From Bacteroidota bacterium (GTDB taxonomy: Bacteria; Bacteroidota; Bacteroidia; NS11-12g; UBA9320), in assembly GCA_013359235.1 (NCBI GenBank), contig JABWCE010000021.1, positions 1-39,428 on the forward strand: DNA of 39,428 nt. The letters are read 5' to 3'. Positions 1 through 39,428 of this stretch are shown piece after piece. The position numbers were made by a program, and so were the translations under genes. The first letter of the stretch is position 1. Every line of letters starts with the position of its first letter. The notes beneath the pieces are model-generated. The model was not told the origin of the DNA, did no database searches, and saw only the letters and a program-made list of their open reading frames with translations.

Positions 1-62
1 CGAACCTACTTTCCTTCCCGAAGGTTCGGGACGCGATACCTCTTTACCTTCATATTTCGCAA
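1..62 (-). pseudogene. tRNA-like remnant at the window edge
   Basis: Read on the minus strand, this stretch shares GGTATCGCG (D-arm region) and GTAGGTTCG (T-arm) with the intact tRNA-Pro 25 bases away, and the distance between these blocks is the same 22 nt. The middle, however, is a 7-bp palindrome with a 2-nt loop (TCCCGAA CC TTCGGGA) that cannot form a normal anticodon loop, and position 33 would not be U. The 5' part does not form a clear acceptor or D stem, and the 3' end lies outside the window. It may be a decayed tRNA-Pro copy or a chance resemblance. Confidence 0.25.
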
Positions 63-86
63 ACTATTTCAAATAACTTTATTTTG

Positions 87-160
87 TCGGGGTGGCAGGA
101 TTCGAACCTACGACCTCCTGCTCCCAAAGCAGGCGCGATACCGGGCTACGCTACACCCCG
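87..160 (-). tRNA. tRNA-Pro(TGG)
   Basis: A complete cloverleaf can be drawn on the minus strand. The acceptor stem is CGGGGTG/CACCCCG with discriminator A, the anticodon arm is CCTGC-TTTGGGA-GCAGG with anticodon TGG, and the T-arm contains GGTTCGAATCC. The 3' CCA is not encoded, so it must be added after transcription. It lies 4 nt downstream of tRNA-Ser on the same strand, so the two are probably cotranscribed. Confidence 0.97.
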
Positions 161-164
161 AAAG

Positions 165-251
165 CGGTGAGGGAGGGATTCGAACCCTCGGTACAGTTTC
201 CCGTACGGCAGTTTAGCAAACTGCTACTTTCGGCCTCTCAGTCACCTCACC
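165..251 (-). tRNA. tRNA-Ser(GCT)
   Basis: This is a class II tRNA on the minus strand. The acceptor stem is GGTGAGG/CCTCACC with discriminator G, and the anticodon arm is GCAGT-TTGCTAA-ACTGC with anticodon GCT, which reads AGC/AGU serine codons. It has the long variable arm typical of serine tRNAs (GTACGGGAAACTGTAC) and a GGGTTCGAATCCC T-arm. CCA is not encoded. It is the upstream member of the Ser-Pro pair. Confidence 0.97.
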
Positions 252-415
252 AATATTGTTTTTTTTTAAAGAACTTTTAGCTCTGAAAATCGAGCCGCAA
301 ATATAAATCAATTTTATTCGCATTTTAAAATAAATTTGAATGTAAAATTTTTCGGATAATTATTTTTTTATGAATAATATTTACTAATCTTGCTACACAA
401 ATATATAGATTTTAA

Positions 416-3091
416 ATGACAGGAAAAGCTCCATTATATCAAGTAATAGATATCAAAACTTATAGCTCTACAGAGTGGTTAGCCGAAAATAAAAAGAGGT
501 ATCGTTCTGTTTTTGAAGAGTCAGAAATTACATATATATATTGCGAATTTTCATTTTATAACTTAAAATTTAAAGAAAGCGACTGGAACCTAAATCTAAA
601 ACTATTGTGTGTAGATAACGAAAACAATGAAATAAGCAATTTGAATTGTGACCGCCTTGTATCGAGTGACGAAAATATTGTTTTTGTAAGAGAAGGATGG
701 GGAACTAAAAATCCTGGAGGTTTTTGGAAATCCGGAAATTTCAAATGGCAGGCTTTAGTAAATGATAAAATTGTAGCTGAAAGACCATTTTACATACAAA
801 ACTATGGAAAAGAAACAGAATATGGTGATAAATATCTTTTTCCTACAAGTATAAAATTTTATGAAGGACCTGATGCAAATATCAAAGTAAACGAACGAAA
901 GTATTACAAAATATTTAATGTAAATTTTACAAGATATGTTTGGATTGAATTAAACTGCTTAAACCTCGTAAAAGACTCTAATTACTGGACTTGCGAACTT
1001 ATTTTCAATTTCAGAACAAGTAATAACCTGCTTAAAGGTTCAATTACAAAATTATTTTTTGTATATCAGCAGGATAAAGAATTTTCGGTAACCGTAGGTT
1101 GGGGAAGCGATAAAGTAGGTACATGGGCTAAAGAAGATTATTACGTTGATATTTTATACATGGATAGGTTGATTTTAACAAAGAGTTTTAGTGTAGGTGA
1201 TGATTATGTTGAAGCAAAAGAATCAGAGTTTATTCTCCCTACCCCTTATAAAATTGAAGATTTTGAAAAAACTATTGAAGAATTAGAGTTTGACGAAGAC
1301 GACTTGCACGAAGATGATGATGAAAGTTTACACAAAATACATCAACCTTCTGACGAAACCATAGAAGTAGTGATGAAAGAACTCGAAGGGTTGATAGGTC
1401 TTTCAGAAATAAAAAACAAAATAAAAGAATACAGCCATTATCTCACTTTTATAGCACTTAGAAAAAATAAAGGACTACAAGAAAAAGAAGTAATAAATCT
1501 CAATGCTATTTTTAAGGGTAATCCGGGAACAGGAAAAACAACAATTGCAAGAAAATTAGGCAAAATATATCACAGTTTAGGTTTATTATCAAAAGGGCAT
1601 GTTTACGAAGTTGACCGTAGCGATCTTGTTGCAGAATTCATCGGTCAAACAGCCCCCAAAACCAAAGCAGCCTTAAAAAAAGCAAAAGGAGGAATATTGT
1701 TTATTGACGAGGCATACTCACTTGCCCGAAAAGATGACGACTCAAAAGATTTTGGCAAAGAAGCAATAGAAATGCTATTAAAAGAATTGTCAGACAATGA
1801 TGATATAGCAATAATTTGTGCAGGTTATCCTGCAGAAATGGACATTTTTCTCGAATCTAATCCAGGTTTAAAATCGAGATTTAATATGTTTTACGATTTT
1901 CCTGATTATGTACCTCAGGAATTACTTCAAATTGCACATTATGCTTCAGAAAAACGAGGTATAAAACTTAGCCAGCAGGCAAGTGAACTGCTATATAAAA
2001 AACTTGTAGAAGCATATCGTGAAAGAGATAAATTTTTCGGTAATGCCCGTTTGGTAAATAGCCTTATTGACGAATGCAAAATGAATCTCGGACTTAGAGT
2101 AATGAACACCCCATTCCCTGAAAAACTTACTCCCGATGAGCTTTCGTTAATATTACCTGAAGATATAGAAAAACTTTCGTTCAAGAAAAAACCAATTGCT
2201 GCCGATATTCCAATTGATGAAGATTTACTCAAAGAATCAGTGACAAAAATAAAGCGGATGATAGGGCTTGAAACAGTAAAAGAAGATATTGACGAGCTTA
2301 TAAAACTTGTAAGATTTTATAATGAAACGGGTCGAGATGTTCGTCAATCATTTTCGTTACATACAGTATTTACTGGCAATCCCGGAACAGGTAAAACTAC
2401 TGTGGCTAGAATTTTGGCTCAAATTTATAAAGCTCTTGGTATTTTAGAAAGAGGTCATTTGATAGAGTGCGACAGACAATCGCTTGTAGGTGGTTATGTA
2501 GGGCAAACAGCAATAAAAACAGCCGAAATTATTGACCGTGCAATGGGCGGAGTATTGTTTATAGACGAGGCTTATTCACTTACCGAAGGTGGCCAAAGCG
2601 ATTTTGGAAAAGAAGCAATTGAAATTCTTTTGAAAAGAATGGAAGACAAAAGAGGAGAATTTATTGTAATAGCTGCAGGTTATACTGAAAATATGAAGCG
2701 ATTTATTGAATCAAATCCCGGATTAAAGTCAAGATTTGACCGCACTTTCCATTTCGAAGACTTTAAAACAAACGAATTGTTTGAAATTGCAACAAATCAG
2801 CTTGCCGAAAATAATTTAATAGCCGATGAACCCGCAAAAGCCGAACTTATGAATATTTTAACCGAAATGTACAAAAGCCGTGATAAATATTTTGGAAACG
2901 GCAGGGCTGTAAGAAAATTTGTTGAAGAAGTTGTAAGGCATCAACATTTGCGAATGTCAGAAATACCAGCCGATAAACGCTCTGCCGAAATTATTTCATC
3001 ACTTACCCTTCAGGATTTAAAAAACATAAACCTCAAAGAAATAATTCAAAAAACTCAAAATACAGGCATAGGTTTCAGGCAAAAATCATAA
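416..3091 (+). CDS. Double AAA+ ATPase of the CbbX/SpoVK type with a unique N-terminal domain
   Basis: The 891-residue protein carries two AAA+ modules in tandem. The first has a P-loop GNPGTGKTT near residue 368, a Walker B ILFIDEAYS near 426 and an arginine-finger region NPGLKSRF near 482. The second has the same elements near 655, 713 and 767. This GxxGTGKT plus DEAYSL signature is that of the CbbX/SpoVK clade, whose members are ring-forming remodelling ATPases. Residues 1-270 do not match a family I recognise; they are rich in aromatic residues and predicted beta strand, and a D/E-rich linker (about 280-320) follows. No signal peptide is seen, so the protein is probably cytoplasmic. Both AAA modules keep their catalytic residues, so both should hydrolyse ATP. 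The gene is transcribed alone, and its client is unknown. Confidence 0.85.
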   Translation: MTGKAPLYQVIDIKTYSSTEWLAENKKRYRSVFEESEITYIYCEFSFYNLKFKESDWNLNLKLLCVDNENNEISNLNCDRLVSSDENIVFVREGWGTKNPGGFWKSGNFKWQALVNDKIVAERPFYIQNYGKETEYGDKYLFPTSIKFYEGPDANIKVNERKYYKIFNVNFTRYVWIELNCLNLVKDSNYWTCELIFNFRTSNNLLKGSITKLFFVYQQDKEFSVTVGWGSDKVGTWAKEDYYVDILYMDRLILTKSFSVGDDYVEAKESEFILPTPYKIEDFEKTIEELEFDEDDLHEDDDESLHKIHQPSDETIEVVMKELEGLIGLSEIKNKIKEYSHYLTFIALRKNKGLQEKEVINLNAIFKGNPGTGKTTIARKLGKIYHSLGLLSKGHVYEVDRSDLVAEFIGQTAPKTKAALKKAKGGILFIDEAYSLARKDDDSKDFGKEAIEMLLKELSDNDDIAIICAGYPAEMDIFLESNPGLKSRFNMFYDFPDYVPQELLQIAHYASEKRGIKLSQQASELLYKKLVEAYRERDKFFGNARLVNSLIDECKMNLGLRVMNTPFPEKLTPDELSLILPEDIEKLSFKKKPIAADIPIDEDLLKESVTKIKRMIGLETVKEDIDELIKLVRFYNETGRDVRQSFSLHTVFTGNPGTGKTTVARILAQIYKALGILERGHLIECDRQSLVGGYVGQTAIKTAEIIDRAMGGVLFIDEAYSLTEGGQSDFGKEAIEILLKRMEDKRGEFIVIAAGYTENMKRFIESNPGLKSRFDRTFHFEDFKTNELFEIATNQLAENNLIADEPAKAELMNILTEMYKSRDKYFGNGRAVRKFVEEVVRHQHLRMSEIPADKRSAEIISSLTLQDLKNINLKEIIQKTQNTGIGFRQKS

Positions 3092-3113
3092 AATTTATTT
3101 TGAAAAAATCGCC

Positions 3114-3145
3114 TTTGTCTATATAAAATAGTTATCTTATTTTCG
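3114..3145 (+). promoter_or_regulatory. Candidate Bacteroidota-type promoter of hppA
   Basis: TTTG at 3114-3117 is separated by 20 nt from TATTTTCG at 3138-3145, one mismatch from the TAnnTTTG -7 consensus of Bacteroidota sigma-A. The hppA start lies 33 nt downstream of the -7 box. Confidence 0.45.
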
Positions 3146-3178
3146 CGGTCTTAAAAAAATTTATATTCAAATCATAAA

Positions 3179-5620
3179 ATGAGTTCAATAGTTTATTTAG
3201 TCCCCTTATTAGGAATCGTTGGTTTAATTGTAATGTTAATTCAATCTTTATGGGTTACAAAACAAAATGCAGGAGAAGAAAAAATGCAGGAATTGGCTGG
3301 TTATATTGCCAAAGGAGCATTAGCTTTTCTCAAAGCCGAATGGAAAATTTTATCATACTTTGTAATTTTTGCAGCTATATTATTAGCATGGAGCGGTACT
3401 ATACACGAAGTTAACGGAAAAGAAATACACAGCCATCCAATAATAGCAATATCATTTATAATTGGAGCATTTTTTTCGGCTCTTGCCGGTTATTTAGGCA
3501 TGAGAATAGCAACAAAAGCAAATGTAAGAACTACACAAGCAGCTCGTACCAGTTTATCAAAAGCTTTACAGGTTTCTTTCAGAGGCGGTACAGTTATGGG
3601 GCTTGGCGTTGCGGGGCTTGCCGTATGCGGATTAGGAGGTTTATTTATACTTTTCTACAATATGTTTGTTCCGTCAGGTGCTGAAATGACAGGAAATGAA
3701 ATGAGAAAAGCTATTGAGGTTTTGGCAGGATTTTCGCTTGGAGCAGAGTCAATAGCACTATTTGCACGTGTTGGAGGAGGAATTTATACAAAAGCAGCCG
3801 ATGTTGGTGCTGACCTTGTTGGAAAAGTAGAAGCCGGAATTCCAGAAGACGATGTAAGAAACCCTGCAACAATAGCTGATAATGTTGGAGATAATGTAGG
3901 TGATGTGGCAGGAATGGGTGCTGATTTGTTTGGTTCTTATGTAGCTACAATTCTCGCTACAATGGTACTTGGCCAGGAAATTGATGCTTCAAATGATGCA
4001 TTTGGCGGTCTTTCACCTATATTATTACCAATGGTAATAGCTGGTTTTGGACTTATTTTTTCAATCATCGGTACTTTGTTTGTTAGAATTAAAAACGAAA
4101 ATTCAAGTGTTCAAAAAGCTTTGAACTTAGGAAACTGGAGTTCGATAATTTTTACAGCAATAGCTTCATATTTTATAGTTACTTATCTTTTACCATCTCA
4201 AATTGAACACAGAGGGGTAAGTTTTACATCATTAAATGTTTTTTATTCAATAATCTTAGGCTTAGTGGTAGGAACTTTAATGAGTATGATTACCGAATAT
4301 TATACATCAATGGGCAAAAGACCTGTAAAAAGCATAGTGAAACAATCGGGCACAGGTCATGCCACAAACATAATAGGTGGGCTTGCAATAGGAATGGAAA
4401 GTACAGCATTGCCAATAATTGTATTAGGAGCCGGCATAATGGGAAGTTATGCACTTGCCGGGCTTTACGGAGTTGCAATTGCAGCAGCAGGAATGATGGC
4501 TACTACGGCTATGCAACTTGCCATTGATGCATTTGGTCCAATAGCCGATAATGCAGGGGGTATTGCCGAAATGAGCCAATTGCCCGAAGAGGTTCGTCAT
4601 CGTACTGATAATCTTGATGCAGTAGGTAATACAACCGCAGCTACAGGAAAAGGTTTTGCAATTGCCTCGGCAGCACTTACATCACTTGCACTTTTTGCAG
4701 CATTTGTTGGAGTTGCAGGTATCGAAAGTATTGATATTTTTAAGGCAAATGTTCTTGCAGGATTGTTTGTAGGCGGAATGATTCCATTTATATTTTCATC
4801 TTTGGCAATTTCGGCAGTGGGCAAAGCAGCAATGGACATGGTAAACGAAGTAAGACGCCAATTCAAAGAAATACCTGGCATTATGGAGTACAAAGCAAAA
4901 CCAGAGTACGAAAAATGTGTTGCAATTTCTACAAAAGCTTCAATTCGCGAAATGATAGCACCAGGAGCTATTGCCCTTTTAACTCCTGTAATAATTGGAT
5001 TTTTGTTTGGTCCTGAAGTATTAGGTGGTTTGTTGGCAGGTGTTACAGTTTCGGGGGTGCTTATGGGATTATTTCAAAGCAATGCCGGTGGTGCTTGGGA
5101 TAATGCAAAAAAATCATTCGAAAAAGGAGTAGAGATAAACGGAGAAAAATATTTTAAAAAATCTGAGCCTCACAAAGCTTCAGTTACAGGCGATACAGTT
5201 GGTGACCCATTCAAAGACACTTCTGGTCCATCAATGAATATCCTTATAAAACTTATGAGTATTGTTTCTTTAATTATTGCTCCTTATATATCAGGTATAG
5301 GAAATTCGGGTGATATAGACTCATGTAATTCAAAAGAAAAATGCCCGATGCACGCCGCTTGCACCGATAATTCTTCATGCGACGAAGAAAGCGATTGCGA
5401 TATGAGCAGTTGCGATTCTACAATGTGTGCCGATAAAGAAAATTGCGAAAAAGCTTGTTGCAAATCAAAAACCGATAATAAATGCGATATGCAAGATTGC
5501 TCAAAAATGACCAAAGAAGAATGTGCAGCAATGTGCGATAAAAAAGGTTGTTCGCCCGAGCAAAAAGCAGAATGTATGAAACATTATGACAAAGACGGTA
5601 AATACATCGGCAAGCAATAA
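3179..5620 (+). CDS. hppA: K+-dependent membrane-bound ion-pumping pyrophosphatase with a Cys-rich C-terminal tail
   Basis: The protein couples PPi hydrolysis to cation transport across the inner membrane. It shows the family hallmarks: about 16 hydrophobic helices, the pyrophosphate-binding run [18 protein letters not shown] near residue 197, and the [16 protein letters not shown] motif. The stretch [10 protein letters not shown] places Ala487 where K+-independent enzymes have Lys, so K+ dependence is expected. The usual helix-6 glutamate after GADLF is replaced by Gly. A glutamate is present instead in helix 5 (Glu190 in LGAESIALF), the arrangement I recall for K+-dependent proton-pumping enzymes such as that of Flavobacterium. 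H+ transport is therefore more likely than Na+ transport, but this is inference. Residues from about 712 to 813 form a hydrophilic tail with 16 cysteines and many D/E/K residues, which is not part of the usual family fold. The gene appears to head a short run with the next two genes. Confidence 0.96.
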
Positions 5621-5637
5621 AAACAATAAAATTTTAA

Positions 5638-6444
5638 ATGCAAATTGTATATAAATTCAGAGTTTCATTTGAAGAACATGATGACGTTGTAAGATTTATT
5701 GAAATTGATTCAACCTCAAGTTTTCTTGAATTACACAAAATTATACAAGAATCAATTGGTTTTGATGCTTCAAAACAGTACAATTTTTACACGTCTGATG
5801 ATATTTGGAGAACCGAAAAAAAAATTTGTGGAACCGAAACCGAAGGAAATGAACCTGCCAAAATTACGATTAACAAATATATAAATAGTCCTAATCAAAA
5901 GTTTATTTATGAGTTTGACCCCGAATTAGACTGGGTGTTTTATATAGAACTTATAAAAATTCAAAAAGCTGAATATGGCAAAAAATATCCTTTGATTTCG
6001 AGAAAAGAAGGCGATGCTCCAAAACAATACAAACTTAAAGGAAAAGAACCAGGAGCAACGGCTAAAAATGAATATGATAAAATGGCCGAAATGCTCATAG
6101 CAAGCCGTATGCTCGAAAATATCGAAAAAAAAACTATCGAAAATACTGAAGAATTAGATTTGGATGAAATAGAAGATGAGGACATAGAAATAGATTTAGA
6201 CGAAAGCGCATTTGAAGAAAAAGATGATAAAATATCAAAAATATCTGAACCAAATTTAGATTTTAGCAACAGTCTAAAATTTGATGAACAAGATATGAAG
6301 ATTGATGAAGAAGACCTAAGTTTTCTTGATGATGATTTTGATGAAAACAATGATGAAAATGAGGATGAAAGCGATGAAGACGAATTTGGTAACGACTACA
6401 AAAATAATAAAAACAATTACGATGATAATTATGACGATTATTAA
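5638..6444 (+). CDS. pRiA4b ORF-3-like protein with an acidic C-terminal tail
   Basis: Residues 1 to about 150 resemble the plasmid pRiA4b ORF-3 family: YKFRVSFEE at the start, a central FYTSDDIW segment, and a later FIYEFDPELDWVFYIEL beta-strand region. The biochemical role of that family is not established. From about residue 170 to the end the protein is very rich in Asp, Glu and Asn, probably disordered, and ends in DDNYDDY. The gene starts 17 nt after hppA and ends 6 nt before miaA, so the three probably share a transcript. No membrane segment or signal peptide is present. Confidence 0.7.
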   Translation: MQIVYKFRVSFEEHDDVVRFIEIDSTSSFLELHKIIQESIGFDASKQYNFYTSDDIWRTEKKICGTETEGNEPAKITINKYINSPNQKFIYEFDPELDWVFYIELIKIQKAEYGKKYPLISRKEGDAPKQYKLKGKEPGATAKNEYDKMAEMLIASRMLENIEKKTIENTEELDLDEIEDEDIEIDLDESAFEEKDDKISKISEPNLDFSNSLKFDEQDMKIDEEDLSFLDDDFDENNDENEDESDEDEFGNDYKNNKNNYDDNYDDY

Positions 6445-6450
6445 AAAAAA

Positions 6451-7359
6451 ATGTATAATGGCAAAACTCCGGTCTTAATTGTTGTTGGAGGCGCTACAGC
6501 ATCTGGCAAAACAGCCTTAGCTATTGAATATGCAAAATACTTTAACACAGAAATTATATCTTTTGATAGTCGTCAGGTTTATAAAGAGCTAAATATTGGT
6601 GTGGCTAAACCTACCGATGAGCAATTAAACTTAGTAAAACATCATTTTATAAACCATTGTTCGGTTTTTGATGAGTTTAATGCCGGAATTTTTGAAACAA
6701 AAGCACTTGCTATACTTAACAAACTTTATAAAAAACACAAAGTTGTAATTGCAGTAGGTGGTACAGGTTTATATATCAAAACTCTTTGCAATGGGCTTGA
6801 CAAACTACCTTTGGCAGATTATGAACTCCGAAAAAAACTAAAAAATGAATTAGAATTGTATGGAGTTGAACACATTTATCAAATCTTACAAAAAGCCGAC
6901 CCACTTGGTTACAAACAAATTGACAGCAAAAATCCGCACCGTATTATTAGAGCTATTGAACTTGTAAAAAACACTGGAAAATCACTTTCAGAAATTAAAA
7001 CCAGTGTAAAAAACAAAAGAAATTTTAAAATTCTTAATGTAACAATAGATATTGCCCGTGAAAAACTTTATGAAAATATAAATCAACGTACTGAAATTAT
7101 GATTGCCCAAGGACTTGAACAAGAATGTAGAAATTTATACCACTTAAAAAATCTCAAAGCCTTGCAAACAGTGGGATATACCGAAATATTTGAATATTTT
7201 GATGGGAAGTACAATTTGAGTCAAGCTATTGAAAAAATAAAACAACACACACGCAACTACGCCAAACGGCAAATAACATGGTTCAAAAACCAGCAAGACA
7301 ATATCAGCCATATTGATTTTGATGTTGAAAAACTTAAAAATCACATTACTGCCGATTAG
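6451..7359 (+). CDS. miaA: tRNA dimethylallyltransferase
   Basis: This enzyme transfers the dimethylallyl group of DMAPP to N6 of A37 in tRNAs that read codons starting with U. The 302 residues match the family length. Visible motifs are the P-loop GGATASGKT (residues 13-21), DSRQVYKELNIG with the catalytic Asp39, GGTGLYIK near residue 103, and the tRNA-binding run KNPHRIIRAIEL near 160. GYTEIFEYFDG and the basic ARRQ-like KRQITWFK segment are at the C-terminal end. The start codon is 6 nt after the preceding gene. Its stop codon overlaps the stop of the convergent cyclase gene by 3 nt, with no room for a classical terminator. Confidence 0.96.
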   Translation: MYNGKTPVLIVVGGATASGKTALAIEYAKYFNTEIISFDSRQVYKELNIGVAKPTDEQLNLVKHHFINHCSVFDEFNAGIFETKALAILNKLYKKHKVVIAVGGTGLYIKTLCNGLDKLPLADYELRKKLKNELELYGVEHIYQILQKADPLGYKQIDSKNPHRIIRAIELVKNTGKSLSEIKTSVKNKRNFKILNVTIDIAREKLYENINQRTEIMIAQGLEQECRNLYHLKNLKALQTVGYTEIFEYFDGKYNLSQAIEKIKQHTRNYAKRQITWFKNQQDNISHIDFDVEKLKNHITAD

Positions 7360-9167
7360 AAATAATCAACAAAATACATTGATACTGGTGCTTTGTTTTT
7401 AATTGGGACAACACCTCTGCAAGTGCAATTAAAATCTTCTTTTATCAATGCAAAAGTTGATTCAGAAATATTAATAAAACCAGGCTCAGAGTTTTGTTCC
7501 ATTCTTGCAGCTACATTCACTGCATCGCCCCATACATCATACGAATATTTTTTTTCACCCACTACCCCACTCACTACATTTCCTGTATGAATTCCTATTC
7601 TGAACGAAAAAGCCTGATTGTATTTTCCAATCATAGTTTTTTCTATTGATTTGGTAAATTTAAAAATATCTATTGCAGACTTTACACAATTTATTGCTGA
7701 TATATGCGGTTGCGAATTCAAGCCTGATACACACATATATGCATCTCCAATGGTTTTTATTTTCTCAATTCCGTATTTATGCATTATTCTGTCAAATTCT
7801 TTAAAGTAAATATGTAGTATTTCTACAACTTCTTCGGCAGAAAGCTGTTCGGCTATAGAACTGAAATTTTTCACATCACAAAACATAATAGTAACGCCCT
7901 TATGTATTTTTGACAATGATTTACCATGCTTTTTTAGCTCATTTACTGTTTCTAAAGGCAAAATATTTAATAAAAGATTTTCCGAAATTTTCTTCTGTTT
8001 TTTCAGCCCCCTATATGAAAATACTATTATTACCCCAACTAAAAACATAATTAATAACATTGCAAAAAGTAATGATTGATTGCGGTTTTTGTTTTTTATT
8101 TCTATTTCATGTTCTAATTTTTGTTTGTGCTGTTCCAATTTTAATTGGTTTTGTTCCTTTTCAAATTTATACTCTGCATTTGCAATGCTTATTTGTGAAA
8201 TAAAATCTTTGTTTTCAATTGAATCTTTTGTATTTTGATATTTAATATAAAAATTCATGCTGTTTTTAAAATCTTTCATCTGATTATAAATTTTATAAAT
8301 AATATCAAATGCTTTTAATTTTGGATTTAAATTAGTTGATTTTTCAGCATATTCAACTGCTTTTTGGGCAAATTCAAGTGCTAATTGAATTTTATTTTCA
8401 TTCAAATATATTTCGGCAAGTGATGAATTAATTAACGATACAGGTACATACTCCTTTTGTTGCAAATAAATGCCCTCAAGTGTATTGTATATTTTTATTG
8501 CTGTATCAGTATTTCCTGTATTTTTATTATAGTCTGCTATCCCAAGCAAACATTCATTAATACCTGTCAAATCACCTATTTTCTTTTTTAAAATATAAGA
8601 CGAATCGAGGTATGATATCGCCAATTTATATTGCTTAAGGTAGTTGTACGAAATACCAATTAAGTATTGTTGAGTTGAAATTCTACTTTGGTTATTTAGT
8701 TTTTTACTTAATTGTAATGAACCTTTGAAGTATTCAATTGCGTTTTTCCAGTTGTTTTGCGAAAAATATACTAATCCAATACCCATTTTTGCTTTTGAAA
8801 TACCTAAATCATCACCGATTTTCTCTGCTTTCTTTATTGAAATATAATAGTATTCAATTGCTACGTTTGGCTTTGATTGTAAAGTGTAACAGTTTCCGAG
8901 ATAAAAACTACTTACGATATAGCTCTTGTTGAAATTATTTTTTTGAGATAATTTAAAAATCTCTTGCAATAAGTTAATAGTTTTAAAAACTGAATCTTCT
9001 TTGTTTAAATAAAATTTCTTAACTAATTGTAGTCCCGAGTTTACTTTTAAAGAATCATTTTTTGAATTTTTCCAATTGGAGTAAAGGTTTTCAAAAGTTT
9101 GCGATTTTGCTGTTTTAAAAAGAAAAACAGTAAATATTAAAATAAATACTTTGGTTTTATAATTCAT
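7356..9167 (-). CDS. TPR-containing, membrane-anchored adenylate cyclase (class III)
   Basis: The 603-residue protein starts with a signal peptide (KVFILIFTVFLFKTAKSQ). About 300 residues of tetratricopeptide repeats follow (motifs such as AIEYYYISIKKAEKIGD and AIEYFKGSLQLSKKL), then a coiled coil, a transmembrane helix near 366-386 and a class III cyclase domain (about 424-603). The metal-binding Asp431 (FCDVKNF) and Asp475 (IGDAYM) are present. Lys471 and Asp544 (YDVWG) are the residues that select ATP over GTP, and Asn551/Arg555 complete the active site. So it should make cAMP in the cytoplasm, with the TPR sensor in the periplasm. The TPR ligand and the downstream cAMP receptor are not visible here. 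Confidence 0.9.
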   Translation of the reverse strand: MNYKTKVFILIFTVFLFKTAKSQTFENLYSNWKNSKNDSLKVNSGLQLVKKFYLNKEDSVFKTINLLQEIFKLSQKNNFNKSYIVSSFYLGNCYTLQSKPNVAIEYYYISIKKAEKIGDDLGISKAKMGIGLVYFSQNNWKNAIEYFKGSLQLSKKLNNQSRISTQQYLIGISYNYLKQYKLAISYLDSSYILKKKIGDLTGINECLLGIADYNKNTGNTDTAIKIYNTLEGIYLQQKEYVPVSLINSSLAEIYLNENKIQLALEFAQKAVEYAEKSTNLNPKLKAFDIIYKIYNQMKDFKNSMNFYIKYQNTKDSIENKDFISQISIANAEYKFEKEQNQLKLEQHKQKLEHEIEIKNKNRNQSLLFAMLLIMFLVGVIIVFSYRGLKKQKKISENLLLNILPLETVNELKKHGKSLSKIHKGVTIMFCDVKNFSSIAEQLSAEEVVEILHIYFKEFDRIMHKYGIEKIKTIGDAYMCVSGLNSQPHISAINCVKSAIDIFKFTKSIEKTMIGKYNQAFSFRIGIHTGNVVSGVVGEKKYSYDVWGDAVNVAARMEQNSEPGFINISESTFALIKEDFNCTCRGVVPIKNKAPVSMYFVDYF

Positions 9168-9250
9168 GCAAAACTTTCGGTAATAAAAGTCCGAAAGTAA
9201 TTTTTTTTTGAATAAAAAATAAAATTTAATTCATCAGGTAAAAAAATAAA

Positions 9251-9592
9251 TTAAACTGCAAAGCTTTCACCACAACCGCAAGTTCTGCTTGCATTAGGGT
9301 TTATAAAAGAAAAACCTTTGCCGTTCAACCCATCGGTAAAATCAAGCTGTGTGCCGGCTAAATATAGAAAACTTTTGAGGTCGCAAATAATTTTTACTCC
9401 TTCGTTTTCAAAAATCTGGTCGCCTTGTTTCAATTCATCATCAAAATCAAGATTGTAACTTAACCCGCTGCATCCACCACCTTTAACTGATACTCTTAAA
9501 AAATGCTTTTCGGTAAGTTTACCTTCGTTTATCAGCGATTTGATTTTGTCGGCTGCACGTTGTGTTACGCTTATGTTTCCTGTATCTGTCAT
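9251..9592 (-). CDS. iscA: A-type iron-sulfur carrier protein (IscA/HesB family)
   Basis: A-type carriers accept Fe-S clusters from the IscU scaffold and pass them to apo-proteins. The 113-residue protein keeps all three cluster-binding cysteines: Cys41 in GGGCSGLSY, and Cys105 and Cys107 in RTCGCGESF. It is the last gene of iscS-iscU-iscA, 21 nt after iscU. The name could equally be ErpA or SufA, since sequence alone separates these poorly; the operon context favours IscA. Confidence 0.93.
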   Translation of the reverse strand: MTDTGNISVTQRAADKIKSLINEGKLTEKHFLRVSVKGGGCSGLSYNLDFDDELKQGDQIFENEGVKIICDLKSFLYLAGTQLDFTDGLNGKGFSFINPNASRTCGCGESFAV

Positions 9593-9613
9593 TTTTCAAA
9601 GATATTTAAAATA

Positions 9614-10018
9614 TTATTTATCATCAATAGGTTCTATGCCTTTTTTCACTCTGTAATCGTTTATTGCTGCTTTAATTGCATCTTCGGCAAGTACTGAACA
9701 ATGAATTTTTACAGGTGGCAAAGCAAGCTCTTCAACAATATCCATATTGTCTATTTCCATTGCCTGGTCTATAGTTTTGCCTTTTAGCCACTCTGTAGCC
9801 AATGATGATGAAGCTATTGCCGAACCACATCCAAAAGTTTTGAATTTTGCATCTTCGATAATGCCTGTTTCGTCATTAACTTTTATTTGTAGTCTCATAA
9901 CATCGCCACACTCGGGAGCTCCTACCAATCCTGTGCCTACATTTTGTGATGTTTTATCAAGTGTTCCTATGTTTCTTGGATTTTGATAATGATCTATTAC
10001 TTTTTCTGAATATGCCAT
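9614..10018 (-). CDS. iscU: Iron-sulfur cluster assembly scaffold IscU
   Basis: IscU is the scaffold on which sulfur from IscS and iron are assembled into [2Fe-2S] clusters. The 134 residues include the three conserved cysteines (Cys37 in PECGD, Cys64 in FGCGSA, Cys107 in HCSVLAEDA) and Asp39. The C-terminal half of the chaperone-binding motif region (LPPVKIHCS) is present. It lies 14 nt downstream of iscS. The HscA/HscB/ferredoxin genes that follow in many Proteobacteria are absent from the cluster. Confidence 0.96.
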   Translation of the reverse strand: MAYSEKVIDHYQNPRNIGTLDKTSQNVGTGLVGAPECGDVMRLQIKVNDETGIIEDAKFKTFGCGSAIASSSLATEWLKGKTIDQAMEIDNMDIVEELALPPVKIHCSVLAEDAIKAAINDYRVKKGIEPIDDK

Positions 10019-10032
10019 AATTTATTTTATTT

Positions 10033-11247
10033 TTAATGTTCTGTCCATTCTACAGTTTTTAAGTCAATTCCCTCTTTGAACATCTCCCAAAGCGGACTCA
10101 TTTCTCTGAGTTTTGTAACTGCTGTTTTTACATGTTCAATTGTATAATCTATTTCTTCTTCTGTTGTAAATCTTCCTAAACCAAATCTTAAACTCGAATG
10201 GGCAAGTTCATCATCAAGCCCAAGATTTTTTAAAACATAGCTCGGCTCTAATGAAGCTGATGTGCAAGCAGAACCTGATGAAACAGCAATATCTTTTACA
10301 CCCATCATCAAACCTTCGCCTTCAATATATTTGAAAGAAATGTTTGAAACATGTGGCAATCGCTTGGTAATACTTCCGTTCAAATATGTTTCTTCAAGTT
10401 TTAATAATTCAGCTTCAAGTTTATCTCTAAGTTTTGATAGCCTTTGTGATTCTTCAGCCATTTGTTTTCCGGCAATTTCACAAGCTTTTCCAAGTCCTAC
10501 AATTCCGGTTACGTTAAGTGTTCCGCTTCTCATTCCTCTTTCATGCCCTCCGCCATCAATTTGCGAAGTAACTTTTACTCTAGGATTTTTTCTTCTTACA
10601 TACAAAGCACCAATTCCTTTAGGTCCGTATATTTTATGCCCTGAAAATGAAGCCAGGTCAATATTATCAGCTATTACATCAACTGGTATTTTCCCAATAG
10701 CTTGAGTAGCATCGGTATGAAAAAGTATATTGTTTTGGTGGGCAAGTTCACCTATTTCTTTTATTGGGTTTATACAACCAATTTCATTATTGGCATACAT
10801 TACCGTTATTAAAATAGTTTCGGGTTTAATTGCATTTTTTATTTGTTCTATACTTACCAAACCATCAATTGAAGGTTTTAAGTATGTAACTTCTGCCCCC
10901 ATTTTTTCTAAATGCCTGCAAGTATCTAATACTGCTTTGTGTTCAATATTTACTGTTATTATATGATTTCCCTTTTCGCGGTACATTTCAAACACGCCTT
11001 TAATTGCAAGATTGTTTGACTCTGTTGCACCACTTGTAAAAATTATTTCTTTTGAGTTTGCATTTATCAAATCGGCTACTTGTTGTCTGGCATAGTCAAC
11101 TGCTTCTTCGGCTTTCCAGCCAAAAGAATGGTTTCTGCTTGCGGCATTGCCATAAAACTCGGTAAAGTAGGGCAACATTGCTTCTACTACTTGCGGGTCG
11201 GGTTTGGTAGTTGCATTGTTGTCGAGATATATTGGAAGTTTCAACAT
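10033..11247 (-). CDS. iscS: Cysteine desulfurase IscS
   Basis: This PLP enzyme converts cysteine to alanine and provides sulfur for Fe-S clusters and tRNA thiolation. The 404-residue protein has the PLP lysine Lys205 in [12 protein letters not shown], the substrate-binding HTDATQAIG segment and the mobile catalytic Cys328 in [14 protein letters not shown]. The long group I loop ([10 protein letters not shown]) indicates IscS/NifS rather than SufS. It is the first gene of the operon, with a candidate promoter 33 nt upstream. No IscR repressor gene is seen next to it. Confidence 0.96.
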
Positions 11248-11279
11248 TTATTAATCTTTATTTAGATTGATTCTATATG

Positions 11280-11287
11280 CAAAGATA
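11280..11287 (-). promoter_or_regulatory. Candidate -7 box of the iscSUA operon
   Basis: On the minus strand this reads TATCTTTG, an exact match to TAnnTTTG, 33 nt ahead of the iscS start codon. I do not see a convincing TTTG -33 element at the usual distance, so the call rests on the -7 box and its position. Confidence 0.45.
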
Positions 11288-11353
11288 ACATACTTTTATA
11301 AAAAATTGTTTTAAGTTTTTTTTAAGATTGAATTATTAATGTAATGTTGCATT

Positions 11354-11755
11354 ATGAACAAAATAGAACATATAGGTATAGCTGTAAAAAATCTGGAAGA
11401 AAGCAACAAAATATGGTCTTTATTGCTCAATACAGAGCCATATAAACAGGAGATTGTAGAAAGCGAAGGTGTAATAACTTCTTTTTTCAAAACAGGCGAA
11501 TCAAAAATTGAATTGCTGGCTTCGGTGAGTAACGGCAGTGCCATTGAAAAATTTATAGAAAAACGCGGTGAAGGTATTCATCATATTGCTTTTGAAGTAA
11601 ATGATATTGATTATGAAATTGAAAGATTAGAAAACAATGGATTTGTGCTTATAAATAAATCATCAAAAAAAGGTGCAGACAATAAAATGATTGCTTTTTT
11701 ACATCCTAAAAGTTCGGGTGGGGTACTTGTTGAGCTTTGTATGGAAATGAAATAA
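11354..11755 (+). CDS. mce: Methylmalonyl-CoA epimerase
   Basis: This enzyme interconverts (2R)- and (2S)-methylmalonyl-CoA in the propionate/succinate pathway. The 133 residues fit the small vicinal-oxygen-chelate fold. The metal ligands are visible: His6 (EHIGIAVKN), Glu52 (KIELLA), His76/77 (GIHHIAFEV) and Glu127 (VELCM). The start codon is supported because the HIGIAV strand must be at the N-terminus. The gene is divergent from iscS and convergent with dnaX, with only 4 nt between the stops. The mutase genes are not in this window. Confidence 0.92.
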   Translation: MNKIEHIGIAVKNLEESNKIWSLLLNTEPYKQEIVESEGVITSFFKTGESKIELLASVSNGSAIEKFIEKRGEGIHHIAFEVNDIDYEIERLENNGFVLINKSSKKGADNKMIAFLHPKSSGGVLVELCMEMK

Positions 11756-11759
11756 AAAA

Positions 11760-13421
11760 TTATTCTAATTCTAACCCCAGATCATTACAAAATTTTATTA
11801 AAAAAGGATTTTTTTCTGCCAAAAACTGAAACTTTTCTTTGTTTGTATAAATAGTTTTTGTTTCGTTTTGTGTTTTTTCAAACTCAATATCAAAACTGTA
11901 GTTTTTGCCAGTTTTTTTGTTTATAAACTTCAGCAAATCGGTTTTTATTTGGTCAAACTCGCTTGAATCGCGTGTATTTGTAATTTTTACTTTTATTTTA
12001 CTTTCTACTATTTTGGCATTAATGTTTTTTAACATTGTATATGTAAAATGAGCCCCTTTTTCTTTGGCTCCTAATGCAAATTCAATTATAATTTTGCTTA
12101 TTTCATTTTCGTTTTCAGGCTGCAAATCGCTTTGCAAAGTCTCTATTTCATTTTTGGGTTCATATTGTTCGGTTTCAGGTTCGTTTACTGTTTCGCTTTT
12201 CTTTTTTAATTGCGAAATGTTGCCAATTCGCAAGGTTGGAGTAATTTTTTGGTCGTGGTCTGTGGTTGGTTTGGGAACTGTATCGCTTTCTTTTGCCGAA
12301 CCGGCATTTTTGTTCAGTTCAGTCCTTTTTTTTTTAAGTTCTTCCAGAATATTTATTGCATTATTGATATTTGCTATTTTTATTAAGGCAAGTTCTACAT
12401 GCAATCTCTGGTTATTACTGGCTTTGTAAGTTTGGTCGTATTGGTCGGCAATGTTTATGGCATTTATCAAAAATCCTGAATTTATACTGTCGGCTTGTTT
12501 TTTGTAAAGTGGTGCAGTTTGTTCGGCTGATGATATTAAATAAGCTGTATTAGTATTTTTTACAACTAAAAGGTCTCTGAAATGCGAAGTAAGACCATTC
12601 AAAAAATATTGTGCATCAAAACCGTTTGAAAGTATTTCATCAAAAATTATCAACGCTTTTCCATAGTCAGTTTTTATTAGGCTTTCGGTTATTTCGAAAA
12701 AGTATGATTGATTGAGTAAATTAAGGTTTTTTAAAACATCTTCATAGGTAATTACCTTGTCTTTGCTGTAACTTACAATTTGGTCAAACATTGAAAGTGC
12801 ATCACGCATACCTCCGTCTGCTTTTACTGCTATTACATGCAGAGCCTGTTCGTCGGCTTTTATATTTTCATTATTGCAAATTGTTTTGAGTTGTTTTACT
12901 ATTTCGCTTGCTTCAATTCTTTTAAAATTAAATATTTGACAACGCGAAAGAATTGTAGGTATTATCTTGTGTCTTTCGGTAGTGGCAAGTATAAAAATTG
13001 CATAAGATGGAGGCTCTTCAAGCGTTTTAAGAAATGCGTTAAAAGCACTGTTGCTAAGCATGTGCACCTCGTCAATAATATAAACTTTGTATTTGCCAAC
13101 TTGAGGTGGTATCCTCACCTGTTCTACTAAGTTTCTTATATCTTCTACCGAATTGTTTGATGCGGCATCAAGCTCAAAAATATTGAAAGAAAAATCGTAA
13201 TCAGGGTCAATATTACTATCATTTAGGGTATTTACAACTTTAGCTAATATTCTAGCACAAGTTGTTTTTCCTACACCTCTCGGTCCTGTAAAAAGAAATG
13301 ATTGAGCAAGGCGGTTTTGTTTTATTTCGTTAAGCAATGTTTCGGTTATATGACTTTGTCCCACAACTGTTTCAAAGTCAACAGGGCGGTATTTACGTGC
13401 CGAAACTAAAAATTGCTCCAT
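11760..13421 (-). CDS. dnaX: DNA polymerase III subunit gamma/tau, zinc module lost
   Basis: DnaX is the ATPase of the clamp loader. The 553-residue protein has the P-loop GPRGVGKTT (residues 46-54), the Walker B DEVH (117-120), ELDAASNNSVEDIR (83-96) and the sensor region TILSRCQIFNF. The loop between residues 62 and 80, which normally carries the four cysteines of a zinc module, is shortened and has no cysteine at all. Domain III is followed by a run of ten adenines at codons 363-366, where slippage would give a truncated gamma-like product. The C-terminal region after about residue 370 is hydrophilic and then alpha/beta, like a tau-specific tail. The gene converges on mce. Confidence 0.95.
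   Translation of the reverse strand: MEQFLVSARKYRPVDFETVVGQSHITETLLNEIKQNRLAQSFLFTGPRGVGKTTCARILAKVVNTLNDSNIDPDYDFSFNIFELDAASNNSVEDIRNLVEQVRIPPQVGKYKVYIIDEVHMLSNSAFNAFLKTLEEPPSYAIFILATTERHKIIPTILSRCQIFNFKRIEASEIVKQLKTICNNENIKADEQALHVIAVKADGGMRDALSMFDQIVSYSKDKVITYEDVLKNLNLLNQSYFFEITESLIKTDYGKALIIFDEILSNGFDAQYFLNGLTSHFRDLLVVKNTNTAYLISSAEQTAPLYKKQADSINSGFLINAINIADQYDQTYKASNNQRLHVELALIKIANINNAINILEELKKKRTELNKNAGSAKESDTVPKPTTDHDQKITPTLRIGNISQLKKKSETVNEPETEQYEPKNEIETLQSDLQPENENEISKIIIEFALGAKEKGAHFTYTMLKNINAKIVESKIKVKITNTRDSSEFDQIKTDLLKFINKKTGKNYSFDIEFEKTQNETKTIYTNKEKFQFLAEKNPFLIKFCNDLGLELE
12326..12335 (-). promoter_or_regulatory. A10 slippery run in dnaX (candidate gamma/tau switch)
   Basis: On the coding strand the sequence reads CTT followed by ten A and then GGACTGAACTGA. 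In the normal frame it encodes L-K-K-K-R and continues to the full-length protein. One extra A, or a -1 shift, gives K-K-K-K-D-stop. One A fewer gives K-K-K-G-L-N-stop. Both alternative frames therefore end within six codons, making a product of about 367-368 residues that contains just domains I-III. Transcriptional slippage on an A9 run makes gamma in Thermus thermophilus; the same use here is inference. Confidence 0.5.
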
Positions 13422-13490
13422 AGTTTACTTACAAACCTAACTTAAATTTTTATATAATGATTTAATGCAATAGAAATATATATTCACAAT

Positions 13491-14231
13491 TTACCAAAGT
13501 TCGTTATTCATCAATCCTAAATTTAATAATTCTGAATATTCGTTTGTTTTTTTAAATGCTGAAATAGCTTTTGTATGTCTTAGCTTATGTATATCAGACC
13601 CCACAAGATGAATCATTTTGTTTTTCAAAAGATGCAATGCCGCTTTTTTAATTTGTGGCGAATAATATCCTGTAAACGAAAGCAAATTGCATTGAAACAA
13701 AATTCCGGTATCAAAAAACTTATCGAACTGCCTGAAATCGTTCAACAGATAATTATATCTTTCGGGGTGGGCAAGTATTATTTTATAACCATCTAATTGC
13801 AAATCGAAGAGAATTTGCTCCATAAAATATGGTTTTTCCATATAATTTGTTTCTACAAGCAAATGATTTTCTTTTATAGTTAGCAATTTTAAGTTTTTGT
13901 AATTTTTGCAGAACCATTCATCTAAGTAATATTCGGCTGCTGCTGTAATTTCAATTTCAATTTTCTTTTCGGCAAGTACACTTTTCAATAATTCGAGCTT
14001 TTCATTAATTATTTCGGGAGTATTAGGGTATGCTTCGCTAAAAATATGGGGAGTAGTTATTATTTTTTTAATTCCCTGTGATTGTAATTCTAAAATATTT
14101 TCTACACTTTCGTCCAAAGTAGCACACCCATCATCAATTCCGGGTAAAAGATGGGAATGAAAATCAACAAAAATTTTTAAATTTTCGTCTATCGTTAATG
14201 TTTTTTTATTTTTTTTAAAAAAATCAAACAT
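13491..14231 (-). CDS. PHP-domain tyrosine-protein phosphatase, CpsB/CapC family
   Basis: The 246-residue protein has the metal-binding start FVDFHSHLLPGIDDG (His25, His27), a TTPHI segment, ILAHPERY and the C-terminal LVGSDIHKLRH. These are the metal ligands of the CpsB/CapC/YwqE group, manganese-dependent phosphatases that act on bacterial tyrosine kinases in polysaccharide export. It is separated by 5 nt from the isomerase gene upstream, so the two are cotranscribed. No capsule cluster or BY-kinase is nearby, so the substrate cannot be told from context. A histidinol-phosphatase-like activity is a weaker alternative. Confidence 0.85.
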   Translation of the reverse strand: MFDFFKKNKKTLTIDENLKIFVDFHSHLLPGIDDGCATLDESVENILELQSQGIKKIITTPHIFSEAYPNTPEIINEKLELLKSVLAEKKIEIEITAAAEYYLDEWFCKNYKNLKLLTIKENHLLVETNYMEKPYFMEQILFDLQLDGYKIILAHPERYNYLLNDFRQFDKFFDTGILFQCNLLSFTGYYSPQIKKAALHLLKNKMIHLVGSDIHKLRHTKAISAFKKTNEYSELLNLGLMNNELW

Positions 14232-14236
14232 CAGTA

Positions 14237-15247
14237 TCAGTCAAGTTCGTCAGTTTCTTCAATTATTTCGAGGTTAGAAAGATAATCTTTCAATTCCATA
14301 ATATTGTCAATTTTCATAGGGTCGTAGCCATGTTCTTCGCCAAGATATAGCGAAGCCCAGTCAAGACGATAAATTACATCAAATATACTGAAAATAGAAA
14401 ATTCGGGAATAAACATGTTTAATACTTTGTTATTGTCAAGTTCGAGATGCGAAGCCAAAAAATCAAACCTTGCATGAACTCTTGTGTTTAAATCGCCAAA
14501 GAGAAAAATAAAATTGGTATTTAATTTCCCGTAATACGATTCGATAACATTGTGATTTGCCTCTGGCAAAACATTCACAAAACCTTCAAGTTTTGAATTT
14601 TCGTTTAGTTGCTGGCAAAATCTAATTGCAACAGGAGCCCAGTATTTATCAGCAACTACCACAAATTTGTTTTTAATTGAATTTTTAAAAAAATTAAAAA
14701 TTGATTTTGCCGATTCTTTTTGTATATTATTAATCTGTTCAAATCTTTCAATTACAAATTCAAGTTCGGGTTTTATTTCGCAGCCTGTAAGTTCGCCTAA
14801 TATCATCAACATATAAGACAGGTTATACCCTATTGCCATTCTTGGCTGATAACCCTTTTCAATATTGTAAACTGTAATATTTTTTTGATTGCAAAATGTT
14901 TCAAGTTTACCACCTGTTGTTACACAAATGATTTTACAGTCTTTGGCAATTGCTTCTTCAAACAATGATAATGTTTCCTCGGTTTCTCCTGAATAAGAGC
15001 TGAGAATTACAAGTGTTTTGCTATTGGTATATGCAGGCAAATTATAATCGTCAATTACTTCTAAGGATATATTTATCTTATCAAAAAACCACGATTTTGC
15101 AATGCGGGCTGCAATACCGCTACCTCCCATTCCGCCTACTATTACATTCGAAAAATTGTTTATATTTTGGTTGTGGTTTTGGTATGTGTTCAAAACAAAT
15201 CTGATTTGATTTGAAAAATTATCAAGTGACGACTGGTGTGTTATCAT
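14237..15247 (-). CDS. Bifunctional phosphoglucose/phosphomannose isomerase-type SIS protein
   Basis: The 336 residues contain two SIS domains. The first shows GGMGGSGIAARIAKSWF (residues 37-53) and the phosphosugar-binding SSYSGETEETL near 88. The second shows VVVADKYWAPVAIRFCQQLNENSK, LPEANHNVIES with the catalytic Glu/His region, and FLFGD. This pattern fits the archaeal/bacterial PGI/PMI family, which interconverts fructose-6-P with glucose-6-P and mannose-6-P. It heads a two-gene unit with the PHP phosphatase. A standard PGI elsewhere in the genome may make this enzyme secondary. Confidence 0.83.
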   Translation of the reverse strand: MITHQSSLDNFSNQIRFVLNTYQNHNQNINNFSNVIVGGMGGSGIAARIAKSWFFDKINISLEVIDDYNLPAYTNSKTLVILSSYSGETEETLSLFEEAIAKDCKIICVTTGGKLETFCNQKNITVYNIEKGYQPRMAIGYNLSYMLMILGELTGCEIKPELEFVIERFEQINNIQKESAKSIFNFFKNSIKNKFVVVADKYWAPVAIRFCQQLNENSKLEGFVNVLPEANHNVIESYYGKLNTNFIFLFGDLNTRVHARFDFLASHLELDNNKVLNMFIPEFSIFSIFDVIYRLDWASLYLGEEHGYDPMKIDNIMELKDYLSNLEIIEETDELD

Positions 15248-15316
15248 TTTAATTGGTAATGCGTAATTTTGTAACGCGAAAATAATACATAAATTTTAAA
15301 ATCATTTTTTTAGCAT

Positions 15317-16357
15317 TTGGGAGAAGAAAATATAAATATTGAAAGCGAAATTTTGCAAAACAGCTTTGAACAATACAGGTTTGAAGTTGACAAAGGGCAG
15401 GAATTGATGCGGATTGACAAGTTTTTAATGGACCGAATAGAAAATGCAACAAGGGTAAAAATACAAGAAGCAATTGATTCGTGCAAGGTTTTGGTAAATA
15501 ACCAACTTACAAAACCAAGCTACAAAGTTAAACCTGGAGATGTGATAATAGTTATAACTTTTGAAGCCCCTCGTGATATTGAAATTGTACCCGAAAACAT
15601 ACCATTGAACATTGTTTATGAAGACAATGACATAGCAATTATCAATAAAAAACCCGGCATGGTAGCTCATCCAGGCTTTGGAAACTACAAAGGTACTCTT
15701 GTAAATGCACTTGCTTGGCATTTTAATCAAACAGTGCCCGAAGGCAATATAAGACCCTGGCTTGTACACCGCATTGATAAAGATACCAGCGGACTTTTGA
15801 TAGTAGCAAAAAACGAAATAGCACACAATCGTTTATCAGTACAGTTTAAAAATCATACAATTCAGCGTTTGTACAATGCAATAGTTTGGGGAACTTTTAC
15901 CGAAAAAGAAGGCACTATTACCGGAAACATTGCAAGAAGTGAATCAAACAGAAAACTATTCAAGGTTTTTAGTGACCCCGGAACAGGCAAACACGCCATC
16001 ACACATTACAAAGTATTAAAAAATTTAACTTATGTTTCGTTGATTGAATGTAGGCTCGAAACCGGTAGAACACACCAAATCCGCGTTCATCTCAAACACA
16101 TTGGACATACGCTTTTTAACGATTCATTTTACAATGGCGATAAAATTTTGAAAGGGGTAGTTTTTAGCAAATACAAACAATTTGTTGAAAATTGTTTTGC
16201 CTTAATGCCTCGCCAGGCTCTTCATGCAAAAACATTGGGATTTGAGCATCCTGTTTCGGGAAAATACATGTTTTTTGATTCTGAATTGCCCGATGATTTT
16301 AAAGCAGTACTCGAAAAATGGGAAAAAATGAACGAAACTTTGAAAATAGAATTATAA
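15317..16357 (+). CDS. RluD-type pseudouridine synthase (23S rRNA)
   Basis: An S4 RNA-binding domain (RIDKFLMDRIENATRVKIQEAI, about residues 33-95) precedes the RluA-family catalytic domain with HRIDKDTSGLLIVAKN, where Asp154 is the catalytic nucleophile. GRTHQIRVHLKHIGH follows near residue 252. RluD modifies uridines of helix 69 in 23S rRNA; the S4 domain supports RluD over RluA, but RluC cannot be ruled out. The 346-residue frame opens with TTG at 15317. The first in-frame ATG (15407) would cut into the S4 domain, so TTG is the better start. It is followed by folA after 1 nt, so the two are an operon. Confidence 0.9.
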   Translation: MGEENINIESEILQNSFEQYRFEVDKGQELMRIDKFLMDRIENATRVKIQEAIDSCKVLVNNQLTKPSYKVKPGDVIIVITFEAPRDIEIVPENIPLNIVYEDNDIAIINKKPGMVAHPGFGNYKGTLVNALAWHFNQTVPEGNIRPWLVHRIDKDTSGLLIVAKNEIAHNRLSVQFKNHTIQRLYNAIVWGTFTEKEGTITGNIARSESNRKLFKVFSDPGTGKHAITHYKVLKNLTYVSLIECRLETGRTHQIRVHLKHIGHTLFNDSFYNGDKILKGVVFSKYKQFVENCFALMPRQALHAKTLGFEHPVSGKYMFFDSELPDDFKAVLEKWEKMNETLKIEL

Positions 16358-16358
16358 A

Positions 16359-16859
16359 ATGAAAATTTCGATAATAGCTGCCATAGGCAAAAACAACGAA
16401 CTCGGTGCCGGAAATTCACTGCTTTGGCACCTTAGTGATGATTTGAAAACCTTTAAAAAAATCACTTCGGGGCATTGTATTATTATGGGCAGAAAAACCT
16501 TTGAATCAATTGGCAAAGCCCTAAAAGGCAGAATAAACATTGTAGTAACTACACGAAATATTGAAGTTGCCGATATTTATACAGCAGTAGATTTAAACCA
16601 TGCAATAGAAATAGCTCGTGAAACAGGCGATGAAGAGGTTTTTATAATAGGTGGAGGACAAATTTACAATTATGCAATTGACCTTGCAGATAGACTTTAC
16701 CTCACTTTTGTTGATGCTGAGTTTAAAAATGCCGAAGTATTTTTTCCTGATTTAAACTACGAAGAGTGGCAACTTTTACAAAGTGAAAATTTTAATAAAA
16801 ATGAAAACAATGAATTCAACTTTGTTTTTAAGGTTTTTGAAAGAAAAAGTAGTATTTAA
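16359..16859 (+). CDS. folA: Dihydrofolate reductase
   Basis: DHFR reduces dihydrofolate to tetrahydrofolate with NADPH. The 166 residues match the family. Visible are the N-terminal ISIIAAIGKNNELG, the Met20-loop equivalent followed by LLWHLSDDLKTFK with the catalytic acidic residue at 27-28, the NADPH-binding IIMGRKTFESIG (41-52), and IIGGGQIYNYAI near 107. A thymidylate synthase gene, a frequent partner, is not adjacent. The stop overlaps that of the convergent FAH-family gene by 3 nt. Confidence 0.95.
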   Translation: MKISIIAAIGKNNELGAGNSLLWHLSDDLKTFKKITSGHCIIMGRKTFESIGKALKGRINIVVTTRNIEVADIYTAVDLNHAIEIARETGDEEVFIIGGGQIYNYAIDLADRLYLTFVDAEFKNAEVFFPDLNYEEWQLLQSENFNKNENNEFNFVFKVFERKSSI

Positions 16860-17863
16860 CCTTTGTCTTTTTTCAATTTTAAAATTGAATAATCGGTTTT
16901 TTCTTTTCTAATAGTATTGTTCAAAATACCTAAACCTGTAATTTCCATTTCTACAACATCACCGTCGTTCAGCCATTGAGTTTTGTATGAAGGATTATTT
17001 AAAAGACCCGTACCGTTCAATTCAAGGAAACAGCCTGTCCCCACAGTACCCGAACCAATTACATCTCCCGGAAAAATATCAACTCCATAAGAACAACGTT
17101 CAATTATTTCGGCAAAAGTCCAGTCCATATCTTTCATATTTCCTCTGCTCACTTCTATGCCATTTACCCTGCATTTCATCTCAATATTGTATGAATTACC
17201 TATATGACCATGCCTGCATTCAACCTTGTATTTTTCAAGTTCATCAGGTGTAACTAACCAAGGACCAATAATAGTGCTGAAATCTTTGCCCTTAGCGGGA
17301 CCTAAGTTTAGCAACATCTCTTCCATTTGTAGAGTACGGGCACTCAGGTCATTCATTATCATAAAACCGGCAATGTAATTATCAGCTTCGGCTGCTTTTA
17401 TGTTTCTACCTTTTTTTCCAATTACTACAGCTACTTCAAGTTCAAAATCAAGTTTTTCAAAATGATCGGGCATACACCACACTTGGCCGGGCCCGTTTAT
17501 AGCATTGTGGTTTGTAAAATAAAAAATGGGGTATTGGTCAAATTCTTCTATCATTGCCACTCCTCTGTTGCGGCGGGCAGCCTCTACGTGTTGCCTAAAA
17601 GCATAGCCATCTCTGCAACTCACAGGGTTGGGCACGGGTGCACATATTTCTATTTCGTTTAGGCTATACCCGTTTGTATTTTTTTTGTTTAAAATGTCAT
17701 TTTCAATATTTTTTGTAAGGTTCAATGATGTTTGGCCTTCATTAAGCCAGCTTAGTATATCAGCGGGAATTTTGCTGTTTATTTTATTTAAATCATAAAT
17801 TAAATTGTTTGCAAACAACCCAAGTCTATATTGATTTTCAAGTTTAAAAGTAACTAATTTCAT
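16856..17863 (-). CDS. Fumarylacetoacetate hydrolase (FAH) family protein
   Basis: The 335-residue protein has an FAH-fold catalytic domain. Visible are FYFTNHNAINGP, DFELEVAVVIGKKG with metal-ligand glutamates, FMIMNDLSARTLQMEEM, KGKDFSTIIGPWLVTPDEL and a C-terminal PGDVIGSGTVGTGC. The family hydrolyses C-C bonds in beta-diketo acids, as in tyrosine breakdown, using a divalent metal. The length and the EE-LNLGPAKGKDF run fit bacterial fumarylacetoacetase-like enzymes. No other tyrosine-degradation gene is adjacent, so the exact substrate is open. Confidence 0.85.
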   Translation of the reverse strand: MKLVTFKLENQYRLGLFANNLIYDLNKINSKIPADILSWLNEGQTSLNLTKNIENDILNKKNTNGYSLNEIEICAPVPNPVSCRDGYAFRQHVEAARRNRGVAMIEEFDQYPIFYFTNHNAINGPGQVWCMPDHFEKLDFELEVAVVIGKKGRNIKAAEADNYIAGFMIMNDLSARTLQMEEMLLNLGPAKGKDFSTIIGPWLVTPDELEKYKVECRHGHIGNSYNIEMKCRVNGIEVSRGNMKDMDWTFAEIIERCSYGVDIFPGDVIGSGTVGTGCFLELNGTGLLNNPSYKTQWLNDGDVVEMEITGLGILNNTIRKEKTDYSILKLKKDKG

Positions 17864-17974
17864 TTTATTTAATTATATAAACCACAATTTATTAACTATT
17901 GTTTTAGCCTAAATACATTAATTGAGTATTAAAAAATAAAATCAGAAAAATAAGTATTTATTATAAATTTAATT

Positions 17975-20143
17975 CTATTTAACAAATAGCAGTTCGCGGT
18001 ATTTTAATACTTTCCAGATATCATTATCAATGTACCTTTCAAGTTTATCAGAGCATTTTCTAATTATATCAAAACACGGCTTTACGTTGTTGCAATATGC
18101 TTTTGCTTTTTTAGTAGTATCGGTCAATACATTAGCTTTTTTTCTGTGTTCTACCATTATGTCAACTTCTTTTTTAAGCATTTCTGTAAGCGACCATATT
18201 TCTTCTAAAAAATCTAAGGTTTGTTTCATGTTTTTCTTCGAAATACCTGCATTAACCGAAGAATTGCAAGAATCTGCAAGTTTCTTTTGATACTCTATAG
18301 CTGCCGGAATTACGAGAGTATAAACCATTTCTTCAAGAATTCTGCCTTCTATTTGAATTTTCTTAATATAATCTTCAAGTTTTATTTCGTATCGTGCATG
18401 TAGTTCTTCTTTTGTAAAAATACCATTTTTCACAAAAATATCATCAGCCATTTTGCTGAGGTATATCTCAAGCGAACCAATTGTATTTTTTATATTCTCA
18501 AGTCCGCGTTTTTTGGCTTCAGCAGCCCATTCATCGCTGTAACCATTTCCTTCAAACAGCACTTTTTTAGAGGTTTTCAGATATGATTTTAAAACTTCTT
18601 TAATTGCATCTTCGGTTTTTTTCTTTTTTGCTATTAAAGCATCAACATCTTTTTTAAAAGCTATTAATTGATTGGCTACTGCTGCATTTAGTGCTATCAT
18701 AGGTCTTCCACAGTTTTCGCTTGAACCAACTGCTCTGAACTCAAATTTGTTTCCTGTAAAAGCAAAAGGCGAAGTACGGTTTCTGTCGGTATTATCAACA
18801 AGTATATCGGGCAGGTTGTGTATATTTATTTTTTTATTATCATTCTCGGTTTTTGATTTTTTTCCTGCTTCAAAATCGTTTAAAACTTTTGTTAAAGTAC
18901 TACCGATAAAAACCGACATAATTGCCGGAGGGGCTTCATTTGCACCAAGCCTGTGGTCGTTTGCGGCACTTGCTATGCTTGCTCTTAAAAGTGGGGCACT
19001 ATAGTCGAATGCTTTAATGATATTAATAAAAAAAGTAAGAAACTGAAGGTTTGACAATGGGTCGTTACCGGGCGACAATAGGTTATTTCCTTTATCGGTA
19101 ATAAGGCTCCAGTTGTTGTGCTTTCCAGAACCATTTATGCCTGCAAAAGGTTTTTCGTGCAAAAGCACTTTAAAGCCATGCTTTCTACCAACTTCTTCCA
19201 TCAAATCCATCAAAAGTTGGTTGTGATCTACTGCAAGATTTATTTCTTCAAACATCGGGGCACATTCATATTGACCGGGGGCTACTTCGTTGTGTCTTGT
19301 TCTTAAAGGAATTCCGAGTTTCATAGATTCAAGCTCAAGATCGTACATAAAATTGAAAACTCTTGAAGGTATAGCTCCGAAATAATGGTCTTCGAGTTGT
19401 TGCCCTTTGGCGGGTGATTGTCCTAAGACTGTTCTGCCCGTCAAAACCAAATCCGGTCTGGCATCGTACAATGCTCTGTCTATCAAAAAATATTCTTGCT
19501 CAATACCCAAGCTCGCTCCTACATGTTTAACTGTGTTATCAAAATAATTGCAAACTGCTGTTGCAGCATTACTAAGCAGAGCCATAGTTTTTAGTAATGG
19601 AGCTTTATAATCTAATGCTTCGCCATGATACGAAACAAAAATTGTAGGTATGCAAAGTGTTTTTCCCGAAGCCTTTTCCATAATAAAAGCAGGCGATGAA
19701 GGATCCCATGCTGTATAACCTCTTGCTTCAAATGTATTTCTTAAACCGCCACTCGGAAGGCTTGAAGCATCAGGTTCTTGCTGCGAAAGTGAGTTTGCCG
19801 AAAATTTTTCAATTGCTTTTCCTTCCCATACCTCATAAAACGAATCGTGTTTTTCGGCAGTAAGTCCTGTAAGCGGCTGAAACCAATGGGTAAACGAAAT
19901 GGCACCTTTATCCAAAGCCCATCTTTTCATGCCATCGGCTACTTTTTGAGCAATATCTCTTTGTATTGTTTTGCCTGCTTTTATGGTTTTATTTACCGAT
20001 TCATATACATCTTTGCTGAGATATTCTTTCATGGCTTCTTTGCCAAAGGTATTAATACCAAATAATGAGGGTATATCGGTTACATCGGTATTTATTTGAG
20101 GAATTGTTCGCGACTGGGCAACCTGTATAGCTTTAAAACGCAT
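17975..20143 (-). CDS. glnN: Type III glutamine synthetase
   Basis: GSIII makes glutamine from glutamate, ammonia and ATP, and is common in Bacteroidota. At 722 residues it has the length of GSIII, far more than GSI. Recognisable are the N-terminal region FGINTFGKEAMKEYL, SLGIEQEYFLIDRALYDARPDL with catalytic glutamates, RHNEVAPGQYECAP, the NGSGKHNNWSL loop near residue 337, and NRTSPFAFTGNKFEFRAVGSS. The gene is monocistronic. The 124-nt upstream gap is AT-rich, and I see no convincing PII or nitrogen-regulator site there. Confidence 0.97.
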   Translation of the reverse strand: MRFKAIQVAQSRTIPQINTDVTDIPSLFGINTFGKEAMKEYLSKDVYESVNKTIKAGKTIQRDIAQKVADGMKRWALDKGAISFTHWFQPLTGLTAEKHDSFYEVWEGKAIEKFSANSLSQQEPDASSLPSGGLRNTFEARGYTAWDPSSPAFIMEKASGKTLCIPTIFVSYHGEALDYKAPLLKTMALLSNAATAVCNYFDNTVKHVGASLGIEQEYFLIDRALYDARPDLVLTGRTVLGQSPAKGQQLEDHYFGAIPSRVFNFMYDLELESMKLGIPLRTRHNEVAPGQYECAPMFEEINLAVDHNQLLMDLMEEVGRKHGFKVLLHEKPFAGINGSGKHNNWSLITDKGNNLLSPGNDPLSNLQFLTFFINIIKAFDYSAPLLRASIASAANDHRLGANEAPPAIMSVFIGSTLTKVLNDFEAGKKSKTENDNKKINIHNLPDILVDNTDRNRTSPFAFTGNKFEFRAVGSSENCGRPMIALNAAVANQLIAFKKDVDALIAKKKKTEDAIKEVLKSYLKTSKKVLFEGNGYSDEWAAEAKKRGLENIKNTIGSLEIYLSKMADDIFVKNGIFTKEELHARYEIKLEDYIKKIQIEGRILEEMVYTLVIPAAIEYQKKLADSCNSSVNAGISKKNMKQTLDFLEEIWSLTEMLKKEVDIMVEHRKKANVLTDTTKKAKAYCNNVKPCFDIIRKCSDKLERYIDNDIWKVLKYRELLFVK

Positions 20144-20267
20144 ATTTTTTAATTTTTTTCAAGCCACGAAATTAATTTATAATATAATTTTCAGTTATAA
20201 TATATCAAGAAAATTTCTTAACAACTTTTACTCATAAACATTTTTTGGGCTATTTCAGCTTTATTTT

Positions 20268-20663
20268 CTATGTACTTTTATTATCTTTACTTTTATAAAT
20301 CAGCATTGTTAATATTTTTTGAAATATGCGATTTAAAACCATTTCTGCTAAACTTTCGAAATAATTTTCGTCTGTCTTTATCTTTTCAAGTTTGCTTTGC
20401 GGTATATCAACTCTGTAAATTATATTCATAAATTTAATATGATTTTGCGAAGCAGTTTTTTTTAAAAAACATCCAAGATCTGTTCTTAGTTTTTCTACAA
20501 GCAAATTCAAATCATCAATTTCCAAGTTGCTCGTATTATCAAAACCGGTGTCTTTTTCCAATTGTTTTATCAAATCTTTTAGAATTTCTTGTTTATCAAT
20601 TTTCATTGATAATTTTTGCAATATTTCTATGTTAGATAATTGATTCATTAAAAAAAAACTCAA
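20268..20663 (-). CDS. Hypothetical helical protein, no recognised family
   Basis: The frame encodes 131 residues. Met6 (at 20648) is an equally plausible start, since the sequence before it is just five residues. The protein is mostly charged and predicted helical, with KLSMKIDKQEILKDLIKQLE-type heptads. A middle part is IYRVDIPQSKLEKIKTDENY, and a hydrophobic C-terminal helix LNRIFQKILTMLIYKS follows. The spacing of I/L/V residues suggests a real coding sequence. No function can be assigned; the alternating pattern could suit a protein-protein adaptor. Confidence 0.6.
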   Translation of the reverse strand: MSFFLMNQLSNIEILQKLSMKIDKQEILKDLIKQLEKDTGFDNTSNLEIDDLNLLVEKLRTDLGCFLKKTASQNHIKFMNIIYRVDIPQSKLEKIKTDENYFESLAEMVLNRIFQKILTMLIYKSKDNKST

Positions 20664-20791
20664 AAAAACAAAGCTAAATATTTACCTATTGAATAAAAAA
20701 TACTTTCAAATATTGATTTTCTAATAGGTGATAATATTTTATAAATTTCAATTTTCATTTTTTTTTTAACTTTGTTAAAATATTTAAAACT

Positions 20792-21259
20792 ATGAAATGT
20801 AGATTGATAGTAATTGCAATAACTTTGATAGGAATAAACACATCAAATGCGCAAAACACAAACAATGACTCTGCAAATGTGGCAAAAACATTAAAAGAAT
20901 TGCTTAAAATTTGCCGTACTGTTGATTTTACCGATCCACAAACTACGTCACTCGGCACTTTCTACAAAGCTGCACCATATATAATATATCGTGGTGATGA
21001 CAAAAACAGAGCATGGAAAGATTTTGCCAATTACAACAACGAAGACGAAAAAACCGGCGTTGATAATGTATGTTTAAAGATAAACGGAACAATAAACCAA
21101 GACACCAATTATGTAATTACAAAATACGAAACTGGCACCGAAAGCGAAGGGAAATGGCATATTTTAAAAGTAGAATATTTCAAAAAAGGCATTAAAAAGC
21201 AAATGGCTTTTGCCTTTTTATTTGTAAAGGGCAGATATGGGCTTGGCGATATTGATTAA
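20792..21259 (+). CDS. Small exported protein, no recognised family
   Basis: The 155-residue product begins with a clear signal peptide (LIVIAITLIGINTSNAQ), so the mature part is probably periplasmic or secreted. The mature part is short and hydrophilic with a likely beta-rich C-terminal half (NYVITKYETGTESEGKWHILKVEYF). I recognise no family. It ends directly at the tpiA stop, converging with it. Confidence 0.65.
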   Translation: MKCRLIVIAITLIGINTSNAQNTNNDSANVAKTLKELLKICRTVDFTDPQTTSLGTFYKAAPYIIYRGDDKNRAWKDFANYNNEDEKTGVDNVCLKINGTINQDTNYVITKYETGTESEGKWHILKVEYFKKGIKKQMAFAFLFVKGRYGLGDID

Positions 21260-22027
21260 TCAGCTTTTTACTGCTTTTACAATATTTACAAAACTTCGCG
21301 ATTCTAACGAAGCACCACCTATTAAGCCTCCATCAATATCATTGCAACTGAGCAATTGGGCAGCATTATCGGGTTTCATGCTTCCACCGTATAAAATTCT
21401 TATTTCATCGGCAACTTGAGTTCCGTATTTTTCTTCAACAAGTTTTCTTATAAAGTTGTGCATTTCGGCTGCTTGTGCTACACTTGCCGTAATACCTGTT
21501 CCTATAGCCCAAACAGGCTCATAAGCTATTACCGTTTCTTTAATTTGCGAAGGCAAAAGATGAAACAAACCCTCGTTGAGCTGAGTTTGGTTTACGATAA
21601 ACTCATTTTTATTTTCTCGTTCGTTCAAAGTTTCGCCAATGCAATATACAGGGTGTAAATTGTTTGATAAAACGGCACTTACTTTCATAGCCAGAATTTG
21701 ATTGTTTTCAAAATTGTACTGTCGCCTTTCTGAATGACCAACTAGAACGTATTTTACTCCCAATTCTTTAAGCATTTTTGGAGAAATTTCGCCTGTAAAT
21801 GCTCCGCTATCTTTGTAATGGCAATTTTGTGCACCAAGCATAACAGCCGAACCTTCAATTAATTTTTTAATACCGGCAAGATGAATAAATGGCGGAAAAA
21901 GTACCACTTCGGCATTCAAATTGGTAATTTCGTCAATTACCATTCCTTTAATTTCAGAAGCAAGGCTGTAACCCTCATTCAAATTGAGGTTCATTTTCCA
22001 ATTGCCGGCAATAATATGTTTTCTCAT
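21260..22027 (-). CDS. tpiA: Triosephosphate isomerase
   Basis: TpiA interconverts dihydroxyacetone phosphate and glyceraldehyde-3-phosphate. I place the start at 22027, giving 255 residues, because family members begin MRKxIIAGNWKMN. The longer frame from 22060 adds 11 residues and overlaps the upstream gene. Catalytic residues are Lys11 (NWKMN), His98 (VGHSERR) and Glu170 (AYEPVWAIGTG), and the phosphate-binding GGSM is present near the C-terminus. The gene starts 5 nt after the GlmU-like gene ends, so they form an operon. Confidence 0.96.
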   Translation of the reverse strand: MRKHIIAGNWKMNLNLNEGYSLASEIKGMVIDEITNLNAEVVLFPPFIHLAGIKKLIEGSAVMLGAQNCHYKDSGAFTGEISPKMLKELGVKYVLVGHSERRQYNFENNQILAMKVSAVLSNNLHPVYCIGETLNERENKNEFIVNQTQLNEGLFHLLPSQIKETVIAYEPVWAIGTGITASVAQAAEMHNFIRKLVEEKYGTQVADEIRILYGGSMKPDNAAQLLSCNDIDGGLIGGASLESRSFVNIVKAVKS

Positions 22028-22032
22028 TAAAA

Positions 22033-23247
22033 TTATATTTTTTTTACTGCGTTTTCCCAAACTCTGAATTTTGATGTTTCATAAAATATATAGGTAAGAA
22101 TATCTTGTTCATCGCGGTTAAATTCTACACCACGTCTTTCCATTACAATTTTGGCAACTTCAAAAACTTTTTCGAGGTTGTATGTTTCAAAACCCGAACT
22201 ACCTCCCCAGCTAAAATCGGGTATAAAATTTCGGGGAAAACCCGTACCAAATATATTGGCAGATACACCGGCAACAGTACCGGTATTGAACATAGTATTA
22301 ATTCCGCATTTGCTATGATCGCCCATTATAGTACCACAAAATTGCAAACCGGTTTTAAGATATTTTTGTGCTGTATAATTCCAAAGTTTCACTTCGGCAT
22401 AATTATTTTTAAGGTTTGAAGTATTGCTATCAGCCCCAATGTTGCACCATTCGCCAATAACCGAATTGCCTAAAAATCCATCGTGAGCCTTGTTTGAAAA
22501 ACCTTGAAAAACGCAGTTGTTCACCTCACCGCCTACCTTGCTATGCGGACCAATTGTGGTAGGACCGTAAATTTTTGCCCCCATTTTTAATTCGCTGTTT
22601 TCACATAAAGCAAATGGACCTCTGATAAGCGAACCTTCCAAAACTTCGGCGTTTTTTCCTATATAAATCGGACCTTTGGCAGCATTCAAAATACTAAATT
22701 CTACTTTTGCACCTTCTTCAATAAAAACATTTTGTTCAGAAATTAATTGGTTAGTTCTGCTTATTTCGGCAGTTTTATGTTTTTTTACAATTAATTTAAA
22801 ATCTTTTTCAATTTCATCGCCATTTAGCCTGAAAATATCATAACAAAAATTAATATGAGAACATTCGAAATCGGTTTTAAGCACATTAAGTTCGGCAAGG
22901 CTAAAATTATCTTTAATAAAATTTGTTGCATTTTCTTTATCAATTTTAAAAGCTACAACTGTTTTTTTATCAAAAATTATTTCATTTACTCTAAGGTTTG
23001 AAATCACCTCACAAAAGCCGTCAGATGGTAGATATCTGCCGTTTATAAAAATATTATGATTATCAATTTCGGCTTTGTATTTTCTTGAAAGATATTCTTT
23101 GGTTTTGTACGAAACGTTGCAACTCAGGTAATTTTCCCATTTTTGAGCAATAGTAAAAATACCAACTCTCAAATTGCCACAAGGTCTTGTGTATGTTAGC
23201 GGCAAAAGATTAACTCTGAACTCGTCATCAAATAGTATAATGTTCAT
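22033..23247 (-). CDS. GlmU-like putative sugar nucleotidyltransferase with left-handed beta-helix
   Basis: The 404-residue protein belongs to the Bacteroidota GlmU-related group. The N-terminus (MNIILFDDEFRVNLLPLTYT) replaces the usual pyrophosphorylase LAAGxGTR loop, with TRPCGNLRVG next. The C-terminal half is a hexapeptide-repeat beta-helix (IGKNAEVLEGSLIRGPFALCENS, AKIYGPTTIGPHSKVGG, STSNLKNNY-like NTSNLKNNYAEVKLW). It probably makes or transfers a sugar-1-phosphate derivative, but the missing canonical signature means the nucleotide and sugar are unknown. It is linked to tpiA downstream. Confidence 0.8.
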   Translation of the reverse strand: MNIILFDDEFRVNLLPLTYTRPCGNLRVGIFTIAQKWENYLSCNVSYKTKEYLSRKYKAEIDNHNIFINGRYLPSDGFCEVISNLRVNEIIFDKKTVVAFKIDKENATNFIKDNFSLAELNVLKTDFECSHINFCYDIFRLNGDEIEKDFKLIVKKHKTAEISRTNQLISEQNVFIEEGAKVEFSILNAAKGPIYIGKNAEVLEGSLIRGPFALCENSELKMGAKIYGPTTIGPHSKVGGEVNNCVFQGFSNKAHDGFLGNSVIGEWCNIGADSNTSNLKNNYAEVKLWNYTAQKYLKTGLQFCGTIMGDHSKCGINTMFNTGTVAGVSANIFGTGFPRNFIPDFSWGGSSGFETYNLEKVFEVAKIVMERRGVEFNRDEQDILTYIFYETSKFRVWENAVKKI

Positions 23248-23313
23248 TTTACTTGCTTAATTTGAAGTTGTAAAGTTGAGATTTTTTTTCAATTTTTCTA
23301 TTATAAAATAAAA

Positions 23314-23337
23314 AAACCACCAGAAATCTGATGGTTT
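23314..23337 (-). terminator. Rho-independent terminator of rpmE2
   Basis: On the minus strand AAACCATCAG-ATTT-CTGGTGGTTT forms a 10-bp stem with one G-T wobble. A TTTTTTTATTTTAT tract follows, starting within the 3' stem arm. It lies 24 nt past the rpmE2 stop codon and precedes the GlmU-like gene, so it separates rpmE2 from the glm/tpi unit. Confidence 0.75.
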
Positions 23338-23360
23338 TAATAGAATTGCACGTTTTAAAA

Positions 23361-23609
23361 TTATTTTTTTGAATATCTTTTGTTAAATTTATCAATTCTA
23401 CCCGCAGTATCAACAAAATTCATTTTACCGGTAAAAAATGGATGTGATAAATTTGAAATTTCGAGCTTATAAAGTGGATACTCATTACCGTCTTCCCATT
23501 TAACAGTTTCACGTGTTTCAACCGTAGAGCGGGTAATAAAAGACTGGTCATTACTCATATCTTTAAATACAACTAATCGGTAATTTTTTGGATGTATGTT
23601 TTCTTTCAT
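23361..23609 (-). CDS. rpmE2: 50S ribosomal protein L31 type B
   Basis: The 82-residue protein shows the L31 start [20 protein letters not shown] and the later [19 protein letters not shown]. It lacks the CxxC zinc cysteines of type A L31, which marks the zinc-independent form. It has its own promoter and terminator, so it is a monocistronic gene. Type B L31 replaces or substitutes the zinc form under zinc limitation in some bacteria, and is the sole form in many Bacteroidota. Confidence 0.95.
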
Positions 23610-23636
23610 TCTATGCGTTTTTTATAAAAAAGTGTG

Positions 23637-23667
23637 CAAAATTAATTATTATTCTCAATTATACCAA
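23637..23667 (-). promoter_or_regulatory. Bacteroidota-type promoter of rpmE2
   Basis: On the minus strand TTG (23667-23665) is 20 nt from TAATTTTG (23644-23637), an exact TAnnTTTG -7 box. The -7 box is 27 nt from the rpmE2 start codon. Both elements and the spacing fit the Bacteroidota sigma-A consensus. Confidence 0.6.
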
Positions 23668-23932
23668 TACAAAATTGTAAATTTTTATTAGAGGTTCTAT
23701 TTTCTTTTATTCAATTAAAATATTGGAACATGAACGGTTTTATATTTTGATATTAAGTTGGTAAAAAATTATTCAATATTTTTTTATCTAAATTTTTTGA
23801 ATTGAAAAAAACAATATTTTTGTTATTCAAATTGCTAAGGCTTGTAATGTGACTTAGCTGGCGAAGCATTGAAAAAAATATCTTATAAAGTATTAATAAA
23901 CAAATTAAAATCAATGAAATAATAAGCAGGTT
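23668..23932. other. AT-rich junction between core genome and island
   Basis: No open reading frame looks coding here. The stretch is rich in A and T runs. TATTTTTG at 23815-23822 on the plus strand matches the -7 consensus and could drive the recombinase, but it is 110 nt from the start codon and lacks a good -33 partner. No tRNA fragment or direct repeat marking an insertion site was seen. Confidence 0.4.
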
Positions 23933-25072
23933 ATGATAAATAAGCAATATCAAAATTTTATAAAATTTTCATTAAATGACCATGACGGACAAATGAGGAT
24001 ATTTGCCGAATTTGAATACAACAAAGATTTGAACCATATAATAAAACAAATACCCGGAGCAAAATGGAGTTTCACTAAAAAACAATGGCACTTAAATTTG
24101 AATAAGCAGGTGATAACTCTACTAAAAGTAAAATTTGGTACCCTTGCCACACTCGACTTCAGTTTGCTTGAAAAGCAATGGAAGGAATTGGATGCAAAAC
24201 AAAAAGAAGAAAAATTTTCGGATATAGAAACAGAAACTGTAAAAGCCATTGATTATTTTAAATTATGGATGGAGCAGAAACGTTATAGTCCGCAAACGGT
24301 GAAAAACTATATTGGGCAACTTGTTCAGTTTTTGAGTTATTATCAACCAAAGAGTTTTAAAGAGCTTACGGCAGAAGATGTAGAGCGATATAACCATGAA
24401 GTAATAATAAAGAACGGATTTTCGGTTTCGTTTCAGCGTGGTCTTGTAGGTGCTGTAAAGTTATTTTACATGCAGTGCCAAAAAACACGCATGGATATTA
24501 CAAAGCTGCAACGCCCGTTCAAAGAAAATACCTTGCCCGAAGTGCTGAGTAAAGAAGAGGTGCAAAAAATAATAGGGGCAACAAATAACCTTAAACATAA
24601 ATCGCTTTTAAGTTTAACGTATGCCTGCGGACTTCGAAGAGGCGAGGTTTTGAATTTGAAACTTAAAAACCTCGACAGCCAGCGTAAACTTATACACATA
24701 ACACAGGCAAAGGGTAAAAAGGACAGGTATGTTACTTTCAGTTTGAAACTCCGTAATCTTTTAGTAGAGTATTACAAGCTATACAAGCCAAAAGTTTATT
24801 TGTTTGAAGGGCAGTATGGACAGCAATATGGGGCACGAAGTTTTGAACTGGTGCTGATGCATTGCTTAGAAAAAACAGGGATAAAGAAAAAAGTGACATT
24901 ACATACTTTGCGACATAGTTTTGCCACTCATTTACTTGAGTCTGGAACAGATATACGCTATATACAGGAACTTTTAGGACATAACAGCCCCAAAACAACC
25001 ATGATTTATACACATGTGAGCAGTAAAAAAATTAGCGAAATAAACAGCCCTTTTGATGATTTGGAACTTTAA
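23933..25072 (+). CDS. Tyrosine recombinase with an extra N-terminal domain, candidate cassette integrase
   Basis: The catalytic set of tyrosine recombinases is complete: Arg235 (CGLRRGEV), a lysine in the QAKGKKDRYVTF hairpin, His324 and Arg327 (HTLRHSFATHLL), His350 (LLGHNS) and the nucleophile Tyr359 (TMIYTHV). The core-binding domain spans about 100-190. Residues 1-80 form an extra domain (FNLD..GAKWSFTKKQWHLNL pattern) that resembles the HARP-type annealing domain; this is a weak match. The ending TTMIYTHV...INSPFDDLEL resembles integron integrases, but the IntI-specific insertion between boxes 1 and 2 is not evident. The 379-residue gene is codirectional with the cassettes and 88 nt from the first cassette boundary, so it is the obvious candidate for their integrase. 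Confidence 0.88.
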   Translation: MINKQYQNFIKFSLNDHDGQMRIFAEFEYNKDLNHIIKQIPGAKWSFTKKQWHLNLNKQVITLLKVKFGTLATLDFSLLEKQWKELDAKQKEEKFSDIETETVKAIDYFKLWMEQKRYSPQTVKNYIGQLVQFLSYYQPKSFKELTAEDVERYNHEVIIKNGFSVSFQRGLVGAVKLFYMQCQKTRMDITKLQRPFKENTLPEVLSKEEVQKIIGATNNLKHKSLLSLTYACGLRRGEVLNLKLKNLDSQRKLIHITQAKGKKDRYVTFSLKLRNLLVEYYKLYKPKVYLFEGQYGQQYGARSFELVLMHCLEKTGIKKKVTLHTLRHSFATHLLESGTDIRYIQELLGHNSPKTTMIYTHVSSKKISEINSPFDDLEL

Positions 25073-25174
25073 TATTGTAAAAAATAAAACGAAACACTAC
25101 CTTCGCATTAGCATATCTTTTTGGAAGGATAAGCGAAACAGCGTATCGTGTATAAACAAGTTATGCACAAGCGG
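25073..25174 (+). other. Candidate attI-like site next to the recombinase
   Basis: GTTATGCACAAGCGG at 25160-25174 has the same layout as the right-hand core of the element at 30633-30647 (GTTACAGGCAAGCGT). Upstream of it TTCGC (25112-25116) can pair with GCGAA (25133-25137), but there is no long palindrome and no copy of the apical sequence found in the two attC-like elements. This asymmetry is what would be expected of a primary insertion site beside an integrase gene. A decayed attC-like element is the alternative. Confidence 0.5.
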
Positions 25175-25266
25175 AGAAAAGACAACGACACTGCAAATTG
25201 ACAATGAAAATAGAATATTAAACTTGGAATGAAAAAAGACTATAAAAGACAAATACCCCATCGCAC

Positions 25267-25282
25267 AAAAATTTTGAAATTC
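25267..25282 (+). repeat. Left arm of cassette 1 long-range inverted repeat
   Basis: AAAAATTTTGAAATTC is the perfect reverse complement of GAATTTCAAAATTTTT at 30406-30421, 5.1 kb away. It lies just outside the left hairpin. The sequence is AT-rich, so a chance match is possible for one pair alone, but cassette 2 has a matching arrangement at the corresponding places. Confidence 0.6.
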
Positions 25283-25296
25283 TTCTGCCTACCCAC

Positions 25297-25363
25297 AAAT
25301 GGCACATTTGCTTTTGCCCCGACACACAAGGCTAACCCTTCTGCAAAATCAAAAGAGCCATTT
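25297..25363 (+). repeat. ACA/AGA hairpin, cassette 1 left copy
   Basis: The left strand is AAATGGC-ACA-TTTGCTTTTGC and the right strand GCAAAATCAAA-AGA-GCCATTT. It forms a 7-bp outer and an 11-bp inner stem (one mismatch) around a symmetric ACA/AGA internal loop. The 25-nt apical loop contains CCGACACACAAG and ACCCTTC. The outer and inner stems differ from the other copies by compensating changes while the internal loop is constant. It ends directly at the -33 region of the res1 promoter. Confidence 0.85.
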
Positions 25364-25394
25364 CTTGCTGACCCGCTTTTTTTTAGTACTTTTG
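25364..25394 (+). promoter_or_regulatory. Promoter of the res1-mod1 operon
   Basis: TTG at 25365-25367 (within TCTTGC) lies about 20 nt ahead of TACTTTTG at 25387-25394, an exact TAnnTTTG box. The res1 start codon is 24 nt downstream of the box. The same TACTTTTG octamer serves the operon of cassette 2. The cassette therefore brings its own promoter and does not need one from the recombinase side. Confidence 0.6.
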
Positions 25395-25418
25395 GACTTT
25401 TAATTAATTGAATTTGAA

Positions 25419-28319
25419 ATGCTTCAGACGATTATAGAATATCATAAAAATCAATGGCTTAACTCTGATGAATGTACAATCAGACCAATCATTGATTACA
25501 TCAAAAATAAAGGTCAGTTACGGGAAGCCCAATACGAAGCCATTGAAACATATTTGTTTCTCAAAATAAAAGGACAAAACAAGCCACTTTGGGAACTATT
25601 TTCAGAAGGTTTCTTTTCAAATGGTGACGATTTATCAAAATTAAATATTAATCAGACAGCAAGAGAAATATTTGATAAAAATAAAGCAGCGAAATCATTA
25701 CTCGACTTTTCCAGATTTAAAGTTAAAAATGGTAATGGTACTGAAACATTGTTACCTGACTTAGAAAAATATATCATCAATAATTCTGACAAGATAGATT
25801 ATGAAAACATAATCAAACGAATTTTTTACGGGATAGATTATTCAGACTACCTCTTCAGTTTGCCAATGGGTGCAGGAAAAACCTTTTTGATGGCATCAAT
25901 AATTTATTTGGATTTATATTTTGCATTAAACGAACCCGATAATAAAAATTTCGCACATAACTTTATTATACTTGTTCCATCAGGTTTAAAATCTTCGATT
26001 GTACCAAGCATTAAAACAATTGAAAAATTTGACCCAACTTGGATAATACCCGAACCATCAGCAAGTAAACTTAAAAACCTTATAAATTTTGAAATATTAG
26101 ACCAACCAAAAACAGGGAAGAAAAGCAATAAAGCAAGAAACCCCAATGCTCAAAAGGTTAATAATTATCAGCCATTTGAAGAATTAATGGGTTTAGTTAT
26201 GGTTGTAAATGCTGAAAAAGTAATACTTGACCGACTTGAATTAACTGCACAAGGAGAATTATTTGAAAAAACGGAAGACGAAAAAGACAAACAAGCAAAT
26301 GAGTTAAGAAACATAATAAGTAAAATCCCAAATCTTCAAATACATATTGATGAAGTGCATCACGCAGCAACCGATGATATTAAACTTAGAAAAGTTGTTA
26401 CAAAATGGAATACTAACGGAAATATAAATAGTGTTTTGGGTTACTCTGGGACACCCTATTTAAGCAAAAAAGATGAAGTTGGTATTGCTGAAAATATTAA
26501 AATTAAATTTTCACAAATAACAAATACAGTTTTCTATTATCCACTAACTACTGCTATTAAGCAATTTTTAAAAAAACCAAGAGTTGAGCAAGTAAGCGGT
26601 TTAACTTCTGTTCAAATAATTAAGAAAGGTGTTGATGATTTTTTCAAAAACTACAACTCAACTATTTACGAAAACAGAACTATCGCTAAAATCGCCATTT
26701 ATTGCGGTAGCATTGAGAATCTTGAAGAAAAGGTTTTTCCGTTCTTAACAGACGAAATGAAAATTTCACCTGAATTAATTCTGAAATATCATAAAGGGAA
26801 TAAGAAATACAAACTACCAAAAGAAAACGAAACAGAATTTGCTTCTTTAGACACTCCTCTTTCAAAGAAAAAAATCATTCTGCTTGTTCAGGTTGGTAAA
26901 GAAGGTTGGGATTGCAAAAGTTTGACAGGAGTAATACTTTCCCAAAAAGGCGATTGCCCGACAAATATGGTTTTACAAACCAGTTGTCGTTGTTTACGAC
27001 AGGTTGACCGAGATAAACAGGAAACAGCAATAATATGGTTGAATGAAGATAACGCAAAATCATTAGACAAACAACTCAAAGAAGAACAACACACAAGCAT
27101 TAAAGAATTAAATAATCTTGGCAAACAAGACAAAACAGAAATGATTGAGAGGTTTTCAAGATTAGATTTTCTTAAACTTCCTAAAATAGATTTTTATCAA
27201 TTAAAAGTTGAATACAACACCATTACTATTGAAGAAAACCCTGAACCCGAAAACAAAATTAAAAGCATTGAACTCAAAGACAGTTTTAATAAAGCCGTAA
27301 TCGTACAGCGTGGATTAAGTCAGAAAGATCAAAAGACTAAAGATTTTGTTAGCAAAGTAAAAGGCGAACCTGCAAACTTTTATAATTGGTTGTTTGAAAT
27401 TGCTAAAGGTAGTTTCAATACTATTTTGTTAAAAGACTTAATGAAATTTGATACAGAACTTGAAAAGATATTCCAAACAATCACTGTTGAAGAAAAAAAG
27501 AAAAGATTTTATAATGAATTATATAGCCATAATAAAATTAAATCTGAAATTCGTTTGGCTTTTCATTGTAAACGTAATTTTGAAACAAAATCTGAAATTA
27601 TCCCCGATACTGCTCAAATGCTTATAGTAGAGAATTTGCAATCAGTACCAAAAAATGATAAACTATATCCAAGTGTTGAAGAAACAAAGAAAATAATTGA
27701 TACTGATGCAAAAAATACTTCTCTTGAAATAGACGAAGCCGAAATCAGAAAAGCATTTGATATAATAAAGCAAAACCTTGAACAGCAAGGAATGGGTAAT
27801 TTTGTTCCTGACTTTAACCAATACAAATCCCAATATGACTTTTCGCCTGCTGTTAAATCAAAATATCAAACTTTTCATTATCTGCCTTACGACTTTTGGC
27901 AAAGTGGGTTTGAATTAAAATTTTTGAAAGAGGTTGTTACACTTAAAGAGTTTAATGAACGTAAACTTGAAATTTATTATAACGGAGAAAAGCACATTAC
28001 CGATTTTAGAATTTTATGCTTTGCTAAAAAAGGAAATAATTACCAAAGAGTTGGTTTATATACACCCGATTTCTTGATTATTAAACGCAAGGATGAAGCA
28101 ATAGCCAATGTTTTAATTGTAGAAACTAAGGGAAGTGGATATGCTGAACAGACTACTTTTAAACTTCGTAAGAAATTTATGGAAACCGAGTTTTTGCAAA
28201 TGAATAACGATAAATTCGGATACAAGAAATTTGAATACCTGTTTTTACAGGACGATGCAAAGTTTGATGATAACCTTGCGAAACTAAATGAAACCATTGT
28301 TGAATTTTTTAAAGACTAA
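25419..28319 (+). CDS. Type III-like restriction endonuclease subunit (Res1)
   Basis: The 966-residue protein is a superfamily 2 helicase with a C-terminal nuclease. The P-loop MGAGKT has Lys154, the Walker B is the DEVHH box at 311-315, motif III reads GYSGTP near 341, and motif VI QTSCRCLRQVDR lies near 520. A PD-(D/E)xK nuclease core follows at Asp884 (TPDFLII) and Glu902-Thr-Lys904. This is the plan of type III Res subunits, which translocate along DNA and cut after binding Mod. It is paralogous to Res2 over its whole length. The res gene comes before mod, the reverse of the usual type III order, and 5 nt separate them. Confidence 0.9.
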   Translation: MLQTIIEYHKNQWLNSDECTIRPIIDYIKNKGQLREAQYEAIETYLFLKIKGQNKPLWELFSEGFFSNGDDLSKLNINQTAREIFDKNKAAKSLLDFSRFKVKNGNGTETLLPDLEKYIINNSDKIDYENIIKRIFYGIDYSDYLFSLPMGAGKTFLMASIIYLDLYFALNEPDNKNFAHNFIILVPSGLKSSIVPSIKTIEKFDPTWIIPEPSASKLKNLINFEILDQPKTGKKSNKARNPNAQKVNNYQPFEELMGLVMVVNAEKVILDRLELTAQGELFEKTEDEKDKQANELRNIISKIPNLQIHIDEVHHAATDDIKLRKVVTKWNTNGNINSVLGYSGTPYLSKKDEVGIAENIKIKFSQITNTVFYYPLTTAIKQFLKKPRVEQVSGLTSVQIIKKGVDDFFKNYNSTIYENRTIAKIAIYCGSIENLEEKVFPFLTDEMKISPELILKYHKGNKKYKLPKENETEFASLDTPLSKKKIILLVQVGKEGWDCKSLTGVILSQKGDCPTNMVLQTSCRCLRQVDRDKQETAIIWLNEDNAKSLDKQLKEEQHTSIKELNNLGKQDKTEMIERFSRLDFLKLPKIDFYQLKVEYNTITIEENPEPENKIKSIELKDSFNKAVIVQRGLSQKDQKTKDFVSKVKGEPANFYNWLFEIAKGSFNTILLKDLMKFDTELEKIFQTITVEEKKKRFYNELYSHNKIKSEIRLAFHCKRNFETKSEIIPDTAQMLIVENLQSVPKNDKLYPSVEETKKIIDTDAKNTSLEIDEAEIRKAFDIIKQNLEQQGMGNFVPDFNQYKSQYDFSPAVKSKYQTFHYLPYDFWQSGFELKFLKEVVTLKEFNERKLEIYYNGEKHITDFRILCFAKKGNNYQRVGLYTPDFLIIKRKDEAIANVLIVETKGSGYAEQTTFKLRKKFMETEFLQMNNDKFGYKKFEYLFLQDDAKFDDNLAKLNETIVEFFKD

Positions 28320-28324
28320 AATAT

Positions 28325-30316
28325 ATGCCAGTAAAATACATCTCACATATTCCAAACACCGTTGAAGGTCAAGCAATTTTAGACAACTTTGTTCGCACAC
28401 GCAGAGTACTTCGATACAGAGACAACGACAAAGTATTTGACCGTGTTAAAAGAGGTTTACCACTTTACGAAGTTGAAAAAATTGAAAGTATAGGCAACAA
28501 TCCTAATAATCTTGTTTTACGTGGCGAGTGTCTTTCTGCCTGTGCATATCTGAAAGATAAAGGTATTAAGGTTGATTTGGTTTATATTGACCCACCTTTC
28601 GCAAGTGGTGCTGATTATGCTAAAAAAGTGTACATAAGACGTAACCCTAAATTGGCTGAAAAAATTGCCAAAGCCGAAGAGCAATTAGATATAGAAGAAC
28701 TCCGTGCATTTGAAGAAAAAATGTATGGCGACATTTGGAATAAAGAAGATTATTTGAATTGGATGTACGAAAACCTAATGGCAATTAAAAGCATAATGAG
28801 TGACACCGCAAGTATTTATGTTCATTTGGATTGGCACATCGGGCATTATGTGAAAATATTAATGGATGAGGTTTTCGGGGAAGATAATTTTATTAATGAA
28901 ATAATTTGGTCATATCGTAGTGGTGGTGCTTCTAAAAAAGGTTCAATAGCCCGTAAACACGATGTAATATTCTTTTATAAAAAAAGTATTGATGATTTCA
29001 CAATAAATACCATTTATGAAAGACAATATTTAGAAAAATCATTTATGGATTCAAAACAAGATGAAGATGGCAGATTTTATGTAGATACTATTCTAACTGA
29101 TACTATAAGTGGTGTAATTAATAGAGTAATGCCAAATAAAACAATTAAAGAATATAATACTAGACCTGTTTTGAATTTATCTGTAGAAAGACTGGATTAT
29201 GCAACACAAAAGCCAGAAGGTCTATTAGAATTATTAATTGAAATAGCAACCAAAGATGATATGCTTATTGCCGACTTTTTTGGTGGTAGCGGTGTAACAG
29301 CAAAAGTAGCCAATGATTTGAAAAGGAATTTTATTCACGTTGATGTTGGTGTAAATAGCATTCAAACAGTAAGAGACAGATTAAAGGAAGTCAACGCTGA
29401 ATTCGATATCTTAGATGTAAAAGACGGTGTATCTCTTTTCCGTAATCCAATACAAACGATGGATAAATTAAAATCTTTGATTACAGGCTTACGCAACGAA
29501 GATAGTTTAGATAATTTTTGGGAAGGTGCAATTAACGATAGCAAACTTGGATTAGTTCCTGTTTACGTTCCAAACCTGTTAGACCATAGCACAAAGGTTT
29601 TAGATATTCCTTTAATGAACCGCATAATCAACGAAGCAATACCCGATTTACCCGACAATACCAAACAAGTTATTGTTTACTATATTGACATTGATGATGA
29701 AAAGGAATTGCTTAAATTTATTGATGAATACAATAATACAGATGTAAAAATTCTGCTTCGTGACTTAAAAGAAATTTTAGATGAAGTTGTAATTAACGAT
29801 ATTATTGAATATGAAGTAAAAGAAAACGAAATTGAGTTTATTAAATTCATCAGCGACCGTTTAATGCAAAAAATTGATGAATACAATCAAAAGAAAGGAT
29901 TGAACGGTAAAAAGGCAGAACAACTTACAATTAGTGAAAATGGTGATGAAGAAAATGATGAAAATGGAGATACAGAAAACGGCAACAATGGAGATGATGA
30001 ACCCGAAGAAAAAACTAAAAAGAAAAAATTCATTCCTATTGAAATAAGCGATAACGGACTGGAATTAATTGAAATGATTTCGCTCGATTGTACAAATATT
30101 GAAGGAATATGGAAAAGTGATTATGAAATAAAAATTGATAAAAATGGTTATTTGGCAATCAATGGTAAGAAATCAAAAGACTTTTGGAATGGGAAAATAA
30201 CATTTGAAAAGAAACCTTTAAGAATGAAAGTTAGAAACATTGCAGGTGACGAAACGATATTAAATTTTTCTGAAAGCGAAGACAAGAAAGAAGTAAAACC
30301 TAAAACAAAGAAATAG
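28325..30316 (+). CDS. Type III-like DNA methyltransferase (Mod1)
   Basis: The 663-residue protein has beta-class amino-methyltransferase motif order. Motif IV DPPF is at Asp89-Phe92, a target-recognition domain lies at about 196-288, and motif I FFGGSG is at 318-323. It should methylate adenine N6 (or cytosine N4) and provide the DNA specificity for Res1. The N-terminal 195 residues are nearly the same as in Mod2, but the TRD is unrelated and shorter, so the target sequence should differ. A D/E/N-rich stretch (about residues 540-565) interrupts the region before the C-terminal domain and is missing from Mod2. The stop is 8 nt from the start of the right flanking hairpin. Confidence 0.9.
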   Translation: MPVKYISHIPNTVEGQAILDNFVRTRRVLRYRDNDKVFDRVKRGLPLYEVEKIESIGNNPNNLVLRGECLSACAYLKDKGIKVDLVYIDPPFASGADYAKKVYIRRNPKLAEKIAKAEEQLDIEELRAFEEKMYGDIWNKEDYLNWMYENLMAIKSIMSDTASIYVHLDWHIGHYVKILMDEVFGEDNFINEIIWSYRSGGASKKGSIARKHDVIFFYKKSIDDFTINTIYERQYLEKSFMDSKQDEDGRFYVDTILTDTISGVINRVMPNKTIKEYNTRPVLNLSVERLDYATQKPEGLLELLIEIATKDDMLIADFFGGSGVTAKVANDLKRNFIHVDVGVNSIQTVRDRLKEVNAEFDILDVKDGVSLFRNPIQTMDKLKSLITGLRNEDSLDNFWEGAINDSKLGLVPVYVPNLLDHSTKVLDIPLMNRIINEAIPDLPDNTKQVIVYYIDIDDEKELLKFIDEYNNTDVKILLRDLKEILDEVVINDIIEYEVKENEIEFIKFISDRLMQKIDEYNQKKGLNGKKAEQLTISENGDEENDENGDTENGNNGDDEPEEKTKKKKFIPIEISDNGLELIEMISLDCTNIEGIWKSDYEIKIDKNGYLAINGKKSKDFWNGKITFEKKPLRMKVRNIAGDETILNFSESEDKKEVKPKTKK

Positions 30317-30324
30317 CCAACGCA

Positions 30325-30390
30325 TTTGCAAGCACATTTAAAAACCGCACCAGCCAACGCTAAACCAAAGTTTTTAAAAGAGCTTGCAAA
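30325..30390 (+). repeat. ACA/AGA hairpin, cassette 1 right copy
   Basis: The left strand is TTTGCAAGC-ACA-TTTAAAAAC and the right strand GTTTTTAAA-AGA-GCTTGCAAA, with perfect 9-bp outer and 9-bp inner stems. The internal loop is again ACA/AGA. The 24-nt apical loop (CGCACCAGCC...AACCAAA) is of the right-end subtype shared with the copy at 38991-39049. It starts 8 nt after the mod1 stop codon. It is not followed by a T-run, so it is a poor terminator. Confidence 0.85.
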
Positions 30391-30405
30391 GCCAGCCCAA
30401 GCGTA

Positions 30406-30421
30406 GAATTTCAAAATTTTT
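30406..30421 (-). repeat. Right arm of cassette 1 long-range inverted repeat
   Basis: GAATTTCAAAATTTTT pairs without mismatch with 25267-25282. It lies just outside the right hairpin, mirroring the left arm. Confidence 0.6.
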
Positions 30422-30498
30422 CTCCACGCTAAAAGAAAAAGAATTGACAAGTTTAATATGAAAGTGCAATTTGACAGGAACCTACGGACAGACAAGAA

Positions 30499-30647
30499 CC
30501 GCCAGTGCATAACAGGCGGTATATTTTATTGCCGAGATAGTGGGTATTTCAACGTTTCTGCATCTAATAAACTTTCGTATAATTTGACAGGACAATGCTT
30601 CGAAATCGGCAACAAAAACATACCGCCAAACCGTTACAGGCAAGCGT
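30499..30647 (+). repeat. attC-like element 1 between the cassettes
   Basis: From outside in, the element has the inverse core CCGCCAGTGCATAAC (30499-30513) and a left arm of 21 nt starting GGCGGTAT and ending GCCGA (30515-30535). An apical part of about 70 nt follows, then a right arm starting TCGGC and ending TACCGCC (30606-30627) and the core GTTACAGGCAAGCGT (30633-30647). The arms are complementary apart from one extra base and two or three mismatches. The apical block 30547-30601 matches 39247-39301 at 42 of 55 positions without a gap. Length, palindrome, TAAC/GTTA borders and cassette-specific cores all follow the integron attC plan. Confidence 0.75.
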
Positions 30648-30838
30648 AAAAAGACAGTGCAACCCTGACAGTGACGACTGAAAAACGGAGACTTTGCAAC
30701 CTGACAATTAAGCGGACTTTTAACTGGACAGTTCTTTAACAACTTGACACAGACCAACGAGCCGACACTCAAAGCCGACCCGAATGTTTTTAAAATTTTT
30801 GCCCACCCGCATTTTTAATTTTTTCATACCCACCGCAC
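30648..30838. other. Cassette 2 left-end non-coding region
   Basis: No coding sequence is seen. The stretch is rich in GACA/TGACA words and ends in the two AT-rich repeat arms at 30786-30800 and 30811-30824. A reading frame that spans the attC-like element and this region has no coding character. Confidence 0.5.
30786..30824 (+). repeat. Left arms of cassette 2 long-range inverted repeat
   Basis: GTTTTTAAAATTTTT (30786-30800) and ATTTTTAATTTTTT (30811-30824) are perfect reverse complements of 39096-39110 and 39069-39082 respectively. The two parts are in mirrored order, and the spacers are 10 and 13 nt. The bipartite match across 8.3 kb makes chance less likely than for a single AT-rich word. 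Confidence 0.7.
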
Positions 30839-30903
30839 ATTTAGCACATTTGGTTTTGCCCGACACACAAGCCCGACCCTTCGCAAAACCAAAAGAGCTA
30901 AAT
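30839..30903 (+). repeat. ACA/AGA hairpin, cassette 2 left copy
   Basis: The left strand is ATTTAGC-ACA-TTTGGTTTTGC and the right strand GCAAAACCAAA-AGA-GCTAAAT, with perfect 7-bp and 11-bp stems. The 23-nt apical loop holds CCGACACACAAG and ACCCTTC, as in the left copy of cassette 1. The outer stem differs from that copy (AAATGGC/GCCATTT) by paired substitutions. Confidence 0.88.
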
Positions 30904-30942
30904 TTTTTCCAACGCACGGACGGACAATCGGAAAATAATACT

Positions 30943-30966
30943 TACTTTTGACCAGTTTTGTCAAAA
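30943..30966 (+). promoter_or_regulatory. Promoter and overlapping operator of the XRE-res2-mod2-sir2-herA operon
   Basis: TACTTTTG (30943-30950) is an exact TAnnTTTG -7 box. It overlaps the first half of a perfect inverted repeat TTTTGAC-CAGTTTT-GTCAAAA (30946-30952 and 30960-30966). The repeat lies between the promoter and the XRE gene start (30980), where a dimeric repressor encoded by that gene would block transcription. No good -33 element is seen, which fits a weak or regulated promoter. Confidence 0.6.
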
Positions 30967-30979
30967 CACATATTGTCTT

Positions 30980-31273
30980 ATGAATAGCTTCGGTGAAATA
31001 ATCAGAAAAGCAAGAGAAGAAAAAGGATTGTTCCTTCGACAGGTAGCTGCCGAAATGGAAATTGACCAAGCTATTATCAGCAAGTTTGAACGTGGCGACA
31101 GGAAGCCGACCAAAGAACAGGTTTTGAAGTTTGCCAAATTCTACAAACTGGACAAGGAAGAACTTTTGGTTGCGTGGCTGAGTGACAAAGTTGCTTATGA
31201 CTTACAAGACGAAAATTTGGCTGACAAAGTGCTGAAAGCAGCAGAAGAGAAAATTAAATACAAGAAAAAGTAA
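30980..31273 (+). CDS. XRE-family transcriptional regulator
   Basis: The 97-residue protein has a helix-turn-helix at about residues 5-61 (FGEIIRKAREEKGLFLRQVAAEMEID, IISKFERGDRKPT), typical of phage Cro/C1 repressors and restriction-modification C proteins. The C-terminal part is a charged helix. Its stop codon shares one base with the res2 start (TAATG), so translation is probably coupled. The candidate operator overlaps its own promoter. It likely sets the level or timing of the whole operon; cassette 1 has no such gene. Confidence 0.85.
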   Translation: MNSFGEIIRKAREEKGLFLRQVAAEMEIDQAIISKFERGDRKPTKEQVLKFAKFYKLDKEELLVAWLSDKVAYDLQDENLADKVLKAAEEKIKYKKK

Positions 31274-34164
31274 TGCTTCATTATATCATACAACAAAAGA
31301 AAAACGAATGGTTGCAGTCTGACGACTGCACCATTCGTGATTTAGTTAAATATATCCGTGACAAAGGACATTTGCGTGATACCCAAATTGAAGCAATTGA
31401 AACTTATTTGTTCCTGAAAATTCAAGGACAAAACAAACCGCTTTGGCAACTTTTTTCAGAGGGCTTTTTCACCAACGGAACTGACCTTGCAAAACTCGAC
31501 ATCAACCAAATTGCAAGAGAGTATTTAACTCAAAATAAAAATGCTTTTGCACTCTTTGACTTTGCAAGACAGAAAAACGGTAACGGAACATATATCCCTG
31601 AACTGGAAAAACTAATCAAAGCAAATCCCGCTTCGTTAGATTATGACACCATCATTAAAAGCATTTTTTACAATGTAAACTATGCCGACTATTTAATGAG
31701 CTTGCCGATGGGAGCAGGTAAAACCTTCCTGATGGCTGCTTTCATTTATCTTGACTTGTATTTTGCCGACAACGAACCCGAAAACAAGGCATTTGCACAT
31801 AATTTTTTAGTGCTTATTCCCTCGGGCTTGAAATCTTCCATTGTTCCGAGTTTAAAAACGATTGAAAACTTTGACCCTTCTTGGGTATTACCCGAACCAT
31901 CAGCAAGCAACCTGAAAAAATTGTTGAAGTTTGAAGTTTTGGACGAGCAGAAAACAGCAAAGAAAAGTAACAAGGCAAGAAACCCGAATGCTCAAAAAGT
32001 AAATGCTTGTTTGCCTAATCCATTCGGGCAAGTTTTTGTAGTGAACGCTGAAAAAGTGATTTTGGAAAGTTTCAAATTCAATGCACAAACAGAACTTGAA
32101 TTAGACGAAGAAGAAAAAGACACAACAAACGACCTGAAACGATTATTCGGTCAAATCCCGAATTTATCCATCCTCATAGATGAAGTTCACCACGCAGCAA
32201 CAGACGACATCAAATTAAGGCAAGCAGTTAATTACTGGCACAGCAAAGGAAATATCACAACCGTTTTAGGTTTTTCGGGAACGCCTTATTTGCAAAGTGC
32301 CGAAAAAATCAAAGCAGGCGATTATGAGTTTAAATTCTCTCAAATCACCAATACGGTTTATTATTATCCGCTTGTAACAGCAATTAGGAAATTTCTAAAA
32401 ACACCAACAGTAAAAATCGGGCAAAACCTTGACCGTTTCCAAATTATTAAACAAGGCATTGAGGATTTCGACAACCAATACAAAAACAAGGTTTACGAAA
32501 ACGGAACTATTGCAAAAGTCGCTATCTATTGCAGCAATATTGAAGTATTAGAGGAAGAAGTTTATCCGTTCCTTACAGGTGAATTGAAAATAAATCCCAA
32601 TGAAATTTTACGCTTTCACAAAGGAAACAAAGCACATCCACAACCCGAAGGAAGCGAGTTAGAGTTTCGTTCATTGGATTTACCAATTTCAAAAAAGCGT
32701 TACATTCTTTTAGTTCAGGTTGGAAAAGAAGGTTGGGACTGCCCAAGTTTAACAGGCGTAATACTTTCTCAAAAAGGCGACAGCCCTCAAAATATGGTCT
32801 TACAGACTTCTTGCAGGTGTTTACGCCAAGTGGACAAAGGCAAAGAAGAAACCGCTTTGATTTGGCTGAACAAAGACAATGCTGATACGCTGAACAAACA
32901 ACTGAAACAGGAGCAAAACACAAGCATTGAAGAACTGAACAGCACTAAGCGAACTGGAAAACCTGAGACCATTGGCAGACATTCCCGAATGGACTTTTTG
33001 CAATTGCCGAAAGTGGATTTCTATCAAATGAAAGTAACCTATCAGGCAATTGATGAAGAAGAAACACCGAATACAAAAGCTAAACTAAAAGCTTTGCTTA
33101 AAAACATTGACAATTTCAAAGCATCTGCCCTGATAACAACCAGCGACATTGCCAACATTGACACAGGCGAAATTGATGTTATCAATGAAACTGGAATTGC
33201 ATTTGCCAATTTCAATCAATGGCTTTTTGAAATTTCAAGAGAAAGTTTCGGATTGATTTCGGAAGCATTTTTGCACCAATATGATAGCGAACTGAACGAA
33301 ATATTTGAAACCGTTTCTTATGAAAAGGAGGGTCAGCGTTTTTTCAATGAATTATATGACCTACACTCCATTCAATCAAAAATTCGTTTGGCTTTCAGCA
33401 TCAAACGGGATTTGCAAACCGATACAGAAGTAATTCCTAAGCAAGCCGAATTATTGATTGCAGAACGATTGACAGAGGTAGAGAAGAATGCAAAACTTTA
33501 CCCAAATGAAGCAGACACAACTAAAATTTTGGAACTGGATAAATCCAATGCAACAGTAAGCATTGATACTGCCGAGATTGAAAAAGCATATCAATTGATG
33601 AAAGAAACATTGGAAGCCCAGGGAATGGGCAATTTTGTTCCGACTTATGAAAGCTTCAAAGCAGATAAAGATTACTCACTGCCAGTAAAATCTAAAAATC
33701 ATTCTTTTCACTATTTACCATACAACTTTGGCGGAAGCGGAAGCAGTGGTTTTGAAATTGAAACACTTCAAAAAGCCTTGCAATTAGCCGATTTCAAAAA
33801 CAAGGAATTGGAGATTTACTATAACGGTGAACGTGGTTTGACTGAGTTTGTAATTAACTGTTTTGCTAAAGAAGGCAGGTATTGGAAAAATGTTGGAAAA
33901 TACACTACCGACTTTTTGATTGTGAAGCGGACGGCAAAGGAAAAAATTCACAAAGCCCTGCTAATTGAAACCAAAGGTTCTGTTTATGCAGCCGACAAAG
34001 TATTTCAGAAAAAGAAAAGTTATGTGGAGACCGAGTTTCTGAAACTCAATAAAGAAAAATTCGGCTATCAGCGATTTGATTTCCTCTATTTGGAGGACAG
34101 CAAAGACATTGCAACCAACATCACCAAATTGAATAACAAGATTAACCAGTTTTTTAACGATTAA
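31273..34164 (+). CDS. Type III-like restriction endonuclease subunit (Res2)
   Basis: The 963-residue paralog of Res1 keeps every catalytic element: P-loop lysine Lys150 in PMGAGKT, DEVHH box at Asp303-His307, GFSGTPY, QTSCRCLRQVDKG, and the nuclease Asp880 (TDFLIV) with Glu899-Thr-Lys901. The N-terminal 100 residues agree with Res1 at about 60% of positions by eye, and the helicase motifs are the same. Its nucleotide sequence has drifted widely from res1, so this is not a recent duplication. It is the first enzyme gene after the regulator, and mod2 follows after 3 nt. Confidence 0.9.
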   Translation: MLHYIIQQKKNEWLQSDDCTIRDLVKYIRDKGHLRDTQIEAIETYLFLKIQGQNKPLWQLFSEGFFTNGTDLAKLDINQIAREYLTQNKNAFALFDFARQKNGNGTYIPELEKLIKANPASLDYDTIIKSIFYNVNYADYLMSLPMGAGKTFLMAAFIYLDLYFADNEPENKAFAHNFLVLIPSGLKSSIVPSLKTIENFDPSWVLPEPSASNLKKLLKFEVLDEQKTAKKSNKARNPNAQKVNACLPNPFGQVFVVNAEKVILESFKFNAQTELELDEEEKDTTNDLKRLFGQIPNLSILIDEVHHAATDDIKLRQAVNYWHSKGNITTVLGFSGTPYLQSAEKIKAGDYEFKFSQITNTVYYYPLVTAIRKFLKTPTVKIGQNLDRFQIIKQGIEDFDNQYKNKVYENGTIAKVAIYCSNIEVLEEEVYPFLTGELKINPNEILRFHKGNKAHPQPEGSELEFRSLDLPISKKRYILLVQVGKEGWDCPSLTGVILSQKGDSPQNMVLQTSCRCLRQVDKGKEETALIWLNKDNADTLNKQLKQEQNTSIEELNSTKRTGKPETIGRHSRMDFLQLPKVDFYQMKVTYQAIDEEETPNTKAKLKALLKNIDNFKASALITTSDIANIDTGEIDVINETGIAFANFNQWLFEISRESFGLISEAFLHQYDSELNEIFETVSYEKEGQRFFNELYDLHSIQSKIRLAFSIKRDLQTDTEVIPKQAELLIAERLTEVEKNAKLYPNEADTTKILELDKSNATVSIDTAEIEKAYQLMKETLEAQGMGNFVPTYESFKADKDYSLPVKSKNHSFHYLPYNFGGSGSSGFEIETLQKALQLADFKNKELEIYYNGERGLTEFVINCFAKEGRYWKNVGKYTTDFLIVKRTAKEKIHKALLIETKGSVYAADKVFQKKKSYVETEFLKLNKEKFGYQRFDFLYLEDSKDIATNITKLNNKINQFFND

Positions 34165-34167
34165 GAT

Positions 34168-36180
34168 ATGCCAGTAAAATACATTCCATATTATCCAAGC
34201 ACGGTTGAAGGACAAGCCATTTTGGACAACATCATCCGAACACAACGTGTATTGCGATACCGTGAAAATGATAAAGTGTATGACCGAATTAAGAGAGGTA
34301 TGCCCTACTATGAAGTTGAACCCATTGAAACAGTCGGCAAGCCTTCTGAAAATTTGGTAATTCGTGGTGAGTGTGTTTCTGCTTGTGCCTATCTGAAAGA
34401 GCAAGGCATAAAAGTGGACTTGGTTTACATTGACCCACCCTTTGCCAGTGGTGCAGATTATGCCAAAAAAGTTTACCTAAGAAGAAACCCAAAATTGGCA
34501 GAAAAAGTTGCTGCTATTGAGAAAGAAATGGATATAGATGAACTCAAAGCTTTTGAGGAAAAAATGTATGGTGATATATGGAACAAAGAAGATTATCTCA
34601 ATTGGCTTTATGAAAACTTAATTGCGATTAAAAGTATTTTGAGTGATACAGGAAGTATTTATCTGCATTTAGATTGGCATATTTCACATTATGCAAAAGT
34701 TTTGTTGGATGAAGTGTTTGGAGAGGACAACTTTGTGAATGAGATTATTTGGAGAAGAAAGCTTGCAACTTCTTATGCTTCTAAGCAGTTTGGAATTACA
34801 AATGACACAATATTTTGGTATTGCAATGGTGAGGAGTATGTTTTTAATGCGGAATATTCGCTTGATGATGAAAACACTCAAAATTATCTTGCAGAAAGAT
34901 TTGTTTATGATGATGGTGATGGACGGAAATATATGAAATCACCACTTGTTAATTCTCTTTACCGTCAAAATCTTAAATATGTTTTTATGGGTGTTGAACC
35001 GCCTGAAAATGGTTGGCTTTACAAGGAGGAAAGAATGCAAGAACTATACGACAATAACGAATTAGTTATGCCTGAAAATGGGAAAGGTCGTATTTATCGA
35101 AAAATATATGCCGATAGCTATCAAGGTCAACTTATTCAAAATTTGTGGTTAGACATTCCAATTGTTAATCCAATGGCAAAGGAACGGTTAGATTATGCAA
35201 CTCAAAAACCCGAAGCATTACTAAAAAGAATAATTAGTGCAAGTAGTAATGAAGATATGCTGATTGCTGATTTTTTCGGAGGAAGTGGAGTTACTGCAAA
35301 AACCGCCAATGACTTAAATCGAAAATTCATTCACATTGACATTGGAATTAACAGCATCCAAACGGTAAGAGATAGATTAATTGAAGCGAAAGCTGATTTT
35401 CAAATATTAGAAATTAAAGACGGTGTTAGTCTATTCCGCAATCCACAACAAACAATGGATAAGTTGGCAACCATCATCCCAGGTTTGCAAAGGAATGTTT
35501 CAGGTATTAGTAATTTTTGGTTTGGTGCGGTAACAGAAGCAAAGTTGGGAACAGTTCCAGTATATGTGCCTAACTTGCTCAACACACAAGAAAAGGTTTT
35601 AGACATTCCGACCATTAACACTATTATCAATCAGGAATTACAAAACTTGGAAGTCAATGCCAAAAAAGTAATTGTCTATTACATTGACATTGACGACCAA
35701 AAGGCAGTGGAAAAATTCATTAAAGAAAACAACGCCACCGAAATTGAAGTAGAGCTCAAAGACCTGAAAAACCTGCTTCACGAAATTGTAATTGAGGATA
35801 TTGTAGAATTTAATACTACAAAAACCAAAGACGGATACGAAACGGAAATTACTAAATTCATCAGCGACAGGCTTATTCAAAAAATCAATGAGTTCAACCA
35901 AAAAGGCAACTTGCAATCCTTAACCAAAGGAAAAAAGTTTGAACCTATCAGCATCAGCGAAGAAGGTTTGGAACTGATTGAACTCATTTCTTTGGATTGT
36001 GAAAATTCTGAAGGTCAATGGCACAGCACCACCGAAATTAAAATTGACAAACTTGGTTATGTGATAAAGGACGGAACCAAAACAAAAGAATTTTGGGACG
36101 GTAAAATTACAAGCGATAAGAAACCGAAAAGAATAAAAATCAGGAATATCAGCGGTGATGAAACGATAAAAGGATTTTAG
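34168..36180 (+). CDS. Type III-like DNA methyltransferase (Mod2)
   Basis: The 670-residue protein has motif IV DPPF at Asp89-Phe92, and a longer target-recognition domain at about 196-340. Motif I FFGGSG is at 369-374. The N-terminus (MPVKYIPYYPSTVEGQAILDN) and the C-terminal domain (ISISEEGLELIELISLDCENSEG) align with Mod1, but nothing in the TRD does. The target sequence should therefore differ from that of Mod1, so the two systems can coexist. The acidic insert of Mod1 is replaced by a short linker. The sir2 gene starts 4 nt later. Confidence 0.9.
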   Translation: MPVKYIPYYPSTVEGQAILDNIIRTQRVLRYRENDKVYDRIKRGMPYYEVEPIETVGKPSENLVIRGECVSACAYLKEQGIKVDLVYIDPPFASGADYAKKVYLRRNPKLAEKVAAIEKEMDIDELKAFEEKMYGDIWNKEDYLNWLYENLIAIKSILSDTGSIYLHLDWHISHYAKVLLDEVFGEDNFVNEIIWRRKLATSYASKQFGITNDTIFWYCNGEEYVFNAEYSLDDENTQNYLAERFVYDDGDGRKYMKSPLVNSLYRQNLKYVFMGVEPPENGWLYKEERMQELYDNNELVMPENGKGRIYRKIYADSYQGQLIQNLWLDIPIVNPMAKERLDYATQKPEALLKRIISASSNEDMLIADFFGGSGVTAKTANDLNRKFIHIDIGINSIQTVRDRLIEAKADFQILEIKDGVSLFRNPQQTMDKLATIIPGLQRNVSGISNFWFGAVTEAKLGTVPVYVPNLLNTQEKVLDIPTINTIINQELQNLEVNAKKVIVYYIDIDDQKAVEKFIKENNATEIEVELKDLKNLLHEIVIEDIVEFNTTKTKDGYETEITKFISDRLIQKINEFNQKGNLQSLTKGKKFEPISISEEGLELIELISLDCENSEGQWHSTTEIKIDKLGYVIKDGTKTKEFWDGKITSDKKPKRIKIRNISGDETIKGF

Positions 36181-36184
36181 TAAA

Positions 36185-37213
36185 ATGGATTTTGACACAC
36201 TTTTAAAACATTTACAGGAGTGGACTAACAAAGTTCCATTGCTAATTCTTGGCAGTGGTGCATCAGTTCCATTTGGTTTGCCATCCATGTGGGCGCTTGG
36301 CGAACATTTAAAAAAATCAATTTCCTTTTCCGACAAAGACGACCAAGAACAGTTTGAAGCGTTTATTGTCCAACTTGACAAGCTCAAAGATTTAGAATTA
36401 GCACTACATGAATTTCATATTCGACCGAAAGTATTATCGGAAATTATAGCAAAAACGTGGGAATTAGTAAACAAGCACGACCATGAAGCGTATGACTTAT
36501 TTGTAAATAACAAAGTGGATTTTCCATTAGCCGAACTTACAAAGTATTTACTCTATCCTACCGACAACAAACTTTCAATAATAACAACAAATTACGATAG
36601 GATTGCCGAATATGCAGCGAGTGTAGCAGGTGGGTTTATCTGCAATGGCTTCGCTCAAAATTATTTAGGACATTTTACAAGCCAAATCCACCAAAGCAAT
36701 TTCAAAGCGGTAAAAGGTTTTTCAGGTCAGATAAATGTTTGGAAAGTTCACGGTTCATTAGATTGGTTTAAGACACAACAAGAACAAGACTTACACCTTC
36801 CGTTACGTCATAAAATCCCAACTGATTTAAAGCCATCAATTGTAACGCCTGGTCTTACAAAATACTTTGAAACGCAATTAGAACCATTCAGAACAATCTT
36901 AACACAAGCTGACCGAGAAATAGAAAATGCTACTGGTTATTTGTGTATTGGATATGGTTTTAATGACATTCACGTTCAGCCAAAGCTTATAACACAAATT
37001 AAAAATCATAAGCCAATTATTGTCATAGCAAAGGAAATTACACCAAGAACCAAGCAGGCAATTATTGACAATAAAAGCAAGGCATATATTTTAATAGAAG
37101 AAGCAAATACCAACGATACTCGGATTTACTCATCATTATTCACAAAACCTGAAATTATTCCGAATGTGAGTTACTGGACATTATCAGAGTATCTTAAACT
37201 AATAAAACCGTAA
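36185..37213 (+). CDS. SIR2-family NADase, partner of HerA
   Basis: The 342-residue protein has the nucleotide-binding GSGAS (residues 23-27), the catalytic Asn136 in TTNYDR and the catalytic His189 in WKVHGSLDW. GYGFNDIHVQP near 258 is also seen in defence SIR2 proteins. No zinc-ribbon cysteines of deacetylase sirtuins are present, so NAD+ hydrolysis is the likely reaction. Next to herA this forms the SIR2-HerA (Nezha) pair, which depletes NAD+ on phage infection. It lies in one operon with res2-mod2, so its trigger may depend on the restriction system; this is inference. Confidence 0.88.
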   Translation: MDFDTLLKHLQEWTNKVPLLILGSGASVPFGLPSMWALGEHLKKSISFSDKDDQEQFEAFIVQLDKLKDLELALHEFHIRPKVLSEIIAKTWELVNKHDHEAYDLFVNNKVDFPLAELTKYLLYPTDNKLSIITTNYDRIAEYAASVAGGFICNGFAQNYLGHFTSQIHQSNFKAVKGFSGQINVWKVHGSLDWFKTQQEQDLHLPLRHKIPTDLKPSIVTPGLTKYFETQLEPFRTILTQADREIENATGYLCIGYGFNDIHVQPKLITQIKNHKPIIVIAKEITPRTKQAIIDNKSKAYILIEEANTNDTRIYSSLFTKPEIIPNVSYWTLSEYLKLIKP

Positions 37214-37217
37214 AATA

Positions 37218-38972
37218 ATGGCAGCAATATTTAAGTTTGAAGAAACATCTTCCATTGGAACCGTTTTCAGTGTTGATACAGCGACTTTAATCGTGAAGGT
37301 TGACGAAATAGACAAACTTCGTAAACTTCAAGTCAATCATTTGGTAGCCATTAAAAGCTCGAAAGCAGGTCAGCATTTAATTGGAATAATAAACCGCATT
37401 ACCCGAAAAGCATCGGACGAAGAACAGCCCGTTGGTGATGACTTGGGGCTAAGTAATTTTTTGTTTACAGAAAACATCTTGAAAGTTAATTTGATTGGAA
37501 CTTTGCTTGACAAGCACGGAGAGAAGGAAAATGTTTTTAAAAGAACTCTTGACACTGTTCCTGAAATAGAAGCACCCTGTTTCCCGATTGATGGTGAGAA
37601 CATCACCAAGTTCATGCAAACAATTTCAACAAAAGAGAACTACAAAATTCCTTTATCTATAGGCAAATACTCAATAGATGAAAAGGCAGAAGCATTTTTG
37701 GATGGTGACAAATTATTTCAACGGCACGCTGTAATTGTTGGTAGCACAGGTTCGGGTAAATCATGGTGCGTGGCAAAACTCATTGAGCAAATTGCACAAC
37801 TTCCAATGGCAAACTGTATTCTTTTTGATATACACGGTGAATATAGCGGGAAGGACTTTAAAGCTGACGGTATTCAACATTTACGTGTCGCAAATCCTTC
37901 TGACTTAGGAAAAAAAGGAAGTCTTACCAATGATGTATTAATGCTTCCATATTGGTTATTGACTTATGAAGAAATGTTGGCAATGCTTCTTGATAGAAGT
38001 GACAGCAATGCTCCAAATCAGGCAATGCTCTTTTCTAAAACTGTTTTCAATGAAAAGTTAAATCACCTTACAGAAATAAAAGACACCACCTTCAAAGACA
38101 GTATAACCATAGATAGCCCAATCCCTTACAAGATTGAGAATGTTTTGAAAGAACTAAGAAATCTTGATGAACAAATGGTGGAAGGAGCTAAAGCAGGAAC
38201 AGAAAAACAAGGTCCATATTATGGTAAGTTAACAAGATTTGTTCAGCGTTTAGAGGCAAAAAGCCAAGACAAAAGATTGGGATTTCTTTTCCAAATCTCC
38301 GAAGATGAACTTCAATTAAATTGGATGAACGAACTTTGTTCCAGACTAATGCAGGGGTCAAATCTTAATGCGAAAAAATCGGGGATAAAAATAATTGACT
38401 TCTCAGAAGTCCCTTCTGATGTTCTGCCATTAATTATTGGTTTGGTTGCACGAATTGTTTTCTCTGTTCAACAATGGACAGCTAAAGATAAACAGCATCC
38501 AATTTGTTTGCTATGTGATGAGGCACACTTGTATATTCCTGAAAGAACAAATCAAGACACAGCTTCTGAACTTGGACTAAAGAGTTTTGAAAGAATTGCA
38601 AAGGAAGGTAGAAAATACGGTGTGAGCCTTATGGTGATTAGCCAGCGCCCTGCCGAAGTGAACCGAACAGTTTTGAGCCAATGCAACAATTTCATTTCAT
38701 TGAGACTTTCCAATGCAGAAGACCAAGCAGTTATTAAACGGCTACTTCCTGACAATTTAAATGGACTTACTGAAGTTCTGCCAATACTTGATATTGGAGA
38801 AGCCCTAATAGTAGGTGACGCATCACTACTCCCAACTCGTGTAATTGTAGATGAACCAAAAATAAAGCCTGAAAGTGCGACAATAAAATTCTGGAAAGAA
38901 TGGAGTAATGAAAAGGCGGTGCAAGACATTGAAACAGCAGTAAATGGATTACGAAAACAATCAAAATCATAA
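37218..38972 (+). CDS. herA: HerA-type hexameric ATPase
   Basis: The 584-residue FtsK-HerA ATPase has an N-terminal HAS-barrel-like region (IGTVFSVDTATLIVKVDEI), a P-loop GSTGSGKS with Lys181, and Walker B CLLCDEAHLYIP with Asp434-Glu435. A sensor/arginine region VSLMVISQRPAEVNRTVLSQCNN follows. HerA forms hexamers that bind SIR2 and couple DNA sensing or translocation to NADase activity. It is the last gene of the operon, 4 nt after sir2. The stop codon is 18 nt before the right-hand hairpin. Confidence 0.9.
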   Translation: MAAIFKFEETSSIGTVFSVDTATLIVKVDEIDKLRKLQVNHLVAIKSSKAGQHLIGIINRITRKASDEEQPVGDDLGLSNFLFTENILKVNLIGTLLDKHGEKENVFKRTLDTVPEIEAPCFPIDGENITKFMQTISTKENYKIPLSIGKYSIDEKAEAFLDGDKLFQRHAVIVGSTGSGKSWCVAKLIEQIAQLPMANCILFDIHGEYSGKDFKADGIQHLRVANPSDLGKKGSLTNDVLMLPYWLLTYEEMLAMLLDRSDSNAPNQAMLFSKTVFNEKLNHLTEIKDTTFKDSITIDSPIPYKIENVLKELRNLDEQMVEGAKAGTEKQGPYYGKLTRFVQRLEAKSQDKRLGFLFQISEDELQLNWMNELCSRLMQGSNLNAKKSGIKIIDFSEVPSDVLPLIIGLVARIVFSVQQWTAKDKQHPICLLCDEAHLYIPERTNQDTASELGLKSFERIAKEGRKYGVSLMVISQRPAEVNRTVLSQCNNFISLRLSNAEDQAVIKRLLPDNLNGLTEVLPILDIGEALIVGDASLLPTRVIVDEPKIKPESATIKFWKEWSNEKAVQDIETAVNGLRKQSKS

Positions 38973-38990
38973 ATGCCGTCCCTTCACAGT

Positions 38991-39049
38991 CATACACATT
39001 GGCAAGCCCCGCAAGCCGACACACAAGCCAAAGCTTGCCAAAGAGTATG
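38991..39049 (+). repeat. ACA/AGA hairpin, cassette 2 right copy
   Basis: The left strand is CATAC-ACA-TTGGCAAGC and the right strand GCTTGCCAA-AGA-GTATG, with perfect 5-bp and 9-bp stems. The 25-nt apical loop (GCAAGCCGACACACAAGCC...AAA) mixes the CCGACACACAAG block of the left copies with the ending of the right copy of cassette 1. It again begins within 20 nt of the last stop codon. Confidence 0.85.
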
Positions 39050-39068
39050 CCTGTCCCACGCTGAAAAG

Positions 39069-39110
39069 AAAAAATTAAAAATTCCCTTCCCTTCTAAAAA
39101 TTTTAAAAAC
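39069..39110 (-). repeat. Right arms of cassette 2 long-range inverted repeat
   Basis: AAAAAATTAAAAAT (39069-39082) and AAAAATTTTAAAAAC (39096-39110) are the perfect reverse complements of 30811-30824 and 30786-30800. They sit just outside the right hairpin, in mirrored order. Confidence 0.7.
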
Positions 39111-39197
39111 GCCATCACACAATCCGACACAAAAACATTCAGACAGTTGGTTGCAAAACTCAATAAAGACAAGGGTTGCAAGACACGGACGACAAGA

Positions 39198-39337
39198 ACG
39201 CCAGCCTGTAACACGGGTTTGGCGGCAATGGCGGGTGACGTGGTAAATTCAACATTTGTGCATCTAATAAACTTTAGTGCTTTGGGACAGGTAAGTGCTT
39301 CTAAACCGCCACTGCGCCAAGCCCGAAACCGTCAGAC
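39198..39337 (+). repeat. attC-like element 2 at the end of cassette 2
   Basis: The inverse core ACGCCAGCCTGTAAC (39198-39212) is followed by a left arm beginning CGGGTTTGGCGG (39214-39234), an apical part of about 70 nt, a right arm ending GCGCCAAGCCCG (39306-39325) and the core GTCAGAC (39331-39337). The arms pair with few mismatches and one extra base. The arm sequences differ entirely from element 1, while the apical block and the preceding GACAAGAAC are shared, so structure, not sequence, is conserved. The final core lacks the AAGCG that follows the other two. Confidence 0.72.
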
Positions 39338-39428
39338 TGTCTAAAAACTCATCACGTTTCTTTATAAAATGTGCATTAGTTTGAGGCCGAAACATTGTGT
39401 GCTTATTTGCGATAACGTATCTTTACAT
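39338..39428. other. Sequence after the last attC-like core
   Basis: No gene or hairpin of the ACA/AGA type can be seen in the remaining 91 nt. This is either the first part of a third cassette or the far boundary of the island. Confidence 0.3.

Follow-up and report, generated by a model that had tools for sequence, protein, structure and literature searches.

Introduction

Integrons are strictly defined by their integrase IntI, including an additional domain near patch III (PMC9668308, PMC8138268), and this insertion has been reported to be essential for integron function (PMC8138268). Surveys of integrons require the IntI domain (PMC9668308), and, outside Chlorobi and Ignavibacteriae, the only complete integron that IntegronFinder 2.0 recorded in Bacteroidetes was in Salinibacter (PMC9024848). 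Self-pairing of 9-11 nt has been reported for integron cassettes (PMC2727003), and sedentary integrons carry defence genes in their cassette arrays. Tyrosine recombinases of the XerA/archaeal Xer type are, to our knowledge, not known to move cassettes with folded sites.

A different line of work has described resistance genes in Riemerella anatipestifer that integrate independently of homology. There, aph(3')-IVb is taken up as a unit of 27 bp, the gene and 140 bp that fold like attC (PMC13148043, 2026). The genes lnu(H) and blaRATA integrate in this way as well, with fold and lengths given for aph(3')-IVb, and the mechanism remained unknown in that study (PMC13148043).

Here, we describe a 39,428-nt stretch of Bacteroidota DNA (hereafter "the window") with two defence-gene cassettes, in each of which start and end match as the halves of an integron recombination site do. 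An original prediction made from the bare sequence held that each cassette's start core is complementary to its own end and not to its neighbour's, as arises in integrons because the two ends meet in the excised circle. Our analysis supports this reading with the qualification that excision is inferred and that the platform is integron-like rather than an IntI integron.

Results

Two defence-gene cassettes follow a tyrosine recombinase gene

The annotated parts of the cassette locus, on the forward strand, are as follows:

23933..25072, +: tyrosine recombinase, 379 aa, the proposed cassette integrase (Pfam PF00589, E 2.8e-40)
25073..25159, +: attI-like stretch of 87 bp from the recombinase stop to the first start core (similar spacing in most testable loci)
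25160..30513, +: cassette 1, 5,354 bp, a two-gene type III-like restriction-modification module (core pairing; Pfam, PADLOC)
25419..28319, +: Res-like helicase/restriction subunit, 966 aa, cassette 1 (ResIII, weak, below the Pfam cut-off)
28325..30316, +: Mod-like DNA methyltransferase, 663 aa, cassette 1 (N6_N4_Mtase, E 1.3e-34)
30510..30636, +: attC-like folded site 1, TAAC...GTTA (bottom-strand fold z -3.2; covariation in relatives; covariance model 99.8 bits, as a seed member)
30633..39212, +: cassette 2, 8,580 bp, with HTH, Res, Mod, SIR2 and HerA genes in one direction (core pairing; Pfam, PADLOC)
30980..31273, +: HTH regulator, 97 aa, cassette 2 (HTH_3, E 1.4e-11)
31273..34164, +: Res-like subunit, 963 aa, cassette 2 (ResIII, E 2.6e-7)
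34168..36180, +: Mod-like methyltransferase, 670 aa, cassette 2 (N6_N4_Mtase, E 1.8e-41)
36185..37213, +: SIR2-domain protein, 342 aa, cassette 2 (PADLOC SIR2, E 1.7e-122)
37218..38972, +: HerA helicase, 584 aa, cassette 2 (PADLOC HerA, E 1e-245)
39209..39334, +: attC-like folded site 2, its 3' core altered at the start of a repeated element (covariance model 109.5 bits, as a seed member; fold z -1.8)
39332..39428, +: start of a repeated insertion element (TCAGACTGTCTAAAAACTC...) that abuts the att core; the contig ends within it

The Res/Mod pair of cassette 2 is related to that of cassette 1, with about 67-70% DNA identity between the two Res genes. The insertion element beginning with TCAGACTGTCTAAAAACTC matches 19 places in the window's own genome, and its junction with the att core recurs at several other att sites. 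Cassette 1 was sought elsewhere in the window's order and not found, Rfam gave no match at either hairpin of the window, and a DNA similarity search of the own genome with the att site returned only the window's second copy and noise.

Cassette 1 opens with the R'-like core GTTATGCACAAGCGG (25160-25174, + strand) and closes with the R''-like core CCGCCAGTGCATAAC (30499-30513, + strand), while cassette 2 runs from GTTACAGGCAAGCGT (30633-30647, + strand) to ACGCCAGCCTGTAAC (39198-39212, + strand). All four 15-mers are thus where the original prediction had placed them. Its further claim of 13 complementary bases out of 15 between own start and own end also held for both cassettes, with the misfits at positions 10 and 11, as did its claim that the variable core bases match only within a cassette: in the array, the hairpin connects a cassette's end core with the start core of its successor, and these two flanking cores agree at GTTA/TAAC only. 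We also searched the whole window for core pairs without any site model, demanding a GTT start, an AAC end, complementarity at positions 4-9 and 12-15 with at most one misfit, and A opposite C at position 11. On the + strand, this strict search returned exactly two pairs, i.e., cassettes 1 and 2; the other strand gave two matches, both A/T-rich, and two shuffles of the window gave no pairs.

Start and end cores of the same cassette pair across genomes

The original prediction would have been refuted if start and end cores of the same unit had proved unrelated in other genomes, and the outcome was strongly the opposite. With a one-nucleotide shift allowed, 68 of 92 candidate cassettes from other genomes and the window reached own-core complementarity at ≥8 of 9 scored positions, a level attained by 0.9% of random core pairs and by one of 54 neighbour pairs. 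The mean agreement of own pairs was 7.46 of 9, as compared to 3.68 in 5,000 permutations (permutation maximum 4.22) and 3.48 for neighbour pairs. For 56 candidate cassettes of the window's order scored over 12 positions, the mean was 7.9 within the cassette, while random pairs averaged 3.9 and pairs across the same hairpin 3.5, and in an independent collection of named genomes 24 of 35 cassettes paired at ≥11 of 13 positions, against 1.8% of random pairs. The strict rule fails in several candidate cassettes, partly due to a one-base bulge and partly due to missed sites or insertions. The complementarity of own start and own end is thus a correct and general observation.

The good cassettes also revealed the shape of the match. 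Positions 1-9 pair, position 10 does so in roughly half of them, positions 12-15 pair again and nothing pairs beyond 15, while at position 11 an A of the start stands opposite a C of the end in 61 of 68 good cassettes. What had been predicted as two mismatches at the same place (AA against CA) is therefore a conserved pattern of nine or ten pairs, A opposite C at position 11 and four more pairs, so that this claim holds in a refined form with position 11 as the constant misfit. The A-C of the top strand corresponds to a T-G on the bottom strand at the same fixed position.

The hairpins form a covarying family of attC-like sites

The hairpins between cassettes are around 126 bp long and show strong covariation. 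Our covariance model was built from a seed of 14 sites, including both sites of the window, that had been aligned with MAFFT without structural information. Compensatory changes occur in this alignment at 14 of 22 pairs, and 94.8% of cells are paired, compared to 73.6% after shuffling and 22-43% with slid partners. A larger alignment of 137 sites shows changes on both sides at 20 of 22 pairs (94.6% of cells paired vs 66.5% shuffled); it was fitted to the model, so that the 14-site alignment is the cleaner test of covariation. The sites thus meet the attC criterion of imperfect inverted repeats in which structure rather than sequence is conserved.

With this model, we detected 23 sites in the window's own genome. 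Within the window's order, 73 of 108 genomes had sites, with a maximum of 31 per genome, and so did 176 genomes of a sample of 395 Bacteroidota. In many genomes, sites are scattered and no recombinase was detected next to them. When the own ends of a cassette were joined in silico, the hairpin was more stable than the array form in all cases (61/61). Among these circle-form sites, the strand that corresponds to the bottom strand of attC was the more stable one in 55 of 61, by a mean of 4.8 kcal/mol; extrahelical bases were not established.

The recombinase lacks the IntI-specific insertion

The catalytic core of the recombinase is complete, with R235, H324, R327, H350 and Y359 invariant in 16 relatives, and the protein carries an extra N-terminal domain of about 95 aa. 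Its structure model has a mean pLDDT of 83.5, and the closest folds are XerA and IntI. The profile of integron integrases, TIGR02249, scores the recombinase at 190.7 bits against a cut-off of 265. Residue by residue against IntI1 and a Vibrio IntI, the IntI-specific insertion of ~42 residues is absent, as it is in every relative measured, and the spacing from the lysine motif to HxLRH is 64-70 residues in the recombinase family versus 107-108 in IntI. Without this insertion and below the TIGR02249 cut-off, the locus is therefore not an integron by the usual definition.

A tree of 56 rows, whose root is unknown, included five IntI rows (three usable genome loci obtained by motif extraction and two plasmid IntI). 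The IntI rows group together (100/100) inside a larger supported clade (99/99) that also contains some att-bearing recombinases. Since the att-bearing recombinases do not form one clade, more than one recombinase lineage may be involved. How a shorter enzyme without the IntI insertion would handle folded sites is unexplained, and this weighs against the platform reading.

Sites track this recombinase rather than IntI

By genome, the presence of sites is associated with the recombinase at an odds ratio of 13 (p 6.5e-25), as compared to 0.53 for IntI, both without correction for relatedness. In 80 of the 176 site-bearing genomes, no recombinase relative above E 1e-70 was found, a count limited by the scoring of just five candidates in each genome and by the frequent interruption of arrays at the ends of contigs. 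True IntI genes are present in 108 of the 395 sampled Bacteroidota genomes, and just one of the IntI loci that we searched clearly has such sites nearby. In one genome with both enzymes, the sites follow the insertion-free recombinase. IntI is scarcely present in the sample of the window's class. A TIGR02249 search of the window's order gave no match, with the positive control silent too, while a repeat at phylum level did yield true IntI genes.

Insertion point, gene direction and cassette mobility

The first start core lies 70-106 bp past the recombinase stop in most loci with sites in the window's order (156 bp in one), and 12-13 of 13 positions in these first start cores match the first end core. 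A core pair starting ≤250 bp after the recombinase stop was found by model-free search in 27 of 66 relatives, where 0.15 would be expected from shuffles; these relatives include Saccharibacillus kuerlensis, Paenibacillus sp. NFR01 and a Spirochaetota MAG. The attI criterion, i.e., a site beside the integrase gene at which the first cassette lies, is thus met.

In recombinase-centred loci, nearly all sites are downstream and on the recombinase strand. Within 66 cassettes, 108 open reading frames point away from the recombinase end and three in the opposite direction. Most cassettes carry a single gene, with lengths from 268 to 8,887 bp and contents that include restriction-modification, BREX-like, PIN and HTH proteins. 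One cassette of 3,228 bp is common to three genomes of two families at 92.7-97.3% identity. In 40-bp windows, identity is 0.82-1.0 inside this cassette and 0.2-0.5 past the right core, while at the left edge it declines gradually through the conserved hairpin arm; the edges fall within the shared GTTA, which does not fix the exact crossover base. Cassettes are thus mobile units bounded at the GTT core, though their excision itself is inferred.

Sites of this family accompany resistance genes on plasmids

On Riemerella plasmids, sites of the window's hairpin family lie between resistance genes. In the window, the distance from an end core to the next start core is 134 bp, close to the 140 bp of the aph(3')-IVb unit. 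The published transformation data (PMC13148043) fit cassette recombination and lend it indirect support. More broadly, tet(X3), blaMYO-1, blaOXA, erm(F) and ere(D) are found among or next to sites or a recombinase remnant on plasmids, and a copy of tet(X3) in Acinetobacter sits behind a short relative of the window's recombinase.

Discussion

A proposed cassette-capture platform and its rivals

We consider it very likely that the window holds a platform for cassette capture which functions like an integron and whose recombinase is not IntI. No recombination was observed in this work. The pairing rule, covariation, strand bias, position after the recombinase, gene direction, shared cassette and missing insertion are read directly from the sequences, while the recombinase as catalyst, the strand, the exact crossover base and the circle intermediate are inferred from sequence alone. 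In the proposed mechanism, the tyrosine recombinase (23933-25072) would act on an attI-like site just 3' of its gene and recombine it with single-stranded att sites in folded form, which would each make up a cassette's tail. One complete hairpin would be present on the cassette circle, with an outer arm formed by the cassette's own start (GTTA plus 11 nt) paired with its own end and an inner arm in which a stem of 18 to 20 bp carries a large variable loop. The crossover is predicted within the GTTA core at the hairpin end. Upon insertion beside the recombinase, the hairpin's 3' core would go to the head of the following cassette, and a cassette's own ends would therefore fit while those of neighbours would not.

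The most serious rival is an ordinary integron with a divergent IntI integrase and attC sites that standard tools have missed. Cassette anatomy, the attI-like position, uniform gene direction, the GTT core and the bottom-strand bias would all fit, and IntI does nest in the broader clade with some of these recombinases. We nevertheless consider this unlikely given the absent insertion and the shorter spacing (64-70 vs 107-108 residues), the TIGR02249 score below cut-off, and the separate clade of the five IntI rows (100/100); moreover, true IntI genes do exist in the phylum, and the loci examined lack such sites with one exception. It is less plausible still, and in our view very unlikely, that chromosomal Xer proteins or an unlinked IntI move the hairpins in trans and that the neighbouring recombinase is incidental. 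The many genomes with scattered sites and no detected adjacent recombinase speak for this possibility. Against it stand start cores at a set distance after the recombinase gene in relatives as distant as Bacillota and a Spirochaetota MAG, the genome-level association of sites with the recombinase gene, and the scarcity of IntI in the sample of the window's class together with the failure to find it in its order, where the control was silent.

Two further explanations are all but excluded. Modules of the pdif type, in which XerC/XerD shuffle genes between dif-like duplex sites, would match the resemblance of the recombinase to archaeal XerA and the location of gene modules between repeats. However, the sites are ~126-bp covarying hairpins instead of short duplexes, the cassettes are in direct orientation, and the two edges of a cassette pair into a single hairpin. 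Alternatively, the hairpins might be RNA features such as 3' UTR terminators or processing sites with an incidental core match, in line with their position just downstream of co-directional genes. This would account neither for the complementarity with a start core kilobases upstream nor for the better folding of the non-coding strand or the sharp cassette edges in three genomes.

Implications of the proposed integron-like platform without IntI

Returning to the cassette-capture platform, the window's cassettes belong to a widespread capturing system, mostly of Bacteroidota, which may represent an unrecognised second kind of integron. Surveys define integrons by IntI and attC, yet the folded sites are present in 176 of the 395 sampled Bacteroidota genomes, and a major route of gene exchange may therefore have been missed, one that would concern soil, water and host-associated bacteria. 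For Riemerella, where resistance genes are taken up independently of homology in a manner not yet explained, the system provides both an enzyme and a rule for the sites, and for tet(X3) it offers a possible origin. The platform also makes it possible to test whether the IntI domain is required at all for cassette recombination at folded sites. A bolder reading, which to us could as well prove wrong as right, is that insertion-free XerA-like recombinases drive a second integron platform that is common in Bacteroidota, present in Bacillota, Spirochaetota and perhaps Patescibacteria, and carries clinically important resistance genes. Because IntI nests among these recombinases in the (unrooted) tree, a folded-site cassette system might then have existed first and acquired the IntI domain later. 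In the literature that we searched, which left preprints and many subscription journals out of scope, there was no report of an insertion-free integron integrase.

Comparison with known systems

The aph(3')-IVb unit of Riemerella shares with the window a short leader, a gene and a ~140-bp attC-like fold, all within Bacteroidota, but neither a recombinase nor a core rule was identified in that study, while the present data suggest both. XerA and archaeal Xer recombinases are the closest solved relatives by sequence and fold and likewise lack the insertion. Xer/dif modules differ from the window in their sites, since the criterion of a short duplex dif-like site is not met by long covarying hairpins. 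The "reversed" integrons of Treponema and relatives differ in having true IntI genes. With the defence cassettes of sedentary integrons, the window has in common that defence modules are carried as cassettes, while recombinase and site family are different.

Classical integrons share most of the architecture: an integrase gene beside the insertion site, unidirectional arrays of mostly one-gene cassettes, folded attC sites, a GTT crossover core and complementarity between own start and own end. Unlike in classical integrons, the recombinase described here lacks the IntI insertion, has an extra N-terminal domain in many members and points towards the array, the outer arm spans ~15 nt with the fixed A-C misfit at position 11, the hairpins in Bacteroidota are long, and many cassettes are large and multi-gene. 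When we analysed classical Vibrio and class 1 arrays, own start and own end were complementary over 9-13 contiguous nt and then stopped, among chance matches of 8-10 bases; the position-11 signature was not seen in these cassettes, and our covariance model (R1) gave no credible match on these arrays. Since classical arrays show the same own-end complementarity while the model is silent there, core complementarity is an integron phenomenon that the window displays with a different family of sites.

Related modules in adjacent cassettes and a separate recombinase domain

The Res-like and Mod-like gene pairs of cassettes 1 and 2 (window 25419-30316 and 31273-36180) are related, with ca. 67-78% DNA identity, and the adjacent cassettes therefore carry versions of one module. 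In the window's tyrosine recombinase, the N-terminal ca. 95 residues (window 23933-24220; IPGAKWS...KKQWHL) constitute a separate domain that is confident in the model and which we take to be reminiscent of a HARP-like motif, a resemblance only.

A repeated element at att cores

A repeated short element with the ends TCAGACTGTCTAAAAACTC is found inserted at many att cores:

Window 39332-39428: repeated element, also at loci L262-L269

Its copies comprise MITE-like ones of ca. 120 bp as well as longer ones, and 19 places in the window's own genome match it. This repeat appears to be an insertion element with att sites as its target.

Arrays in other genomes and on resistance plasmids

The core rule, i.e., complementarity of a cassette's start core to its own end core with A opposite C at position 11, is kept in arrays of Saccharibacillus kuerlensis (L164:11160-12822) and Rufibacter (L131:11230-17174). 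Their hairpins are far shorter (ca. 83 bp and ca. 54 bp, respectively), and the covariance model missed both arrays.

On Myroides odoratimimus plasmid p63039 (L252:4269-7098), att-family sites separate a GNAT gene, blaOXA, blaMYO-1 (which encodes a metallo-beta-lactamase), and aadS, with core matches to the own end in the GNAT and blaMYO-1 units. Riemerella anatipestifer plasmid NZ_CP072192 (L273:4830-11966) carries seven consecutive att-family sites among which estT, erm(F), ere(D), blaOXA, and tet(X3) are found, part of the genes being oriented opposite to the array direction.

Short relatives of the window recombinase immediately precede the resistance gene on an Acinetobacter indicus tet(X3) plasmid (L272:5052-7073) and a Klebsiella plasmid with blaVEB-3 (L274:5142-6763). 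At both loci, a GTTA motif resembling a start core separates recombinase and resistance gene; a complete core pair was looked for at these two loci and not found.

At four loci from a Firmicutes MAG and Patescibacteria MAGs (L169, L170, L176, and L182), recombinase and core pairs lie on opposite strands, the same layout as in classical divergent integrons.
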